A program made the translations under genes and the position numbers. DNA of 64,000 nt. Origin: Erythrobacter donghaensis. Lineage in GTDB: Bacteria; Pseudomonadota; Alphaproteobacteria; Sphingomonadales; Sphingomonadaceae. This document shows, one piece after another, positions 1-64,000 of this stretch. Below the pieces are notes generated by a model, which was not told where the DNA came from, ran no database searches, and was given only the letters and a program-made list of their open reading frames with translations. How positions within the stretch are numbered: the first letter of the stretch is position 1; each line of letters opens with the position of its first letter. The stretch spans positions 434,001-498,000 of the forward strand of contig NZ_MUYG01000011.1 in NCBI RefSeq assembly GCF_002155425.1, in the 5' to 3' direction.

Positions 1-725
1 AGGTGTGCGCGACGGTCGATACGGGTGCTTCACACACCGTGATCAGTATCGAATTGGCGGCGCGCTTGCGGCTCGACAAGCTCCTTTTCTTGAACGGGGT
101 GGAGACACCGTCTGTCGACATTTCAGGCTATCTCACATCGCCGGTTGAAGTCGAAGTTCCCTCGCAATTTCGTTATACAGGATCATTGATAGCAACGCCT
201 TGGCCTGAATTGATCTGTGAACCGGGGCTAAAGCTTGAGCTGATTCTCGGCATGACGGCATTCAAGTCGATGACGGTTTTCGTAGACCATCCCAAGAAGC
301 GCATCGCGTTTCTGCCGAGCGGACGCCTCAAGCCTATTGAAAAACCGCATATTAAGATTCCTTGGATCGACAACAGGATCGCCGGAATGCTGGAAGGGCA
401 GACCGTCAGCATGATGCTGGACACGGGCGTGAACGAGCCGATGTTGGTGAAGGATGGTGCTTGGGACACTTATTTTGCCGGCAAGGCCGTTGTGGCAGCC
501 GAACCGATCCGCACTGCTGGCGGGGTCATTACCGAAACGGTCAAGATCGAAGATGCCAACCTTGCCATCGAGCGTGCAACGATCACGGCGCGCGCTCTGC
601 GGTATCCCGACACGGATTGGGCGACGCCGGTAGTTCTGGGCTACGCGTTCTTTACGCAGTACCCGTTCATCTTCGACGCCACAGGACAAGCGATTTATAT
701 GCTCCCCAATGATACCGACAAATGA
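1..725 (+). CDS. Retropepsin-like aspartyl protease domain protein, 5' end cut by window
   Basis: The reading frame is open from the first bases and enters straight into an aspartyl-protease motif (DTGAS, near visible residue 7), so the true start and any signal peptide lie before the window. A second similar motif, DTGVN, lies near residue 140, suggesting two retropepsin-like halves in one chain. Proteins of this type are often exported and of unknown substrate; protease activity is not shown here. The stop codon overlaps the start of the next gene (ATGA), so the two are probably co-transcribed and translationally coupled. The DTG motif is seen directly; the function is family inference. Confidence 0.7.
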   Translation, partial: VCATVDTGASHTVISIELAARLRLDKLLFLNGVETPSVDISGYLTSPVEVEVPSQFRYTGSLIATPWPELICEPGLKLELILGMTAFKSMTVFVDHPKKRIAFLPSGRLKPIEKPHIKIPWIDNRIAGMLEGQTVSMMLDTGVNEPMLVKDGAWDTYFAGKAVVAAEPIRTAGGVITETVKIEDANLAIERATITARALRYPDTDWATPVVLGYAFFTQYPFIFDATGQAIYMLPNDTDK

Positions 726-1462
726 CCGACCCCCTCGACTTCACCGGCCGCCGCGTTCTCGTCATCGGAGGATCGTCGGGGATCGGGAATGGCATTGCCC
801 ACGGCTTCCGCCAGCGCGGCGCGGATGTGACCGTCACGGGCACGCGGCCCGATGCGGGGGACTATCTCGAGGCCGAGGACTCTGATTTCACAGGGCTCGA
901 CTACCGCCAGCTCGACCTGACCGACAGGCTCGCGGCCGACCGGCTGGCGGGGTTGGTCGCGCCCTTCGATGTCATTGTCCAGTCGCAGGGCGCGGTGCGG
1001 TACAAGCGGGCCGAATTCACTCGCGAGGGGTGGGATTCGGTGGTCGACGTCAACCTCAATTCGGTGATGGACGTCGCCCGCGCCTTCCACGCCGGGTTGG
1101 CCGAGACGCGAGGGGTGATGATCATCGTCTCCAGCGTCGCCGCGTTCAAATCGACCATCGGCACGCCCGCCTATGCTGCCTCCAAGGCGGGCGCGGCGAG
1201 CCTTACCAAGACGCTGGGCGAGGCCTGGGCGCGCGACGGTATCCGCGTCAACGGCATCGCGCCGGGGCTGGTGCCGACCAAGCTTACCAGCGTCACCACC
1301 GACCATCCCGAACGCCTGGAAGCCAGCCTCAGGGCGATCCCCCTGCGCCGCATGGGCACGCCCGAGGACATGGCGGGCGCGGCGCTGTTCCTCGCCTCGC
1401 CGCTCGCCGCGTACATCATCGGACAGACGCTGGTGGTGGATGGCGGACTGACGCTGTCCTGA
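722..1462 (+). CDS. SDR family NAD(P)-dependent oxidoreductase
   Basis: A 246-residue short-chain dehydrogenase/reductase of classical length. The N-terminal Rossmann motif GGSSGIG (residues 16-22) binds NAD(P), and the active-site YAASK puts the catalytic Tyr at 151 and Lys at 155, preceded by a Ser-rich segment VSSVAA. The C-terminal IIGQTLVVDGG is the usual SDR ending. It starts inside the stop codon of the upstream retropepsin-like gene. The substrate cannot be told from sequence. This gene is distinct from the xylose dehydrogenase near 52 kb. Confidence 0.88.
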   Translation: MTDPLDFTGRRVLVIGGSSGIGNGIAHGFRQRGADVTVTGTRPDAGDYLEAEDSDFTGLDYRQLDLTDRLAADRLAGLVAPFDVIVQSQGAVRYKRAEFTREGWDSVVDVNLNSVMDVARAFHAGLAETRGVMIIVSSVAAFKSTIGTPAYAASKAGAASLTKTLGEAWARDGIRVNGIAPGLVPTKLTSVTTDHPERLEASLRAIPLRRMGTPEDMAGAALFLASPLAAYIIGQTLVVDGGLTLS

Positions 1463-1557
1463 GGCCCTCGCAAGGATTGCGACTCCCGCCTGTAATCCCG
1501 TCATAAACGCGTCACACACCTGCGCCACTCCCCCTTGGCAATCGGGGCAAGCAGCGC

Positions 1558-2232
1558 ATGGATGTCGTCAATATCTTCCTGACCGGCGAACTGGGCGAGA
1601 GCCTTGATGATTTCGTGCACGATCAGCGCCGCTTCACCTTTGACAGGCTGGGCGCGGAAGGCCCGCGGCGGCTGGTCGAGGGGCCGATGTGGGCCTTTGT
1701 CGACTGGGTGATGCCCGACCTCGCAGGCCTCGAAATGTGCCGCCGCTTGCGCGCCGATCCGCGCACCGCTGACGCTCATGTTACCATGGTGCTGGAAGAG
1801 GACGACGCTGAGGATCGCCGCCGGGCGCTGAGGGCCGGGGCCGACGATTACGTGATCGGGCCGCTCACCCGCACCGCCGTGCTCGACCGCGTGCTGGCGC
1901 TGCAATCGCGCGGGCTGGAGCGTCACGCGACCCAGCGGTTTGAAATGGGCGCGCTCACCATCGACATGGCAGCGTTGCAGGCGCGCTGGGCGGGCGAGCC
2001 GATCACTTTGCGCCCCAACGAATTCCGGCTGCTGCGTTTCCTCGCCGAAAACCCCAACCGCGTGCTGACCCGCGAGGACCTGATCAACGGCCTCGGCAAG
2101 CGCGAACCGCCGATCGACGAGCGCACGGTGGACGTGTGGATCGGCCGGTTGCGCCGCGCGATCAAGGCCGCAGGCGGCGGCAACCCGCTGCGCACCGTCC
2201 GCTCGCTGGGCTATGTCTTCGATCTGGGGTGA
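1558..2232 (+). CDS. OmpR/PhoB-type response regulator with degenerate receiver
   Basis: 224 residues. The N-terminal half is a receiver-like domain with the phospho-acceptor motif VDWVMPDL (Asp49) and a normal ADDYVIGPL segment near its end. The acidic pair that usually follows the first beta strand is not obvious: the N-terminus reads MDVVNIFLTG. The C-terminal half (about 125-224) is a winged-helix DNA-binding domain with TLRPNEFRLLRFLAENPNRV and a typical VDVWIGRLRRAI recognition region. No sensor kinase gene is adjacent, so this is an orphan regulator in this window. It is convergent with the sulfate-permease-like gene. Confidence 0.85.
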   Translation: MDVVNIFLTGELGESLDDFVHDQRRFTFDRLGAEGPRRLVEGPMWAFVDWVMPDLAGLEMCRRLRADPRTADAHVTMVLEEDDAEDRRRALRAGADDYVIGPLTRTAVLDRVLALQSRGLERHATQRFEMGALTIDMAALQARWAGEPITLRPNEFRLLRFLAENPNRVLTREDLINGLGKREPPIDERTVDVWIGRLRRAIKAAGGGNPLRTVRSLGYVFDLG

Positions 2233-2466
2233 GGGGGCGGCCTGAAGGCGCCCTTAAGCGTTACAAAGCGGACACCGTGTCCGCTTATGTGCCTGCCGAG
2301 TTTCCCTGATTTTTCAGACAGCAAGACTGGCATTCATCAAGCGGACGGACAGGGGGGGAGGGGGCTTGTTCGACCCCGGCGGTCCCGCGACCACCCTGAC
2401 AGCGATGGGAAAGAGCAAGCCCTGACGATAGCGGCGGGAAGACGCGTAGGAAATGTCGGCAAGGGC

Positions 2467-3972
2467 CTAGTGAGGGCTCACCCCCAGCTCGAACCCGGTC
2501 TTGTCGTGCAGCGCGAACTTGTCGACGATGTCGGCGCTGGCGCGGTTGTAGCCCACCACCTCCACATTGCGCCCGTCGCGCCGCAATCTGGCGACGATCT
2601 TGTCGAGCGCCGCAACGCCCGAGATGTCCCAGAAATGCGCCCCCGTCATGTCGATGGCGACATTGGGCGCGGTTTCCGGCACGTCCATCGCGGCCACGAA
2701 CCGCTCGACCGAAGCGAAGAAGATCTGGCCTCTGACCCGGTAATGCGCGGTCTGCCCGTCCTCCGACAGCGTCCGCTCCACCCCGAACATCCGCTGCACC
2801 TTGCCGGCAAAGAAGATGCCCGACAACAGCACGCCCGCCAGCACGCCCAGCGAAAGGTCATGCGTGCCCACCACCACCGCGACCGTGGTCAGCATGACGA
2901 CCGACGAAGGCCACGGATGGCGCCGCAGGTTGGGGATCGAATTCCAGCTGAAGGTGCTGATCGACACCATGATCATGATCGCCACCAACGCGGGCATCGG
3001 CACCTGTCCCACGTAGGGGCCAAGCACGGCGAGCAGAAACATCAGGAACGCGCCTGCGGTGAAGGTCGAAAGTCGCCCGCGCCCGCCCGAGGTGACGTTG
3101 ATCACCGATTGCCCGATCATCGCGCAGCCGCCCATGCCGCCGACCAGCGCAGCGGCGATATTGGCGGTGCCTTGCCCGGCGCATTCGCGGCGCTTGTCGC
3201 TGCCCGTTTCGGTCATGTCGTCGACGATCTGTGCGGTCAGCAGCGATTCGAGCAGGCCGACCGCGGCCATCGCCGCCGAGTAGGGCGCGATGATCCGCAG
3301 CGTTTCCCAGGTCAGCGGCACATCGGGCCAGACCAGACTGGGCAGACCTTCGGGCAGATTGCCCATGTCGGCGACGGTGTTGACCGGCGCACCTGTTCCA
3401 ACCGCAAGGATGGTCAGCACGATGATCGCCACCAGCGGCGGTGGGACCGCCGTGGTCAGACGCGGCAGCAGGTAGATGATCGCCAGCCCGCCTGCGACCA
3501 TCGCATAGGCCTGCCACGTCACGCCTGTCAGCTGCGGCAGCTGCGCCATGAAGATCAGGATGGCGAGCGCATTGACGAAGCCGGTGATGACCGAGCGTGA
3601 TACGAACTGCATCACCAGATTGAGCCGCAGCAAGCCCGCTGCGATCTGCATGATCCCCATCAGGATCGTCGCGGCAAACAGGTATCCGACGCCATGATCG
3701 CGCACCAGCGGCACCACCAGCACCGCCACCGCGGCGGTCGCGGCCGAGATCATGCCGGGACGACCGCCCGTGAAGGAAATCACGATCGCGATGGCGACCG
3801 AGGCATAAAGCCCGACGCGCGGATCGACTCCGGCGATGATCGAAAAGCCGATCGCCTCGGGGATCAGCGCAAGGGCAACAACGATCCCCGCGAGAATGTC
3901 AGCCCGAGGGTTCGAGAGCCAATCGCGGCGAAGCGTGGCGGCAAATGTCATGATGAAGTCCAGATCGGTCAT
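2467..3972 (-). CDS. SulP family inorganic anion transporter with STAS domain
   Basis: 501 residues. Roughly residues 20-390 form a run of hydrophobic helices typical of SulP/SLC26 carriers (for example [20 protein letters not shown]), followed by a cytoplasmic STAS domain (about 410-490) containing [20 protein letters not shown]. SulP proteins move sulfate, bicarbonate or other anions across the inner membrane; the substrate cannot be assigned from sequence. The gene is on the same strand as the desaturase upstream, with a 188-bp gap. Length and domain order are normal for the family. Confidence 0.9.
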
Positions 3973-4160
3973 CGGCAGGATGCTGCCGGATTGTCCCGGG
4001 GATAGGCGCCGGGCCGAGCCACCCGCGAATGCGCGGGTCCGTCGATGCGGGCGCTATGGGCACAGGCGCGCAGAAACACAAGCCTCAGGCGCGGTGGCAG
4101 AAACCCGCCTGTCTGCCGGTTTTTGCTCCGTAAGGGTCAAAGCCGCGTGTCGGCCTCGGA

Positions 4161-5186
4161 TTATCGCCCGGCGGCTTCCCGGAAGGTGACCAGCCTGCGC
4201 GCGTCCTCGTCCCACAGGGCAAGCATCAGGGGGCGCAAGGTCTGGGGCACGGTGAAACGGTTGATCTGTCGCAGCTCGGGAAAGGCGCGCAGCACCTCCG
4301 GCAGGCGGTAGAAGGGGATCCGGCTCATCAGATGGTGAACGTGGTGGATGCCGATATTGCCGGTGAACCAGCGCAGCGGCTGCGCGAGGTCGAGATGGGA
4401 GCTTCCGCGAAACGCCGCTTCGTGAAACGACCAGTCCGGGCGCTTGTCCCAATGGGCATTTTCGAACTGGTGCTGGATGTAGAACAGCCACACCCCCGTC
4501 GAGGCGGCGATCAGCAAGGTCGGGATCACGACCAGCGTCGTCGTGACGAGGCCGAACAGGTAAATCAGGCCGCCCAGCACGACAGCCGTTGCGACATTGG
4601 TGGCAAGCGCGCTGACCCAGTATTTCGATCCGGCCCGCATCAGGCCGATTGGCAGCCGGTGGCGGAGGAGAAACAGGTAGGCAGGGCCGATGCCGAGCAG
4701 CACGATCGGATGGCGATAGGCGCGGTAGAACAGCCGCTTCATCGGGCTGAGTTCGCGGAACTCCTTGACGGTCAAGGTATCGACATCGCCAAATCCGCGC
4801 GCGTCCAGATTGCCGGTATTGGCATGATGCAGGGTGTGCGAGCGGCTCCAGCAATCATAGGGCGTGAAGGTCAGCACCCCGAGCACGCGACCGGTCCAGT
4901 CATTGCCCGTCCGCTTGCGGAAAAAGGCACCGTGCCCGCAATCATGCTGGATGATGAAGGTCCGCAGCAAGAGCAGGCCCGCCACAGGGGTGAGGATGAG
5001 CGCCGCAGCATAGCCCCGGTCGACCGCGACAAGCATCACCACGATAACGGCGACGAAGGGAACCAGCGTCGTCGCCAGCTCCCAGATGCTTCTTCCTGCG
5101 TGCGGCATGGAGAATTGTTTCAGCGCTGCGATCAGCTTGCGCGGCTCCAGCTCGGTTGAAGCTGGCGTAATATTTTGATGTAGCAA
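4161..5186 (-). CDS. Membrane fatty acid desaturase
   Basis: The three histidine boxes of acyl-lipid desaturases are present: HDCGH, HTLHH and HVHHL. Between them lie hydrophobic segments for an inner-membrane enzyme with a di-iron centre. It probably introduces a double bond into membrane fatty acids (delta-12 or omega-3-like group by motif style, regioselectivity unknown). The frame is open up to an ATG at 5291, but that ATG lies in the terminator hairpin of the next gene, so I prefer an in-frame TTG at 5186 (341 residues). A start further in, at the Met of MPHAGRS, is also possible. The exact start is uncertain; the family is not. Confidence 0.85.
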
Positions 5187-5289
5187 TGATTTTCTTTTCG
5201 GAACGATAGATTGGCAAACAGAGTGGCAGCATAAGCGGCCATGCGCAACTCGATAAGGCACGCTCAGGGCGGACAACCCCCCGCCAGAC

Positions 5290-5324
5290 AAAAAAGGCCG
5301 CCCCCGTGAAGGAGCGGCCCTTTT
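5290..5324 (-). terminator. Rho-independent terminator of the TonB receptor gene
   Basis: On the minus strand a GC-rich stem (GGCCGCTCC with GGGGCGGCC, one mismatch) with loop TTCACG is followed by a T run (complement of 5291-5295). It lies about 20 bp past the stop of the receptor gene. The plus strand also has TTTT after the stem, so it could work in both directions. Confidence 0.75.
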
Positions 5325-5343
5325 GCGTGTATGGCGCTGTGTC

Positions 5344-8052
5344 TTAAAATTCCGCCTTCACCCCGATCGAGAAGCTGGTGCCGACGTCGAAGGTGTTGAT
5401 CTCCGCGCGGTTGGCGCCGAGCTGCTGGAACTCGAAATTGTCGCGGCCGAAGATGTTGCGCACCTCGAAGCTCAGCTCCAGCGGCAGGCCGCCCAGCTTC
5501 ACTTCCGAGCGCCCGACCAGATCGACCGTCAGGCCCGGGTCTTCCACCACGTCCGGCAGCGCCCCGCCGCGCAGGGTCACGCGCTCGCTGGCGTAGTTGA
5601 ACAGCACGGTGAGCTGCTGCACCTTGTCGAGATCCTCGATTCCCAGCGACAGGTTGGCGACGTGATCCGACTGGCCCACCAGCGGCGCGCCATCGTCGAA
5701 CAGCTGGCTCGCCAGCTGGCCGGTCGCGCCCGGGATGGGGGCGAGGTCCGCCGCGCCGACCGAAATCGACGACTGGGTGTAGGTGTAGTTGGCGATCACC
5801 AGGAACTGCTTGGTCTCGAAGAACCCACCCCAATTGGCGAGGTCGATCCCGTAAGCGAGATCGAGCTCGGCCCCGTAAAGCTCGGCTGAGGGTGCGTTGG
5901 CGTAGCTCGTTTCGATGATGCCCGGCGCGGTGATCAGGAAGTTTTCGATCGGGTTGTCGATCTTCTTGTAGAAGCCCGCGAGGCTGACCTTGCTCGGCCC
6001 GCCAAGGTAATATTCGGCGCGCGCTTCGACGTTGATCAGCTCGCTGTCCTGCAGGAAGGGGTTGCCGCGGAAACGGCGGTTCGATTCCGGATCGAAATAG
6101 GTCTGCTCCACCAGCTCGCGGAACTGCGGGCGGGCGATGGTCTGCGATGCGGCGAGGCGCAGTTGCAGATCGTCGATCACCTCCCAGGTGATGGTCGCCG
6201 AGGGCAGGAAGTAGTCGTTGGCGATCCGGGTCGGGTTGGCAAGGTTGGTGCCGCCGAAGGTCGGATCGGGCGCGGCCAGCTGCAGCGCGTCCTCGTAGCG
6301 CACGCCCGCTTCGAGGCTGAGCCGGTCGGTCGGGCGATAGCGCGCAAGGCCATAGCCCGCGTGGATCGTCAGCGCTGCGTCGAACACCGGGAAGGGCGTC
6401 GGGTCGGAGACGGTCACGTTGAACAGCCCGTTGCCCTGCGCATCGGTTGCCAGCACCGCGCCGTTGATGATGTCGCCCGGACGCCGCAGGCCCAGCGCAC
6501 GCAGCGCGGTGGTGAGCTCGGCGGAAGAGCCGACGAGCGGGCGGATGATGAAGCTGATCGAGCGGCGGGTGGTGTCCGAATAGGCATAGCCCGCGGTCAG
6601 CGAGAGATTGTCGGTGACATCGAAGCTGACGTCCGCCCCGCCATACCACAGCTCTTCGCGAAGGTCTTCGAAGCCGACCTGAATCCGCTCGGTCCCGCCC
6701 ACCAGCGCGCCGACATCGACCACGAACTTGTCGCCGAACGGGTCGCCGGGGATGTTGGTGCGGATATAGGGGACGATCGCGTTGTAGGGCGCCTCGCGAT
6801 CGGTGCGGGCATAGCCGCCGCGCAGGTCGATATCGAACCTGTCGAAATCGAATTCGGCGACGATCTGCGAATCCATCAGCTGGCGTTCGAACCAGCCGGT
6901 CTGCTGGGTCTGGAAATCGAAGGGCCGCGCGACATCGGTGAAGCTGTCGGTGCCCTGCGCCAGCCGCGCGGTCTTGAGGGTGTCGCGGATGTAGAGGTTG
7001 GTCCAGCGGATCGTGTGTTCGCCGATGTCGAGCCCGAAGGCCAGCATCCCGTTCACCAGCACCTTGTTGTCGGTGATGAAGTTCTGCGAATCGAACAGGA
7101 TCTGCCCGGCTTCCGCGTCGCCGAACTGCTGGCTGGTGACATTGCGGTTGCGCCAGGTGTTGGTGATCCCGGCGGTGGCGATGATGCCGAGGTAATTGCC
7201 GTCACCCACCTCGAACGAGGCCCCGCCGGTGAGGTTGGCGGAGAAGTTCATCGGCAGAACGTCGTTCTTCTGCAAGGTCACGAGGTTCAGCGGCATGATC
7301 TGCCCGGCCAGCTGGCGCTGCACATCGGCTGGCGCATCGTTGATGCGGGTGCCGCTGCCGATCAGGCCTTGCAGCGCGCTGGGGAAGTCGCGGTTGCCAT
7401 TGTCGAAGCCGAAGGTGTCATAGCGGCTGCCGAAATAGGTCAGGCCGTTCTGGAAGGTCGTTTCGGTATCGCCGCTGCCGCCGACGCTGAGCGTGAGGAA
7501 ATCCTCCGACGGGATCGCCTTGGTGGTGAGGTTGATCACCCCGCCGCCGAATTCGCCCGGGAAGTTGGCCGAATAGGTCTTCTGCACCAGCGACGAGGCA
7601 ATCACGCTGGTGGGGAAGATGTCGAGCGGGACGACGCGGCTGAGCGGTTCGGGGCTGGGCAGCGGCAGGCCGTTGAGCAGCGCGAGCGAATAGCGATCGC
7701 CCAGACCACGCACGAAGACGCGGCCATTGCCGACCAGCGACAGGCCCGACACGCGCGACAATGCGCCCGCGATGTCGCCTTCGCCGGTGCGGGCGATGTC
7801 GGCTTCCGACAAGACGCTCAGCACCTGGCCCGAAGACCGCGCCGGATCGCGGCTGCGACGGCCGGTTACGATGATCCCGCCGCCGGGGACGGAGATGTCG
7901 GTCTCCTGCAAGTCTTCCGCCGGGAGTTCGTCCTCCGCCGTCTCGCTGATGGCCTCATCCTCCTGCGGCGCCTCTTGCGCGTTGAGGACAGACGGCAAGG
8001 TCAGCGACGTGGTGAGAAGCAGCAGGCCTGCCAGGCGCGTGCCGGTCGACAT
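5344..8052 (-). CDS. TonB-dependent outer-membrane receptor
   Basis: 902 residues with a signal peptide (hydrophobic LAGLLLLTTSLTLP, cut after LNA). A plug domain follows with a TonB-box-like GGIIVTGRRS near residue 60 and a conserved stretch VFVRGLGDRYSLALLNGLPL, then a long beta barrel ending in Phe, as usual for outer-membrane proteins. The gene follows the lipoprotein gene at 8151-9716 with a 98-bp gap on the same strand, so the two probably form one operon and one uptake system. The nutrient is unknown. A Pho-box-like repeat upstream of the lipoprotein hints at phosphorus compounds, but this is inference. Confidence 0.93.
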   Translation of the reverse strand: MSTGTRLAGLLLLTTSLTLPSVLNAQEAPQEDEAISETAEDELPAEDLQETDISVPGGGIIVTGRRSRDPARSSGQVLSVLSEADIARTGEGDIAGALSRVSGLSLVGNGRVFVRGLGDRYSLALLNGLPLPSPEPLSRVVPLDIFPTSVIASSLVQKTYSANFPGEFGGGVINLTTKAIPSEDFLTLSVGGSGDTETTFQNGLTYFGSRYDTFGFDNGNRDFPSALQGLIGSGTRINDAPADVQRQLAGQIMPLNLVTLQKNDVLPMNFSANLTGGASFEVGDGNYLGIIATAGITNTWRNRNVTSQQFGDAEAGQILFDSQNFITDNKVLVNGMLAFGLDIGEHTIRWTNLYIRDTLKTARLAQGTDSFTDVARPFDFQTQQTGWFERQLMDSQIVAEFDFDRFDIDLRGGYARTDREAPYNAIVPYIRTNIPGDPFGDKFVVDVGALVGGTERIQVGFEDLREELWYGGADVSFDVTDNLSLTAGYAYSDTTRRSISFIIRPLVGSSAELTTALRALGLRRPGDIINGAVLATDAQGNGLFNVTVSDPTPFPVFDAALTIHAGYGLARYRPTDRLSLEAGVRYEDALQLAAPDPTFGGTNLANPTRIANDYFLPSATITWEVIDDLQLRLAASQTIARPQFRELVEQTYFDPESNRRFRGNPFLQDSELINVEARAEYYLGGPSKVSLAGFYKKIDNPIENFLITAPGIIETSYANAPSAELYGAELDLAYGIDLANWGGFFETKQFLVIANYTYTQSSISVGAADLAPIPGATGQLASQLFDDGAPLVGQSDHVANLSLGIEDLDKVQQLTVLFNYASERVTLRGGALPDVVEDPGLTVDLVGRSEVKLGGLPLELSFEVRNIFGRDNFEFQQLGANRAEINTFDVGTSFSIGVKAEF

Positions 8053-8150
8053 AGTGAGGACCCCCTCGGGAATAAATCAGTCTGGATGCGAAAATGGGGG
8101 AGGCGCTGCAATGAAGCGGCGTCTCCCCCGTTGGTCGAAAAGATCGCCGC

Positions 8151-9716
8151 TTAGACCGGGTAGACCGGCAGCGAGATGCAGGCCCCGGTGCTGCTGCCGA
8201 AGTTCTGGATCGACGAATTGCAGGTCCAGTTGCCGAACGTGGTGGTCAGCGCCGCCGCGTTCTGGACCGCGCCGATATAGGTGCGGGTCGGGAAGAACAT
8301 TGAGCGGCCATTGGCGTTGAAGGCGGTGCGCCCGGTCTCGCCCGTGCCGTTGACCACATTATTGGTCAGCGTGATGGCGAAGGCGAAGTTGTTGTTGGTG
8401 CCTGCGTTGATCGCCGCCGCCACATCGGCGTTGGAGTTGCCGCCGCCGCCGCGGATCGGATCGACCGCCGGGCAATCGCCGACCACCGAGTCCACCCCGA
8501 TCAGCGCCGCCAGCGTGGTGGGCTCGTCGATCTGGAAGCAATGGCTGTTGCCGGAATTGATCACGCCGTTGGTGAGGCCAAGCGCCGCGCCGCCGCGGGC
8601 CTGAATCACCTGCGGCGAACCATCGCGCTGCACGAAGGTGAAGTTGTTCACCTGCAGGCGGGTCTGGGGGATCGCATTCGAAGGCGTGCGGTCGGCGACG
8701 TTGGGCGAATCGAGTTCGATCAGACGGTCGCCGGTGGTCGAACGCTGCACCGCGATCATGGTGTCGACATTGACGATCGCGCCGGTGTCGACATCGAGCG
8801 AATCGTCCGATGCGCCGATGATCGCCATGTTGCGGACGTTGAACCCGCCGCCGAAGAATTCGACGCCGTCATCCGAGCTGTTGAACGAGACGAGGTTTTC
8901 GATCGTGGTGCCCGAACCCGCGCCGCCGGTGGTCAGCGACTGGAGTTCGTTGTTGGGCGCCAGTTCGAAGCCCGAGAAGCGGATCTGGTTGAAGCGGAAC
9001 GAGCCCGAGCTGTCGGCGGCATTAGCACCGCCGAACGGGGTGGCGATCGCCGCGCCTTCGAGGCGGCCTTCGCAGGTCGGGTTGGCGTTCGGCGCGGCGG
9101 AGGTGTTAAACACCCCGCTCGAGCAATCCGACACCGGCGCGCGGCCGAGCAGCACGACGCCGCCCCACTGCTGCTGGCTGTTGTCGTTGGCCACGCCGAC
9201 GATGTTGTCGCGGCTGGTCCAGATGATCGGGCGATCGGCGGTGCCGTTCGACTGGATCGCGTTGCCGCGGTTGACGACCAGGTAGGAGTCCTGCTGCGCG
9301 AAGAAGATCACGCCCGGCTCGACCGTCAGCGTGACAGTGGTGCCGGTGCTGGAAAAGCCGCGATCCGCGCCGACTTCGACGCGGCCGTTGATCTGGTAAA
9401 CGAGGCCGCGGACATAGGGCAGGGTGTCGCTGGCGGTGAAGCGCGCCGGCAGTTCGCACACACGGTAGGTGCCGGTCGGGCCGGACAGCGTCTGGCGATC
9501 AATCAACCCGCCCGCGGTGGCGATGGTGGGGCAGCCGCCTGCCGGGGTCACGAGCGCCTGCGTGGGCGTCGGGGTCGGGGTCGGGGTCGGCGAGGGCGGC
9601 GGGTTGTTGATGATGATGTCGCCGCCGGTGCCCGGCGAAACGATTTCATCCGCGCCGCAGCCCGCGAGGGCAACCAGGCTGCATCCCATGATCAAGGTGC
9701 GTTGAAGATTTTTCAC
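8151..9716 (-). CDS. Secreted lipoprotein, probable right-handed beta-helix, receptor partner
   Basis: 521 residues from a GTG start at 9716, chosen because AGGGGA lies about 9 bp before it and the N-terminus becomes a lipoprotein signal (KNLQRTLIMGCSLVALAGCG, Cys in the lipobox). A Pro-Thr repeat linker (PTPTPTPT) follows, encoded by a GTCGGG tandem repeat near 9566-9590 on the plus strand. The rest is rich in short beta-type segments (VTLTVEPGVIFFAQQ, NGTADRPIIWTSRDN, GGGFNVRNMAIIG) typical of parallel beta-helix surface proteins. No catalytic motif was recognised. It precedes a TonB receptor gene and is likely its surface-exposed partner. Confidence 0.75.
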   Translation of the reverse strand: MKNLQRTLIMGCSLVALAGCGADEIVSPGTGGDIIINNPPPSPTPTPTPTPTQALVTPAGGCPTIATAGGLIDRQTLSGPTGTYRVCELPARFTASDTLPYVRGLVYQINGRVEVGADRGFSSTGTTVTLTVEPGVIFFAQQDSYLVVNRGNAIQSNGTADRPIIWTSRDNIVGVANDNSQQQWGGVVLLGRAPVSDCSSGVFNTSAAPNANPTCEGRLEGAAIATPFGGANAADSSGSFRFNQIRFSGFELAPNNELQSLTTGGAGSGTTIENLVSFNSSDDGVEFFGGGFNVRNMAIIGASDDSLDVDTGAIVNVDTMIAVQRSTTGDRLIELDSPNVADRTPSNAIPQTRLQVNNFTFVQRDGSPQVIQARGGAALGLTNGVINSGNSHCFQIDEPTTLAALIGVDSVVGDCPAVDPIRGGGGNSNADVAAAINAGTNNNFAFAITLTNNVVNGTGETGRTAFNANGRSMFFPTRTYIGAVQNAAALTTTFGNWTCNSSIQNFGSSTGACISLPVYPV

Positions 9717-9812
9717 GAGCGATGGTCCCCTATTGGTCCGAGAATCGATTGAGGCGCGAAAGCGTTGCGCTGAAGGGTCGCTAGGGGGGCGTCGTGTCAG
9801 AATTCTTGCATC

Positions 9813-9830
9813 ATGACAGTGATGTTGCAG
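9813..9830 (-). promoter_or_regulatory. Pho-box-like direct repeat
   Basis: On the minus strand the sequence reads CTGCAAC-ATCA-CTGTCAT: two 7-bp units 11 bp apart, one matching the PhoB consensus half-site CTGTCAT exactly and the other at 4 of 7. The orientation is the same as the lipoprotein-receptor operon, about 100 bp before its GTG start. A PhoB site is inference; no binding data are available from sequence. Confidence 0.4.
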
Positions 9831-9849
9831 TTCGGTCATTATGACCGAA
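9831..9849. promoter_or_regulatory. 19-bp perfect palindrome, candidate operator
   Basis: TTCGGTCAT-T-ATGACCGAA: two 9-bp arms with a single central base, perfectly complementary. It touches the Pho-box-like element. It has the size and symmetry of a dimeric regulator site; the regulator is unknown. Confidence 0.5.
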
Positions 9850-10035
9850 GAAAGACAAATATGACAAAATCGAACGGCACCGGATTGGACGTTCCGCGTC
9901 GCAGTGTAACAAAAGAATGCCTATGAAACAGCGATCTAGCGTTCTAGATTGCAGATAAATGACAATGTTACGGTTTTGTTGCATCGTCCTTCGAGGTGAG
10001 TCATCATGCTCCACGAACTTGGAGGAGAGTTACCG

Positions 10036-10449
10036 ATGTCCTTTGCCGCTCTCGCACTTGCGCTTGTCGCTGCGACCCCCCTGCCGGGCGCGCCCGCTGT
10101 CGTGCCGCCTGCCATGCTTGCCGAAGCGAGCGAGCTTGCAGTGCAGCCGCTGGTGGCCGGTCGTTCCCATCAGGCGCTGACCATGCTCGAACGTGCCAGC
10201 GCTGCCGATCCGCAGGACCCGGCGCTGCTGATCAATCTCGGCATTGCCTATGCTCAGGCCGGTGAAGACGCCAAGGCGCGCGCCGCCTTCGAAACCGCGG
10301 CAGCTTGCGACGAGGTGGTCGAGCTCGACACCGCCGATGGCCAGACCACCGATTCGCGGCGGCTGGCGCGCAAGGCGCTCAAGATGCTGGCGCGCGGCGA
10401 GTTTCGCCCTGCTCCGGCCCGCGCCGGGCAGCTGACGCTGCGCGATTGA
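10036..10449 (+). CDS. Small exported TPR-type protein
   Basis: 137 residues from the ATG at 10036, chosen for the strong ribosome site GGAGGAG 8 bp before it; an upstream in-frame ATG at 10006 has no such site. The N-terminus is a signal-like hydrophobic run (FAALALALVAATPLPGAPA). Residues about 45-90 form a tetratricopeptide pair: HQALTMLERASAADPQDPAL then INLGIAYAQAGEDAKARAAF. TPRs bind partner proteins; the partner is unknown. It is divergent from the lipoprotein-receptor pair. A 40-bp hairpin follows the gene. Confidence 0.75.
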   Translation: MSFAALALALVAATPLPGAPAVVPPAMLAEASELAVQPLVAGRSHQALTMLERASAADPQDPALLINLGIAYAQAGEDAKARAAFETAAACDEVVELDTADGQTTDSRRLARKALKMLARGEFRPAPARAGQLTLRD

Positions 10450-10511
10450 CGCAAGCCGGGGCGATCGCCCCCATTCGATAACCGCGGCCCGCGGGTCGCA
10501 CCCGAGCCTCG

Positions 10512-10551
10512 CGAACGGGCGGGCGGCACCAGGCGGTGCTCCCGCCCGTTC
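10512..10551. repeat. Long inverted repeat after the TPR gene
   Basis: Arms GAACGGGCGGG and CCCGCCCGTTC (11 bp, perfect) with a partly paired centre (GGCACC / CGGTGC). It lies 62 bp past the TPR stop. It has no T run, so it is either a weak terminator or a structural hairpin. Confidence 0.5.
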
Positions 10552-10658
10552 TGCCGAATCCCGCAGGCGCGGCGGCTGCGCGAGAGGGCACTTTCGCAAG
10601 GCTGTCACCCGCTTGTCATTTAGGATAGACAAAGGGGGACATTCTGGAGGGCCGAGAC

Positions 10659-11306
10659 ATGATTCTCGCCGCGGGTTGCCGCGTCATGATTGTTGCTGCT
10701 GCATTCTCGCTGGCGGTCGAGGCGCATGCCGATGTGCTCGAGCTGGGGGCCGATGGCGCGCGCTGGGTGACTGGGCCGCTGGCCGGGCAATCGCCCGTCG
10801 TCGATCCCGCCGCCGCAGCAACCGCGCCCGCACCGCTCGCCGACATCGACAGCGGCGGGGTGCTGCCTGAAGATGCGGTCGCCTATCCGGCCCGTGCCGC
10901 CGCCGCTGTGCCGGTGCGCTATCAGGCCAAGATTGCCGAACTGTCGGCGCGCTACGATCTTTCGCCCAGCCTGCTGGAAGCGCTGGTGTGGCAGGAGAGT
11001 CGCTGGCGCGAGAGCGCGGTGTCGCCGGTCGGCGCGCAGGGGCTGGCACAGTTGATGCCCGGCACGGCGCGCTATCTCGGGGTCGATTCGCGCGATCCCT
11101 TCCAGAACCTCGAGGGCGGGGCGCGTTACCTGCGCGAACAGCTCGACCGTTTCGGCGGCGATCTGGAAAAGGCGCTCGCGGCCTATAACGCCGGCCCCGG
11201 ACGGGTCGAGCGGGCGGGGGGTATCCCCAGAATCCGCGAGACTCAGCAATATGTTGCCGCCATCATGGAGCGGCTCGCCAACCATTCGCGCGTGGCCGGA
11301 CAATGA
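10659..11306 (+). CDS. virB1: Lytic transglycosylase, VirB1-like
   Basis: 215 residues with an N-terminal hydrophobic export signal. The soluble lytic transglycosylase domain spans about 90-210: ALVWQESRWRESAVS carries the catalytic Glu (about 113), followed by GAQGLAQLMPGTA and the hallmark AAYNAGPGRVE. It opens peptidoglycan for the secretion channel. A ribosome site (TGGAGG) lies just before the ATG. It is the first gene of the type IV secretion operon and is followed closely by virB2. The assignment as VirB1 rests on the fold plus gene order. Confidence 0.9.
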   Translation: MILAAGCRVMIVAAAFSLAVEAHADVLELGADGARWVTGPLAGQSPVVDPAAAATAPAPLADIDSGGVLPEDAVAYPARAAAAVPVRYQAKIAELSARYDLSPSLLEALVWQESRWRESAVSPVGAQGLAQLMPGTARYLGVDSRDPFQNLEGGARYLREQLDRFGGDLEKALAAYNAGPGRVERAGGIPRIRETQQYVAAIMERLANHSRVAGQ

Positions 11307-11346
11307 TCCGCCGCGCGCTGCACAAGAAAGTCTGATCGAAGCAATG

Positions 11347-11655
11347 ATGTCGCAGTTCCGCCTTCCCGCCCGCATCGCCGCCGCGCTTGCGCTGGTCTCC
11401 GCCCACTCCGCTGCCTTTGCGCAAAGCGCCGATCCGGCGGGCTCGGGCCCGATCAACAATGCGCTTTTGTGGCTGCAGGGCACCTTGCTGGGCACCGTGG
11501 CGACCACGATCGCCGTCATGGCGGTCGCCGCGATCGGCTTCATGATGCTGACCGGCCGGATGAACTGGCGCTTCGGGGCGACCGTGATCGTCGGCGTGTT
11601 CATCCTGTTCGGTGCGACCACCATCGTCGCCGGCATCCAGTCGGCAGCGGGCTAA
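11347..11655 (+). CDS. virB2: TrbC/VirB2 family pilin
   Basis: 102 residues. A long signal peptide (RLPARIAAALALVSAHSAAF, cleavage after AFA-Q or nearby) is followed by a short mature pilin with two hydrophobic helices: TVATTIAVMAVAAIGFMML, then a small basic turn (TGRMNWRF), then ATVIVGVFILFGATTIVAGI. This is the VirB2/TrbC layout. Two ATGs are adjacent (11344 and 11347). Set between virB1 and virB3, it would form the pilus or channel stalk subunit. Confidence 0.88.
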   Translation: MSQFRLPARIAAALALVSAHSAAFAQSADPAGSGPINNALLWLQGTLLGTVATTIAVMAVAAIGFMMLTGRMNWRFGATVIVGVFILFGATTIVAGIQSAAG

Positions 11656-11659
11656 GCGC

Positions 11660-11944
11660 GTGAGCGATCTCGTCCGCCACCCTGTCCACCGTGCGCTCAC
11701 GAGGCCGCAGATGTTCGCGGGCGTGACGATGAATTTCTTCATCATCAACCTGATGGTGACGACGATCGCCTTCCTGATCCTCAAGAGCTGGTGGATCCTG
11801 CCGGTGCCGGTGGTGATGCACGTGATCGGCTACTTCGCGTCGCTGCGCGAGCCGCGCATTTTCGACCTGTGGATCACCAAGGTCTCCAAATGCCCGCGGG
11901 TGCCCAATTTCAAGCGCTGGGGGTGCAATTCCTATGCCCCGTAA
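11660..11944 (+). CDS. virB3: VirB3 family type IV secretion protein
   Basis: 94 residues from a GTG at 11660, 4 bp after the virB2 stop; in-frame ATGs further up lie inside virB2. It has the VirB3 signature: an N-terminal HPVHRALTRPQMFAGV, two hydrophobic helices (about 20-60), then a soluble tail with LREPRIFDLW. It is an inner-membrane partner of VirB4. Its end overlaps the virB4 start by 11 bp. Confidence 0.88.
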   Translation: MSDLVRHPVHRALTRPQMFAGVTMNFFIINLMVTTIAFLILKSWWILPVPVVMHVIGYFASLREPRIFDLWITKVSKCPRVPNFKRWGCNSYAP

Positions 11945-14372
11945 ATGGATCGGCGCCGCCGCGTGGAGCGCAAAGGAAGCCAAGGTCGGCGACCGGCTGC
12001 CCTATGCCCGGCTGATCGACGAGAACACCGTGCTGCTGCGCGACGGCAGCGTGATGAGCGCGATCCAGGTGCCCGGCCTGCTGTTCGAGACCGAGGACAG
12101 CGACGCCCTCAACGCCCACGCCGCCACGCGCGAGGTGATGCTGCGCTCGACGCTCGATGCGCGCTTCGTGATGTATCACCACGTCATCCGCCGCCGGGTG
12201 GAGGTGGAGCTCGACGCCGAATTCCCCGATGCCCTGTCGCGCCATATCGATGCGCGCTGGAAGCAGCGGCTGGCGGGCGGATCGCTGTTCATCAACGATC
12301 AGTTCGTGACCCTGATCCGCCGCCCCGCGCGCGGCAAGACCGGGCTGCCCGAGCGGATGAGCAAGCGGTTCAGCCGCGCCGGGGCCGACGAGCTCGAGGC
12401 CGATCCGCGCGATCTGCGCAGCCTCAAGGCAGCGATCACCGGGCTGGTCGCCAGCTTGCAGAATTACGGCGCGGCGGTGCTGGGCGATTATCAGGTGCCC
12501 GGCAGCAGCGGCACCAATTCGGAAATGCTCGAGCTGCTCTCGGCGCTCTACAACGGCGAGATGCGCCCGGTGCGTCGCCCGTCTGACGATACCGACATCG
12601 GCCATATGCTCCCCTATCGCCGCGCCAGCTTCGGGCTCGATGCGATGGAGCTGCGGGGCAGCGCCGCGCCGGACTTTGCGGCGATCCTTGGCCTCAAGGA
12701 TTACCCCGAGGCGACCTCGCCCGGCCTGCTCGATAACCTCCTGCGCCTGCCGTTCGAGATGGTCGTGAGCGAAAGCTACGCCCCCAACGAGCGCACCACG
12801 GCCAAGGAGCGGATCGATCTTGCGCTGCGCCGCTCGCGCTCGGTGGACGAGGAAGCCGCCGCCGAACGCGCCGAGATGCTGTCGGCCCGCGATGCGCTGG
12901 GCAACGGCGCAGTGGGCTTCGGCGACCATCACCTCACCGTGCTGGTGCGCGAAACCACGCTCCCCCGGCTCGACGACGCGATGGCCGCCTGCGCCGCCGC
13001 GCTCGCCGACACCGGCGCGATCGCGGTGCGCGAGGACACCAATCTCGAACCCGCTTTCTGGGCGCAGTTCCCCGGCAACGAGGAATATATCGTCCGCCGT
13101 GCGCTGATCTCCTCGGCCAATATGGCGGGCTTCGGCAGCTTCCACGGCTTTGCGCTGGGGCAGGCGAGCGGCAATCACTGGGGCGATGCGGTGACGCTGC
13201 TGGAAACCACCAGCGCCACGCCGTTCTTCTTCAACTTCCACCACGGCGACCTCGGCAACTTCTCGGTCATCGGGCCGTCGGGTTCGGGCAAGACCGTGGT
13301 GATGAACTTCCTCGCCGCGCAGGCCCAGAAATTCAAACCGCGCACCATCCTGTTCGACAAGGATCGCGGGGCGGAGCTGTTCATTCGCGGCATCGGCGGG
13401 CGTTACAGCCGCATCGCACCGGGCGATCCGACCGGGTTCAACCCGCTCAGCCTGCCCGACAGCCCCGCCAATCGCGCCTTCCTGCGCGACTGGCTCAGTG
13501 TGCTGCTGAAGGCCGAGGGGCCCGAGGAGCTTGCGACGATCAGTGCGGCGGTCGATGCGACCTATGCCAACGATCCCTCGCTGCGGCGGCTGCGCCATTT
13601 CAAGGAGCTGCTCTCGGGCACCCGCCGCCCGCAGCCGGGTGATCTGGCGGACCGGCTGGCGGCGTGGATCGGCGCGCCCGGCGGGGACGGCGGCGAACAC
13701 GCCTGGCTGTTCGACAATGAGCGTGACCGGCTCGACCTGTCGGAGCGCGTGCTCGGCTTCGACATGACCGCGCTGCTCGAAAACCCGCGCCTGCGCACGC
13801 CGACGATGATGTATCTCTTCCACCGCATCGATGAGCGGCTGGACGGGCAGCCGACCATGATCCTGATCGACGAGGGCTGGAAGGCGCTGGACGACGAGGT
13901 CTTCGCCGCGCGCATCCGCGACTGGCTCAAGACGTTGCGCAAAAGGAACGCGCTGGTCGGCTTCGCGACGCAATCCGCGCGCGATGCGCTCGACAGCCGC
14001 ATCTCCACCGCGCTGGTCGAACAGACCGCGACGATGGTGTTCATGCCCAACTCGCGCGCTCGCCCCGAGGATTATTGCGACGGCTTCGGCCTGACGCCAC
14101 ATGAATTCGCGCTGATCCGCTCGCTGCCCGCGCACTCGCGCTGCTTCCTCGTGCGTCAGCCCGATGCAAGCGTGGTGGTGCGGCTCGACCTTTCGGGCGC
14201 GCCCGAGGTGCTGACGATCCTCTCGGGCCGCGAGAGCGTGGTTCGCAGGCTCGACCTGCTGCGCGAAGCGGTGGGCGATGAGCCTTCGGCCTGGTTCCCC
14301 TCGCTCACCGGTCGGGTGTGGCCCGATGGTTCGGCGAGCGAGGTCGACCCCATCTGGCAGGCCGCCGAATGA
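11934..14372 (+). CDS. virB4: VirB4 family type IV secretion ATPase
   Basis: 812 residues, normal VirB4/CagE length. The N-terminal half is the CagE/TrbE domain. Walker A GPSGSGKT is at about residue 446 and Walker B MILIDEGWKAL at about 640, followed by GFATQSARDALDS, all typical of VirB4. It is the largest and most conserved T4SS energiser, needed for pilus assembly and transfer. The start overlaps virB3 and the stop overlaps virB6 (ATGA), so translation is probably coupled. Confidence 0.95.
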   Translation: MPRKWIGAAAWSAKEAKVGDRLPYARLIDENTVLLRDGSVMSAIQVPGLLFETEDSDALNAHAATREVMLRSTLDARFVMYHHVIRRRVEVELDAEFPDALSRHIDARWKQRLAGGSLFINDQFVTLIRRPARGKTGLPERMSKRFSRAGADELEADPRDLRSLKAAITGLVASLQNYGAAVLGDYQVPGSSGTNSEMLELLSALYNGEMRPVRRPSDDTDIGHMLPYRRASFGLDAMELRGSAAPDFAAILGLKDYPEATSPGLLDNLLRLPFEMVVSESYAPNERTTAKERIDLALRRSRSVDEEAAAERAEMLSARDALGNGAVGFGDHHLTVLVRETTLPRLDDAMAACAAALADTGAIAVREDTNLEPAFWAQFPGNEEYIVRRALISSANMAGFGSFHGFALGQASGNHWGDAVTLLETTSATPFFFNFHHGDLGNFSVIGPSGSGKTVVMNFLAAQAQKFKPRTILFDKDRGAELFIRGIGGRYSRIAPGDPTGFNPLSLPDSPANRAFLRDWLSVLLKAEGPEELATISAAVDATYANDPSLRRLRHFKELLSGTRRPQPGDLADRLAAWIGAPGGDGGEHAWLFDNERDRLDLSERVLGFDMTALLENPRLRTPTMMYLFHRIDERLDGQPTMILIDEGWKALDDEVFAARIRDWLKTLRKRNALVGFATQSARDALDSRISTALVEQTATMVFMPNSRARPEDYCDGFGLTPHEFALIRSLPAHSRCFLVRQPDASVVVRLDLSGAPEVLTILSGRESVVRRLDLLREAVGDEPSAWFPSLTGRVWPDGSASEVDPIWQAAE

Positions 14373-15571
14373 CCGCCGCTTGCGATACCGCCGCCCAGTC
14401 GATGGGCACCGGCGTCGCCGCCGCGCTGTCGGCGGTCGACTGCATCGCCAGCGGTGTCAGTGAGCAGGCCTTCAACCGCCTGTTCGGCACCGAGGGGCAA
14501 CTCGCTCTCGCGCTGACGGTTTTGCTGGGGCTTTATGTCGCGGGCTTCGGCATTTCGCTGATGCTGGGCCGCTCGAACTTGGGCGTGCGCGCATTGCTGC
14601 CCAAGATGATGACGCTGGGGCTGATCCTGACCTTCGCGACCAGTTTCGTCGCCTTCTCGACGATCTTCTACAACATCTTCATCGGCGGGCCCGACCAGAT
14701 TGCGGGTATCCTCACCGGCACGCAGGGCGAAAGCGCCACGCGGGTCTTCGCGCAGAAGCTCGACGTGGTGTTCCTCGCGATCCAGCAGGCGAGTGGGGAC
14801 ACCAAGGATATCAGCGCTTTCTCGCCGCCCGGTATGATGTGGATCGGCGCGATGCTGCTGTTGCTGGGCACGGTCGGGCTGCTGGTCACCGCGCGGATCG
14901 CGCTGGCGCTGCTGCTGGCGCTGGGGCCGATCTTCGTGGTGCTGGCGCTGTTCGAGGGCACGCGCGGGCTGTTCACCGGTTGGCTCAAGGGGCTGACCAT
15001 GATGGCGCTGGCGCCGCTCTTCGCGGTGCTCGGCGGCACGATCATGCTCGAGATGGCAGTGCCTGTGCTCGCCGCGCTGGTGGCGGTGCCGGGACAGATC
15101 GATCAGCAGGCGGCGATGGCGTTTTTCCTGATCGGCGCGGTGCACATGGCGCTGATGCTGCTTTCGCTCAAGGTCGCGGCGACGATGGTGTCGGGCTGGC
15201 AGGTGTTCGGTCTGGTGCCCTCCAAGGAGCGCAGCCGCAGCGACGATGGCCCGCGCCCCGTGCCCGTGCCGCAGCCGGGCGCTGCCACCATGCCGCGCAG
15301 CACTGCGGTGCTCACCCCCGGTGCCGCCGCCGCGCCGCGCCGGGCCGAGATCGCCGCGCTCCAGCCCGTGGTGGTCGCCAACGACACCGGGCCGGGCGGT
15401 TCCACTGCACGCGAGACGCGGGTGCTCGCGACCAGCGGCGGCGGCGGACCGGTCGAAGCGCCGGGTGCCGGGGCGTCGCGTACCCGAGGGATTGGCAACC
15501 GCTTCCGCACCGCATCTTCCGCCAAGCCTGTTCCTGTCCCCAAATCCCCCCCTCCGGAGACCTACCAATGA
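14369..15571 (+). CDS. virB6: VirB6/TrbL family membrane protein
   Basis: 400 residues. The ATG at 14369 overlaps the virB4 stop. A polytopic core (about 40-295) with several hydrophobic helices (for example LALTVLLGLYVAGFGISLML) and the VirB6-like segment ALGPIFVVLALFEGTRGLFTGWL marks it as the inner-membrane channel component. The last 100 residues are hydrophilic and rich in Pro, Ala and Ser (VPVPQPGAATMPRS), an unusual soluble tail. Its stop overlaps the virB9 start, leaving no room for virB7 or virB8. Confidence 0.88.
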   Translation: MTAACDTAAQSMGTGVAAALSAVDCIASGVSEQAFNRLFGTEGQLALALTVLLGLYVAGFGISLMLGRSNLGVRALLPKMMTLGLILTFATSFVAFSTIFYNIFIGGPDQIAGILTGTQGESATRVFAQKLDVVFLAIQQASGDTKDISAFSPPGMMWIGAMLLLLGTVGLLVTARIALALLLALGPIFVVLALFEGTRGLFTGWLKGLTMMALAPLFAVLGGTIMLEMAVPVLAALVAVPGQIDQQAAMAFFLIGAVHMALMLLSLKVAATMVSGWQVFGLVPSKERSRSDDGPRPVPVPQPGAATMPRSTAVLTPGAAAAPRRAEIAALQPVVVANDTGPGGSTARETRVLATSGGGGPVEAPGAGASRTRGIGNRFRTASSAKPVPVPKSPPPETYQ

Positions 15572-16383
15572 CCCGCGCCGTGCTGCTCGCCGCGCTCGCT
15601 CTCGGCCTTGCCGCGCCTCTCGCGGCGCAGGACAGCCGGTTGCAAACGCTTGTCTTTGACGAGAACGCCGTGGTGCGGATCGAGGGCAAGGTGAAGGTGC
15701 AGACCACCATCAAGTTCGCCCCCGACGAGGTGATCGAGAATGTCGCGATCGGCGATTCCGCCGCGTGGCAGGTGCAGCCCAACAAGGCGCAGTCGATCCT
15801 GTTCGTGAAGCCGCTCGACCCGGTAGCGCGCACCAACATGACCGTGGTGACCGACAAGCGCACCTACCTGTTCGATCTGGTCGCCAGTCCGAAGAACTCC
15901 GCCGTCTACGTGATGCAGTTTCGCTATCCCGAACTGGAACGGGCGGCTGAGGAAGCGCGCCTTGCCGCCATCATCGAAGCCGAGGCCGAAGCTGCCCGCG
16001 CCGCCGCCGCGCCCGCAGAGCAGCGGCTCGCCGATGCCGATCCCTATGCCACCAGCGACCCCGCGCAGCTCAATTTCGAATGGGCCAGCGCCGGACGCTC
16101 CGCCCTGCTGCCCAAACGCGTGTTCGACAATGGCGAGGGCGTGTTCCTGACCTGGGCCGAAGGCGCGGAGATCCCCGCGATCCTGATCACCAACGAGAAG
16201 GGTGACGAGGGCCCGGTCAACTTCACCGTGCGCGGCGATACCGTGGTGGTGGACGGCGTTCCGGCGCAGCTGATCCTGCGCAACGGACGCGACACCGCCA
16301 CCCTCACCAACATCGGCCCCGCGCGCGTGTCATCGCGGCAGGCGGGCCTCGATCGAACCAAGCCTGCAAGGGAGAGCAACTGA
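15568..16383 (+). CDS. virB9: VirB9/CagX family outer-complex protein
   Basis: 271 residues. A signal peptide (RAVLLAALALGLAAPLAAQ) is followed by the N-terminal domain with DENAVVRIEGKVKVQTTIKF and a C-terminal CagX domain (about 170-260) with LPKRVFDNGEGVFLTWAEG. An Ala/Glu-rich linker (EAEAEAARAAAA) separates them. VirB9 joins VirB10 in the outer-membrane core complex, usually with the lipoprotein VirB7, which is not found here. It overlaps virB6 and virB10 by a few bases on either side. Confidence 0.92.
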   Translation: MTRAVLLAALALGLAAPLAAQDSRLQTLVFDENAVVRIEGKVKVQTTIKFAPDEVIENVAIGDSAAWQVQPNKAQSILFVKPLDPVARTNMTVVTDKRTYLFDLVASPKNSAVYVMQFRYPELERAAEEARLAAIIEAEAEAARAAAAPAEQRLADADPYATSDPAQLNFEWASAGRSALLPKRVFDNGEGVFLTWAEGAEIPAILITNEKGDEGPVNFTVRGDTVVVDGVPAQLILRNGRDTATLTNIGPARVSSRQAGLDRTKPARESN

Positions 16384-17513
16384 TGCGCACCGCGATGCGT
16401 CTGCCGCCGAAGAAGGGCGAAGCCGCCGAGAGCGGCGATCCGCGTGAGCGCGAGAGCGCCGAGATCATCGATCTCGCCAGCCGCGCGGCCTTTCCCGCCG
16501 TCACCGACCGCAAGGCGAAGGGTGACGGGCTGGGCCTTGCCGCCGGCGTAGCGGTCGTCGGCCTGCTAGGCGCGGTGACCTTCTGGGCGATGAATTCCGC
16601 GCGCACGCCTGAACCGCAGGGGATCGGCAATCCCGCGGTGGCCCCGCCTTCTGCCGCAGCGCCCGCGCCTGTGACGGTGCAGCCGGTCGCCGATCCCGCC
16701 GCGCAGCCCGGCGTGGTGCCCGCCAATCCCGCGCCCTCGCCGGTCTATGCCGCCAACCCTGCCGGGATGCCGGCGCAGATGATGAACCCCTACGCCACCC
16801 CGCAGTTGGTGTTCGATGCCAGTCAGGGGCGGAGCCTACGCGTGGCCGAGGGTGCCGCTCCGGTGCCTGTGCCCGGTGCGCCCGGTGAAGTGGCAGGCAC
16901 GGGCAGCGCGGCGGCTTTTGCCAGCCGTGTCGGAGGCGTGGGCGGCGCGCCTGCACAGGCGCGGCCGATGACCAGCCCCTCGACCACGGTGACGCAGGGG
17001 ACGCTGATCCCTGCCGTGCTCGAAACCGCAATCAACACCGATGTGCCCGGCTTCGTGCGTGCGGTGGTGAGCCAAGACGTGAAAAGCTTCGATGGCAAGC
17101 GCGTGCTGATCCCGCGCTCCTCGCGTCTGATCGGTCAGTATCAGGCCGGGGTCGAGCAGGGCCAGCGCCGCGCCTATGTGATCTGGACGCGGCTGATCCG
17201 GCCCGATGGCGTGTCGGTCGACTTGGCCTCGCCTGCTGTGGGCTTCGACGGCACAACGGGGCTTGCGGGTGACGTGAATACCCACTTCCTCCAGCGCTTC
17301 GGCTCGGGCCTGCTGCTTTCGGTCGTCGGCGGCCTCGGCGCGATTGCGACCGGCGGTGTGGGCGGCGTGATCGTGGCGGGCGGCGCGCAGGGTGCGGCCA
17401 ATTCGGCGGTGCAGTCGCAGGGCCAGATCCCGCCGACGATCCGCGTGCCGATGGGCGAGCCGATCAAGATCTTCGTGGCCCGCGATCTCGATTTCAGCAA
17501 GGCCGGCGGCTGA
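16383..17513 (+). CDS. virB10: VirB10/TrbI family core-complex protein
   Basis: 376 residues. A cytoplasmic N-terminus, one membrane helix (about 47-70, LAAGVAVVGLLGAVTFWAM), a long Pro/Ala-rich periplasmic stretch (about 75-150) and the TrbI domain (about 195-370) with TLIPAVLETAINTDVPGFV and LIPRSSRLIGQYQ. This is the standard VirB10 layout: it spans both membranes and senses ATPase energy. The start overlaps the virB9 stop by one base. The tail carries the Gly-rich antenna-like helix region VVGGLGAIATGGVGGVIVAG. Confidence 0.94.
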   Translation: MRTAMRLPPKKGEAAESGDPRERESAEIIDLASRAAFPAVTDRKAKGDGLGLAAGVAVVGLLGAVTFWAMNSARTPEPQGIGNPAVAPPSAAAPAPVTVQPVADPAAQPGVVPANPAPSPVYAANPAGMPAQMMNPYATPQLVFDASQGRSLRVAEGAAPVPVPGAPGEVAGTGSAAAFASRVGGVGGAPAQARPMTSPSTTVTQGTLIPAVLETAINTDVPGFVRAVVSQDVKSFDGKRVLIPRSSRLIGQYQAGVEQGQRRAYVIWTRLIRPDGVSVDLASPAVGFDGTTGLAGDVNTHFLQRFGSGLLLSVVGGLGAIATGGVGGVIVAGGAQGAANSAVQSQGQIPPTIRVPMGEPIKIFVARDLDFSKAGG

Positions 17514-17517
17514 TCCG

Positions 17518-18528
17518 ATGAGCGCGGATATCCACCGGCTGGGGGGCGACGAGGGCGCGGCGTTGCCGCTGACGGCGGAGCGCAGTGTCTATCTCGACGC
17601 CTATCTCGCGCCCTTCCGCCGCTGGCTGGAGCGCGACACGGTGACCGAGATCATGGTCAACCGCCCGGGCGAGGTCTGGATCGAGGATGCCGCCAGCCCC
17701 GGCATGCAGCGGATCGACACGCCCGAGATCGACGACCGCTTGGTGCAGCGTCTGGCCGAACAGGTGGCGCGCGTCTCGCACCAAGGGATCAACCGCGAGC
17801 ATCCCCTGCTCGGCGCGACCCTGCCCGATGGCGCGCGGGTGCAGTTCTGCGGGCCGCCCGCCGCGCGCAAGCACTGGGTGATGGCGATCCGCCGCCACCG
17901 CCGCTTGGACCTGCCGCTCGACGCCTATGACACCGGCCCGCTGGCGGGCGAGGCCGTGCCCGACCTGCCCGATCCCAAGGCCTCGCCCATCACCTTCTTG
18001 CGCGCCGCGATCCGCGCGCGGCGCACGATCCTGATCTCGGGCGGGACGAGCACCGGCAAGACCACCTTCCTCAACGCCATGCTCGGCGAAATTCCGCCGC
18101 AGGAGCGCGTGGTGCTGGTCGAGGATACGCCGGAACTGAAGTTCCCCGGCGCCAATGCCGTGGGGCTGGTCGCGGTGAAGGGCGAGCTGGGGGAGGCGAA
18201 GGTCACCGCCAACGAATTGCTGCAAGCCGCGCTGCGCCTGCGCCCCGACCGCATCGTGCTGGGCGAATTGCGCGGCGCGGAGAGCGTCAGCTTCCTGCGC
18301 GCGATCAACACCGGCCACCCCGGCAGCTTCTCGACGATCCACGCCAATTCGCTGCGCGGCGCGCTCGAGCAGCTCTCGCTGATGGTGATGCAGACCGGGA
18401 TCGGGCTGACCCGGCAGGACACCATCGCCTATGCCGCAGGCGTGATCGACGTGATCGTGCAGCTGGGCCGCGATGCCAATGGCAAGCGCGGGATCACCGC
18501 AATCGCGGACAGCAAGACGCTTTTCTGA
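17518..18528 (+). CDS. virB11: VirB11 family secretion ATPase
   Basis: 336 residues, the usual VirB11 length, from the ATG 4 bp after the virB10 stop. An N-terminal domain with VTEIMVNRPGEVWIE leads to the RecA-like ATPase: Walker A GGTSTGKTT (about 177-185), Asp box VLVEDTPELKF, Walker B-like ALRLRPDRIVLGELRG and His box TGHPGSFSTIHANS. It is a hexameric cytoplasmic ATPase that works with VirB4. It is the last gene of the T4SS operon; no coupling protein (virD4) or relaxase follows, and ppk begins 153 bp later. Confidence 0.95.
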   Translation: MSADIHRLGGDEGAALPLTAERSVYLDAYLAPFRRWLERDTVTEIMVNRPGEVWIEDAASPGMQRIDTPEIDDRLVQRLAEQVARVSHQGINREHPLLGATLPDGARVQFCGPPAARKHWVMAIRRHRRLDLPLDAYDTGPLAGEAVPDLPDPKASPITFLRAAIRARRTILISGGTSTGKTTFLNAMLGEIPPQERVVLVEDTPELKFPGANAVGLVAVKGELGEAKVTANELLQAALRLRPDRIVLGELRGAESVSFLRAINTGHPGSFSTIHANSLRGALEQLSLMVMQTGIGLTRQDTIAYAAGVIDVIVQLGRDANGKRGITAIADSKTLF

Positions 18529-18573
18529 TTTGGTGTCGTGCTGGTGTGCGACGCAGACCGCCCGCCCCGCCGC

Positions 18574-18591
18574 TTGACATTGGTGTGACAA
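18574..18591. promoter_or_regulatory. Pho-box-like repeat / possible -35 before ppk
   Basis: TTGACAT-TGGT-GTGACAA: the word TGACA repeats 11 bp apart. Read on the minus strand it is TTGTCAC-ACCA-ATGTCAA, close to the PhoB consensus. The first TTGACA is also a perfect -35 hexamer, but I see no good -10 at 16-18 bp. It lies about 110 bp before the ppk ATG. The orientation is opposite to a classical Pho box, so confidence is low. Confidence 0.35.
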
Positions 18592-18681
18592 GCACCGCTT
18601 GGTGATTTACACCTTCGCGCCAAGCGAACACAGGCGGGACCACGCGCGCCCGCTTGGCGGGCATGGCAGAACAGGAAAGCG

Positions 18682-20883
18682 ATGAGCACGTCACCCAAGG
18701 GCAGCATGGACGCATCAGCCATTGCAGGGCCGGTGCCGATGGCCGAACTCGGGCCTGACGAATCCCCCTATTTCAACCGCGAATTGAGCTGGTTGCAATT
18801 CAACCAGCGCGTGCTGGCCGAGGCGGACAATCCCGCCTATCCGCTGCTTGAACGGCTGCGGTTCCTGTCGATTTCGGGCAGCAATCTCGACGAATTCATG
18901 ATGATCCGCGTCGCCGGGCTGGTCGGGCAGGTGCAGCGGCGGCTGGCGACGCCCTCGATCGACGGGCGCAGCCCCACGCAGCAGCTTGCCGCGATCCGCG
19001 AAAAGCTGACCGAACTCAGCGGCATCCAGCAGACAATCTGGCGCAAGGTGCGTGACGGGCTGGCGGGCGCGGACATCCACATCGCCGATGAACAGCGCGT
19101 CAGCGCGGCGGCGCACAAGTGGCTGAAGGGCTATTTCCTCAACGAGATTCTGCCGATCATCACGCCCCAGGCGCTCGATCCGGCGCACCCCTTTCCCTTC
19201 GTCCAGAACCGCGGGCTGGGGTTGCTTTTCACCCTGACCCGCGATGCCACGCGCGAACAGTTGATCGAGATGGTGCTGATCCCCAGCGCCCTGCCGCGCT
19301 TCGTGCGCGTGCCTGACGAGGTGACGGGCGGCAGCGGGGCGCTCTACATTTCGATCGCCAGCCTGATCCAGCGCTATGCCGCCGCGCTGTTTCCCGGCTT
19401 CGCGATCGAGGGCGACGGCTTGTTCCGGGTGCTGCGCGACAGCGATATCGAGATCGAGGAAGAGGCTGAAGACCTCGTCCGCACCTTCCGCAGCGCGATT
19501 CAGCGCCGTCGCCGGGGTCAGGTGATCCAGCTCGAGCTGGAGGAGGATTTCGATCCCGCCGCCGAGGCGCTGCTTCTGGAACAGCTCGGCATCAACGAGG
19601 CCGCCGTCATCAAGACCGATGGCATGATCGGGATCGACGGCCTCGCAGAAATCGTCGGCGAGGATCGCCCCGATCTCAAGTTCGATGCCTATTCCCCGCG
19701 CTTTCCCGAACGTATCCGCGAGCATGACGGCGATGCCTTCTCGGCGATCCGCGAGAAGGACATCATCATTCACCACCCCTATGAAAGTTTCGAGGTGGTG
19801 GTCGACTTCATCCGGCAAGCCGCGCTCGACCCGGACGTGGTCGCGATCAAGCAGACGCTCTACCGCGCGGGCTCGCAGTCGGCGGTGGTGGGCGCGCTGA
19901 TCGAGGCGGCCGAGGCGGGCAAATCGGTGACCGCCGTCGTCGAGCTCAAGGCTCGCTTCGATGAGGAACAGAACCTCAAATGGGCGAGCAAGCTCGAACG
20001 TGCCGGGGTGCAGGTGATCTACGGCTTCACCGACTGGAAGACCCACGCCAAGGTGGCGATGGTGGTGCGGCGCGAGGGCGATGGCTTTCGTAGCTACTGC
20101 CACTTCGGCACCGGAAATTATCACCCCGTCACCGCGCGGGTGTACACCGATCTCAGCTTCTTCACCGCCGATCCCAAGCTGGCGCGCGATGCGGCCAAGA
20201 TGTTCAACTTCATCACCGGCTATGTCGAACCGCACGAGCTGGAGCGCATCCACATCGCGCCGATCGACCTGCGGCAGGAAATCTACAACCGCGTCGACGC
20301 CGAGATCGCCCATGCCCGCAAGGGCAAGCCGGCGGCGATCTGGATGAAGTGCAACCAGCTGACCGACGAAGGCGTGATTGACCGCCTCTATGCCGCGAGC
20401 AATGCCGGGGTGCGGGTGGAACTGGTGGTGCGGGGCATCTGCTGCCTGCGTCCGGGCATGGCGGGGATGAGCGAAAACATCCGCGTCAAATCCATCATCG
20501 GGCGCTTTCTCGAACACAGCCGCATCTACGCCTTCGGTAACGGCCACGGCTTGCCGAGCGCGCAGGCGGCGGTGTTCATCGCCTCTGCCGACATGATGAG
20601 CCGCAACCTCGACCGCCGGATCGAGACGCTGATCCCCATCCTCAACCGCACGGTGCACGATCAGGTGTTGCAGCAGGTGCTGCTCGCCAACATGCTCGAC
20701 ACCGAACAGAGCTGGTGGCTGCATTCCGACGGCAGCTATTCGCGGGTCGAGACCGAGGAGGGCGCGCGGCCTTTCAACTGTCACCGCTATTTCATGACCA
20801 ACCCCTCGCTCTCCGGGCGCGGCGGGGCGCTGGAGGCAGGCGCCGTGCCCAAGCTCAGCTTGCGCCGGGGAGCGTCGGCATGA
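18682..20883 (+). CDS. ppk: Polyphosphate kinase 1
   Basis: 733 residues, normal PPK1 length. The N-terminal domain begins with SPYFNRELSWLQFNQRVL, the family signature. The catalytic domains carry DVVAIKQTLYRAGSQSAVV, THAKVAMVVRREG (the phosphorylated-His region) and CHFGTGNYHPVTARVYTDLS. The enzyme polymerises ATP gamma-phosphate into polyphosphate. The stop overlaps the ppx start (ATGA), a common ppk-ppx pairing. A Pho-box-like element lies upstream. Confidence 0.96.
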   Translation: MSTSPKGSMDASAIAGPVPMAELGPDESPYFNRELSWLQFNQRVLAEADNPAYPLLERLRFLSISGSNLDEFMMIRVAGLVGQVQRRLATPSIDGRSPTQQLAAIREKLTELSGIQQTIWRKVRDGLAGADIHIADEQRVSAAAHKWLKGYFLNEILPIITPQALDPAHPFPFVQNRGLGLLFTLTRDATREQLIEMVLIPSALPRFVRVPDEVTGGSGALYISIASLIQRYAAALFPGFAIEGDGLFRVLRDSDIEIEEEAEDLVRTFRSAIQRRRRGQVIQLELEEDFDPAAEALLLEQLGINEAAVIKTDGMIGIDGLAEIVGEDRPDLKFDAYSPRFPERIREHDGDAFSAIREKDIIIHHPYESFEVVVDFIRQAALDPDVVAIKQTLYRAGSQSAVVGALIEAAEAGKSVTAVVELKARFDEEQNLKWASKLERAGVQVIYGFTDWKTHAKVAMVVRREGDGFRSYCHFGTGNYHPVTARVYTDLSFFTADPKLARDAAKMFNFITGYVEPHELERIHIAPIDLRQEIYNRVDAEIAHARKGKPAAIWMKCNQLTDEGVIDRLYAASNAGVRVELVVRGICCLRPGMAGMSENIRVKSIIGRFLEHSRIYAFGNGHGLPSAQAAVFIASADMMSRNLDRRIETLIPILNRTVHDQVLQQVLLANMLDTEQSWWLHSDGSYSRVETEEGARPFNCHRYFMTNPSLSGRGGALEAGAVPKLSLRRGASA

Positions 20884-22427
20884 TCTGGCGCAGGCGGCGC
20901 GAAGGGCGCGATGGCGGGCTGGGCGGCGCTGCGGGCGAACGCGCGATTATCGACATCGGGTCGAACACGGTGCGGCTCGTCATCTATGGCGGCACGATGC
21001 GCGCGCCCACGGTGCTGCTCAACGAGAAGGTGACCGCCCGGCTCGGGCGCGAGATTGCCGCCACCGGCAGGCTCGCGGATGAGGCGATGGCGCTCGCATT
21101 GCGGGGGCTGAAGCGGTTTGCACTGCTGCTCGCCGACCTTGGCGTGACCGATATCGACACCGTGGCGACAGCGGCGGTGCGCGATGCCGCCAATGGCGGC
21201 GAATTCGTCGACCAGCTGCGCGCGCTGGGATTGAAGCCGCGCGTGATATCGGGCGAGGAGGAAGCGCTGCTCAGCGCGCATGGCGTGATCGGTGCCTTCC
21301 CCGACGCGCGCGGGATCGTGGCCGATCTGGGCGGCGGCAGTCTCGAACTCGTCAAGGTGGCCGCGGGTGTCACCGAAAGCGCCACCAGCCTGCCGCTCGG
21401 CACGCTGCGGCTGCCCGACTATCGCCCCGCGGGTCGCAAGGGCGACGCCGCGCGGGCGGACATGATGAAATCGCTCGACAAGGCGATCCGCAAGGGCGGG
21501 TGGGACCTGTCCGGCAATCCGCCTGAGGCCAACGGCACGCTCTATCTGGTGGGCGGCACCTGGCGCGCGATGGCGGTCTTCGCGATGGCCGTTCAGCGCT
21601 ATCCGCTGAGCGATCCGCACGGTTTCGAAGTCGACGCGGCGACCGCCCGCCAGCTGGTCGCGGCGTTGGCGGCGACCGATGCGGACACGATCAAGTCGCG
21701 CGACCGCATCTCCTCAATGCGCGCCGAAAAGCTCCCCGATGCGGCGGTGCTGCTTCAGGCGCTGCTGGTGCGGCTTGCGCCCGAAAAGGTGGTGTTCTCG
21801 TCATGGGGCCTGCGCGAAGGGCTGCTCTATGATCGCCTGCCCGGGCACACCCGGACGCAGGATCCGCTGCTCGCCGGGGTGGCGGTGTTCGCCACGCATC
21901 GCGGGTCGGAAGCGACGCTGGCGACCCGGATGGCGGCCTGGACGCTCGATGCGGCGCCAGCGCGCGAACATGGCAGCGAGCGGCTGCGGCTGGCCGCGAC
22001 CATGCTGGCGCTCGCGGCGATGCAGATCGAGCCCAACATCCGCCTGCCGCAGGCGATCAACTGGGCGCTGCACAAGCGCTGGGTGGGGATCGACGGCAAG
22101 GGCCGCGCGATGCTCGCTGCGGCGATCGCGGCCAATGGCAACCAGCTGGGCCTGCCCGCCGAAGTGCGCGCGCTCACCAGTGCCGAGGCGCTGGAGGAAG
22201 CCGTGCGCTGGGGCCTCGCCCTGCGGCTGGCGCGCAGGTTGGGTGCGCAATCGCCCCGCTCGCTGGAGGTTAGCCGGCTGATGGTGGAGGATGACACGCT
22301 GGTGCTGCGCCTTGCCGAAAGCCACGCTGCGCTGTTCGGCCAGCCGACCGAAAAGGACATGAAGCTGCTCAGCCAGCGGCTGGGGCTGGGCTGGCGGTTG
22401 GACGTGGTGCCGGAAAGCGCGCTCTAG
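20880..22427 (+). CDS. ppx: Ppx/GppA family exopolyphosphatase
   Basis: 515 residues from the ATG that overlaps the ppk stop. The N-terminus has the actin-like phosphate motif IIDIGSNTVRLVIYGG, then TAAVRDAANGGEFV, GEEEALLSAHGV and DLGGGSLELVKV, the Ppx/GppA set. A C-terminal helical (HD-like) domain follows. It hydrolyses polyphosphate or pppGpp; pairing with ppk favours exopolyphosphatase. Its 3' end overlaps the convergent VUT transporter gene by 4 bp. Confidence 0.94.
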   Translation: MIWRRRREGRDGGLGGAAGERAIIDIGSNTVRLVIYGGTMRAPTVLLNEKVTARLGREIAATGRLADEAMALALRGLKRFALLLADLGVTDIDTVATAAVRDAANGGEFVDQLRALGLKPRVISGEEEALLSAHGVIGAFPDARGIVADLGGGSLELVKVAAGVTESATSLPLGTLRLPDYRPAGRKGDAARADMMKSLDKAIRKGGWDLSGNPPEANGTLYLVGGTWRAMAVFAMAVQRYPLSDPHGFEVDAATARQLVAALAATDADTIKSRDRISSMRAEKLPDAAVLLQALLVRLAPEKVVFSSWGLREGLLYDRLPGHTRTQDPLLAGVAVFATHRGSEATLATRMAAWTLDAAPAREHGSERLRLAATMLALAAMQIEPNIRLPQAINWALHKRWVGIDGKGRAMLAAAIAANGNQLGLPAEVRALTSAEALEEAVRWGLALRLARRLGAQSPRSLEVSRLMVEDDTLVLRLAESHAALFGQPTEKDMKLLSQRLGLGWRLDVVPESAL

Positions 22428-23299
22428 GCGGCTTTCGGGTCGCCTTTCGCAAAGGGCGAGAAATCGGTGTCGAGATCGAACAGGTCGACGCCTTCTGCCG
22501 CCTTCAGTTTGTTCACCACCGCATAGGTGACAGGGGTCAGCACCGCTTCCCACACCACCTTCAGCGCCCAGTTGGTGACCATCACGGTCAGCACCGCCTC
22601 GGTCGTCCAGATGCCGTAGAAGGCGACGGGGTAGAAGATCAGGCTGTCGACACCCTGCCCGACGAAGGTCGATCCGATGGTGCGCGTCCACAGGGCGCGG
22701 CCCTTGGTCCAGACCTTCATTTTGGCCATGACGAAGGAATTGACGAACTCGCCCGCCCAGAAGGCGGTGATCGATGCGACGACGATGCGCCAGGTGCTGC
22801 CGAACACGCTCTCGTAAGTCATCTGGCAGATCGCGCCGCCGGGGATCGTGGGATCGCCGGTCGAGGTGAGCGGACGCTCTCCGCCAAAGCCGCTCGCGGC
22901 ACATTCCCACCCGCCAAACGGGGGCAGGGCGGTGACGATATAGGACATGAAGGCGAGGAAGATCATCGCTCCCGTCCCCACCCAGATCACCCGGCGCGCC
23001 TTGGCAAAGCCGTAGATTTCGGTGAGCACGTCGCCGATCACATAGCCAAGCGGGAAGAACAGGATCCCCGCGCCATAGATGAACACGCCGTCGGGCGCGG
23101 GCCACCAGCCCTGCGGCCAGAAGGGCACGTCGACAAAGGTCAGCTTGGCCGCACCGATGATGTTCGACAGCAGCAGGATCGCGACGAAGGCCGCCATCAC
23201 CAGATCATAGTAGCGGAACGTCACCGGCGCGTGGCTGGTGGCGACGATCCCGTCGGTCGGATCGCGATCGAAAGCGGCGGCGGGATCGGTGTTTTCCAT
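22424..23299 (-). CDS. VUT family (YhhQ-like) queuosine precursor transporter
   Basis: 291 residues from the Met of MENTDP at 23299 (an in-frame ATG at 23335 is also possible). About six hydrophobic helices with YDLVMAAFVAILLLSNIIGA, FPLGYVIGDVLTEIYGFAKA and WAGEFVNSFVMAKMKV, which match the VUT/YhhQ family of inner-membrane transporters for queuine precursors. The longer loop before GGERPLTSTGDPTIPGG is common in alphaproteobacterial members. It stands alone, convergent with ppx. Confidence 0.85.
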   Translation of the reverse strand: MENTDPAAAFDRDPTDGIVATSHAPVTFRYYDLVMAAFVAILLLSNIIGAAKLTFVDVPFWPQGWWPAPDGVFIYGAGILFFPLGYVIGDVLTEIYGFAKARRVIWVGTGAMIFLAFMSYIVTALPPFGGWECAASGFGGERPLTSTGDPTIPGGAICQMTYESVFGSTWRIVVASITAFWAGEFVNSFVMAKMKVWTKGRALWTRTIGSTFVGQGVDSLIFYPVAFYGIWTTEAVLTVMVTNWALKVVWEAVLTPVTYAVVNKLKAAEGVDLFDLDTDFSPFAKGDPKAA

Positions 23300-23360
23300 C
23301 GCCGGGACGGTTAGCGCGATTTGCGTGGCCCGCAAAGCGCGCTAATGACGCACCCGGCGC

Positions 23361-23437
23361 GCGCCCGTAGCTCATCTGGATAGAGCGCGAGACTTCTAAT
23401 CTTGAGGCAGCAGGTTCGAGTCCTGCCGGGCGCGCCA
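23361..23437 (+). tRNA. tRNA-Arg (anticodon TCT)
   Basis: A complete 77-nt cloverleaf with encoded CCA. Acceptor GCGCCCG pairs perfectly with CGGGCGC; D stem GCTC/GAGC; anticodon stem CGAGA/TCTTG with loop CTTCTAA (anticodon TCT, reads AGA); T stem GCAGG/CCTGC with loop TTCGAGT; discriminator G. No mismatches except one G-U in the anticodon stem. Confidence 0.97.
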
Positions 23438-23439
23438 AG

Positions 23440-23467
23440 CCACTCCATCCCCGCAGGGGTGGGGTGG
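23440..23467 (+). terminator. Hairpin after the tRNA
   Basis: Arms CCACTCCATCCCC and GGGGTGGGGTGG with loop GCA, one bulge and one G-U pair. It starts 3 bp after the tRNA CCA end. No T run follows, so termination is only likely, not certain. Confidence 0.4.
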
Positions 23468-23485
23468 ATTGGCGGGCGCGCCGGT

Positions 23486-24682
23486 TCATCCCCGCATCGT
23501 CCCGTCCGGCTTCAGCACCACGCTGCGCCCGCTCGCGGCTGAGGCATAGATCGCTTCCATCAGGCGCACGTCGCGCAGGCCCATTTCGCCGGGGGTGAGG
23601 ATCGGCGTGCCCTCGCGGATCGCGGCGGCGAGGTGATCGAGCATCGCGGCAAACTGCACCTCGGGATCGCCCGGCTCCATCGCGCGGCGCTCGCGCCCGG
23701 TCTCCAGCACCAGCGTGTTGCCGCCATAGCCGGTCGCCGGATGCATCCTGAGCGCGCCCGTGGTCCCGCGTGCCTCGACCATGTTGATCCCGGCCGAATC
23801 GTAGGAGGTGACAATCTGCGCTACCGTGCCGGAGGGGAAGTGCATCTGCACCGCCACATGGGCGAACACTTCGGCAAAGCGCGGGTCGCCTTCGGGCCGG
23901 AAGGCCGAAGCGCTCAGCTGTTCGGGCATTTCGCCCGACAGGTAGAGCGCGGCCTGAAGCCCATAAATGCCGTAATCCTCAAGCGGGCCGCCGCCGGTCT
24001 GGGCTCGGGCGATACGCCAATTGGTCGCAGGCGTCGCCGGGCCGAGGCGATAGGAATGCTCGGTGCGGATCAGCCGCAAATCGCCCAGCGCCTTGGTCGC
24101 CGTCAGCTCCATCGCGGCGCGATTGTAGGGCTCGAAATGGCAGCGATAGCCGATCATCAGCTTGCGATCCGCACGCTCGCTGGCGGCGATCATCCGTTCG
24201 CATTCGGATGCCGAGAGCGCCATCGGCTTTTCGCACATCACGTGCTTGCCGGCGGCAAAGGCGCGTTCGGCCCAATCGGCATGGAGCCCGGTGGGAAGGA
24301 TGATGTAGACCGCCTCGACCGCAGAATTGGCGGCAATGGCGGCGAAATTGTCGTAGGAATAGCGCGCTTCGGGGGGCACGCCGTAGGCATCTCCCACACG
24401 CGCCAGTTTCTCGGGATTGCCCGAGACCAGCGCGGCGATGTGGCAGCGCCCCGACTGGACGAAGCGCGGCATGATCTGCTTCAAGGCATAATCGCCGAGG
24501 CCGATGATCGCGAAGCCCACGCTGCCGGGGTGCGGCGCGGGGGGAGGGGAGGCGGGGAGCGTAACGCCATCGGGCATCGGCTGACCTTCCGCGATGGGCC
24601 GCGCGCCCTGCGCCAGCGCGCCGCTTGCCGCCACGGCTGCTGCGGTCGCCGCGCCCGCTTCGATCGCCTGTCGGCGCGTCAT
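23486..24682 (-). CDS. Gfo/Idh/MocA oxidoreductase, Tat-exported, GFOR-like
   Basis: 398 residues from the ATG at 24682, preceded by GGAAGGA. The N-terminus has a twin-Arg export signal (MTRRQAIEAGAATAAAVAAS, cut near ALA-Q). The Rossmann motif GFAIIGLGDYALKQI, then AVYIILPTGLHADWA, the hallmark HVMCEKPMAL (catalytic Lys in EKP) and KLMIGYRCHFEPYNRAA closely resemble Zymomonas glucose-fructose oxidoreductase. It probably acts in the periplasm with tightly held NADP, oxidising an aldose (glucose or xylose) to the lactone while reducing a second sugar. It starts just after the semialdehyde dehydrogenase gene and shares its operator. The substrate is inferred from context. Confidence 0.85.
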   Translation of the reverse strand: MTRRQAIEAGAATAAAVAASGALAQGARPIAEGQPMPDGVTLPASPPPAPHPGSVGFAIIGLGDYALKQIMPRFVQSGRCHIAALVSGNPEKLARVGDAYGVPPEARYSYDNFAAIAANSAVEAVYIILPTGLHADWAERAFAAGKHVMCEKPMALSASECERMIAASERADRKLMIGYRCHFEPYNRAAMELTATKALGDLRLIRTEHSYRLGPATPATNWRIARAQTGGGPLEDYGIYGLQAALYLSGEMPEQLSASAFRPEGDPRFAEVFAHVAVQMHFPSGTVAQIVTSYDSAGINMVEARGTTGALRMHPATGYGGNTLVLETGRERRAMEPGDPEVQFAAMLDHLAAAIREGTPILTPGEMGLRDVRLMEAIYASAASGRSVVLKPDGTMRG

Positions 24683-24704
24683 GCCTTTCCTTCCCATCCG
24701 GCCC

Positions 24705-26273
24705 TCACCCCTGTGTCTCGAAGCGCCCATCCACCCGCCGCAGTACCGTGCTCGGCCCGTCGAGCAAGGCCTTGGGGAGCAGGGCGGCTGGCAAGTCCTG
24801 ATAGCTGACCGGGCGCAGGAAGCGATCGATCGCGAGCGTGCCGACCGAGGTGCTGCGACCGTCCGAAGTCGCGGGGAAGGGGCCGCCGTGAACCATCGCG
24901 TGAGTCACTTCCACGCCCGTCGGCCAGGCATTGGCGATGATCCGTCCGGCGAGCCCTTCGAGGATCGGCATCAGATCGCGCGCGGCGGGGTAATCGCCGG
25001 GGGCCATGTGAAGGGTGGTGGTCAGCTGACCCTCCATCCCGGCGAGGATCGCGGCGACTTCATCCATGTCGGCGCAGGTGACGATGATTGAGGAGGGCCC
25101 GAACACTTCGTGCCCCAAGGCCGGATTAGCGCGGAAATCGGTGCCGCTGACGGTGAAGACCTGCGCGCGCCCGCAGGTGCCCGATCCTTCCGCGCCGGTG
25201 CCGACCAGTGTCGCACCATGCCCGGCGATGGCGGCGATGCCCTTGGCATAGGCGCTCTGGATGCCGGGCGTCAGCATGGTCTGCGCGGGGATGGCGGCCA
25301 GCGCCTCGGCGACGGTGGCGATGAAGCGGGTGGTCGCCGCGCTCTCGATCGCCAGCACGATCCCCGGATTGGTGCAGAACTGCCCCGCACCCAGCGAGAG
25401 GGACCCGACATAGGCGTTGCCGAGCGCCTCGGCGGCTTCTTCCATCCGGGCGGGCATCAGCACCACCGGGTTGACGCTGCTCATCTCGGCATAGACCGGG
25501 ATCGGCACGGGCCGTGCGGCGGCGTGGCCCATCAGCGCGAGGCCCCCGGCGCGCGATCCGGTGAAGCCGACCGCAGCGATGCGCGGGTCTTTCACCAGCG
25601 CTTCGCCCAGCGCATTTTCGGTGCCGTTCACGAGGCTGAAAACGCCCTCGGGCAGCCCGGCCTCGTGTATCGCCGCAAGGATCGCGCCTGCCACCAGCTC
25701 CGACGTGCCGGGGTGCGCCGGGTGGCCCTTCACCACCACGCAGCACCCCGCGGCGAGCGCGGACGCGGTGTCTCCGCCCGCGACCGAGAAGGCGAGCGGA
25801 AAGTTCGACGCGCCGAACACCGCGACCGGGCCGACGGGAATTTTGCGCATCCTCAGGTCAGGCTTGGGCAGCGGCGCGCGATCCGGTTGCGCGTGGTCAA
25901 TGCGCAGGCCCTGCCAGCCGCCGTTCTCGACCTCCTCGGCAAACAGACGAAGCTGTCCCACGGTACGCCCGCGCTCGCCATTGAGGCGCGCTTCGGGAAG
26001 GCCGCTTTCCAGCATGGCGCGCTGCGTGAGGGTATCGCCCAGCGCGTCGATCTTCGCCGCCATGGACCGCAGGAAGGCCGCGCGCTGTGACAGGGGGAGG
26101 GCAGCGTAGAGCGGTTGCGCCGCCGCCGCCGCAGCGCAGGCGTCGGCCACGTCTTGCGCCGAGCCTTGCGCAAAGGCAGGCTCCAGCGCCGCACCGCTCG
26201 CCGCTTCCACTGCCGTGAACTGCGCCGCGCCATTGCGCCATTCGCCTGCAATCAGGTTCTTGCCCGTCAACAT
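24705..26273 (-). CDS. xylA: Alpha-ketoglutaric semialdehyde dehydrogenase (Weimberg pathway)
   Basis: 522 residues from the ATG at 26273, preceded by AGGAG; the frame is open further upstream but that part runs into the operator. NADP-type aldehyde dehydrogenase: VFGASNFPLAFSVAGGDTAS near the cofactor site, GFTGSRAGG, the Glu motif AEMSSVNPV and the catalytic Cys300 in GAGQFCTNPG. The form and length match 2,5-dioxopentanoate (alpha-ketoglutaric semialdehyde) dehydrogenases. It would make 2-oxoglutarate, the last step after XylX. Family substrate is supported by the xylose genes around it. An operator lies about 70 bp upstream. The symbol follows Caulobacter use. Confidence 0.88.
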   Translation of the reverse strand: MLTGKNLIAGEWRNGAAQFTAVEAASGAALEPAFAQGSAQDVADACAAAAAAQPLYAALPLSQRAAFLRSMAAKIDALGDTLTQRAMLESGLPEARLNGERGRTVGQLRLFAEEVENGGWQGLRIDHAQPDRAPLPKPDLRMRKIPVGPVAVFGASNFPLAFSVAGGDTASALAAGCCVVVKGHPAHPGTSELVAGAILAAIHEAGLPEGVFSLVNGTENALGEALVKDPRIAAVGFTGSRAGGLALMGHAAARPVPIPVYAEMSSVNPVVLMPARMEEAAEALGNAYVGSLSLGAGQFCTNPGIVLAIESAATTRFIATVAEALAAIPAQTMLTPGIQSAYAKGIAAIAGHGATLVGTGAEGSGTCGRAQVFTVSGTDFRANPALGHEVFGPSSIIVTCADMDEVAAILAGMEGQLTTTLHMAPGDYPAARDLMPILEGLAGRIIANAWPTGVEVTHAMVHGGPFPATSDGRSTSVGTLAIDRFLRPVSYQDLPAALLPKALLDGPSTVLRRVDGRFETQG

Positions 26274-26342
26274 CGTCACTCTCCTGAACTTTCGAATCTC
26301 GTCTGTGAAAACGCGGCTTGCCATGGCGCGATTTTCAGTCAA

Positions 26343-26356
26343 AGGTAGCGCTACCA
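26343..26356. promoter_or_regulatory. LacI-type operator, site 1
   Basis: AGGTAGCGCTACCA, 13 of 14 matches to the ideal TGGTAGCGCTACCA, with a perfect 12-bp palindrome inside. It lies between the divergent semialdehyde dehydrogenase and sugar porter genes and may control both. Confidence 0.85.
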
Positions 26357-26397
26357 TAAATGGCGAGGGTTGCAACAACGCAACCGGGAGAGGGATC

Positions 26398-27798
26398 TTG
26401 GAAACAACGCGTGGCGGCACCAACATGGTGCTGATTTCGGCGATCGTGGCTGTGGCAACGATCGGGGGGCTGCTGTTCGGTTATGACAGCGGGGCGGTCA
26501 ACGGGACGCAGGCGGGCCTCAAGGAGGCTTTCGCGCTCGACGACAAGGGGCTGGGCTTCACCGTCGGTTCGCTGCTGATCGGCTGCGCGGCGGGCGCGTT
26601 TCTGGCCGGGCGACTGGCCGACGCGCTGGGCCGCAAGCGGGTGATGGTTGTCGCCGCGCTGCTGTTCCTGATCGGCGCGATCGTGCAGGGCGAGACTGAC
26701 AGCCACACGCTGTTCGTGATCGCGCGCTTCGCGGGCGGCATGGCGGTGGGGGCGGCCTCGGTCCTTTCGCCGCTCTATATCTCCGAAGTGGCGCCGGCCA
26801 AGATCCGCGGGCGGCTGACGACGGTGCAGCAGGTGATGATCATCACCGGGCTGACCGCGGCGTTCCTCGTCAACTATTTCCTCGCGCAGGCGGCGGGCGA
26901 TTCGCTGGGTGAGGTGGGCGGCATGCCCGCCTGGCGGTGGATGTATCTCGCCCAGGCCGTGCCTGCGGCGGTCTTCCTCGTCGCGCTGCTCTTCATCCCG
27001 GAAAGCCCGCGCTACCTCATCAACCGTGGCCGGGAGGAAGAAGCGCGCACCGTGCTGACCCGCCTGTTCGGTACCGACGAGGCAGAGCGCAAGGTGGTCG
27101 AAATCCGCGACTCCTTCGCCGACGACCACCGCCCGCGCCTGTCCGATGTCCTCGCGCCGGGCACGATCTTCCGCCCGATCGTGTGGGCCGGCATCCTGCT
27201 TGCGACCTTCCAGCAGTTCGTCGGCATCAACGTGATCTTCTACTACGGCGAGACGCTGTGGCGGCTCGCGGGCGTGTCCGAGGAAGTCGCGCTGGAGCGC
27301 AACATCATCTCCGGCCTCGCCTCGATTGCCGCGGTGTTCGCGGCGCTGCTGCTGATCGACAAGATCGGACGCAAGCCGTTGCTGCTGATCGGTTCGGCGG
27401 GAATGGCGGCGACGCTGGGGGCGATGACCTGGGCCTTCTCGGGCGCGGGCACCGATGCAGCGGGCAACCTGATGCTGAGCGAGAGTGCCGGCTGGGTCGC
27501 GCTGGTCGCAGCCAATCTCTACGTGATCTTCTTCAACTTCAGCTGGGGCCCGGTGATGTGGGTGATGCTGGGCGAGATGTTCCCCAACCAGATGCGCGGG
27601 TCCGCCCTCGCGGTCGCGGGGCTGGCGCAGTGGGGCGCAAACTATGCCGTGGTGCAAAGCTTCCCCAGCATGGCAAGCGGGCTGGGCCTTGCGCCGACCT
27701 ACCTGTTCTACACGGTCAGTGCCGCGATCAGCTTCTTCCTCGTCCAGCGCTTCATCGTCGAAACCAAGGGCAAGGAGCTGGAGGAGATGGTCGGCTGA
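26398..27798 (+). CDS. Sugar porter family MFS transporter, probable xylose importer
   Basis: 466 residues from a TTG at 26398, chosen for the GGGAGAGGG ribosome site; an ATG at 26425 would give a shorter N-terminus. Twelve hydrophobic helices with the sugar porter signatures: GYDSGAVNG in helix 1, GRLADALGRKR after helix 2, PESPRYLINRGREEEA, QQFVGINVIFYYGE in helix 7 and the C-terminal VETKGKELEE. This is the XylE/GLUT proton-symport family in the inner membrane. Its place in the xylose regulon, 42 bp after an operator, argues for xylose. Halogenase genes follow on the same strand. Confidence 0.92.
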   Translation: METTRGGTNMVLISAIVAVATIGGLLFGYDSGAVNGTQAGLKEAFALDDKGLGFTVGSLLIGCAAGAFLAGRLADALGRKRVMVVAALLFLIGAIVQGETDSHTLFVIARFAGGMAVGAASVLSPLYISEVAPAKIRGRLTTVQQVMIITGLTAAFLVNYFLAQAAGDSLGEVGGMPAWRWMYLAQAVPAAVFLVALLFIPESPRYLINRGREEEARTVLTRLFGTDEAERKVVEIRDSFADDHRPRLSDVLAPGTIFRPIVWAGILLATFQQFVGINVIFYYGETLWRLAGVSEEVALERNIISGLASIAAVFAALLLIDKIGRKPLLLIGSAGMAATLGAMTWAFSGAGTDAAGNLMLSESAGWVALVAANLYVIFFNFSWGPVMWVMLGEMFPNQMRGSALAVAGLAQWGANYAVVQSFPSMASGLGLAPTYLFYTVSAAISFFLVQRFIVETKGKELEEMVG

Positions 27799-27823
27799 GG
27801 CGAGCGGTGATAGCGTGGGCGGC

Positions 27824-29347
27824 ATGACTGCACCCGAATCCTCCCCCGTCCGTGTCGTCGTGCTTGGCGGCGGCACGGCGGGGTGGATGACCGCCGCGGG
27901 GATCGCCCGGCTGCTCCCCGGTCTCGCCAGTGTCCAGCTGGTCGAGAGCGAGGAGATCGGCATCGTCGGGGTGGGCGAGGCGACGCTGCCGCACATCCGC
28001 GGCTTTGTCGAACGGCTCGGAATCGACGAGGCAGCCTTCATGAAGGCGACCCACGCGACCTACAAGCTGGGGATCGACTTCCGCGACTTCGGGCGGATCG
28101 GGGAAAGCTACATTCACCCCTTCGGCTCCTTCGGCGAGGAAGTGCAGGGGGTGGGCTTCCACCACTGGTGGCTGGAGCTTGCCCGGCACGGCAAGGCGCG
28201 CGAGATCGGCGACTATTCGCTGGCGGTGGCGGCCGCCAAGGCCAACCGCTTCCGCCCGCCCTCGCAGGATGACAGCCTCGGTTCGACCTATGGCTATGCC
28301 TACCAGTTCGACGCCACCTTGTTCGGCCCCTTCATGCGCGAGTTCGCACGCGGGATCGGGGTGGAGCGGCACGAGGGCCGCGTCGTCACGGTCGAGCGTG
28401 ACGGAGCCAGCGGCGATGTCACCGCGCTGATCCTCGCCGACGGGCGGCGGATCGAAGGCGATCTATTCGTCGATTGCTCGGGCTTCCGCTCGATCCTGCT
28501 TGGGCAGGAATTGGGCGTGGCGTGGGAGGACTGGACCCACTGGCTCCCGTGCGACCGTGCGGCGGCCATGCCCTGCACCCATGCGACCGAAGACCTGCGC
28601 CCCTACACCACCGCCACCGCCATGCCCGCCGGGTGGCGCTGGCAGATCCCGCTCCAGCACCGGATGGGTAACGGCTACGTCTTCTCCAGCGCGCATATCT
28701 CCGAGGAGCAGGCCTGCGAGGCGATCATCGCTGCCGCCGAGGGCACGCCGTTGGCCGATCCTCGCATCCTCAAGTTCCGCCCCGGCCGCCGCGCGCAATC
28801 GTGGAGCCACAATGTCATCGGCGTCGGGCTGGCGAGCGGCTTCCTCGAACCGCTGGAATCCACCTCGATCTATCTCGCGCAGATGGCGATCACCTATCTG
28901 ATCGAGCTGTTCCCCACCACCGGCGCGGTCGACCCGCGCGACCGCGACGAGTTCAACCGGCTGGTCGACATGGAATATGACCGCGTGCGTGATTTCCTGA
29001 TCCTGCACTATCACGCCACCACCCGCGACGATTCCGAGTTCTGGAACCATGTGCGCACGATGCAGGTGCCCGATAGCCTTGCCGGCAAGCTCGAACTGTG
29101 GCGGCGCGCGGGCCGAGTCGAGAAATATTCCGACGGGCTGTTCTACGATGCCAGCTGGATCGCGGTCTATGTCGGACAGGGGATGCTGCCCGAAGCCCAC
29201 GATCCGCGCGCAGCGATGATTGCGCCCGATGCGCTCGCCCGCGCCACCGAACGGCTGCGGATGGCGGTGACCGGCGAGGTTGCGGCCATGCCCGGCCACC
29301 GCGACTATCTGATGCGCGAGGCCGCCCGGCTCGCCGAGGCGGCGTGA
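27824..29347 (+). CDS. Flavin-dependent halogenase-like protein 1 (PrnA family)
   Basis: 507 residues. FAD-binding GGGTAGWMTAA (about 15-25), the catalytic Lys81 in TYKLGIDF, the halogenase marker WRWQIP (271-276) and SGFLEPLESTSIYL, which carries the second active-site Glu, are all intact. These proteins use FADH2, O2 and halide to make a lysine-bound hypohalite that halogenates an aromatic ring. The natural substrate of the receptor-linked branch is unknown, so tryptophan should not be assumed. It starts 25 bp after the sugar porter and overlaps the next gene (GTGA), so it is probably in the same sugar-induced operon. A flavin reductase is not encoded nearby. Confidence 0.9.
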   Translation: MTAPESSPVRVVVLGGGTAGWMTAAGIARLLPGLASVQLVESEEIGIVGVGEATLPHIRGFVERLGIDEAAFMKATHATYKLGIDFRDFGRIGESYIHPFGSFGEEVQGVGFHHWWLELARHGKAREIGDYSLAVAAAKANRFRPPSQDDSLGSTYGYAYQFDATLFGPFMREFARGIGVERHEGRVVTVERDGASGDVTALILADGRRIEGDLFVDCSGFRSILLGQELGVAWEDWTHWLPCDRAAAMPCTHATEDLRPYTTATAMPAGWRWQIPLQHRMGNGYVFSSAHISEEQACEAIIAAAEGTPLADPRILKFRPGRRAQSWSHNVIGVGLASGFLEPLESTSIYLAQMAITYLIELFPTTGAVDPRDRDEFNRLVDMEYDRVRDFLILHYHATTRDDSEFWNHVRTMQVPDSLAGKLELWRRAGRVEKYSDGLFYDASWIAVYVGQGMLPEAHDPRAAMIAPDALARATERLRMAVTGEVAAMPGHRDYLMREAARLAEAA

Positions 29348-30813
29348 GTAACCCGCGCGAGCCGCTGCGCCGCGTCGTCGTGGTCGGCGGCGGCCAGCTT
29401 GGCGTGCTCGCCGCCATCGCGCTGCGCCGCGCGCTTCCGGGTTGCGAGGTGCTGGTGATCGGCACGCCGCCGAGCCCGGCTGCCTTCGCCGATACCGCCG
29501 CCACCGCGATGCCCTTCACCAACAAGCTGCACGATCGGCTGGGGCTGGCCGAGGCCGATATCGTCACCCGCGCCGGGGGCTCCTATCGACTGATCACGCG
29601 GTTTTCCGGATGGGGCGGGCAGGGGCAGGCGGGTGCGGTGGCCTATGGCGAGACGCTCGACCCCGCGCTCAAGACCGCCTTCGCGCGCGATTGGGGCGCG
29701 GTGCGCCTGCCGGGTGCGGGGGCGCCGCCAGTGGGCAGTCTTGCGCAGGTGCTTGCCGAGGCCGGCCGCTTCGCGCCCCCGCCACCGGGCGAGCCAACGC
29801 CGCTGTCGGCTGTCGACTATGCCCTGCGCTGGAATCCGGCAGCCTATCGCGGGCTGCTGATCGACAGTGCCGAGGCGCTCGGGGTCGGCTATGTCGAAGG
29901 CATGATCGACCGGATCGAGCCGGGCGAGGGCGAGGACATTGCCGCGGTCGGGCTGGCGGGCGGAGGGATGATCCCCGCCGATCTGTTTCTCGACTGCTCC
30001 GGCCCCGAGGCCAGTCTGATCGCCGCGCACCCGGCCTTTGCCTTTACCGACTGGTCGGCGAGCCTGCCCACCCGCCGCATCTATTGCAGCCAGCCCGGCG
30101 CGCCGATGGCGGCGCTGGAGGACCGGATCACGCTGACCGGCCTCGGCTGGGTCAGCGAGATCGCGGGGCGGGACGGGTTGCAGATCATGCTCGGCACCCC
30201 GGCCCATGTCCCGCGCGAGGATGCGCTGGCGCTGCTGCGTCTCCCTGCGCGCACGGTGATCGCGCTGACGCCGGGGCGCGCCGAGCGCCCGTGGATCGGC
30301 AATATCATCGCTCTGGGCGATGCCGCTGCGCGGTTCGAGCCGCTGGGGCCGCTGCACCTCGACCTCGCCCACCGCCAGCTCGCGCTGCTGCTCGAGATGC
30401 TGCCGGGCCGCGACATTTCGCCGCTCGAGCGGAAGGAATATAACCGCCGCTCGGGACTGATGATGGAAGGGGTGCGCGAGGTGCTGGCGCTGCACTTTGC
30501 CGGAATCGAAGCCCAGCGCGTGTTCGGCGCGCCGCCTCTGCCGGGCCGGGTGGCGGCAGTGATCGACCAGTTCCTGCGGCGCGGCCGCATCCCCTTTCGC
30601 GAGGAATTGCCCTTGCTGGGGCAGGAGCAGTTCGCGCTGCTGGTGGCGCTCGGCTGGACACCTGGAATGCCGCCCGCCGCGCAGGCCGCCGATGCTGCGG
30701 GCGAAGGCGCGGCGCGCGCCGCGTTCGAGGCCGAAGCCCGCGCCGCACTCGCCTTCGCGCCGCCCTACGATCAATGGTTGTCGCGCGTCGCTAGCCGAGC
30801 ACCTTCCGGATAA
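29344..30813 (+). CDS. Diverged halogenase paralogue lacking active-site motifs
   Basis: 489 residues from a GTG overlapping the previous stop. The fold is still that of the neighbouring halogenases (FAD motif, LFLDCSGPEASLIA, NIIALGDAAARFEPLGPLHL, LERKEYNRRSGLMMEGVREV), but key residues are changed: the FAD motif reads GGGQLGVLAA instead of GGGTAGW, the catalytic Lys is Arg82 (SYRLITRF), WxWxIP is missing, and EPLEST is EPLGPL. It can hardly work as a halogenase; it may be a partner protein or bind flavin for another reaction. Its 3' end overlaps the convergent cupin gene by 23 bp. Confidence 0.8.
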   Translation: MSNPREPLRRVVVVGGGQLGVLAAIALRRALPGCEVLVIGTPPSPAAFADTAATAMPFTNKLHDRLGLAEADIVTRAGGSYRLITRFSGWGGQGQAGAVAYGETLDPALKTAFARDWGAVRLPGAGAPPVGSLAQVLAEAGRFAPPPPGEPTPLSAVDYALRWNPAAYRGLLIDSAEALGVGYVEGMIDRIEPGEGEDIAAVGLAGGGMIPADLFLDCSGPEASLIAAHPAFAFTDWSASLPTRRIYCSQPGAPMAALEDRITLTGLGWVSEIAGRDGLQIMLGTPAHVPREDALALLRLPARTVIALTPGRAERPWIGNIIALGDAAARFEPLGPLHLDLAHRQLALLLEMLPGRDISPLERKEYNRRSGLMMEGVREVLALHFAGIEAQRVFGAPPLPGRVAAVIDQFLRRGRIPFREELPLLGQEQFALLVALGWTPGMPPAAQAADAAGEGAARAAFEAEARAALAFAPPYDQWLSRVASRAPSG

Positions 30814-31813
30814 AATCGCGCATCGCCGCGAGGTTCTCGCGCGAAGGCGGGCCGAGGACGCCCTTTGCCTGCGCCGGCAGATGCGCGCCCGGATCGCCTT
30901 CGGCGCCGAAGACATAGTAATCGAGCAGCCCCCGCCACACGGCGCGCTGATCGTCGGGCATATGGCGGAAGGCGAACATCGCGTGCATCAGCGCATCATA
31001 GGGGCTGCCGATCCCCTCGGGGCAGTCGGGTGTCCACCAGTAATTGACGAGGATACTGACGGACTCGAGCGATTCCACCCCGTGCCACCAGCCATAGGGA
31101 ATGTAGATCGCATCGCCCGGCTCCAGCGTCCCGGTGCTGGCATGCTGCGCTGCCTCGGCAAAGCGCGGATATTTTTCCAGATCGGGCGCGTGCGGATCGA
31201 CCATGCTGACCGGCACGCCCGCCGGGGTCACTTCGAAAGGGCCGGGATAGAGCGCGGCGATCTGGTCGGGCGGATAGAGCGTGAAGCGCCGCCGGCCGGC
31301 GACGCAGCAGGCCACATTGGCCTTGGCGTCCCAATGTGTGCCGACGCGGATGCGGTTGCCGATCCAGATGCGCGCTCGAACATCGGGCAGTGCCGCCAGC
31401 CGGTTCTCGCGCGCGAAGGCGGGGAGCAGGTCGTCGATCATTTCCGACTGCACCGCCATCGCGGGGGGATCGGGCATGGCCGCCGCACGCAGCAGATCGG
31501 CAAGGAAGGTCTCCAGCCGCCCGTTCCCCCGCACGAAATTCAGCTTCGTGGCGTCGGGCGTATAGAAGAACCGCCCCTGCTCGGATGGCGCAGCGGCGAT
31601 CGCTCCGACGGGGCGCGTGGTCGGCTCGCGGCCGAGATAGGCGATTATCGTTTCATCGCCTTGCCGCGCCGCCGCAACCGCGGGCCAATCGGCGACAAGG
31701 CCGCGTAGCACAACCGGTTGCCCTTCCGCCCGAAGCGATGCGAGCCCCGCCTCCGTGAGCGGGCCTGCGATCTCCTTCATCGGAGCGGGCGGTGGGAGCG
31801 CGGCGGCGGTCAC
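30791..31813 (-). CDS. Cupin-8/JmjC-like protein (Pass1-type)
   Basis: 340 residues. A double-stranded beta-helix with the iron-site pattern HWDAKANVACCVAGRRRFTL (HxD) and a distal His in YIPYGWWHGVESL; FTLYPPDQ and VNYWWTPD are typical of cupin-like domain 8 hydroxylases. These are 2-oxoglutarate and Fe(II) oxygenases. Genes of this type recur next to PrnA-like halogenases and TonB receptors in alphaproteobacteria and xanthomonads. It is the last gene of the leftward operon, overlapping the upstream halogenase by 4 bp. The substrate is unknown; hydroxylation of a protein or small molecule is inference. Confidence 0.82.
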   Translation of the reverse strand: MTAAALPPPAPMKEIAGPLTEAGLASLRAEGQPVVLRGLVADWPAVAAARQGDETIIAYLGREPTTRPVGAIAAAPSEQGRFFYTPDATKLNFVRGNGRLETFLADLLRAAAMPDPPAMAVQSEMIDDLLPAFARENRLAALPDVRARIWIGNRIRVGTHWDAKANVACCVAGRRRFTLYPPDQIAALYPGPFEVTPAGVPVSMVDPHAPDLEKYPRFAEAAQHASTGTLEPGDAIYIPYGWWHGVESLESVSILVNYWWTPDCPEGIGSPYDALMHAMFAFRHMPDDQRAVWRGLLDYYVFGAEGDPGAHLPAQAKGVLGPPSRENLAAMRDFIRKVLG

Positions 31814-33348
31814 GCGGTCAGGTGCTCGGCCGCGGCAATTGCTCCGCCGTTCTGGCGCAGGAACTCCGCCTGCGTCGGCAATTGTTGGGCCGTCTGGGCG
31901 ATCACCCCGCGGATATGCGCCAGCCGCTGGCGGGTTTCAGCCTCGTCGAGCATCCACGCCGCCGGGTGATACCCTTGAGGCGTCACGCCTTGCGACAGCA
32001 TCACCGACAGCCAGCTGTCTTCGGTGAACAGCTCGTTGTTCTCGCGGATGATCCGGCCCGAGGAGCGGAACATGTCCAGCTTTTCGGCAAGCCCCTCGGG
32101 CGCTTCAAGATGGCGGCAATAGCGCCAGAATTCCGAATCGTCGCGCTCGCTCGCGCGGTAGTGGAGCACCAGAAAATCGCGGATGTTGATATATTCGCGC
32201 TCCGTTTCGGCGTTGAAGCGGTCGCGTTCCACCGCGCCAAAGCCCGTGTCGGGGAACAGCGCGAGCAGCCGCGCGATGCCGGATTGCACGAGGTGGATCG
32301 AGGTCGATTCGAGCGGTTCGAGAAAGCCCGCCGCCAGCCCCAGCGCCACCACGTTCTTGTCCCACGCCCGCGCCCGGTGCCCGGCCTTGAACGCCAGATG
32401 ATTGGGATCGGCCAGCGGCGCGCCGTCGAGATTGGCGAGCAGCAGATCGGTCGCCGCCTGCCGGTCGATATGGGCGGAGGAAAAGACGTGGCCATTGCCG
32501 ATCCGGTGCTGGAGCGGGATGCGCCATTGCCAGCCTGCGGTTCGCGCGGTCGAGCGGGTGAGCGGCTCGTTCGCCCCGCCCAGCGTGCAGGGGATGGCGA
32601 CCGCGCTGTCGCAGGGCAGCCACTTGCTCCAGTCGGTGAAAGGCACGCCCAAGGTCTGCCCGAGCAGCAGCGAGCGGAAGCCCGAACAGTCGATGAACAA
32701 TTCGCCCGCCACTTCGCGTCCGTCTTCCAGCGTTACGCCGGTGACAAAGCCGCTTTCACCGTCCTGCGCGACAGAGACGACCCGCCCCTCGACCCGCACC
32801 GCGCCCGCGCTTTCCGCATAACCGCGCAGGAAGCGGGCATAGCGGCCCGCATCGAACTGGAAGGCGTAGCTGAGCTTCGACAGCGGCGATTTGGGCTGGT
32901 CGGGCCGCGGCCAGGCGAAACGCCCCGCCTTGCCCGCGACCGCCGCGATCGAATAATCGTCGATCCGCGAGCTATCGCCCACCTCTTGCCCGCGCAGCCA
33001 GAAATGCTGGAATTCGATCCCCAGCATGTCGATCCCGAAGCTGCCGAAAGGGTGGACATAAGAGTGCCCGGGCCGCAGCCAGTCGACGAATTCGATGCCG
33101 AGTTTGTAGGTCGCGCGGGTCTCGCGCATGAAGGTCATCTCGTCGAGGCCGAGCAGGCGGTTGAAGCCGATGATCTGCGGGATGGTCGCCTCGCCCACGC
33201 CGACCGTGCCGATCGCCTCGCTCTCGATCAGGGTCACAGAAAGGCCGGGCATCTGGCCGAGCACGCGCACCATCGCGGCCGCCGTCATCCACCCGGCGGT
33301 GCCGCCGCCGACGATGACGATCTTGGTGACGGGCGGAGCTGCGCTCAT
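31810..33348 (-). CDS. Flavin-dependent halogenase-like protein 2 (PrnA family)
   Basis: 512 residues. Intact FAD motif IVIVGGGTAGWMTAA, catalytic Lys82 in TYKLGIEFVDW, marker WQWRIP in TAGWQWRIPLQHRIGNGHVF and AGFLEPLESTSIHL. All residues expected for hypohalite formation are therefore present. It overlaps the start region of the cupin gene and the stop of the upstream halogenase by 4 bp each, forming a tight three-gene operon. It is closer to halogenase 3 than to halogenase 1 by shared phrases such as GEATIPQI / GEATIPPI. The substrate is unknown. Confidence 0.9.
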   Translation of the reverse strand: MSAAPPVTKIVIVGGGTAGWMTAAAMVRVLGQMPGLSVTLIESEAIGTVGVGEATIPQIIGFNRLLGLDEMTFMRETRATYKLGIEFVDWLRPGHSYVHPFGSFGIDMLGIEFQHFWLRGQEVGDSSRIDDYSIAAVAGKAGRFAWPRPDQPKSPLSKLSYAFQFDAGRYARFLRGYAESAGAVRVEGRVVSVAQDGESGFVTGVTLEDGREVAGELFIDCSGFRSLLLGQTLGVPFTDWSKWLPCDSAVAIPCTLGGANEPLTRSTARTAGWQWRIPLQHRIGNGHVFSSAHIDRQAATDLLLANLDGAPLADPNHLAFKAGHRARAWDKNVVALGLAAGFLEPLESTSIHLVQSGIARLLALFPDTGFGAVERDRFNAETEREYINIRDFLVLHYRASERDDSEFWRYCRHLEAPEGLAEKLDMFRSSGRIIRENNELFTEDSWLSVMLSQGVTPQGYHPAAWMLDEAETRQRLAHIRGVIAQTAQQLPTQAEFLRQNGGAIAAAEHLTA

Positions 33349-34904
33349 GCGACCGCCGCCTCAGCGGCCAAATGCCAGCTGCCCGACTGGCGCAGGAAAT
33401 CGCCATGCCCGGGCAGGCGCGCGGCAACATCGGCATAGGCCGCGCGCATCTGGGCCATCGCGGCGGCGACCTTGTCGGGATCGAGCGTGTCGGCGATGGG
33501 ATCATGCGCCTCGGGCCAGATGTTCTGCCCCAGCATCACCGCGACCCAGCTCGGCAGGCTGAACAGCTCGGCATTCTCGCGGAACACGCGGCCGCGGTGC
33601 TGCCACAGCGCGATCTTGCGTGCGAGACTGTCGGGCACCTCCATGTGCTTGACGTAACGCCAGAACTCGGAGTCCTCGCGCTGCGTCGCCTTGTAGTGGA
33701 GGATCACGAAATCGCGCACGTCCTGATACAGCTCGTGCATCCCGCGATTATACTCGTCGCGCTCCAGCGGGCTGATCGGCAGGTCGGGGAACAGCGCGAA
33801 CAGGCGCTGGATGCCGTTCTGGATGAGGTGGATCGAGGTCGATTCGAGCGGCTCGATAAAGCCTGAGGACAGGCCGAGCGCGACGACATTGTGGTTCCAC
33901 GCCTTGCGCCGCATGCCGGTGAGGAATTTCAGCCCGCGCGGTTCGGCCAGCGGCTCGGTTTCGAGGTTCGCGAGCAGGATACGCCGCGCCTCGTCCTCGT
34001 CCATGAAAGCGCTCGAATAGACGTGCCCGTTGCCGGTGCGGTGCTGCAACGGGATGCGCCATTGCCACCCGGCGCTGTGCGCGGTGGCGCGGGTGAAGGG
34101 ATCGGGCGGGCCGGGCGAGCGCGAGGGGACGGCGAGCGCGCGATCCATTGGCAGCCATCGGCTCCAGTCCTCGTATCCGGTTTCCAGCGCTTCCTCGATC
34201 AGCAACCCGCGAAAGCCCGAACAGTCGATGAAGAGATCGCCCGCAACGGTCGCGCCGCTTGCCAGCGTGACGCTGGCGACATCGCCCGTCTCGCCGTCGC
34301 GGGTGACGTTGGTGATCGTGCCTTCGATCCGCACCGCGCCCTGCCGTTCGGCGAGGCGGCGCAGATAGGCGGCATAGAGCCCCGCGTCGAAATGATAGGC
34401 ATAGGCGATCTCGCGCACCACCGACTGCGCGCCTGCTGCGGGGCGGGCGAAGCGGCCCGCGGCGGCGGCTGCGGTGCTCATCGAATAGGCGCCGATCGGG
34501 CCTGCCCCCGCAGTGCCCGAGCGCGCCTGTTCGCGCAGCCACAGCTGGTGGAAGGCGATGCCGTGCAGGTCCTGGCCATAGGTGCCGAAGGGGTGGAAAT
34601 AGCGGTCGCCCTGCTGGCCCCAGTTGACGAATTCGATCCCCAGCTTGCAGGTGCCGCGGGTTTCGCGCAGGAATTCGGCCTCGGGAATGTCGAGCATGGC
34701 GTTGAAGCTGCGGATCGGCGGAATGGTCGCCTCGCCCACGCCGACCGTGCCGATCGCGTCGGATTCGATCAGCGTGACCGTCCGGCGGCCATCGTCGAAG
34801 AACCGCGACAAAGCGGCCGCCGCCATCCATCCGGCGGTGCCACCGCCGACGATCACGACCCGCGCAAGGCGGCTTACGTTACCGATACCATGGCCCCTCA
34901 TCAT
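33345..34904 (-). CDS. Flavin-dependent halogenase-like protein 3 (PrnA family)
   Basis: 519 residues (the first 10-15 may not be translated; the FAD motif VVIVGGGTAGWMAAA starts at residue 16). Catalytic Lys87 in TCKLGIEFVNW, WQWRIP in SAGWQWRIPLQHRTGNGHVY and SGFIEPLESTSIHL are all intact. It is the first gene of the leftward operon with halogenase 2 and the cupin, divergent from the xylan TonB receptor. An operator of the xylose regulon lies in the shared promoter region, so sugar control is likely. The substrate is unknown. Confidence 0.9.
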   Translation of the reverse strand: MMRGHGIGNVSRLARVVIVGGGTAGWMAAAALSRFFDDGRRTVTLIESDAIGTVGVGEATIPPIRSFNAMLDIPEAEFLRETRGTCKLGIEFVNWGQQGDRYFHPFGTYGQDLHGIAFHQLWLREQARSGTAGAGPIGAYSMSTAAAAAGRFARPAAGAQSVVREIAYAYHFDAGLYAAYLRRLAERQGAVRIEGTITNVTRDGETGDVASVTLASGATVAGDLFIDCSGFRGLLIEEALETGYEDWSRWLPMDRALAVPSRSPGPPDPFTRATAHSAGWQWRIPLQHRTGNGHVYSSAFMDEDEARRILLANLETEPLAEPRGLKFLTGMRRKAWNHNVVALGLSSGFIEPLESTSIHLIQNGIQRLFALFPDLPISPLERDEYNRGMHELYQDVRDFVILHYKATQREDSEFWRYVKHMEVPDSLARKIALWQHRGRVFRENAELFSLPSWVAVMLGQNIWPEAHDPIADTLDPDKVAAAMAQMRAAYADVAARLPGHGDFLRQSGSWHLAAEAAVA

Positions 34905-35043
34905 CCTCTCCCGATCCTACCGCGTTCGGCCATTGTTGGCAAATTGCCACACTGTCCCTGCAAAAATGCGAAGGCCTATTGTCAAGCGGCTCAGCCACCG
35001 ATAATCCATACCCCCACAACAGGGCAAGCTATCTGACTATAAA

Positions 35044-35057
35044 TGATAGCGCTAACA
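35044..35057. promoter_or_regulatory. LacI-type operator, site 2
   Basis: TGATAGCGCTAACA, 12 of 14 matches to TGGTAGCGCTACCA. It is 15 bp before the receptor ATG, close to its ribosome site, and 140 bp before the halogenase 3 start. This position would block the receptor transcript near its start. Confidence 0.8.
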
Positions 35058-35071
35058 TGGGGAGGGATCTT

Positions 35072-38000
35072 ATGCGCATCGCGATGCAGCACCGTGTCGT
35101 TCAGGCTGGGGGCCAGAGCGGCTGGTTGAAGGGGGCCTTGCGCGCCGGGGCTTCGGTGCTGGTGGTCAGCAGTGCGCTGAGTGGTCAGCTGGCCGCCGCG
35201 CAGGATGCCGAGCAGCCGGACCCTGATGTCGAGGATGCGGCTCCCGCCGAAGACGCCAACGTCAACGAGATCCTCGTCACCGGCCTGCGTGCTTCGCTCG
35301 CCAACGCCCAGAACCTCAAGAAGAACTCCGACACCGTGGTTGACGCGATCACCGCGCAGGATATCGGCGCGCTGCCCGACCGTTCGGTGACCGAAGCGCT
35401 CCAGCGCGTGCCCGGCATCGCCATCAACCGCTTCGCCGGTTCGAACGATCCCGACCACTTCTCGGTCGAAGGTTCGGGCGTCGTGATTCGCGGTCTCAAC
35501 TTCGTGCGTTCGGAATTCAACGGTCGCACCGCCTTTTCCTCGGGCGTGGGCGGGCAGGCGCTGAACTTTGCCGACGTGCCCGCCGAACTGCTCGGCTCGG
35601 TGGTGATCAGCAAGAACTCCACGGCAGAGATGATTGAAGGGGGCCTTGCGGGCACGGTCAATCTCAACACCCGCAAGCCGTTCGACAATAACGGCCTCAA
35701 GATCGCGTTCAGCGCCGAGGCGAACTATGGCGATTTCCGCAAGGAATGGACGCCGACGCTTTCAGGCCTGATCAGCAACACCTGGGACACCGACAAGGGG
35801 CGCTTCGGCCTGCTGGCGAGTGCTTCCTACTCGCGCATCAAGAGCCGTGCTGACGGTCTTCAGGTCGCCAACTATCAGACGCGCGACGGTCAGCTGGTGA
35901 ACGCTGCCAACACCGATGGTGTGCTGGTGTGCCGCAATCCCTTGCCGAGCAGTGTGGACAACTTCACCTTGCCGCCGGGCGGATCGCTTTGCGGCAATTT
36001 CGGCGCGGCGGGCGCCGATGGCTTCGCCGATTACGCCGCCTCGCGCGTGGCACCGGTCGGCGGGCAGTTCCGCACGCAGGAATTCGACCGTGAACGCAAC
36101 GGCCTCGCGGTCTCGGCCCAGTTCGAATCGATCGACGAGAAGACCGTGATCACCGCGGAATTCATCCGCTCGGCCTCGACCAACAAGTGGGGCGAATACA
36201 CCTACGAAACCGCCCCCGATCAGGCGGAATACAACACCTATCCGATTGGCTGCCAGCAGAACGGCAATGGCCCCAACGTGATCAACCCCGGCGGTGCGCT
36301 GGGCGATCCCACCGCGCGCGCGCAGTGCCCGGTCGGCGGATTCACCGATTACATCTACAACGACACCGGGCTGTTCCAGTCGGGCTATATCGTCAACGCC
36401 AACAATGGCTGGCGCGGGCCGGTCAACAATTTCGATCCCCGCCCGGCGGGTATCGATGGCGATGGCAACGCGTTCGGCGGCGGGTCGCCCTTCGTGCCGA
36501 TCGGCGGCTTGCAGCAGTCGCTCGCGCGGCGACAGGTCGATGACCGGATCACCAACGAGGATTACTCGCTCAACCTCAAGACCGAGCTGACCGATCGCCT
36601 CTCGCTGCGGCTCGACGCGCAATATGCCACATCGCGCAAGCAGAACCTCGATTTCAGCGTGTTCGGTTCGATCTTCGCCGATCAGGAGCTCGACATTTCC
36701 GGCGATCTGCCGGTCATCGTGCCGCGCAAGCCGCAGTTCCTGGGCTACAACTGGTCGACCCCGAGCGATGCGCTGGGCAGCGCGACCGAAGAGCAGTATT
36801 TCAGCGATCCGCGCTTCCAGTTCTGGCGCGCGGCGATGGACCACATCGAGGATTCGACCGGCAAGCAATATGCCTTCCAGGCCGACATGGCCTACGAGTT
36901 CGACGACGATTCCTTCATTCGCCGGGCAAAGTGGGGCGCGCGCTATCAGGACCGTGACCAGACGGTGCGCTACACCACCTATAACTGGGGGATGCTGAGC
37001 GAGGTGTGGTCCGGCTCGCGCCCGACCAACTTCGCCGATACGCCCGCAGAGCTTTCGGAACGCTACGAATTCCCCAACTTCTTCCGCGGTCAGGTCGCCG
37101 GGCCTCCGGGCGGGTTCTACTACAGCGGCGATCTGATCGGTGACTATGAGGGCGCGATTGCCGACTTCCAGTCGGTGCAGGATGTCTCGCGCACTTTCGG
37201 CAGCTCGCCGAACTGGGTGCCGCTGTCAGGGCGGCAAGGTGCCATCGCGGGGACGCCCTATCTGCGCGAGGATATCCAGCCGCTGACGCAGCAGGACGCC
37301 GCGGCCTATCTCCAGCTCGATTTCGGCGCGGATGATATTTTCGGCTCGTCGATGCGCATTTCGGGCAATATCGGCGTGCGCTATGTCGACACCCGGGTGC
37401 GGTCCGAAGGCTTCCTCGGCGTGCCGAGCCAGCAGGCGCTGGGGATTAACCAGCCGTTCTTCAACGTGGTCAATCCGAACACGGGCGAAATCATCACGCC
37501 CGGCCGCTGCGAGGCGGGCGTGCCCGACGGTGCGCCTCCCGGAACGCCGCCGACCACGCCGGGCGGGGTCTGCAACCTCGGGCCGCAGGGCTATGCCGAT
37601 CTCCAGCAGTTCGCCGGGACCGGGACAGCCGATGGCGGTCAGCGCAGCGTGGCGGACACGAATTACGACTTCTGGCTGCCCAGCTTCAACCTCAAGCTTG
37701 GCGTGACCGAGGACGTGATCTTCCGGTTCGCAGCATCGAAGGTGCTGACGCGGCCGGACAATGCCAATATCCGCAACTTCCTGAACATCGGCCTTGAGGG
37801 CAGCGAGCTGACCGCGACCGCGGGCAACCCGTTCCTCAGGCCGGCCACCGCCTGGCAGTTTGACCTCACCGCCGAATGGTACTTCGACACGGTCGGATCG
37901 CTGACCTTCAACGCCTTCTACAAGGATGTGAAGGACTTCTTCTTCCAGGACATCTTCTCGCGGCAGATCACCAGCAACGGGATCACCAAGGAAGTGCTGG

Positions 38001-38551
38001 TCCGCGGTCCGGCCAACTTCGAGGACAACGGCAAGATCAAGGGCTTCGAGCTGGCCTACCAGCAGACCTACGACTTCCTGCCCAAGCCGCTCGATGGCCT
38101 GGGGATCGCGGCCAACTACACCTATATCGAGAGCAAGGGGCTGCCGAACACCTTCCTCAACACCGGAGAGCCGGTCGACCAGTCCACCGTGCCGCCGGGC
38201 AACCTCCCGCTCGAGCAGCTGTCGAAGCACAACGTCAATGCGACGGTGTTCTACGAAAAGGGGCCGATCAGCATGCGTGCCGCCTACAACTGGCGCTCGC
38301 GCTTCCTGCTGACCCCGGCGGACGTGATCTTCCCGTACTATTCGATCTTCAACGAATCGACCGGGCAGCTCGATGCGTCGATCTTCTTCAACGTCACCGA
38401 CCAGATCCGTGTCGGGGTGCAGGGGGTGAACCTGCTCAACGAGGTGACCCGCACCACGCAGGCCTATACCGGCGATCCGGACGTGCTGGCTCCACGCTCG
38501 TTCTTCATGAACGACCGGCGCTTCTCTTTCATCGTCAGAGGCAACTTCTAA
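35072..38551 (+). CDS. TonB-dependent receptor, probable xylo-oligosaccharide uptake
   Basis: 1159 residues from the ATG at 35072, preceded by GGGGAGGGA. A long signal peptide (GASVLVVSSALSGQLAAAQ), an acidic stretch, then the TonB-box-like NEILVTGLRASLANAQNLKK and a plug domain with ALPDRSVTEALQRVPGIAI. The rest is a 22-strand-type barrel ending in Phe (FSFIVRGNF). It belongs to the large carbohydrate-receptor type seen in Caulobacter and sphingomonads. Its place in the xylan regulon points to xylo-oligosaccharides as cargo; that is inference. A strong terminator follows. Confidence 0.93.
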   Translation: MRIAMQHRVVQAGGQSGWLKGALRAGASVLVVSSALSGQLAAAQDAEQPDPDVEDAAPAEDANVNEILVTGLRASLANAQNLKKNSDTVVDAITAQDIGALPDRSVTEALQRVPGIAINRFAGSNDPDHFSVEGSGVVIRGLNFVRSEFNGRTAFSSGVGGQALNFADVPAELLGSVVISKNSTAEMIEGGLAGTVNLNTRKPFDNNGLKIAFSAEANYGDFRKEWTPTLSGLISNTWDTDKGRFGLLASASYSRIKSRADGLQVANYQTRDGQLVNAANTDGVLVCRNPLPSSVDNFTLPPGGSLCGNFGAAGADGFADYAASRVAPVGGQFRTQEFDRERNGLAVSAQFESIDEKTVITAEFIRSASTNKWGEYTYETAPDQAEYNTYPIGCQQNGNGPNVINPGGALGDPTARAQCPVGGFTDYIYNDTGLFQSGYIVNANNGWRGPVNNFDPRPAGIDGDGNAFGGGSPFVPIGGLQQSLARRQVDDRITNEDYSLNLKTELTDRLSLRLDAQYATSRKQNLDFSVFGSIFADQELDISGDLPVIVPRKPQFLGYNWSTPSDALGSATEEQYFSDPRFQFWRAAMDHIEDSTGKQYAFQADMAYEFDDDSFIRRAKWGARYQDRDQTVRYTTYNWGMLSEVWSGSRPTNFADTPAELSERYEFPNFFRGQVAGPPGGFYYSGDLIGDYEGAIADFQSVQDVSRTFGSSPNWVPLSGRQGAIAGTPYLREDIQPLTQQDAAAYLQLDFGADDIFGSSMRISGNIGVRYVDTRVRSEGFLGVPSQQALGINQPFFNVVNPNTGEIITPGRCEAGVPDGAPPGTPPTTPGGVCNLGPQGYADLQQFAGTGTADGGQRSVADTNYDFWLPSFNLKLGVTEDVIFRFAASKVLTRPDNANIRNFLNIGLEGSELTATAGNPFLRPATAWQFDLTAEWYFDTVGSLTFNAFYKDVKDFFFQDIFSRQITSNGITKEVLVRGPANFEDNGKIKGFELAYQQTYDFLPKPLDGLGIAANYTYIESKGLPNTFLNTGEPVDQSTVPPGNLPLEQLSKHNVNATVFYEKGPISMRAAYNWRSRFLLTPADVIFPYYSIFNESTGQLDASIFFNVTDQIRVGVQGVNLLNEVTRTTQAYTGDPDVLAPRSFFMNDRRFSFIVRGNF

Positions 38552-38591
38552 CCTGCGAGCCGACCTCTCCCGGCGCATGGGCTCCCCAGGG

Positions 38592-38626
38592 AAAGGGCTC
38601 TCCTGCTTCGGTCGGAGGGCCCTTTT
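38592..38626 (+). terminator. Rho-independent terminator of the TonB receptor gene
   Basis: A 12-bp stem (AAAGGGCTCTCC with GGAGGGCCCTTT, one G-U) around TGCTTCGGTC, ending in TTTT. It lies about 40 bp past the receptor stop. Confidence 0.8.
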
Positions 38627-38656
38627 CCGTTGCGGGGCGGGCAGGGAGTGAGGCAC

Positions 38657-38687
38657 AAAAAAGGGCCCGGGCATCGCTGCCCGGGCC
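38657..38687 (-). terminator. Rho-independent terminator of the xylanase operon
   Basis: On the minus strand a perfect 10-bp stem (GGCCCGGGCA with TGCCCGGGCC, loop GCGA) is followed by CTTTTTT. It lies 27 bp past the xylanase stop and ends the leftward GH3-GH3-GH10 operon. Confidence 0.88.
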
Positions 38688-38713
38688 ACAAGAGGCGCTA
38701 GCCGGCGCGAGGA

Positions 38714-39934
38714 TCAGCCGGCAGCAGCCATGACATTGGCCAGCGCCGTGCGAAGCGGCTTGGCGCGGTATTGGGAATCATAGGGTGTGCCGCGCACTTC
38801 CTGCCCGTCGGCGCGCTTCGCGGGATCGAAGCCCTGCAACCAGTTGAACCGGTCAACCATGCCCCAGGCGAGCACATCGCCCAGATGCGCGTTGTATTCG
38901 AGCATCAGTTCGAAATAGCGCCGCGCGAAGTCCGCCACCTTCTCGTCGCGCTGGGCGATGTTGGCGGGGAGCGCCTTGTCCTTCACGTCGAATTCGGTGA
39001 TCAGCAGGCGGTAGCCCATGCCGGTCACTTCATCGAGGAAGGCGCGCCATTCGCGCTCCGCATAGGGCCCGACGCCATTGGCGGGATCGATCGCGAAGAT
39101 CTCGATATGCGACTGGATCCCCAGCGCATCGACCGGGGTGCCGCGCTTCCTGAGGCCTTCCAGCAGGCGCAGCACGTCCGCGCAGTGGCGCTGATGCTGC
39201 GGCTCCCAGCTCATGTAGTCGTTGTAGACCAGCTGCGCGTCCGGCAGTTCGGCGCGCGCGGTGTGGAAGGCGAGGTCGAGCACGGCTTCGGGGCTGCCCA
39301 TCGCGCGGCTCATGCTGGTCTCGATCGGGGCGTTGCGATCATGGTCGATCGCCTCATTGACCACGTCGTAAGAGGTTATCACGCCCTTGTAGCGGCGGGT
39401 GACGGTCTGGATATGCTCGGTCAGCAGGCGCTCGGCCTCCTGCACCGGATTGGCGCCATAGTCATAGGTGTTGAGCCAGTTGGGGAACCACTGCGGGCGG
39501 TGCCACAGCAGGGTGTGGCCGCGCACCGCCACCCCTTCGCGCTGCGCCCAGCCGACGATCTCGTCCATCCGGTCGAAATTGTAGGCGGTGGGCGAGGGGC
39601 GGACGGCCTGCCACTTCATCTCGTTCTCGGGCACGACGATGCCGCACTCGCCCTTGACGATGGCGGTGTAGGCCGGGTTCTGGACCGACCCGGCATTGGT
39701 GTTGCCCGGGGTCGAAGCAATGGCGCTGCCGAACTTGCGCCCACCGCGCGCGGCGATGGTGTTGAGGCCGGGCTGCGGCACGCCTGTGGGGCCGGCGCTG
39801 GGCGGGGGCGGGGGAGGGCTGGCGACGGGTGCGGGCGTCGTCCCCGACGATCCGCCGCCGCAGCCGACCAGCGGCAATGCGGCGATCCCGGCGAGCGCGG
39901 CGCGGCGCGAGAGGGTGAAGGTCTTGGGGTCCAT
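38714..39934 (-). CDS. GH10 endo-1,4-beta-xylanase, lipoprotein
   Basis: 406 residues from the ATG one base after the stop of the upstream GH3 gene. The N-terminus SRRAALAGIAALPLVGC combines a twin-Arg pair with a lipobox (Cys25), so a Tat-exported lipoprotein is likely. A Pro-rich linker (about 35-55) leads to a GH10 barrel: VPENEMKWQAV, HTLLWHRPQWFPNW, acid/base Glu194 in YDVVNEAIDHD and nucleophile Glu314 in RLLITEFDVKD. It cleaves the xylan backbone at the cell surface or in the periplasm. It is the last gene of its operon. Confidence 0.94.
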   Translation of the reverse strand: MDPKTFTLSRRAALAGIAALPLVGCGGGSSGTTPAPVASPPPPPPSAGPTGVPQPGLNTIAARGGRKFGSAIASTPGNTNAGSVQNPAYTAIVKGECGIVVPENEMKWQAVRPSPTAYNFDRMDEIVGWAQREGVAVRGHTLLWHRPQWFPNWLNTYDYGANPVQEAERLLTEHIQTVTRRYKGVITSYDVVNEAIDHDRNAPIETSMSRAMGSPEAVLDLAFHTARAELPDAQLVYNDYMSWEPQHQRHCADVLRLLEGLRKRGTPVDALGIQSHIEIFAIDPANGVGPYAEREWRAFLDEVTGMGYRLLITEFDVKDKALPANIAQRDEKVADFARRYFELMLEYNAHLGDVLAWGMVDRFNWLQGFDPAKRADGQEVRGTPYDSQYRAKPLRTALANVMAAAG

Positions 39935-39935
39935 G

Positions 39936-42323
39936 TCAGATGATCTCCACGTCGAGCGGGGCAAGGCTGGCCGAGCTGCTCCCCGCCCACAGCCGCAATG
40001 GGCCGGGCGGATTGGTCTCGGTGAGGGTGTCGTCCCACACCGCCAGATGGCGTGCGGGGATGGTGAAGGTGAGGGTGCGGCTCTCGCCCGGCTGGAGCGT
40101 GACGCGCTGGAAGCCCTTCAGCTCCAGCACCGGGCGCGTGACCGACAGGCCGGTGCGGGTGATGTAGAGCTGCACCACCTCGTCGCCGCTGCGCGCGCCG
40201 GTGTTGGTGACCGTGACTTCGGCGCGGACATCCTCCTCACGGCCAAAGCGCGGCTTGGCGGTGCGCGGGGCGGAGATGGCGAAGCTAGTGTAGCTGAGCC
40301 CATGGCCGAAGGGGAACAGCGGGGCCGCGTCGTCGAACAGATAGCCGCGCCGCGCGGAGGGCTTGTGGTTGTAGAACAGCGGGATCTGGCCGGTATTGCG
40401 CACCACGCTGACGGGCAGCTTCGCGCCGGGGTTGATGTCCCCCAGCAGCGCCTCGGCGACGGCCTGTCCGCCTTCCTGCCCCGGATACCAGCATTCCAGC
40501 ACGGCATCGGCCTTGGCGACCACGTTGGGCCAGCTGGGCGGGCGGCCATTGTAGGCGGCGACAATCAGCGGCTTGCCCAGCGCCGCCAGCGCATCGACCA
40601 GTTCGTTTTGTTCGCCGATGATGTCGATCCCGGTGCGGTCACCGAGGTGGTTCTTGGCAAAGCCCTCGCGGCTGGTCTGCTCGGTGTCGCCGATTGCGAG
40701 GATGATCGTGTCGGCACCGCGTGCGACCTCCACCGCCTGCGCGATCAGCCGCAGGTTCTCGGCACGGTCGGCGAGCGTGATCTCGTCGGCCGAACGGTCT
40801 TCGCTGGTGGTGATGAACACGCCTTGCGCGGTGATGAAGTCGGCCTCCGGTGCGACCATGCGCAGCCCTTCGATCAGGCTGACGGTCTGGTTGGGCACGC
40901 TCGAATAGCCGCCAAGGCGGGCGATGGCATGGTTGGGGCCGATCACCGCGACGCGGCCCATCGTGGCCCGGTTCAGCGGCAGCGCACCGTTATTGGTAAG
41001 CAAGCACACGCCCTTGCGCGCCGCCTCTAGCGCCAGCGCGCGGGCCTCGTTGTTGCCGGTGATGCGTTCCGCCAACGCGGCATCGCCATAGGGGTTCTCA
41101 AACAGCCCGCAGCGGAACTTGAGGGCGAGCATTTGCGCGCAGGCGGTGTCGACAAGGCTCTGCGGGATGCGGCCCGCGCGCACGGCATCAGGCAGGGTGG
41201 CGAAGGCCAGCCCCTCGGGCAGTTCGCTGTCCACACCCGCCAGCAGCGCCTGATGCGCCGCATCCTCCAGATCGCGCGCGACATGGTGCAGCGTCGCCAA
41301 CTCGTGCACGCCGCCGTAATCGCTGGCGATGATCCCGTCGAAGCCCCATTCTCCGCGCAGCACCTCGCCCAGCAGCCAGACATTGGCGTGGGAGGGCACC
41401 CCATCGATCTCGTTGTAGCTCGGCATCACCGCGCCGACAGAACAGCGCTGCACGACCTCGCGGAACGGGGGGAAGAAATTCTCGCGCAGCTCGCGCTCGG
41501 AAATCTGCGCGGGCGCAACATTGTTGCCGCTTTCCGGCTGACCGTGACCGGTCATGTGCTTGAGCGTTGCGAAGACCTTGCCATCGCCAAGGCGTTCGAA
41601 CTTGCCCGGCCCTTGCAGACCCTCGACTGCCGCGACCGCCATTTCGGCGGCAAGGTAGGGGTCTTCGCCCCAGGTCTCCTCGATCCGCCCCCAGCGCGGA
41701 TCGCGCACGATATCGACCACGGGCGAAAGCACCAGCGGCACGCCGCGCGCGCGCACCTCGCGGGCGATCTGGCCTTGCACCCGGCGCATCAGATCGGTGT
41801 CGAAACTGCCCGCGAGCGCTATCGCCTGCGGGAACATAGTGGCCTCGGTCGCCATGTAGCCGTGGAGCGATTCCTCGTGCAGCAGCACGGGGATGCCGAG
41901 GCGGGTGTCCTCCAGCGCCCAGCGTTGCAGCGCGTTGATAAACGCCACGGTTTCGGCAGGGGTGCGCCAGCGCGCCGCCGTGCCGCCCGCCGCGCCGGTG
42001 ATGCCGGGCACGCCGCGCTTGTCGCTGGGGCGGGTGACGTGGCCGATCCCGTCGGGGAAGGCGGCGCTGGCCTTTTTCGGATTGAAGGCCAGATCGTCGA
42101 TCATGTCACCCTTCGCCGCCCATGCGGTGCGGATCTGCGCGACCTTCTCCTCCAGCGTCATGCGCGCCATCAGGTCGGCGACCCGCAGCGGGATGGGGGC
42201 GGCGGCGTCCTTGTAGATCAGGCGATCCTGTGCCGCCCATGCCGCCGGGCCCGATCCCAGCGCCAGCGCAGCGAGGCTGCCACCCGCCATCAGGCGCAGC
42301 GCATGACGGCGGGAGAGGTTCAC
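39936..42323 (-). CDS. GH3 beta-xylosidase/beta-glucosidase A
   Basis: 795 residues from a GTG at 42323 that overlaps the upstream stop (GTGA); from this start the protein begins with a Tat signal, LSRRHALRLMAGGSLAALAL, cut near AWA-A. GH3 N-terminal barrel with LMARMTLEEKVAQI, HMTGHGQPESG and the nucleophile Asp in IIASDYGG, then the alpha/beta sandwich and a fibronectin-type end (LELKGFQRVTLQPGESRTL). It would release xylose from xylo-oligosaccharides in the periplasm. It is a close paralogue of the next gene. Exact specificity within GH3 is uncertain. Confidence 0.9.
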   Translation of the reverse strand: MNLSRRHALRLMAGGSLAALALGSGPAAWAAQDRLIYKDAAAPIPLRVADLMARMTLEEKVAQIRTAWAAKGDMIDDLAFNPKKASAAFPDGIGHVTRPSDKRGVPGITGAAGGTAARWRTPAETVAFINALQRWALEDTRLGIPVLLHEESLHGYMATEATMFPQAIALAGSFDTDLMRRVQGQIAREVRARGVPLVLSPVVDIVRDPRWGRIEETWGEDPYLAAEMAVAAVEGLQGPGKFERLGDGKVFATLKHMTGHGQPESGNNVAPAQISERELRENFFPPFREVVQRCSVGAVMPSYNEIDGVPSHANVWLLGEVLRGEWGFDGIIASDYGGVHELATLHHVARDLEDAAHQALLAGVDSELPEGLAFATLPDAVRAGRIPQSLVDTACAQMLALKFRCGLFENPYGDAALAERITGNNEARALALEAARKGVCLLTNNGALPLNRATMGRVAVIGPNHAIARLGGYSSVPNQTVSLIEGLRMVAPEADFITAQGVFITTSEDRSADEITLADRAENLRLIAQAVEVARGADTIILAIGDTEQTSREGFAKNHLGDRTGIDIIGEQNELVDALAALGKPLIVAAYNGRPPSWPNVVAKADAVLECWYPGQEGGQAVAEALLGDINPGAKLPVSVVRNTGQIPLFYNHKPSARRGYLFDDAAPLFPFGHGLSYTSFAISAPRTAKPRFGREEDVRAEVTVTNTGARSGDEVVQLYITRTGLSVTRPVLELKGFQRVTLQPGESRTLTFTIPARHLAVWDDTLTETNPPGPLRLWAGSSSASLAPLDVEII

Positions 42324-44728
42324 TCCGCCACCGTCAGCGTTACGCTCTGCACCTCCGCCGAGTTCGCGCCGCTCATGATCGTGAAGGTGCCGGGCTCGGT
42401 GACCTGCTTCATGTCGGTGTTCCACAGCATGAAGGCATCGGGGCGCAGGGTGACGGCGACATTGCGCGTCTCGCCGGGGGCGAGGGTGACGCGGCTAAAG
42501 CCCGCCAGCTCCTTCACCGGGCGCGTAACCGAGCTGATGTCGTCGCGCAGGTAAACCTGCACCACCTCATCGCCCGCGCGCTTTCCGGTGTTGGTCACGG
42601 GCACCGTTACGGTCACGCCTTCGCCGGGCCGGATCGTCGCCTTCGACAGCTGCGGCGCGCCGAGCTGGAAGGTTGTGTAGCTGAGCCCGTATCCGAAGGG
42701 GAACAGCGGCGCGGTCGTGTCGAACAGATACCCGCGCCGCGCGCTCGGCTTGTGGTTGTAGAACATCGGCAGCTGCCCGACATTGCGCGCCACCGTCACC
42801 GGCAGCTTGCCGCCGGGGTTGACTGTGCCGAGCAGCGCATCGGCAATCGCGGTGCCCTGCTGTTCGCCCGCATACCACGTCTCAAGGATCGCATCGGCCT
42901 CGGCGGCAATGGTCGGATAGCTCGGCGGGCGGCCATTGACGAGCACCACCACCACGGGCTTGCCCAAGGCCTTCATCGCAGCGAACAGCTCGTTCTGCTC
43001 GCCGACGAGATCGAGGCTGGTGCGGTCGCCGAGGTGCCCGGTGGCCCAGCCTTCGCGGCTGGTCTTCTCGGTGTCGCCAATGAAGAGCACGATGGTGTCG
43101 GCACCCTTCGCCACCTCGACGGCCTGAGCGATGCGTCGGCGGTTTTCTTCCGGGTCGGCGAGTTCGACCGGATCGTCCCACCAGTCGCTGTCGCCCTTGA
43201 CGATGTCGACGCCCATCGCGTGGACGATGTTCGCCCGGTTGCCGACTGCGGCGCGAAGGCCCGCGAGCGGGGTGACGCTGGTGCGCGGTTCGCCGTAATA
43301 GCCGCCCAGCCGCGCCACATCGGCATTGGGGCCGATCACCGCGATGGTGGGCGTCTTGCCGCCAGCCTTCTCAGGCACCGCCAGCGGCAGCGCGCCGTTG
43401 TTCTTGAGCAGCACCAGCGACTTTTCCGCCGCCTTCCGCGCCAGCGCCACGCCCTCGGCTCCATTGGAGGTCTTGGCCTTGGCGAGATCGGGCCAGGGAT
43501 TGTCGAACAGCCCGGCGTTGAACTTGCTGGTCAGCATCCGGCGCACCGCCGTGTCGATCGCCGCCTGCGATACGCGGCCTTCGCGCACGCTTGTGGCGAG
43601 ATCCTTGAAGCCTGCGCCTTCCGGCAGGTCGACATCGACCCCGGCCAGCAGCGCGATCTCGCCCGCGCGGGCATTGTCGGGCGCGATGTTGTGGAGGCGC
43701 GCCATGTCTTCGATCGCATAGTAATCGGACACAACCGCGCCGCGGTAGCCCCACTCCCCGCGCAGCACGTCTTCCAGCAGCCAGCGGTTGGCGTGGGAGG
43801 GCACGCCGTCGATCTCGTTATAGCTCGCCATCACCGCGTCGATCTTGGTGCGCTTCACCACCTGTTCGAAGGGCGGGAAGAAGGCTTCGCGCAGCGTGCG
43901 CTCGCTGATCTGGGCGGGGCCCACGTTGGTGCCGCTTTCGGGCTGGCCGTGGCCGGTCATGTGCTTCAGCGTCGCCAGCACCTTGCCCGGCGCAAGCTTG
44001 CGCGCGGTGCCCGTGCCCATCAGCCCTTCGACCGAGGCGACTCCCATCTCGCCGACGAGGAAGGGGTCTTCGCCGAAGGTTTCCTCGATCCGCCCCCAGC
44101 GCGGATCGCGCGCGACATCCACAACGGGAGAGAGCACCGAATGCACGCCGCGCGCACTGGTCTCGTCAGCGATCAGGGCGTTGATTTCGCGCACCAGCGC
44201 CGGGTCCCATGTGCTGGCGAGGCCGATCGCCTGCGGAAAGGCGGTTGCATCCTTGGCGGCGAGGCCGTGGAGCGATTCCTCGTGGAACAGGATCGGGATG
44301 CCCAGCCGGGTGTTTTCCATCGCCCAGCGCTGCGCGTCGATCACATACTGGATCGAATCCTCGATCGAGCGGCGCTGCACGACCCGCGGGGACGAGGGCC
44401 CCAAGCGGTCGGATGGCCGCGCGATCTGGCCGATCCCGTCGGGGAACATGGCCGAAGCCTTGGCGGGATCGAAGACATCGCCTTCGCTCTGGATCTTGGG
44501 CTTGGAGTCCCAGATGGTGATGATCTGCGCGACCTTTTCTTCCAGCGTCATGCGCGCCAGCAGGTCTTCGACGCGCTGTTCGACCGGCAGGTTGGCGTTC
44601 CAGTAGGGCGCGTCTTTCATCGCGCGCTCGACCGCGACGGTTTGCGCATGGCCCGATTCGGCAGCCACCATCCCGAATGCCGCCAGACACACGCCAGCCG
44701 CCAGCGCGGCCCGCTTGATCCCTCTCAT
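42320..44728 (-). CDS. GH3 beta-xylosidase/beta-glucosidase B
   Basis: 802 residues from the ATG at 44728, preceded by GGAGAGGGA. A Sec signal (GIKRAALAAGVCLAAFGMVA, cut near GHA-Q). Same GH3 motifs as its neighbour: LLARMTLEEKVAQI, LKHMTGHGQPESG, MASYNEIDGVPSHAN and the nucleophile in VVSDYYAIEDM, with the same C-terminal type domain. The two GH3 enzymes look like a tandem duplication that now use different export routes (Sec here, Tat in A). A perfect operator lies 47 bp upstream, so this is the head of the GH3-GH3-GH10 operon. Confidence 0.92.
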   Translation of the reverse strand: MRGIKRAALAAGVCLAAFGMVAAESGHAQTVAVERAMKDAPYWNANLPVEQRVEDLLARMTLEEKVAQIITIWDSKPKIQSEGDVFDPAKASAMFPDGIGQIARPSDRLGPSSPRVVQRRSIEDSIQYVIDAQRWAMENTRLGIPILFHEESLHGLAAKDATAFPQAIGLASTWDPALVREINALIADETSARGVHSVLSPVVDVARDPRWGRIEETFGEDPFLVGEMGVASVEGLMGTGTARKLAPGKVLATLKHMTGHGQPESGTNVGPAQISERTLREAFFPPFEQVVKRTKIDAVMASYNEIDGVPSHANRWLLEDVLRGEWGYRGAVVSDYYAIEDMARLHNIAPDNARAGEIALLAGVDVDLPEGAGFKDLATSVREGRVSQAAIDTAVRRMLTSKFNAGLFDNPWPDLAKAKTSNGAEGVALARKAAEKSLVLLKNNGALPLAVPEKAGGKTPTIAVIGPNADVARLGGYYGEPRTSVTPLAGLRAAVGNRANIVHAMGVDIVKGDSDWWDDPVELADPEENRRRIAQAVEVAKGADTIVLFIGDTEKTSREGWATGHLGDRTSLDLVGEQNELFAAMKALGKPVVVVLVNGRPPSYPTIAAEADAILETWYAGEQQGTAIADALLGTVNPGGKLPVTVARNVGQLPMFYNHKPSARRGYLFDTTAPLFPFGYGLSYTTFQLGAPQLSKATIRPGEGVTVTVPVTNTGKRAGDEVVQVYLRDDISSVTRPVKELAGFSRVTLAPGETRNVAVTLRPDAFMLWNTDMKQVTEPGTFTIMSGANSAEVQSVTLTVAE

Positions 44729-44774
44729 GCTATGTCCCTCTCCCTGCACGGCCGCTTGACTGTCGCCATGTTTG

Positions 44775-44788
44775 TGGTAGCGCTACCA
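44775..44788. promoter_or_regulatory. LacI-type operator, site 3 (perfect)
   Basis: TGGTAGCGCTACCA, a perfect 14-bp palindrome and the best of the six sites. It is 47 bp before the GH3 B start and about 135 bp before the divergent LacI-family gene. A half-site (TGGTAGCGGGT) at 44852 lies nearer the regulator gene. Confidence 0.9.
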
Positions 44789-44921
44789 TGATGAGAGGGA
44801 GAGGGCTTGTCAACCGGCTTGCGATCATGGCCGCTGGGTCACAGGGGGCGATGGTAGCGGGTCTCACCGCGGCTACGAACGCGCTTGCTGACACTCGGCT
44901 CGTCGCAGTATGGCGGGTGGC

Positions 44922-46046
44922 ATGAGCACCAAGGCCGAAACCCTCGCCCCGCCCGCCACCTCCGGCCGCAAGCGCGCCGCCCGGCGCAGCAACGCCGCGC
45001 CCACCATCACCGATGTCGCCAAGGAGGCGCAATGTTCGCCGATGACGGTGAGCCGCGTGATCAACGGCGAGGAGAACGTGCGCGAGGACACCAAGCAGAA
45101 GGTCCTGGGCGCGATCGCCAAGCTCAATTACGTCCCCAACCGCGCGGCACGCTCGCTCGCGGCGGGATCGCAGCTGCGTATCGCGCTATTGTTCGACAAC
45201 CCCTCGGCCTCCTACCTCAGCGAATTCCTGATGGGCGCGCTGGAAGAAGCCAGCCGTCGCGACATCTATCTGGTGGTGCAGGCCTGCGAGAACGTGGCCG
45301 ACGCGCAGAAGGTGATCAAGAAACTGCTCGATGGCGGGATCGAAGGCTTCATCCTCCCCCCGCCGCTGTGCGACGACCAGAGCGTGCTCGATCTGATCCG
45401 CTCATCCGGCGGGATCGCGGTTGCGGTCGGGCCGGGTCGCGCGACGGGCAGCCACGGCGCGGTGCTGATCGACGAGTTTCAGGCCGCCTACGACATGACC
45501 CGGCACATCATCGGGCTGGGTCATGAACGCATCGGCTTCATCATCGGCAACCCCGATCAGGTCGCCTCGGGCCGCCGCCTGCTGGGCTATCGCTCGGCGA
45601 TGAAGGATGCCGGGCTGACCATCGACGAAGGCCTGATCGCGCAGGGCCAGTTCACTTACCGTTCGGGCATGGTCGCGGCAGAGAAGCTGCTGGGCGCTGC
45701 CAAGCCGCCGACCGCGATCTTCGCCTCGAACGACGACATGGCCGCCGCCACTGTCGCCATGGCGCACCGTCGCCATCTCGACGTGCCCAACGATATCACC
45801 GTCTGCGGCTTCGACGATACCGAGCTTGCCAGTTCGATCTGGCCCGAGCTCACCACCATCCGCCAGCCGATCCGCGAGATGACCGCCGAGGCTGTCGCCA
45901 TGATCGCGCGCGTCCACAAGCAGAAGGGCCGCACCGCGCGCGCCAAGCCCGAACAGCTGACGCTCGCCTACCAGCTGATCCGCCGCAATTCCGACGCGGG
46001 GCCCAGCCTCGCCTCCTCTTTCAGCAAACCACCCGGGAATACATGA
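44922..46046 (+). CDS. LacI family regulator of the xylan/xylose genes
   Basis: 374 residues from the ATG at 44922 (44910 is also possible; neither has a strong ribosome site). The N-terminus is basic, then the LacI helix-turn-helix TITDVAKEAQCSPMTVSRVI and the hinge LNYVPNRAARSLAAGSQ (about 55-72), followed by a periplasmic-binding-like sensor domain with ERIGFIIGNPDQVASGRRL and ICGFDDTELAS-type phrases. It most likely binds the six operators and is released by xylose or a derivative, as in Caulobacter XylR. Its end overlaps xylD (ATGA), so regulator and enzyme are co-translated. Confidence 0.9.
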   Translation: MSTKAETLAPPATSGRKRAARRSNAAPTITDVAKEAQCSPMTVSRVINGEENVREDTKQKVLGAIAKLNYVPNRAARSLAAGSQLRIALLFDNPSASYLSEFLMGALEEASRRDIYLVVQACENVADAQKVIKKLLDGGIEGFILPPPLCDDQSVLDLIRSSGGIAVAVGPGRATGSHGAVLIDEFQAAYDMTRHIIGLGHERIGFIIGNPDQVASGRRLLGYRSAMKDAGLTIDEGLIAQGQFTYRSGMVAAEKLLGAAKPPTAIFASNDDMAAATVAMAHRRHLDVPNDITVCGFDDTELASSIWPELTTIRQPIREMTAEAVAMIARVHKQKGRTARAKPEQLTLAYQLIRRNSDAGPSLASSFSKPPGNT

Positions 46047-47827
46047 CCGACCAAGCCTCTCCCCGCCGCCTGCGTTCGCGCGACTGGTTCGACAACCGCG
46101 AACGCATGGACATGACGGCGCTCTATCTCGAACGCTTCATGAATTACGGGGTGACGCCCGAGGAACTGCAAAGCGGCAAGCCGATCATCGGTATCGCGCA
46201 GTCGGGCAGCGACCTTTCCCCCTGCAACCGCATCCATGTCGATCTGGCCCAGCGCACCCGTGACGGGATCCGCGATGCGGGCGGGATTCCGATCGAGTTT
46301 CCGGTCCACCCGATCTTCGAGAACTGCCGCCGGCCGACCGCCGCGCTCGATCGCAACCTGCTTTATCTGGGGCTGGTGGAGCTGCTCAACGGCTATCCGC
46401 TCGATGGCGTGGTGCTGACGACGGGGTGCGACAAGACCACGCCCTCGCAGATCATGGCGGCATCGACGGTCGATATTCCCGCCATCGTCCTCAGTGGCGG
46501 ACCGATGCTCGACGGCTGGCATGAAGGCGAGCTGGTCGGCTCCGGCACGGTGATCTGGCGCAGCCGCCGCAAGCTGGCGGCAGGCGAGATCGACGAGGAG
46601 GAATTCCTCCAGCGCGCCACCGGCAGCGCGCCCTCTGCGGGCCATTGCAATTCGATGGGCACGGCGAGCACGATGAACGCGGTCGCCGAGGCGCTGGGCC
46701 TGTCGCTCACCGGCTGCGCCGCGATCCCCGCGCCCTATCGCGAGCGCGGGCAGATGGCCTATCGCACGGGACGCCGCATCGTCGAGATGGTGCTCGAAGA
46801 CCTCAAGCCCTCCGACATTCTCACCCGCGAAGCCTTTGAAAACGCAATTGCTTGCGTGAGCGTCATCGGCGGCTCGTCCAACGCTCAGCCGCACATCATG
46901 GCGATGGCCGCCCACGCGGGCGTGCCGCTGGAAACGGATGTGTGGCAGACCCACGGCTACGATCTGCCGCTGCTGGTCAACATGCAACCCGCGGGCGAAT
47001 ATCTCGGTGAGCGCTTTCACCGCGCGGGCGGCGTGCCTGCGGCCTTGTGGGAACTGCTCAACGCCGGACGGCTCCACGGCGATGTGGTCACCTGCACCGG
47101 CAAGACAATGGCCGAAAACCTCGCACACGCTGAAAGCCCCGACCGCGAGATGATCCGCCCCTTCGCCGATCCGCTGATCGACAAGGCGGGCTTCATGGTG
47201 CTGTCGGGCAACCTGTTCGACTTCGCGATCCTCAAGACCAGCGTGATCGGCCCCGCCTTCCGCGCGCGCTACCTCTCGCGCCCCGGCATGGAAGGCGTGT
47301 TCGAAGCCCGTGCGATCGTGTTCGACGGGTCGGACGATTACCACCACCGCATCAACGACCCCGCGCTCGCCATCGACGAGGACTGCATTCTCGTGATCCG
47401 CGGCTCGGGCGTGATCGGCTGGCCGGGGAGCGCCGAGGTCGTCAACATGCAGCCGCCCGATGCGATGATCCGCGCCGGCAAGCCGTGGCTGCCGACGCTG
47501 GGCGACGGGCGGCAATCGGGGACGAGCGACAGCCCCTCGATCCTCAACGTCAGCCCCGAAAGCGCGGTCGGCGGAGGCCTCTCGTGGCTGCGCACCGGGG
47601 ATGTGATCCGCGTCGATCTCAATGCGCGCACCTGCAACGCGCTGGTGGACGAAGCGGAAATCGCCCGCCGCCGCGCCGAGGAAACCTGCCCGCCGGTGCC
47701 CGAAAGCCAGACCCCGTGGGAGGAACTCTACCGCGAGAAGACCGGGCAACTGGCCGAAGGCGGCGTAATGGACTTCGCGCTCAAATATCGCGGAACCGCA
47801 AGGAAGCTGCCGCGGCATAATCATTGA
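46043..47827 (+). CDS. xylD: D-xylonate dehydratase (IlvD/Edd family)
   Basis: 594 residues, the length of Caulobacter XylD. The iron-sulfur ligands are three Cys: 61 in SDLSPCNRIHV, 129 in LTTGCDKTTPSQ and 202 in SAGHCNSMGTAST, with the same spacing as known sugar-acid dehydratases. Other family stretches are GGPMLDGWHEGELVGSG and PAFRARYLSRPG. It turns D-xylonate into 2-keto-3-deoxy-xylonate in the cytoplasm. It starts inside the stop of the LacI-family gene. A weak hairpin (CCCGTTGCGGG then CTTTT near 47941-47961) may end the transcript. Confidence 0.93.
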   Translation: MTDQASPRRLRSRDWFDNRERMDMTALYLERFMNYGVTPEELQSGKPIIGIAQSGSDLSPCNRIHVDLAQRTRDGIRDAGGIPIEFPVHPIFENCRRPTAALDRNLLYLGLVELLNGYPLDGVVLTTGCDKTTPSQIMAASTVDIPAIVLSGGPMLDGWHEGELVGSGTVIWRSRRKLAAGEIDEEEFLQRATGSAPSAGHCNSMGTASTMNAVAEALGLSLTGCAAIPAPYRERGQMAYRTGRRIVEMVLEDLKPSDILTREAFENAIACVSVIGGSSNAQPHIMAMAAHAGVPLETDVWQTHGYDLPLLVNMQPAGEYLGERFHRAGGVPAALWELLNAGRLHGDVVTCTGKTMAENLAHAESPDREMIRPFADPLIDKAGFMVLSGNLFDFAILKTSVIGPAFRARYLSRPGMEGVFEARAIVFDGSDDYHHRINDPALAIDEDCILVIRGSGVIGWPGSAEVVNMQPPDAMIRAGKPWLPTLGDGRQSGTSDSPSILNVSPESAVGGGLSWLRTGDVIRVDLNARTCNALVDEAEIARRRAEETCPPVPESQTPWEELYREKTGQLAEGGVMDFALKYRGTARKLPRHNH

Positions 47828-48037
47828 CGCAGGCCGAGGTCACGGCACCCGCGCCCTGAGATGGCTCTCCTGCTGCGCTGCGACCTGACAGGATCGCCGC
47901 CATGCCTGCGTCTTTCGCCATCCGCTCCGTACTATTCCGCCCGTTGCGGGGGGCTTTTGCGCGGGCCGGAGTTTTGCTTTTGGACAGTGTCTCATGTGTC
48001 TCCAACACGGAGGCGCGGGCGGATCTGGCAGGGGGTG

Positions 48038-48883
48038 TCAGGTGGCGGTGATTCGCAGGGTGAGGCTGATCGATTCGCCCGGCGCGCATAGCGGCATGGC
48101 GCCGGTATTGGCCGCGTCGGGCGCATGGTTGACCGGCTCCAGACACAGGATGTCGGGCGCTTCGGGGGCGTAGAGGTGGAGATGCTCCGCTCCCTCGGCG
48201 GCCAGCGTGATGGTGCCGAGGTCGTCGCGCACCTCGGCCCGCCCGGCCCAGCCGGTGAAGCAGTGGTCGATCGTCGCCTCGGGCAGCGGCGCGCCGCGGG
48301 CGAAGTCGGCGAAGTGGTCGGCAGCGCGCATCGCGCCGGTCGGCAACATGTCCGCGCCCACATCGACCACGCGCTCGGCGCTGAAGGTCACGCGGCTTTC
48401 GGGGCGGCGGCGCAGATAGGGGTGGAGGCCGATCCCCCCCGGCATAAACCGCTCGGAACGGTTGGTGAGCGACAGCGTGATCCGGCAGCCGGCGTCGGTG
48501 AGAGCGACCGCCTGCCGCGCCTCGTAGGCCCAGGGCCAGCCGGGTGCGGCACCGTCGTGGCGGTGGAGCAGCACGCAAGCCTCGGGCGTCTGGCTCTCGA
48601 CCTGCCACGGCGATTGCCAGCCGTGGCCGTGGATGGCGTGGCGCTCGGGCGGGAAGTTGGGGGCGAGCGCGACGACGCGGCCCTCCCAGCCGAAGCGGCC
48701 CGCGCCGATGCGGTTGCACCACGGCACCATCGGGAAGCAGGCCGCCGCCAGCGGGTCGGTCGCGCCCGGCGGCATCGTGCGCAGGATCGGCAGGCCGCCG
48801 CAGGTCAGCGCGGCGATCAACCCGCCCGCCTCGGGAAGCAGCCGCGCCTGCCACGCGCCGGATTGGAGGAGGATGTCGGTCAT
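48038..48883 (-). CDS. Aldose 1-epimerase (mutarotase)
   Basis: 281 residues from the ATG at 48883. The fold is the galactose mutarotase beta-sandwich: MVPWCNRIGAGRF, the first catalytic His in ERHAIHGHGWQSPW and the second in GGIGLHPYLRRRP. It would interconvert alpha and beta anomers of xylose, which speeds oxidation by the anomer-specific dehydrogenase. It has no signal peptide, so it acts in the cytoplasm. It is the last gene of the xylX-xylB-xylC-esterase-epimerase operon. Confidence 0.88.
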   Translation of the reverse strand: MTDILLQSGAWQARLLPEAGGLIAALTCGGLPILRTMPPGATDPLAAACFPMVPWCNRIGAGRFGWEGRVVALAPNFPPERHAIHGHGWQSPWQVESQTPEACVLLHRHDGAAPGWPWAYEARQAVALTDAGCRITLSLTNRSERFMPGGIGLHPYLRRRPESRVTFSAERVVDVGADMLPTGAMRAADHFADFARGAPLPEATIDHCFTGWAGRAEVRDDLGTITLAAEGAEHLHLYAPEAPDILCLEPVNHAPDAANTGAMPLCAPGESISLTLRITAT

Positions 48884-48943
48884 GAACTTCGGAGCCTCAC
48901 CGCGGTCAGGCTGCCGCCGCCAGCGCATCGCGGCGCGGGATCG

Positions 48944-50854
48944 TCATGGCGCGATGTCGAGCCCGAAGCCCGGAACCGGCATCCCTTCGCCGTCGACCAG
49001 ATTGACCACCGGCGCATCGGCCCAGGCATATCGCACCCGGGTCGGGGCCATGCCCTCGGGCACAGGGAGGATCAGGCGGTCGCCCTCGGCGCGGGCGAGT
49101 AGGAAGCGGCAGGTGCCAAGCCCCGCCGCGCACAGCTCGACACCGAGAGGGTAGGGTCCGCCTTGCACCTGAAGCGCGCCCGCGATCCCGGTGAAGCTGA
49201 TCGTCACCGCCGCGCCATCACGCTCTGCCCGCTCGGGCATGGGCATGGCGCGGCCATCGAAGGCTTGGGCGAGGCGCTTGCCGAGGTCGTTCTTGTTGGC
49301 GGGGTGGATGTCGGTGGGCTCGCCAATGTCGATCGCGGTGACGAGCGCGGCGTTGGCATCGGCCACGACGGCGCGGCGCTGCTCGTCACGCAGCTGCGCC
49401 CAGCCGGATTCGCCGGGTTCGGAGCGGCGCTCGCCCCAGTCGGCGAGCTGCACCACCAGCATCCGCGCCTGCGGGCCGAACTGCCGCCGCCACCCGGCGA
49501 ACAGCGCGGCGAGCTTGGGATGGTAGGGGCCTTGCCCCGCATCGGCCTCGCCCTGATACCAGGCCACGCCGGCGAGCCGCATCCGGCCGAGCGGGGCGAT
49601 CATCGCATTGTGCATCACGCCGATCCCGGCATTGGCATCCCACGGCGCGCGCGGAGGAATGTCGGTGACGGTGGTGGTGGCATATTGCCAGTTCGCGCCC
49701 AGCGGCACCATCTCGCCATTGGCGGCGGTGAAAGCGAGGCGCTCCGGCCCGGCAAAAAAGCCGCCCGTGTCCCACATGTTGTTGGCGGCGATCAGGATGA
49801 CGTTCTCGCCCGCCTTCAGGTGCTTGGCCGGCACGCGGTAGGTGCGCTCCACCCCCCAGCCGAAGGTGTAGCCGACGGGATGCCCGTTGACGAAGGTCAG
49901 GTCCATGTCGTCGATCGCACCGATCGCGAGGCTGCCGTCGCCGCGCGCCTGCTCGGCGGTGAGCGTGATGGTCTGCTTCAGCCACACATTGGCGCGCGGA
50001 TTGGTGTCGAGCCCGGTGCCTTCCCACTCGTTCCACATCGTGAACTTGGGGATCGGCTTCCAGTCGAGCAGCGCCGGGTTTTTCCAAGGCTCGCGGCCCC
50101 CGTCGCGCGCGCGCCAGAAATCGAACCAGCCCGGCACGAAGGCCTGCGTGGCGGCATAGGGATCGCGGTTGTAGAGCGCGAGCAGTTCCAGCGCTTCGGC
50201 GCCTTCGATCGTCTTGCCACCTGCGGGATCGTACCACGCCCGCGCAGCGCTGCCGCCCCAGTTGGCGTGGATCAGCCCAACTGGCGTTGCGGGATCCTTG
50301 CGGCGCAGCGCCTTGGCCATGTAGAAGCAGGCTGCGGAGAAGGGCGCGACCGTCTCGGCGGTGGCGGCCTTCCACCCGGTCGGCGCAGCGAAGCGCGCCT
50401 GCGGCACCGGCGCGGTCGATTTCGGCACCATCAGCAGGCGGATGCCGTCATCCGCCGCCTGCCGGAGCTGGTTGTCGATATCGAGCGCGCGCGTCACCGG
50501 CAGTTCCATGTTGGACTGCCCGCCGCAGAGGAAGACATTGCCGATCAGGATGTTGGCATAGGTCGTCGTGCCGGTCGCGTCGCTGACCGTCAGCGCGCTC
50601 GGGGCGGCGGCGGTGTTCTGCGCGGGGAGGGTGATGACGAAGTCGCCCGCCGGGTCGCTGACCGCACGCGCCTCGCTCGCGCCCAGTCGTGCGGTGACCG
50701 TCACCCCCGCCTGCGTTTGCCCGGAGAGCACCAGCGGGTGGCCGGCCTGAAGCACCATGTTGTCGCCGAAACCGGGATCGAGCACCGGATGCGCCGCAGC
50801 CGGCACCGCCATCACCGCGGCGAGCGGCACGGCCATGATCGGCCAGCGCGTCAT
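48944..50854 (-). CDS. Sialate O-acetylesterase-type (SASA) carbohydrate esterase
   Basis: 636 residues with a signal peptide (IMAVPLAAVMAVPAAAHP). The motif FLCGGQSNMELPVTRAL carries the catalytic Ser of SGNH/SASA esterases; a jelly-roll-like insert (about 300-400) and GVAWYQGEADAGQGPYHPKL follow. In a xylan locus the likely job is removing acetyl groups from xylan or its oligomers in the periplasm. The family name reflects homologues on sialic acid and should not be taken as substrate. It overlaps xylC by 4 bp, an exported enzyme inside a cytoplasmic pathway operon. Confidence 0.87.
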   Translation of the reverse strand: MTRWPIMAVPLAAVMAVPAAAHPVLDPGFGDNMVLQAGHPLVLSGQTQAGVTVTARLGASEARAVSDPAGDFVITLPAQNTAAAPSALTVSDATGTTTYANILIGNVFLCGGQSNMELPVTRALDIDNQLRQAADDGIRLLMVPKSTAPVPQARFAAPTGWKAATAETVAPFSAACFYMAKALRRKDPATPVGLIHANWGGSAARAWYDPAGGKTIEGAEALELLALYNRDPYAATQAFVPGWFDFWRARDGGREPWKNPALLDWKPIPKFTMWNEWEGTGLDTNPRANVWLKQTITLTAEQARGDGSLAIGAIDDMDLTFVNGHPVGYTFGWGVERTYRVPAKHLKAGENVILIAANNMWDTGGFFAGPERLAFTAANGEMVPLGANWQYATTTVTDIPPRAPWDANAGIGVMHNAMIAPLGRMRLAGVAWYQGEADAGQGPYHPKLAALFAGWRRQFGPQARMLVVQLADWGERRSEPGESGWAQLRDEQRRAVVADANAALVTAIDIGEPTDIHPANKNDLGKRLAQAFDGRAMPMPERAERDGAAVTISFTGIAGALQVQGGPYPLGVELCAAGLGTCRFLLARAEGDRLILPVPEGMAPTRVRYAWADAPVVNLVDGEGMPVPGFGLDIAP

Positions 50855-51735
50855 CCCAGTTTCGCGAGGGTCTGGGCGACTCCTGCCACCGGAGCGGGGA
50901 AGGCGAACAGACTGCCCGACAGGGGCATCTGCGCCATGTCAGCGTCGGTCATATTCTTGATCGCGGTGGTGACGAAGGCGGTGCCGAGGTCAGGCCCGCC
51001 GAAAGCGAGCTTGGTCACGTCGCGCGCCGGGATCGGCACCGTGGCGACCAGCGCGCCTTCGGGCGAGAACCGCGCGACGCAGGAGCCGAGATAGAGCCCG
51101 GTCCACAGATAATCCTCGGCATCGACCACCGGACCATCGGGATAGGCATGGGGGAACAGCGCCCCCGTATCGGCAAACAGCCGCGCCTCGCCCACGCTGT
51201 CTTCCGACAGGTCGGCGACGAAGATCTTCTGCGCGCCGGTGTCGGTGAAATAGATGCGGGTGCCCGCAGCGTTGACGGCAGGGCCGTTGGTGATCGTGAT
51301 CCCGCTCGGCCCGGCGGGGCGGATCGAGCCCCGGTCGAAGACGTAGAACCGGCCCGAGCCCTCGCGCTCGCCATCGTCCATCGATCCGAACCACACCCGG
51401 CCCCACGGATCGGTGCAGACATCGTTGAGCCTATTGGTCGCCGGTTCCCCCGGTATGCCGGTAAGCTTGGTGAAGGTGTCGGTCTCGGGCGCGAAGGTGT
51501 AGAGCCCGTCCTTCAAGCCGCACAGCAGCAGCCCGCCCTCGGCAGGCACGGCCCAGCCGATCTGGTCGGGCGCTTCGGCAAAGCCGTTGCTGCCGTTGGT
51601 CGGATCGAAATGCCACAAGCGGTGGCGCTTGATGTCGACGAACCACAGGATGCGGCGACCCGCATCCCATACCGCGCCTTCGCCCAGCAGGCTGTCGGCG
51701 GCGAGCACCGCCTTGACCGGAAGTGTCATCTCCAT
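50851..51735 (-). CDS. xylC: Xylonolactonase (SMP-30/gluconolactonase family)
   Basis: 294 residues. A six-bladed propeller of the SMP-30 family: LLGEGAVWDAGRRILWFVDI with the first metal-binding Glu, NRLNDVCTDPWGRVWFGSMD with Asn/Asp ligands, and YPDGPVVDAEDYLWTGLYLG with the Asp near the end. It hydrolyses D-xylono-lactone to D-xylonate. It sits between the xylose dehydrogenase and esterase genes with overlaps on both sides, a good basis for choosing xylonolactone over other lactones. Confidence 0.9.
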   Translation of the reverse strand: MEMTLPVKAVLAADSLLGEGAVWDAGRRILWFVDIKRHRLWHFDPTNGSNGFAEAPDQIGWAVPAEGGLLLCGLKDGLYTFAPETDTFTKLTGIPGEPATNRLNDVCTDPWGRVWFGSMDDGEREGSGRFYVFDRGSIRPAGPSGITITNGPAVNAAGTRIYFTDTGAQKIFVADLSEDSVGEARLFADTGALFPHAYPDGPVVDAEDYLWTGLYLGSCVARFSPEGALVATVPIPARDVTKLAFGGPDLGTAFVTTAIKNMTDADMAQMPLSGSLFAFPAPVAGVAQTLAKLG

Positions 51736-52517
51736 CCGGCATCCACCCAGTAATTATGCGCGGTGCAGAAGCGCGCATCGTCGGACGCAAGGAACAGCGC
51801 CATCGCGGCGATATCGGCAGGCTGGATGCGCCCGTCGAGGCATTGCGAGGCGACGATCTCGGCCTCGCCTTCGGGCGTGTACCAGCGCATCTGGCGCGGG
51901 GTCTGGACGTTGCCGGGCACGATGGTGTTGACGCGGATGTTATCGCGACCCAGCTCACGCGCCAGACTGCGGGTCAGCCCCTCGATCGCGGCCTTGGCGG
52001 TCTGGTAGATCACCAGATCCTTCAGCCCCAGATGCCAGCTGATCGAGCCCATGTTGACGATCGACCCGCCGCCCGCCGCGCGCATCGCGGGAACCACCGC
52101 CTGTGCGGCGAAGAACTGGTGCTTGAGGTTCACCGCCATCCGCTCGTCCCAATAGGCAGGGGTGACGTCATCGAGGCTGTGCCGGTCATCGCTGGCGGCG
52201 TTGTTGATGAGCACATCGCACCCACCGATCTGATCCATCAGCGCGCCGATCTTGGCGGTGTAGTCCTCGCAATCGGTGATGTCGCAGGGGAGGAAGTGCG
52301 GCGGATGATCCGCGCCCGCCAGCCGCCCGATCAGCGCTTCGCTGGGGTGCTCTTGAATGTCGACAAAGCCCACCATCGCGCCCTGACGCGCAAAGGCCTC
52401 GACCATTCCTTCGCCGATGCCGGAGCCGCCACCGCTGACGATCACCCGCTTGCCCGTCAAGCTCGGGTAGAGCGCGCTGTGCACCCCGGCGCTGCTGGTT
52501 TGCGCGTCCAAGTCCAT
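51726..52517 (-). CDS. xylB: D-xylose 1-dehydrogenase (SDR family)
   Basis: 263 residues from the ATG at 52517 (GGGATGGGGA before it). NAD motif SGGGSGIGEG, then LINNAASDDRHSLDDVTPAY, GSISWHLGLKDLVIYQTAKA with the catalytic Ser, Tyr and Lys, and the ending FCTAHNYWVDAGWR. These stretches are strikingly like Caulobacter XylB, including WYTPEGEAEIVASQCLDGRI. It oxidises D-xylose to xylonolactone. It overlaps xylC by 10 bp and follows xylX by 65 bp. Confidence 0.94.
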   Translation of the reverse strand: MDLDAQTSSAGVHSALYPSLTGKRVIVSGGGSGIGEGMVEAFARQGAMVGFVDIQEHPSEALIGRLAGADHPPHFLPCDITDCEDYTAKIGALMDQIGGCDVLINNAASDDRHSLDDVTPAYWDERMAVNLKHQFFAAQAVVPAMRAAGGGSIVNMGSISWHLGLKDLVIYQTAKAAIEGLTRSLARELGRDNIRVNTIVPGNVQTPRQMRWYTPEGEAEIVASQCLDGRIQPADIAAMALFLASDDARFCTAHNYWVDAGWR

Positions 52518-52582
52518 TCCCCATCCCTGTGGCGGCCGGGATGATCCCCCTCCGGCGGCCTGTGTCAATTCTTATAAGCCGG

Positions 52583-53707
52583 TCACATCGCCGCGATCAG
52601 GCCCCGTTCGGCCAGATTGCGAGCGAAAGCGGTGAATCCCATCGTCCAGGCCGGCGCATCGCGCGACGTGGTGACGGTGTTGGTAAGTGTGCCCAGCCGG
52701 GCCGAGCGGATCGTCACGACATCGCCCACCTTGTGGGTGAAACCGGCGCCGGGCGTGTCGCGGTCCTGCGTCGGCGCGAACAGCGTGCCGCAGAACAGCA
52801 CGAAGCCATCGGGGTAGTGATGTTCCGAGAGGCACTGCGCGACCAGATCGAGCGGATCGCGGCTGATCTGGCTCATGTCGTTGCGCCCTTCGAGGCGGTA
52901 GCCTTCGGGCCCTTCGATGACGAGCTCCACTTCGGCGCGACGCACGTCGTCGATGGTGAAGGTGTCGTCGAACAGGCGGATGAAGGGGCCGATGGCGCAG
53001 CTGGCGTTATTGTCCTTGGCCTTGGACAGCAGCAGCGCCGAGCGGCCTTCGAAATCGCGCAGGTTCACATCATTGCCGAGCGTCGCTCCGACCACTGCGC
53101 CATGTGCATCGCATACCAGCACGACTTCGGGTTCGGGGTTGTTCCAGTCCGAATCCGAGCGCACGCCGACCTGCGCGCCCGTGCCGACCGCCGAAAGCGT
53201 GGGCGCCTTGGAGAAAATCTCCGCATCCGGGCCGATCGCGACTTCGAGATATTGCGACCACATCCCTTCCTCGATCAGCGCCGCCTTCAACTGCGCGGCG
53301 GCCGCGCTGCCGGGGACGACCGAGCGGATGCCGCTGCCGACCTTGTCTTCGAGCTGCGCACGGATGCTGGCGGCGGCGGAGGCGTCACCCCGCGCACGCT
53401 CCTCGATCACGCGCTCGATCGCGGAGAGCGCGAAGGTGACGCCGCTGGCCTTAATTGCCTGCAAATCGATCGGGGCGAGCAGCGACCAGCCTGCAGGCAG
53501 GCCGTCCTCCACCGAGCCGATCACGCGGCCACCCGCAAAGGCGCGCCGGGCGACCGCGCCCGCCACCGTGCTGGCGACGCCGGTGAGATCGTGGATCTGA
53601 CCTTCGGCAATGGTGATGACGCACGGCCCCTCGGGCGACAACGCCCGGCCGATGAAGTGCCCCTCGCGGTAATCCGCCGGCAGACTTTCCAGTATCCTCT
53701 CGGCCAT
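52583..53707 (-). CDS. xylX: 2-keto-3-deoxy-xylonate dehydratase (FAH family)
   Basis: 374 residues. Fumarylacetoacetase-like fold with metal-site pattern NNPEPEVVLVCDAHGAVVG and LGNDVNLRDFEGRSALLLSK, plus SKAKDNNASCAIGPFIR, all like Caulobacter XylX. It dehydrates 2-keto-3-deoxy-xylonate to alpha-ketoglutaric semialdehyde, the step before XylA. It is the first gene of the five-gene leftward operon, with an operator 23 bp before its start. Confidence 0.93.
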   Translation of the reverse strand: MAERILESLPADYREGHFIGRALSPEGPCVITIAEGQIHDLTGVASTVAGAVARRAFAGGRVIGSVEDGLPAGWSLLAPIDLQAIKASGVTFALSAIERVIEERARGDASAAASIRAQLEDKVGSGIRSVVPGSAAAAQLKAALIEEGMWSQYLEVAIGPDAEIFSKAPTLSAVGTGAQVGVRSDSDWNNPEPEVVLVCDAHGAVVGATLGNDVNLRDFEGRSALLLSKAKDNNASCAIGPFIRLFDDTFTIDDVRRAEVELVIEGPEGYRLEGRNDMSQISRDPLDLVAQCLSEHHYPDGFVLFCGTLFAPTQDRDTPGAGFTHKVGDVVTIRSARLGTLTNTVTTSRDAPAWTMGFTAFARNLAERGLIAAM

Positions 53708-53729
53708 TTCTGGCTCTTGCCCTCCGCTC

Positions 53730-53743
53730 TGATAGCGCTACCA
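53730..53743. promoter_or_regulatory. LacI-type operator, site 4
   Basis: TGATAGCGCTACCA, 13 of 14 matches. It lies in the 88-bp gap between divergent xylX and GH43 genes, so it can control both. Confidence 0.87.
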
Positions 53744-53795
53744 TAAGAGCACAATGGCGGGCCGACAAGCCCCCAAAAACACGGGAGGAGAGGCG

Positions 53796-55442
53796 ATGAC
53801 GAGGCATCTAACGGCGCTGGCGGGCGCGTGTGTGCTGGCAGCGACGGGCACGGCGGCGGCGGCGCGCGATGTGGTCGCGCGGTTCGATTATCTCGCCTAC
53901 GAGGCCCCTGCCGAGGCGCCGGTGGCCAAGGGGCAATATCGCAATCCGGTCATTCCCGGCTTCCACCCCGATCCCTCGATCGTGCGGGTGGGCGATGATT
54001 TCTACGCCGTCACCTCGACCTTCAGCTGGTTTCCGGGCCTGCCGATCCTGCATTCGACCGATCTGGTTAATTGGCGGCTGATCGGCAACGCGATCGACCG
54101 CCCGACGCAGCTCGATTTCAGCGGGCTGGGGACAAATCGCGGGCTGTTTGCGCCTGCGATCACACATCACGATGGCAAGTTCTGGATCGTCAACACCTGC
54201 ATCGAATGCGGCGGCAATTTCGTCATCACCGCCGAGGATCCGGCGCGGCCGTGGAGCGATCCAGTGTGGCTCGATTTCGGCGGGATCGATCCTTCGCTGT
54301 TCTTCGACGCCGATGGCAAGGCGTGGATCGTCTACAATGATGCGCCCCCGGGTGAGCCGGAATACGAGGGCCACCGCGCACTATGGCTTCAGGCTTTCGA
54401 CCCGGTGGCGATGACGGTTCTGCCGCAGCGCACGCTGCTGGTCGACAAGGGCGTCGACCCTTCGACCAAGCCGATCTGGGCCGAGGGGCCGCATATCTAC
54501 AAGGTGGGGGACTGGTATTACCTCCTGACCGCCGAGGGCGGCACAGCGGACCAGCACTCGCAGACGATCTACCGCGCGCCCGCGGTGACCGGGCCCTATG
54601 CGCCGGGGCCGTTCAATCCGATCCTCACCCAGCGCGATCTGCCGGCGGAGCGCGCCGACCGGGTCGAGGCGACCGGCCATGCCGATATCCTGCAGCTTGA
54701 CGATGGTAGCTGGTGGGGCGTCTTCCTCGCCACGCGGCCCTTTGCCGGGCAATCGACGCTGCTGGGGCGCGAGACCTTTCTGCTGCCCTTGCGCTGGGTC
54801 GATGGCTGGCCGCGTTTTCTGGGTCGGCAGGAGGCGGTGCCGATGGTGACCACGGCGCCCAAGCTTCCCGCCTCGCCCGCCTCTGCCTGGCAGAGCTGGC
54901 GCGAGGAGTTCGACGGTGCCTTGTCCGATGAATGGATCGGCTTGCGCACGCCGGGGCAGGGGGCGCTGTGGCAGGTCGCAGATGGTGCGCTGCACGTCAC
55001 GGCAGGCCCGGCAGCGGCGGGGAGCCTCGGCCGCCCCGCCTTTACCGGGCGACGGCTGCGGCACCATACCGCCGACATCACCACCCGGCTCGCCTTCACG
55101 CCTGAGCGGCGCGGAGACTTTGCCGGGCTGCTAGCCTTCATGGACGAAAGCCACTTCCTCGCCGCAGGCAAGGAGCAGGGGCGGATCGTGGTGCGGCTGC
55201 GCGACAGCGCGGAGCAAGGGGCTTCCGGCCGGGAGGTCGCCTCGGCCCCACTGCCCACCGACGGCCCGATCGAGCTGCGCCTCGCGCTTGATGGCGGGAG
55301 CGCGGCGGTGTTCTGGCGCGCCGAGGGGGCCGAGGCATGGCAACCGGTCGGCGGCCCGATCAATGTCGAGCCGCTCGCGTCGGTCCATGCCGGGCTGTTC
55401 ACCGGGCTGGTGGTCGGCCCCTATGCCTTTTCGCCGGGATAG
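53796..55442 (+). CDS. GH43 beta-xylosidase/arabinofuranosidase
   Basis: 548 residues from the ATG at 53796, preceded by GGGAGGAGAGG. A Sec signal (HLTALAGACVLAATGTAAAA). The five-bladed propeller has the base Asp59 in GFHPDPSIVRVGDDFY, the pKa-tuning Asp in IDPSLFFDADG and the acid Glu in IWAEGPHIYKVGDWYY. A C-terminal beta-sandwich (about 370-545) is typical of the xylosidase-like GH43 branch. It would trim xylo- or arabinoxylo-oligosaccharides in the periplasm. It is convergent with the GH5 gene, with 22 bp between the stops. Confidence 0.92.
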   Translation: MTRHLTALAGACVLAATGTAAAARDVVARFDYLAYEAPAEAPVAKGQYRNPVIPGFHPDPSIVRVGDDFYAVTSTFSWFPGLPILHSTDLVNWRLIGNAIDRPTQLDFSGLGTNRGLFAPAITHHDGKFWIVNTCIECGGNFVITAEDPARPWSDPVWLDFGGIDPSLFFDADGKAWIVYNDAPPGEPEYEGHRALWLQAFDPVAMTVLPQRTLLVDKGVDPSTKPIWAEGPHIYKVGDWYYLLTAEGGTADQHSQTIYRAPAVTGPYAPGPFNPILTQRDLPAERADRVEATGHADILQLDDGSWWGVFLATRPFAGQSTLLGRETFLLPLRWVDGWPRFLGRQEAVPMVTTAPKLPASPASAWQSWREEFDGALSDEWIGLRTPGQGALWQVADGALHVTAGPAAAGSLGRPAFTGRRLRHHTADITTRLAFTPERRGDFAGLLAFMDESHFLAAGKEQGRIVVRLRDSAEQGASGREVASAPLPTDGPIELRLALDGGSAAVFWRAEGAEAWQPVGGPINVEPLASVHAGLFTGLVVGPYAFSPG

Positions 55443-55464
55443 GGGCCGCGCCGGGGGCGGGGCC

Positions 55465-57633
55465 TCAATTGGTCTTGAAGATGTAGACCGGCCCCACCTC
55501 GACGTTCTGCGCTGCGCCGGCAAAATGCAGCGTGACGGTCGCATCGCCCGCGCCGAAACCGCGCGTGGCGGTGAAGGGCAGGTTCACCATCTGCCACTTG
55601 TCGCCGATCTTGAAGACCTTGTCGCCGAAGCCCTCGTAAGGCGGGGTCGCGCTCTGCATCCGCGCGTAGATCAGGCCCTTGCCGTCGTCGGTCTGGGCGC
55701 TGATCGTGCGCGCAACCACCGCGACCATGAACTGCTCGCCTTCCTTCACTTCGGGCAGGATCGGGATCGCGGTGGTCAGATCCCAGCGGTTTTCGCCGAC
55801 CGCCGTGGTGGTGAAGCGGGTCGCTTTCTGAAGCCAGATTTCGGGGATATCGAGCCCCTCCCAGCGCCCGGCGGTCCCGCCATGCGCCCAGGCGCGATTG
55901 GTGGGATCATTGACCAGCTGGCCGACACTGCGCAGCGCATCGGGCATTTCGATGCTGGCCGGATCCTTGAGGCTCGGCGCAGGCTTGGCGGCAGCGGTGG
56001 TCGTGGTGGACTGGATGCTCGATGCGCCCTTGACCACGATGGTCTGGCCGATCTCCAGCACCTGCTTCGCGCCTGCCAGTTGCAGCGTCACGATCGCATC
56101 GGCCTTGCGGATGCGCTTGTCGGCGCGGGCGGTGACTTCGTACCACTCCCAATCGGTGCCGACGAGGACATTGGTGTCGCCGAACCCGCCATAGGGCGCA
56201 GCGTTTTCCTGAAAGCGCACGCCGATCACGCCCTTGCCGTCCGACCGCTCGGTGCTGACCGCGCGGGCATAGAAGCCGACCGTCACCTGATCGCCGGACT
56301 TGATCTCGTCGAGCAGCGGAATGTTGGTGGCGACGGTGTAAGGGAACGCGCCCTTTGCCTTCACATCGAACACCCGCGCCGCGCCGCCGCCGGGAATATC
56401 CGCCGATTGCCGCGTCCCTCCTTCAAGTTCGGGGCCGTAGCTGGCCCAGTCGATGCGGGTGGGATCGTTGATGAGATCGCCCGGGATTTGCGCATCCAGC
56501 GCGGCGAGTTCGGGCGGCAGCTTGGCCTTGCTGCCTGACGATGCAGCGGGCGCGGGTGCCTGCGCGGCAACAGGAGCAGGGGCAGGCGCTGCCGATCCGC
56601 CCGCCGGTTCTGCTAACCCGACTGCGCCGAGCAGCCCCGGCAGCCAGCGGTTCTTGTTGGAATCATAGAAGGGGAAGGTGTTGCTATAGGCCCACATGCA
56701 GATGCCAATGCCGGTAGGGGCAAAGGCTTCGGTGATCATGCGATGATAGGTCACCCGGTCGGCGAGCGGGATGTGCTTATCATAGGCCCCCACTTCACCC
56801 ATGAATGGGGTTTTGCCGGTGCGGGCGATATAGGCCTCGATACTGGCAACGTCCCGCTCCAGCTGCGCGCGGTCTTCGGCGGTGGGGAAGCTGCGGCCGA
56901 CCGGCGGAATGTCGGGCGCGGTCCATTCCGCACCCTGATGGGTGTAGGCGAAGGGGTCATAGTAGTGGAAGGTCGGGTGGATGTTGCGATCATCCGGCAG
57001 CGGCAGGGTTTCCAGTGACTTGATCCCGCTCCAGTTCTCGCCCCCGATGATCACCGCGCGGGTGGGGTGGAGCTTCCTTACCTCGGCCAGCGACGGAGCG
57101 AGGGTCTGCAAGAGATTGGCGTGTGTGAAGTTCTTGTGCGGCTCGTTCTCGAGCTCGAACCAGAGCGTGTCCTCGGGATAGCCCTTGAAGCGTTCGGAGA
57201 TCTGCTTCCACACGCCCCCATGCCACGCGGCCACGGCCAGCGGATCATCGTGGATCGGGTCGAAGTGGTGGCTGTTGAGGATGACGTTGAGATCCTCGGC
57301 CAGCGCCCAGTCGACGATCTGCTGCACCCGCTTCATCCAGTCGGGATCGACCGTGTAGGGCGGTTTGTCGGAGGATTTGTTGTGCCAACGCACGGGGATG
57401 CGCACGGTGTCGAACCCCGCCGCCTTGATCCGCGCGAAATCGGCCTTGCTGGCGCGCTTGCCGCCCCACGCGCCCTCGGTCGGCGGTTCGAGCGTGTTGC
57501 CCATGTTGATGCAGGTGCCCACCGGCAGGGGCTTTGCGGCAGGCACGGCCTGTGCCACGGCGGCGGACGAGGCCAGCGGCGCCAGCGTGATCGCGGCCAC
57601 CGGCAGCAAAGCGGTGAGCAGTTTGCGTTTCAT
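55465..57633 (-). CDS. GH5 glycosidase with two C-terminal beta modules
   Basis: 722 residues. A Sec signal (LLTALLPVAAITLAPLASSA). The GH5 barrel spans about 35-335: MGNTLEPPTEGAWGG, DTVRIPVRWHN, acid/base Glu164 in FELENEPHKNF and nucleophile Glu280 in PFMGEVGAYD. An Ala/Pro linker (341-370) leads to two related modules (about 385-540 and 570-722) that share phrases such as PYGGFGDTNV / PYEGFGDKVF and DGKGVIGVRF / DGKGLIYARM. They look like carbohydrate-binding domains but I cannot name a CBM family. The target is likely a beta-glucan or mannan rather than plain xylan. It follows the third GH3 gene on the same strand. Confidence 0.88.
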   Translation of the reverse strand: MKRKLLTALLPVAAITLAPLASSAAVAQAVPAAKPLPVGTCINMGNTLEPPTEGAWGGKRASKADFARIKAAGFDTVRIPVRWHNKSSDKPPYTVDPDWMKRVQQIVDWALAEDLNVILNSHHFDPIHDDPLAVAAWHGGVWKQISERFKGYPEDTLWFELENEPHKNFTHANLLQTLAPSLAEVRKLHPTRAVIIGGENWSGIKSLETLPLPDDRNIHPTFHYYDPFAYTHQGAEWTAPDIPPVGRSFPTAEDRAQLERDVASIEAYIARTGKTPFMGEVGAYDKHIPLADRVTYHRMITEAFAPTGIGICMWAYSNTFPFYDSNKNRWLPGLLGAVGLAEPAGGSAAPAPAPVAAQAPAPAASSGSKAKLPPELAALDAQIPGDLINDPTRIDWASYGPELEGGTRQSADIPGGGAARVFDVKAKGAFPYTVATNIPLLDEIKSGDQVTVGFYARAVSTERSDGKGVIGVRFQENAAPYGGFGDTNVLVGTDWEWYEVTARADKRIRKADAIVTLQLAGAKQVLEIGQTIVVKGASSIQSTTTTAAAKPAPSLKDPASIEMPDALRSVGQLVNDPTNRAWAHGGTAGRWEGLDIPEIWLQKATRFTTTAVGENRWDLTTAIPILPEVKEGEQFMVAVVARTISAQTDDGKGLIYARMQSATPPYEGFGDKVFKIGDKWQMVNLPFTATRGFGAGDATVTLHFAGAAQNVEVGPVYIFKTN

Positions 57634-57692
57634 CTCTCTCTCCCTCTTGGCAGCCGCTTGTCCAGCCTGCCTGTCGATCCTCGTCTAAGCGG

Positions 57693-60221
57693 TCAGCGGC
57701 ACGGCAAGACCTGCTCGGCATCGCTGCCGAGCCGCACTTCGGCGATGGCGTAATCGGCCCGGCCCTCGGTTTCGAGCACGAAGGGCCGATCGAGCCCGGT
57801 CACGTCCGCGCCCTTGTCCCTCAGGCACTTGAGCGGCAGGCCGTAGCGCACATAGCTTTCGGTCGCGGGCAGGGTGACGGCCGCGTAGCCATTCCCCTTC
57901 GGCCCGCGTGCGCCGATCCGGGCGGTGGCGGGGGCATCCCACACCCGCATCGTCACCAGCACCATGACATCGGCATTGGTCTCGCGCGCTACGTCGACGG
58001 GATCGAGATTGCCAAGCTGCACGCTCGCCGTGCCGCCCGCGATGGTAAAGCGGCGTGCGCCTTCCTGAACCTTGAAGTTTTCCGCAGTGACCCGCGCCCG
58101 CCCGCCGAGTGCATCGGCGGGGAGGGTGGTGACGCGGGTCTCGACCTCCTGCGCGGAACCCGCGACCCACAGCGACCAGCGCGCCGCCGGGTTTCCGGCG
58201 TTGAACCACAGGCGGCTGTCACCGCCAACGGCGCTGGCATCGAGTTCGGGCAGCGGCGTCCATCTGCCTGATGGCACCGCGTAATCGAGGCCGTAGCCGA
58301 AGGGATAGAGCGTCCCTTCCGCAATCTGCGTGGTGCGCGGCCATGCAGCGGGGAGCTTTCCGGTGAAGTCGAAACGCGGCTTGCCGCTGGCATCGCCCAC
58401 CAGCACATCGGCGACCCCGCCGCCCTCGCTGCCGGGCAGCCAAGCGACCACGAAGGCATCGGCGGCGTTCAACGCGGGGTTCACATAAAGCGGCCGGCCG
58501 GTGATCATCACCGCGACCACCGGAATGCCCTCGGCCTGAAGCTTCTTCATGGTGTCGTAGGGCTTGGTCAGTTCGGGATCGAGCACCAGCGCGGCCCGGT
58601 CACCCTGAAATTCGGCATAGGGGGTCTCGCCGAACACCACCACGGCGGCATCGGGCTTCTCGGCGTAGCTGCCATCGGGGGAGAGCACCGCGCTGCCGCC
58701 GCCCGCCTCAACCGTCTGCTTCAGCCCGCTCCAGATCGAGGTCGCGCCGGGGAAGTGGCTGTTGTCCACCCCGGTGCCCTGCCAGCTCAGCGTCCATCCG
58801 CCCGATTGGCGCGCGATGTCGTCCGCCCCGTCGCCCGCGACCAGCAGCCGTTTGCCCGGCGCGAGCGGAAGAATGCCCTCGTTCTTGAGCAACACCAGCG
58901 ACTTCCTCACCGCCTCGCGCGCCACGGCGCGATGTTCGGGCGCGCCGAGCAACTCGTATTGGCCAGAGAAAGCCCGATCAGACGGCTTGCCCGCCTCGAA
59001 CAGTCCGAGCCGTTCCTTCACCCGCAGGATCCGCGCCACCGCCTCGTCGATCCGGGCCATGGGGATCGCGCCCGCCTTGGCGCGTGCCAGCAGATCCTCG
59101 TAGATCGGCTTCCACGTATCGGGCGCCATATACATGTCGACCCCCGCCATCAGCGCCTGCGGGCAGGATTCGTTGGTGCAGCCTGCGACCTGTCCGTGGG
59201 CGTTCCAGTCCGACACCACAAAGCCGCCGAAATCCATCCGCTCCTTGAGCACGCCGGTGACGAGCGAGTGGTTGCCGGTCATCTTGACCCCTTGCCAGCT
59301 CGAAAAGCTGACCATCACGGTCGAGACGCCCTCGGCGATCGCGGGGCCATAGGGACGCCCATGAATGTCGCGCAGAGCCTCTTCGCTGATCGAGCTGTCG
59401 CCCTGATCCACGCCCCGGTCGGTGCCGCCATCGGCGAGGAAATGCTTGGTCGAGGCGATCACATAAGGCCCGGCGAGCAGGTTGTCGCCCGTCGGCGGCC
59501 CCTGAAGCCCGCGCACCATCGCCCCGACATAGGAGGCGACGAGATCGGGGTCCGAAGAATAGCCCTCATAAGCGCGGCCCCATCGGAAGTCCTGCGGCAC
59601 CGCGACGGTCGGCGCGAAGGTCCATTCCTGCCCGGTGACGCGGATTTCCTTGGCGGTGACCGCGCCGATCCGCTCGATCAGCGCCGGATCACGCATCGCG
59701 CCAAGGCCAATATTGTGCGGGAAGATCGTCGCCCCGATGATGTTCGAATGGCCGTGCACCGCATCGGTGCCCCAGATCATCGGTATGCCGACCCCGCCGT
59801 CCGAGCGGTCGACCGACGCGAGGTAGAATTCGTCCGCCGCCTTCAGCCAGTCGGGCGCGGGCGACAGGTCATTGCCGTTGGGCCCGGAATTGCCGCCCAC
59901 CAGCAGCGAGCCGAGCTTGTACTTGCGGAAATCCTCCGGCGTGACGCAGCACAGATCGGCCTGCACCAACTGGCCGACCTTCTCCTCGATCGTCATGCGC
60001 GCGATCAGATCGGCGATGCGCGCCTCGGCAGCGGGGCGGGTGGGGACGGGGTAGGTGTAGGCTGGCCATAGTTCGGGATGGGCCGTGCCCGGCGCTTCAG
60101 GCGTGGCTGGCTCCGAGGCGTGCGGATGCGCCGTTTCGGCCAGCGCGGCCGGAGCGATGCTCGCCGCAGCGAGCAATCCCGCAACAAGGCGCAGCTGTGT
60201 GCGACCCGAATGGCCCGTCAT
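57693..60221 (-). CDS. GH3 beta-glucosidase/exo-beta-glucanase C
   Basis: 842 residues with a Sec signal (LVAGLLAAASIAPAALA). It is of a different GH3 branch from the other two: LIARMTIEEKVGQLVQADLC, GTDAVHGHSNIIGATIFPHN, STKHFLADGGTDRGVDQGD, nucleophile Asp in FVVSDWNAHGQV and a long C-terminal domain (about 660-842), as in exo-1,3/1,4-beta-glucanases. It probably works with the GH5 downstream (59-bp gap, same strand) on a beta-glucan. It is controlled by an operator 44 bp upstream and perhaps a second 200 bp upstream. Confidence 0.92.
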   Translation of the reverse strand: MTGHSGRTQLRLVAGLLAAASIAPAALAETAHPHASEPATPEAPGTAHPELWPAYTYPVPTRPAAEARIADLIARMTIEEKVGQLVQADLCCVTPEDFRKYKLGSLLVGGNSGPNGNDLSPAPDWLKAADEFYLASVDRSDGGVGIPMIWGTDAVHGHSNIIGATIFPHNIGLGAMRDPALIERIGAVTAKEIRVTGQEWTFAPTVAVPQDFRWGRAYEGYSSDPDLVASYVGAMVRGLQGPPTGDNLLAGPYVIASTKHFLADGGTDRGVDQGDSSISEEALRDIHGRPYGPAIAEGVSTVMVSFSSWQGVKMTGNHSLVTGVLKERMDFGGFVVSDWNAHGQVAGCTNESCPQALMAGVDMYMAPDTWKPIYEDLLARAKAGAIPMARIDEAVARILRVKERLGLFEAGKPSDRAFSGQYELLGAPEHRAVAREAVRKSLVLLKNEGILPLAPGKRLLVAGDGADDIARQSGGWTLSWQGTGVDNSHFPGATSIWSGLKQTVEAGGGSAVLSPDGSYAEKPDAAVVVFGETPYAEFQGDRAALVLDPELTKPYDTMKKLQAEGIPVVAVMITGRPLYVNPALNAADAFVVAWLPGSEGGGVADVLVGDASGKPRFDFTGKLPAAWPRTTQIAEGTLYPFGYGLDYAVPSGRWTPLPELDASAVGGDSRLWFNAGNPAARWSLWVAGSAQEVETRVTTLPADALGGRARVTAENFKVQEGARRFTIAGGTASVQLGNLDPVDVARETNADVMVLVTMRVWDAPATARIGARGPKGNGYAAVTLPATESYVRYGLPLKCLRDKGADVTGLDRPFVLETEGRADYAIAEVRLGSDAEQVLPCR

Positions 60222-60264
60222 ATCCCTCTCCCGTGGCGGCGATGCCCGCCATGCCCGCGCTGTT

Positions 60265-60278
60265 TGCTAACGCTAACA
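60265..60278. promoter_or_regulatory. LacI-type operator, site 5
   Basis: TGCTAACGCTAACA, 11 of 14 matches, with both half-sites in TAAC/GCTAA form. It is 44 bp before the GH3 C start. Confidence 0.72.
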
Positions 60279-60422
60279 TCAATGTTGGAAAATCTCGCCC
60301 GCGAAGTCAATGCGGCTGCGCGAGAGCATCTTACGTTACGCGCAGCGCATTCCACAAAAGGTTCGTGTAAACAGAGGAATGCGCGCGAGAGAAATACGAA
60401 TGCAGCGTGTTGGATGATAAAA

Positions 60423-60436
60423 TGATAGCGATACCA
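60423..60436. promoter_or_regulatory. LacI-type operator, site 6
   Basis: TGATAGCGATACCA, 12 of 14 matches. It lies in the same 249-bp gap as site 5, 158 bp centre to centre, close to 15 helical turns, and 35 bp past the NUDIX stop. It could act as an auxiliary site for looping. Confidence 0.7.
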
Positions 60437-60470
60437 TATGCTGCCGCGCGCCTCCCGCGATTCGCCCGTT

Positions 60471-61253
60471 TCAACCCCGCGCGACGTTCTCCAGCAGTTC
60501 GGCGGTGACCGGATAGCCAGCATCGCCGAGGATCGTCAGCCAGGATTGCCCGCCTTCTTCGACCACTTGCGGCATGATCGTGCGAACGGGGATCGCCTCG
60601 GCCTGCGCGCGCGCTTCTTCGTAGCTGGCGAAAAGCGCAAGCCGTTCGAGATTGCGGCGGGTGGGGAAGATCAGCTTGATCTCGCCGCGCGCCGCCGCAT
60701 CGAGCGCGCCCTGCGCGGTCGTCCAGAACAAGTGGGTGTTCTCGGCATGGTCGATCGACACGTCCACGTCGCCGGTGCCGAGATTGGCGAGGTAGAAGCG
60801 GGTGTCATAGACGCGCCCGATGTTCTCATTCTTGGGAAACCAGCGCGCGAAGGGCGTGATCTGCGCCAGATCGAGTTGCCAGCCGAACGCCGCGAGCACC
60901 GGGGCCAGCGCGCCGGTCTCGGCCAGCATCGCCCGCGCGGCGGCGGCGCTGGCAGCGGTGATGTCGCCCGCGAGGCCGAGCGCGAGGCCGGTCTCCTCCA
61001 GCGTCTCGCGCACCGCGGCGATCTGGTGCGCGGCTTCATCCGGCGAGAGGCCTGCGACTGTCGCAACCGTCTCACCCAGCGCATAATCCGCTGGATCGAC
61101 GCGCCCGCCGGGAAACACTGCCATGCCGCCCGCAAAGGTCATGTTGCGAGAGCGCACGGTCATCAGCACTTCCGGCGCGGCCCCGTCGGGCGCGTTGCGG
61201 AAGATGATGATGGTGGCGGCGGGAATGCCCTCTCGGCCGGAATCGCTGGTCAT
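60471..61253 (-). CDS. NUDIX hydrolase
   Basis: 260 residues from the ATG at 61253; the frame is open far upstream and the start is not firmly fixed. IIIFRNAPDGAAPEVLMTVRS and GGMAVFPGGRVDPADY open the fold, and the NUDIX box ends in AVRETLEETGLALG (REtlEEtG core). The insert between GG and the box and the C-terminal helical extension fit the NUDT19/CoA-type alphaproteobacterial group. It hydrolyses a nucleoside-diphosphate-linked compound; substrate unknown. Not part of the xylan regulon by position of the operators. Confidence 0.85.
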   Translation of the reverse strand: MTSDSGREGIPAATIIIFRNAPDGAAPEVLMTVRSRNMTFAGGMAVFPGGRVDPADYALGETVATVAGLSPDEAAHQIAAVRETLEETGLALGLAGDITAASAAAARAMLAETGALAPVLAAFGWQLDLAQITPFARWFPKNENIGRVYDTRFYLANLGTGDVDVSIDHAENTHLFWTTAQGALDAAARGEIKLIFPTRRNLERLALFASYEEARAQAEAIPVRTIMPQVVEEGGQSWLTILGDAGYPVTAELLENVARG

Positions 61254-61419
61254 TGCGGCAAAGAATGGCCCTGCGGCACGCCCTTGCCAAGAGCCAAGGC
61301 GCGTTCCTGCCGCTTCATCGTCCCGGAAGTGCGAAGATGTGTCGGGCTGCTTTACACATGCCTCCTCGTTCACCTCAGGCTGAAGTCGAAAAATGGCGGA
61401 TTTCCGTGGTTTCTCGCGT

Positions 61420-61436
61420 TTGGCACGCGCTGTGCA
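61420..61436 (+). promoter_or_regulatory. Sigma-54-like (-24/-12) promoter
   Basis: TTGGCACG-CGCT-GTGCA against the consensus YTGGCACG-N4-TTGCW: one mismatch, with the invariant GG and GC spaced by 10 bp. It points right, toward the terminator-ended stretch at 61447-61556. Confidence 0.5.
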
Positions 61437-61446
61437 TTGGATGGAG

Positions 61447-61556
61447 CGGTCCCAAATGGTCTTCGACGCGAGGCGCGACCCTTCCTGGTCTCCGGGTTGC
61501 GCCAACCGCGAAAAACAAAAAACGCTCCGCACTGGTCCTGCGGAGCGTTTTTTTTG
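61447..61556 (+). ncRNA. Candidate small RNA
   Basis: A ~110-nt stretch between a sigma-54-like promoter and a strong intrinsic terminator. It can fold an inner hairpin with 10-bp arms GGCGCGACCC (61472-61481) and GGGTTGCGCC (61494-61503, one G-U), then the terminator stem. No ribosome site and ORF fits. The transcript start is estimated at 12 bp after the GC element. No known RNA family recognised. Confidence 0.4.
61519..61556 (+). terminator. Strong rho-independent terminator
   Basis: An 11-bp perfect stem (AACGCTCCGCA with TGCGGAGCGTT, loop CTGGTCC) followed by eight T. An A run before the stem makes it usable on the minus strand too, but no minus-strand gene ends here. Confidence 0.88.
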
Positions 61557-61584
61557 TTTGTGGGGTGTTTTTGTTAGAGCCTCA

Positions 61585-61800
61585 GGCGCCGGCGCGGGCC
61601 ATCCGGCCCGCTTGGCCTTCCTACGGGGGCCCGGCCCTTTCAGGGCCACCCCTCCGGGCGCGCGGTCGCGCTTGCGGCCCTGCGGGCCGAAAAAGCGCCC
61701 CAATCGAAGGATGTGCTGATTCCGGTCGCGAAGCGACCGCAAGGCCGACCGGCCGTCGCGCCTTATGGCGCGGAAGCCAAGGCGGACGGATGTCCGCCGC
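61585..61800. repeat. Dense array of short hairpins
   Basis: At least six stem-loops in about 200 bp: GCGGGCC-ATCC-GGCCCGC (61594), GGCCCT-TTC-AGGGCC (61633), GGCCC-TGC-GGGCC (near 61677), CGGTCGC-GAA-GCGACCG (61723), CGCGCC-TTAT-GGCGCG (61757) and GGCGGAC-GGAT-GTCCGCC (61781). The units are not copies of each other. Function unknown. Confidence 0.6.
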
Positions 61801-61819
61801 CCGGCGTCTGAGGGCTCAA

Positions 61820-61855
61820 ACAAAAAACGAGGACGCACCCCCGGATGGGGGTGCG
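61820..61855 (-). terminator. Terminator of the bolA-grxD operon
   Basis: On the minus strand a 9-bp stem (CGCACCCCC with GGGGGTGCG, loop ATCC) begins 6 bp past the glutaredoxin stop; a T run follows after 7 bases (TCCTCGTTTTTT). The gap before the T run makes it a less ideal terminator. Confidence 0.6.
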
Positions 61856-61860
61856 AAAAC

Positions 61861-62187
61861 TCAGGCAGTCTTCACGCCGCTCTGATCGAGCAGCTGCTGC
61901 AATTCGCCCGCCTCAAACATCTCCATCATGATGTCGCTGCCGCCGACGAATTCGCCCTTTACATAAAGCTGCGGGATCGTCGGCCAGTCGGAGAAGGCCT
62001 TGATCCCCTGGCGCACTTCCATGTCCTGCAACACGTCCACGCTTTCATAGGCGACGCCGCAATGATCGAGGATCGCAACCGCGCGGCTGGAAAAGCCGCA
62101 TTGCGGGAACAGCGGGGTGCCCTTCATGAACAGCACCACGTCATTGCTGGTGACGAGATCGGAAATGCGGGAATTGGCGTCGGACAT
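61861..62187 (-). CDS. grxD: Monothiol glutaredoxin, Grx4 family
   Basis: 108 residues from the ATG at 62187. The CGFS active site is in [16 protein letters not shown], followed by [20 protein letters not shown], which binds glutathione. Grx4-type proteins bind and deliver [2Fe-2S] clusters and form complexes with BolA, whose gene is just upstream. Length is normal for the family. An in-frame ATG at 62226 would add 13 His/Ala-rich residues and is less likely. Confidence 0.94.
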
Positions 62188-62228
62188 GGCGGCTTGAGCC
62201 CCTGATGCGTGTGGGTGACTATGCAAGG

Positions 62229-62462
62229 TTACTTGGGGACCACGGTGGTGACTTGCAAGGCGTGCAGCACCCCGCCCATCCGCCCGCCGAGCGCGTTGTA
62301 GACCAGCTTGTGCTGAGCAACCCGGCTCAGACCGGCGAATTGCGGGGCGGTGACGGTGGCGGCCCAGTGATCGTCATCGCCTGCCAGATCGCGCAGTTCC
62401 ACGGTCGCGCCGGGCAGGGCAGCGAGGATCGCCTCTTCGATCTGGGTCGCCGTCATCGGCAT
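62229..62462 (-). CDS. bolA: BolA family protein
   Basis: 77 residues, short form of BolA. The family core [20 protein letters not shown] and the helix [20 protein letters not shown] with the conserved His near the end (LHALQV) are present. BolA partners monothiol glutaredoxin in iron-sulfur cluster handling; the glutaredoxin gene follows 41 bp later on the same strand. The gene lies 3 bp after the DUF1476 gene. Confidence 0.92.
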
Positions 62463-62465
62463 GGC

Positions 62466-62789
62466 TCAGACCTCGCCGAACAGCTGGCGGCGCGCCTCGA
62501 CCGTCATGTCTTCCAGCTTGGCGCGGATATCGGCCTCGGTGATGTCGGTCTGCGCGGCGGTGAGATCGCCCAGCAGCTTGCGCACGACGTCCTCGTCACC
62601 CGATTCCTCGAAATCGGCCTGCACCACCGCCTTGCGATAGGCGTCGGTTTCTTCCGGCGTGAGGTTCATCAGGCCCGCCGCCCATTCGCCGAGCAGCTTG
62701 TTGCGGCGTGCGGCGATGCGGAAGGCGGTTTCACCCTCGAGCGCGAAATGGGCCTCCTCGGCGCGTTCGCGGTCCTTGAAATCGGTCAT
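62466..62789 (-). CDS. DUF1476 protein, ATPase zeta-inhibitor family
   Basis: 107 residues from the ATG at 62789. Starts MTDFKDRERAEEAHFALEGE and continues with FRIAARRNKLLGEWAAGLMN and VVQADFEESGDEDVVRKLL, the DUF1476 pattern. In Paracoccus the homologue (zeta subunit) inhibits F1Fo-ATPase hydrolysis through its N-terminal helix. Mostly helical, no export signal. The first in a three-gene leftward run with bolA and grxD. The inhibitor role here is by homology only. Confidence 0.88.
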   Translation of the reverse strand: MTDFKDRERAEEAHFALEGETAFRIAARRNKLLGEWAAGLMNLTPEETDAYRKAVVQADFEESGDEDVVRKLLGDLTAAQTDITEADIRAKLEDMTVEARRQLFGEV

Positions 62790-62878
62790 GTGCTGTGTGT
62801 CCCTTCGGATACGATCCTTGGGGCAGCGATAGAGGGGTGGGCGCGCGGCTTCAAGCGGGAAGCCGCGCACACAAGTTC

Positions 62879-63877
62879 TTAATCCATCGTCACCACGAGC
62901 TTGCCCACCGCCTCGCGCGCTTCAAGCTTGGCGATGGCATCGCCCGCGCGGGCGAGGGGGAAGGTTTTGGACACCAACGGGTCGATCTTGCCTTCGCGCA
63001 TCAGGTCGAACAGCTCGTTCACCTGTGCATGGAAGCCTTTCGGGTCGCGCGCGGTGAAGGCGCCCCAGAACACGCCGCAGATGTCGCAGGACTTCAGCAG
63101 GGTGAGATTGAGCGGCATCTTGGCGATTCCCGCCGGGAAGCCGACCACGAGGAAGCGGCCCTCCCACGCGATCGAGCGCAATGCAGGCTCGGAATATTGG
63201 CCGCCGACGATGTCGTAGACGATGTTCGCGCCCTCGGGCCCGCAGGCTTTCTTGAAAGCCTCGGCGAGCGCCTTGGAGGCATCCTTGTCCATTGCCTCGC
63301 GCGGGTAGATCACCACCTCGTCGGCTCCGGCCTTGCGGGCGACTTCACCCTTGGCCTCGGACGAGACGGCGGCAACCACGCGCGCACCGAAGGCCTTGGC
63401 GAGCTCGACGGCCGAGAGGCCCACGCCGCCCGCCGCGCCGAGGATCAGCACGGTGTCGCCCGGCTTGATATGGCCGCGATCCTTGAGGCCGTGGATGGTG
63501 GTGCCGTAGGTCATCAGCAGGCTGGCAGCCTTCTCGAAGGGCACGCCATCGGGCACCTTGAACATGCGTCCGGCAGGCACGACGACCTTCTCGGCCAGCC
63601 CGCCATTGCCGATCCCGGCGAGCACGCGATCACCCACGGCAAAGCCTTCGACACCTTCACCAAGCGCCTCGACCACGCCGCTGATCTCGCCGCCGGGCGA
63701 GAAGGGGCGGGCGGGCTTGAACTGGTACATGTCGCGGATGATCAGGCCATCGGGATAGTTGATCGCGCAGGCCTTGACCGCGACGAGCACCTCGCCCTTG
63801 CCGGGGGTGGGCGCGTCGATCTCGTCGAGCGTCAGGGTTTCGGGCCCGCCGGTCTGGTGGGTGCGAATGGCTTTCAT
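62879..63877 (-). CDS. NADPH:quinone oxidoreductase family MDR protein
   Basis: 332 residues. Zinc-less medium-chain reductase: ACAINYPDGLIIRDMYQFKP, PGGEISGVVEALGEGVEGF, then the NADPH fold LILGAAGGVGLSAVELAKAF. The catalytic-zinc Cys/His ligands of alcohol dehydrogenases are absent. These enzymes reduce quinones or enones; the natural substrate is unknown. The ATG has GGGAGAGAC before it. It lies 24 bp after the next gene's stop on the same strand and may be co-transcribed with it. Confidence 0.9.
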   Translation of the reverse strand: MKAIRTHQTGGPETLTLDEIDAPTPGKGEVLVAVKACAINYPDGLIIRDMYQFKPARPFSPGGEISGVVEALGEGVEGFAVGDRVLAGIGNGGLAEKVVVPAGRMFKVPDGVPFEKAASLLMTYGTTIHGLKDRGHIKPGDTVLILGAAGGVGLSAVELAKAFGARVVAAVSSEAKGEVARKAGADEVVIYPREAMDKDASKALAEAFKKACGPEGANIVYDIVGGQYSEPALRSIAWEGRFLVVGFPAGIAKMPLNLTLLKSCDICGVFWGAFTARDPKGFHAQVNELFDLMREGKIDPLVSKTFPLARAGDAIAKLEAREAVGKLVVTMD

Positions 63878-63901
63878 GGTGTCTCTCCCGGTATGGTCGT
63901 T

Positions 63902-64000
63902 TTATGCGGCTTCGGTGCCGCGCATCAGCCACGGCTGGGCAGCGGTGCGCTGCGCCTCGAACCCGCCGATCGCCTCCCCGCGCGCCATGGTCAGCCCGAC
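63902..64000 (-). CDS. C-terminal fragment of an unidentified gene, cut by window end
   Basis: The minus-strand frame is open from the window edge to a TAA at 63902-63904, giving 32 residues (TMARGEAIGGFEAQRTAAQP then WLMRGTEAA). The 24-bp spacing to the quinone oxidoreductase start fits an operon, which is the main reason to call it coding. I do not recognise the family from this tail. Confidence 0.5.
   Translation of the reverse strand, partial: VGLTMARGEAIGGFEAQRTAAQPWLMRGTEAA

Follow-up and report, generated by a model that had tools for sequence, protein, structure and literature searches.

For the flavin-dependent halogenases BrvH (6FRL) and Xcc4156 (6Y1W), it has been proposed that the active site is open and that the substrates are larger molecules or peptides (PMC5945002; PMC7336383). 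Both are reported to accept free indole in vitro, BrvH slowly, and brvH is reported to have another halogenase gene upstream of it (PMC5945002; PMC7336383). What BrvH-type halogenases act on in nature is described as unknown (PMC7336383). QhpG, LodB, and GoxB are flavoproteins needed for modifying a Trp residue of a partner protein. QhpG is described as a monooxygenase whose target, a protein from the same operon, is dihydroxylated at a peptidyl Trp (PMC7876137). The PF04820-type enzyme MibH (5UAO) is reported to act on a Trp-bearing lanthipeptide and not on free Trp (PMC8269204). CUT (carbohydrate utilization) loci, described in Xanthomonas, Caulobacter, and sphingomonads, join a TonB receptor, a sugar porter, a regulator, and degrading enzymes in one regulated locus; the word "halogenase" is absent from the main text of the paper that describes them (PMC1790865).

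The Erythrobacter donghaensis locus considered here lies in a stretch of 64,000 nucleotides (the window). Positions 27824-34904 encode three intact PF04820 proteins (W1, W3, and W4), a degenerate paralogue (psi), and a cupin_8 protein. This block is flanked by an MFS sugar porter and a TonB receptor within a GH10/GH3/GH43 xylan locus. A reading of the sequence alone (the sequence-only reading) had placed three intact halogenases, the degenerate paralogue, and the cupin_8 protein between these two transport genes, and open reading frames, Pfam scores, and motifs agree with it. The surroundings hold the TonB receptor, inner-membrane sugar porter, glycosidases, LacI regulator, and common operator-like sites of a LacI-controlled CUT locus. 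The halogenase/psi/cupin block is an addition that distinguishes it from the CUT loci described.

The halogenase-like block and its xylan locus

W1 (27824-29347, + strand), W3 (31810-33348, - strand), and W4 (33345-34904, - strand, divergent to the receptor gene) match Pfam Trp_halogenase (PF04820) over their full length with 595, 621, and 644 bits, respectively (cut-off 21). All three keep the FAD motif GGGTAGW, the catalytic Lys motif (TYKLG in W1 and W3, TCKLG in W4), and the GWxWxIP motif (GWRWQIP in W1, GWQWRIP in W3 and W4). These motifs point to PrnA-type flavin-dependent halogenase-like proteins. BrvH and Xcc4156 are the nearest solved structures to W3, which shares their FAD, Lys, and WxWxIP motifs, aligns with them almost from end to end (E 4e-153 and 2e-151), and places its Lys opposite that of BrvH. 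BrvH and Xcc4156 were studied singly, whereas the conserved, receptor-linked block described here combines three active members with a pseudoenzyme and a cupin_8 protein. The homologue alignment retains 371 sequences after removal of identical ones and those under 330 residues. Among its 305 active homologues, the Lys, both Trp residues of GWxW, and the Glu of EPL are 100% conserved, which speaks for catalysis; the Lys and WxW doubled as sorting criteria for this set, and the EPL Glu did not.

Likeness to the Trp-modifying flavoproteins is weaker. W1, W3, and W4 score 23-31 bits with the QhpG model (cut-off 240), and only W4 matches the LodB model, with 22 bits (cut-off 400). As these scores fall below the cut-offs, the proteins possibly work like QhpG or LodB but are not members of either family. 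QhpG also hydroxylates a quinone-cofactor precursor, whereas the PrnA-type motifs of W1, W3, and W4 point to a halogenase, for which a protein substrate is proposed below. Unlike MibH, which serves a peptide natural product, the block leaves little room for a precursor gene. Neighboring genes in it either share 4 bases or are separated by 25 bp, and the gap to the receptor is 167 bp; judged from this spacing, a RiPP-type precursor peptide was rejected.

The cupin_8 protein (30791-31813, - strand) scores 209 bits with Pfam cupin_8. The solved structures nearest to its profile are the protein hydroxylases FIH (E ~1e-22) and JMJD5 (E ~1e-19), its top matches. The HxD...H metal triad (H160, D162, and H244) is intact and invariant in 9/9 sequences. 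The protein matches FIH and JMJD5 mainly over the core, and its use of 2-oxoglutarate is a candidate property. These features make it a candidate 2-oxoglutarate/Fe(II) oxygenase of the protein-hydroxylase kind. A different halogenase/cupin/receptor arrangement in the same family includes SapC; the single SapC match of the E. donghaensis genome lies elsewhere, on C3 at 890976.

The MFS sugar porter (PF00083; 26425-27798, + strand) is the first gene of the W1-psi operon. It lies within a longer frame that begins at 26215, and its start and homologues are found in 15/15 syntenic loci, three of which are truncated where the fetched DNA ends. On the other side lies the TonB-dependent receptor (35072-38551, + strand), which scores above the TIGR01782 cut-off. 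Family scans of 20 neighboring proteins, at 20.7-61.6 kb in the window, identify a GH10 xylanase-family protein (38714-39964, - strand), two GH3 proteins (39936-42425 and 42320-44749, both - strand), a LacI-family regulator (44910-46046, + strand), a GH43 protein (53754-55442, + strand), an IlvD/EDD dehydratase, an aldose epimerase, and a SASA esterase. An FAA_hydrolase-family gene (52583-53707) is grouped with gluconolactonase-like, SDR, and EDD-type genes, an arrangement that we take to be that of oxidative pentose pathways; some members of the FAA_hydrolase family act in aromatic catabolism. None of the proteins scanned at 20.7-61.6 kb matches a flavin reductase family.

Synteny in 15 relatives shows that the block is conserved. 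The sequence-only reading had remarked on four paralogues in one sugar locus; this holds for the E. donghaensis genome but is no peculiarity of it, as four paralogues per locus recur in the 15 fetched relatives.

The conserved pseudo-halogenase psi

The psi gene (29344-30813, + strand) overlaps the W1 stop by 4 bases. Its product scores 172 bits with Pfam Trp_halogenase (cut-off 21). SYRLI replaces the Lys motif, with Arg for the catalytic Lys, and GWVSE replaces GWxWxIP; the Lys column is Arg in 64% of 64 psi sequences. Lacking the catalytic Lys and WxWxIP, psi is filed as a pseudoenzyme and not as a halogenase. The predicted structure retains the whole halogenase fold (pLDDT 83.7; TM 0.86 to BrvH chain A, as a single chain).

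Ten full-length psi orthologues are 48-63% identical to psi. Against Porphyrobacter sp. SLTP, its dN/dS is 0.21; in this same single genome pair the active halogenases have 0.12-0.16, the receptor 0.18, and the cupin 0.26. A decaying pseudogene is ruled out by the full-length orthologues, the dN/dS of 0.21, the open frame, and the intact fold. Judged from these sequence comparisons, psi is kept by selection with its catalytic residues lost. The word "degenerate" in the sequence-only reading thus suits the active site but not the gene, and that reading did not recognize the paralogue as a conserved pseudoenzyme coupled to W1.

A psi gene almost always follows an active halogenase. From 66 sequences flagged, two were set aside (L137, with one odd residue, and L115, with a truncated frame), and 62 of the 64 distinct psi genes that remain lie directly 3' of an active halogenase; the exceptions reflect frame choice (L031) and a contig end (L166). 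The 61 distinct active partners form, with two other genes, one clade of 63 (support 0.966), and each of the two additional members is then followed by psi too. W1 belongs to this clade by its place in the tree. A psi query was used to fetch loci L109-L188, which are therefore biased toward psi; other loci supply 27 of the 63 genes, four of them (L192-L195) chosen after weak PF04820 matches beside strong ones, which leaves 23 free of that choice. Psi is missing from three loci (L072, L144, and L174) that have at least two active halogenases together with a high-score-group receptor.

Shared operators and the linkage to the receptor

The relaxed palindrome GNTANCGNTANC occurs seven times in the window versus 0.12 expected, and 0/100 shuffles reach seven. 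The strict form GNTAGCGCTANC has six sites in the 3.37 Mb genome, four of them in the window. The first, GGTAGCGCTACC at 26344-26355, stands at the head of the MFS-W1-psi operon; an operator about 70-125 bp before the aligned MFS start is kept in 12/12 relatives whose fetched DNA reaches far enough. The second, GATAGCGCTAAC at 35045-35056, occupies the divergent promoter between W4 and the receptor gene and stands 15 bp ahead of the start codon of the latter. The palindrome search places the others between the second GH3 gene and the LacI gene (GGTAGCGCTACC, 44776-44787) and before GH43 (GATAGCGCTACC, 53731-53742). An additional operator-like site, GTTACCGATACC (34878-34889), lies over the 5' end of W4, and the divergent promoter has both an operator and a second site near the W4 start in 15/15 syntenic relatives. 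Read backwards as a control, the strict pattern has 36 matches, so the six genome sites cannot by themselves demonstrate enrichment; for that, shuffles of the window and conservation serve instead. Control loci (L201-L230) contain two operator sites in 166,588 bp.

Sugar-regulon operators at both outer ends of the block, as the sequence-only reading had them, are thus found and are conserved in relatives. Co-control of the block with the xylan genes, which that reading also claimed, is well supported by the conserved operators and the window shuffles, all of them sequence evidence. The LacI-family regulator is the presumed reader of the sites. On xylan medium, as the conserved sites suggest, a LacI-type repressor would leave its sites, allowing joint production of the receptor, the xylanases, and the proteins of both halogenase operons.

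The receptor linkage extends across the family. Locus counts come from six-frame profile searches because the gene caller fails in low-GC genomes (L024 and L025). A PF04820 match, gene or remnant, lies within 2.2 kb in 61/64 loci of this receptor clade (50 genomes), and 57 of these matches are within 600 bp of the aligned part. The count covers all listed receptor pieces and most PF04820 matches, and omissions can only lower it. At least one PF04820 match at E 1e-20 is present in 88 of the 149 genomes of the family; 49 genomes have both the receptor clade and a halogenase, 39 a halogenase only, 60 neither, and one the receptor only at that threshold. This last genome (G058) has a receptor fragment (a 565-aa frame), and at a distance of 92 bp lies a halogenase remnant of 70 positions, which is one of the 61 matches. 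A TonB receptor was found in 75/83 halogenase loci sampled in the family and was not found in the fetched DNA of the other eight. These 83 loci are the window, two further loci of the same genome, 20 regions picked for several PF04820 matches each or for belonging to the same genus, and 60 from the best-scoring matches listed; because of how they were picked, shares of single and multiple genes among them are not unbiased.

Within the E. donghaensis genome, 3/3 halogenase loci adjoin a receptor, and 29/32 receptors have no halogenase beside them. One of the two other loci is a starch locus (L014: two GH13, LacI, TonB receptor, and halogenase), and the other is a beta-glucan locus (L015: GH16, GH3, LacI, MFS, TonB receptor, and halogenase). 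The halogenases' constant companion is therefore the receptor and not the sugar, be it xylan, starch, or beta-glucan. Starch and beta-glucan are polymers without ferulate, and a receptor that stays constant while the sugars differ argues against ferulate as the general substrate.

Two receptor tryptophans, W639 and W646 (W-x6-W), occupy the same columns in 73/73 halogenase-linked receptors of this clade. The contrast comprises 129 linked and 34 unlinked receptors, the latter being 30 from genomes that lack a PF04820 match at 1e-20, two from the E. donghaensis genome, and L189 and L190; other unlinked receptors were dropped, as their stretch holds a halogenase at a greater distance. W-x6-W occurs anywhere in 2/34 receptors without an adjacent halogenase and in 12/56 other halogenase-linked receptors, and another linked clade of 27 receptors has a different invariant Trp. 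This contrast is confounded by phylogeny, because the linked receptors of this type form one clade of 75 (support 0.98) and the unlinked relatives L189 and L190 keep the Trp pair. The receptor model has a mean pLDDT of 63 and a poor plug; strand alternation in it would place the W639-W646 loop on the extracellular side.

Candidate substrates of the block

The explanation we favor, tentatively and short of an even chance, is a receptor-linked module for oxidative modification, in which a cytoplasmic flavin/2-oxoglutarate system modifies the neighboring receptor before export and psi is the partner of W1. W1, W3, and W4 would belong to the open-pocket BrvH/Xcc4156 kind of flavin-dependent halogenase-like enzymes and work in the cytoplasm. 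Their target would be a protein and not a free metabolite, most likely the neighboring TonB receptor before it leaves the cytoplasm and folds; QhpG, encoded with its protein target, would be a precedent. Produced in step with W1, psi would be a non-catalytic partner, probably in a W1-psi heteromer that recognizes the receptor. The FIH/JMJD5-like cupin_8 protein would add further oxidation, and the chemistry may be halogenation or hydroxylation. W639 and W646, in the outward loop, would be the first candidate sites. The sequence-only reading had named the receptor itself as a second option; this part fits better, as halogenase and receptor clade are rarely apart across genomes and sugars, which is association and not proof. 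Cytoplasmic halogenation before export would be unusual, a point against the receptor, and the loop tryptophans of a sugar receptor may be conserved simply for stacking on sugar. Also counting against it are the eight sampled halogenase loci with no receptor in the fetched DNA, the 39/149 genomes with a halogenase but not this receptor clade, the lack of a flavin reductase match among the scanned proteins, and the three loci without psi. A more specific form, in which an obligate W1-psi pair, the halogenases, and the oxygenase are dedicated to TonB sugar receptors and halogenate or hydroxylate the conserved loop Trp before export, is possible but doubtful.

Modification of a small aromatic other than plant ferulate, such as an indole or phenol signal, a pigment, or a defense compound, with the receptor as a co-regulated neighbor, is unlikely. 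Activity of BrvH and Xcc4156 on free indole in vitro (PMC5945002; PMC7336383) would suit it, as would the 39/149 genomes that have halogenases without this receptor clade, though another type of TonB receptor is present in many of the sampled halogenase loci. Such enzymes, however, would have no need to adjoin 61/64 receptors of the clade or to recur at the receptors of three sugars in one genome. The neighboring proteins scanned include no evident biosynthetic partner genes, and psi is left unexplained.

Somewhat less likely again, the block modifies another protein or glycan of the locus, such as a secreted glycosidase or a lipoprotein, or binds the receptor like a chaperone without catalysis. 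Several glycosidases share the regulon of the receptor, and psi indicates that the fold can persist without the catalytic Lys. The glycosidases nevertheless vary from one examined locus to another, whereas the receptor and the halogenase are constant, and the invariant active-site residues of the 305 active homologues (with Lys and WxW as sorting criteria) speak against a chaperone.

Polymer-borne aromatics such as ferulate on arabinoxylan, the substrate first suggested by the sequence-only reading, are very improbable and were set low as a general role: the xylan enzymes, the SASA-type esterase, the operators that tie the block to the locus, and the nearby FAA_hydrolase-family gene (in its oxidative-pentose-like company) would suit them, but like enzymes accompany starch and beta-glucan receptors at the sister loci of the same genome, the receptor and not the sugar is the constant neighbor, and the 20 neighboring proteins scanned in 20.7-61.6 kb include no match to feruloyl-esterase families.

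The near-fixed receptor link, the strict W1-psi pairing, and a named Trp pair narrow the question of the native substrate for these common halogenase genes. If the receptor is the substrate, outer-membrane proteins would undergo a modification of a new kind, and the more specific form above would, if true, identify what the entire BrvH/Xcc4156 halogenase group natively acts on.

Gene layout, operators and conservation of the block

The window lies on contig C3 of the 3.37 Mb genome. The halogenase-like cluster was found where the sequence-only reading had placed it, between the sugar MFS transporter (26425-27798), its left neighbour, and the TonB receptor (35072-38551), its right neighbour. 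The halogenase gene W1 (27824-29347) and the paralogue psi (29344-30813) lie on the plus strand, and cupin_8 (30791-31813) and the halogenase genes W3 (31810-33348) and W4 (33345-34904) on the minus strand. The four-base overlaps of W1/psi, cupin/W3, and W3/W4, the 25 bp spacing of MFS and W1, and the strands therefore define two operons that face each other, MFS-W1-psi and W4-W3-cupin_8, the latter divergent to the receptor. The surrounding xylan locus includes genes for GH10, two GH3 enzymes, LacI, a dehydratase, an aldose epimerase, a SASA esterase, and GH43, among others.

MFS, W1, psi, W3, W4, and the receptor recur together in 15 relatives, ten of them at loci L020 and L029-L037 and five at L109-L113 (from Porphyrobacter sp. 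SLTP, an uncultured Sphingomonadaceae bacterium, Qipengyuania marisflavi, Alteraurantiacibacter aestuarii, and an Erythrobacter MAG). Of these relatives, 13 also carry a cupin_8 gene, a profile search detecting none in L111 and L113. Compared with the window proteins, those of the first ten relatives are 74-84% (W1), 67-80% (W3), 67-78% (W4), 51-71% (receptor), 53-67% (cupin), and 47-65% (psi) identical. Gene order varies, with the MFS-W1-psi operon inverted in L036, and related blocks of lower identity occur in L022, L023, L028, and L038. Among named organisms, the nearest psi is that of Porphyrobacter sp. SLTP (78%). Two records labelled "Arthrobacter sp." (L123) and "Bacillus sp." (L169) carry a sphingomonad-type receptor/halogenase/psi block and are probably mislabelled or contaminated.

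The strict palindrome GNTAGCGCTANC has six sites in the genome, four of them in the window, before the MFS, receptor, LacI, and GH43 genes. This count alone is no proof, because the reversed control pattern occurs 36 times. The relaxed palindrome occurs seven times in the window versus 0.12 expected from shuffles. Conservation is the stronger evidence for these predicted operators: 15/15 syntenic relatives have a pair of sites in the W4/receptor promoter region, and 12/12 testable ones have the site before MFS; control loci hold two operator-like sites in a total of 166,588 bp. The earlier proposal of sugar-regulon operators at both outer ends is thereby upheld, and the LacI at 44910 would read them. 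Relaxed operator-like sites also lie at 60266-60277 and 60424-60435, upstream of a GH3 gene (57693-60221). The two strict sites elsewhere in the genome are L016:8691, close to another EDD-type dehydratase (60% identical), and L017:9299, which lacks the outer T and A.

The receptor as the constant partner

In a search of 149 family genomes (E 1e-60 for the receptor, 1e-20 for PF04820), the receptor was found in 50, and PF04820 in 49 of these versus 39 of the 99 others (Fisher 8e-14, relatedness ignored). In the single exception, genome G058, the remnant of a halogenase lies next to a receptor fragment (L191, G058:C1 ~1290719-1292591; 565-aa receptor frame, 70-position remnant, 92 bp between), and the two seem to have decayed together. 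Among 64 merged receptor loci, a halogenase match lies within 600 bp in 57, including the G058 remnant, and within 2.2 kb in 61; two of the remaining three come from one genus and one is a short contig.

The own genome has 32 receptor matches, five of them over the TIGR01782 cut-off, and all three halogenase-linked receptors are among these five. One of its two other halogenase loci (L014) serves starch and holds LacI, a DUF6445 protein, and two GH13; the other is a beta-glucan locus with GH16, GH3, LacI, and MFS. What these loci have in common is thus the receptor rather than any aromatic decoration of the sugar, which argues against aromatic groups of plant polymers, one of the first suggestions, as the general substrate. 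The DUF6445 protein (L014:7807-8781, minus strand) is encoded between halogenase and receptor; in our reading, its HxD...H...R resembles the pattern of 2-oxoglutarate oxygenases, and no relative was found for it in the PDB at E 0.1. L196, L197, L064, and L086 hold halogenases in another arrangement, with a cupin and a receptor of a different type; SapC matches lie in the three of these whose genomes were searched for it (L196, L197, and L064).

Comparison of 73 linked receptors of this clade with 34 lacking an adjacent halogenase identified 83 columns at least 98.5% conserved in the former, of which eight are at most 15% conserved in the latter. W639 and W646, the candidate sites of modification, are two of these eight. 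The Trp pair, with six residues between, is present in 73/73 linked receptors of this clade, whereas W-x6-W occurs anywhere in the protein in 12/56 other linked receptors and 2/34 unlinked ones. These two (L189 from G043, L190 from G123) belong to one genus and to the wider receptor clade, and their genomes have 7 and 9 halogenase genes elsewhere. In the structural model, W639 and W646 lie at the base of the long stretch that joins strands 616-634 and 735-753, which is probably extracellular, since short and long connections alternate. Sugar stacking would also conserve such receptor tryptophans.

A conserved paralogue without catalytic residues

An alignment of 371 distinct homologues comprises 305 with Lys and WxW and 66 without, 64 of which form the psi set. 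These fall into two pure clades, of 59 (support 0.886) and 5 (0.965) members. Arg occupies the Lys column in 64% of psi, and a G-D-A motif (D in 62%) replaces the G-L-S/A of active enzymes. The psi model folds as a whole halogenase. A few psi, from Caulobacter loci (L157, L160, and L166), keep Lys and have lost WxW, with GWLRRxP replacing GWxWxIP; they may represent an early step of loss.

An active halogenase lies directly upstream on the same strand in 62/64 psi; the exceptions reflect frame choice where the W1 end meets the psi start (L031) and a contig end (L166). The 61 distinct active 5' neighbours fall in one clade of 63 (support 0.966), 23 of whose genes come from loci picked irrespective of psi. 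Its two extra members are W1 of L031 and of L019, both followed by psi, that of L019 being short and highly diverged (89 bits). In an 83-locus family sample, among loci with a high-score-group receptor (a cut-off set in this analysis), psi is present in 20/21 with at least two active halogenases, L019 counted, and in 0/23 with one. Over all loci, exceptions run in both directions: psi is missing beside two active genes in L072, L144, and L174, and it accompanies a single active gene in L194 and L195. The description of psi as degenerate is correct for the loss of Lys and WxW but not as decay: besides this pairing, its dN/dS of 0.21 indicates purifying selection.

Receptor modification as a tentative mechanism

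Halogenase-like genes beside TonB receptors are known from Xanthomonas and Caulobacter work. In mostly open-licence literature, where absence is weak evidence, no paper on the theme was found by title for halogenase with TonB, xylan, xylose, polysaccharide utilization, Caulobacter, or N-acetylglucosamine, nor any paper at all for halogenase with pseudoenzyme. Papers that did match treated halogenase enzymology without TonB, or subjects such as iron limitation, siderophores, phenazine regulation, and symbionts. The accessible portion of an oil-spill metatranscriptome study does not link halogenase and TonB genes in one locus (PMC11337851).

Gene content, operators, linkage, pairing, and selection are observed here, and we infer every further step of the mechanism. 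W1, W3, and W4 start almost at the FAD motif and by eye carry no export signal, so that their action is expected to be cytoplasmic. FIH and JMJD5, which hydroxylate proteins, are the nearest matches of the cupin_8 protein. The nearest solved relatives of W1, W3, and W4, BrvH and Xcc4156, have open pockets, and the literature on them includes the proposal of a peptide substrate (PMC5945002, PMC7336383). A precedent for a flavoprotein acting on Trp of a co-encoded protein is QhpG, reported to oxidise Trp in a protein from the same operon (PMC7876137). On these grounds, the most likely reading, although we put it at somewhat below an even chance, is that W1, W3, and W4 would modify the receptor in the cytoplasm ahead of its export, with psi as the recognition partner of W1. 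By sequence, W1, W3, and W4 are members of a known enzyme family, from which psi derives as a pseudoenzyme; the locus in its entirety is a new form of an already known locus type.
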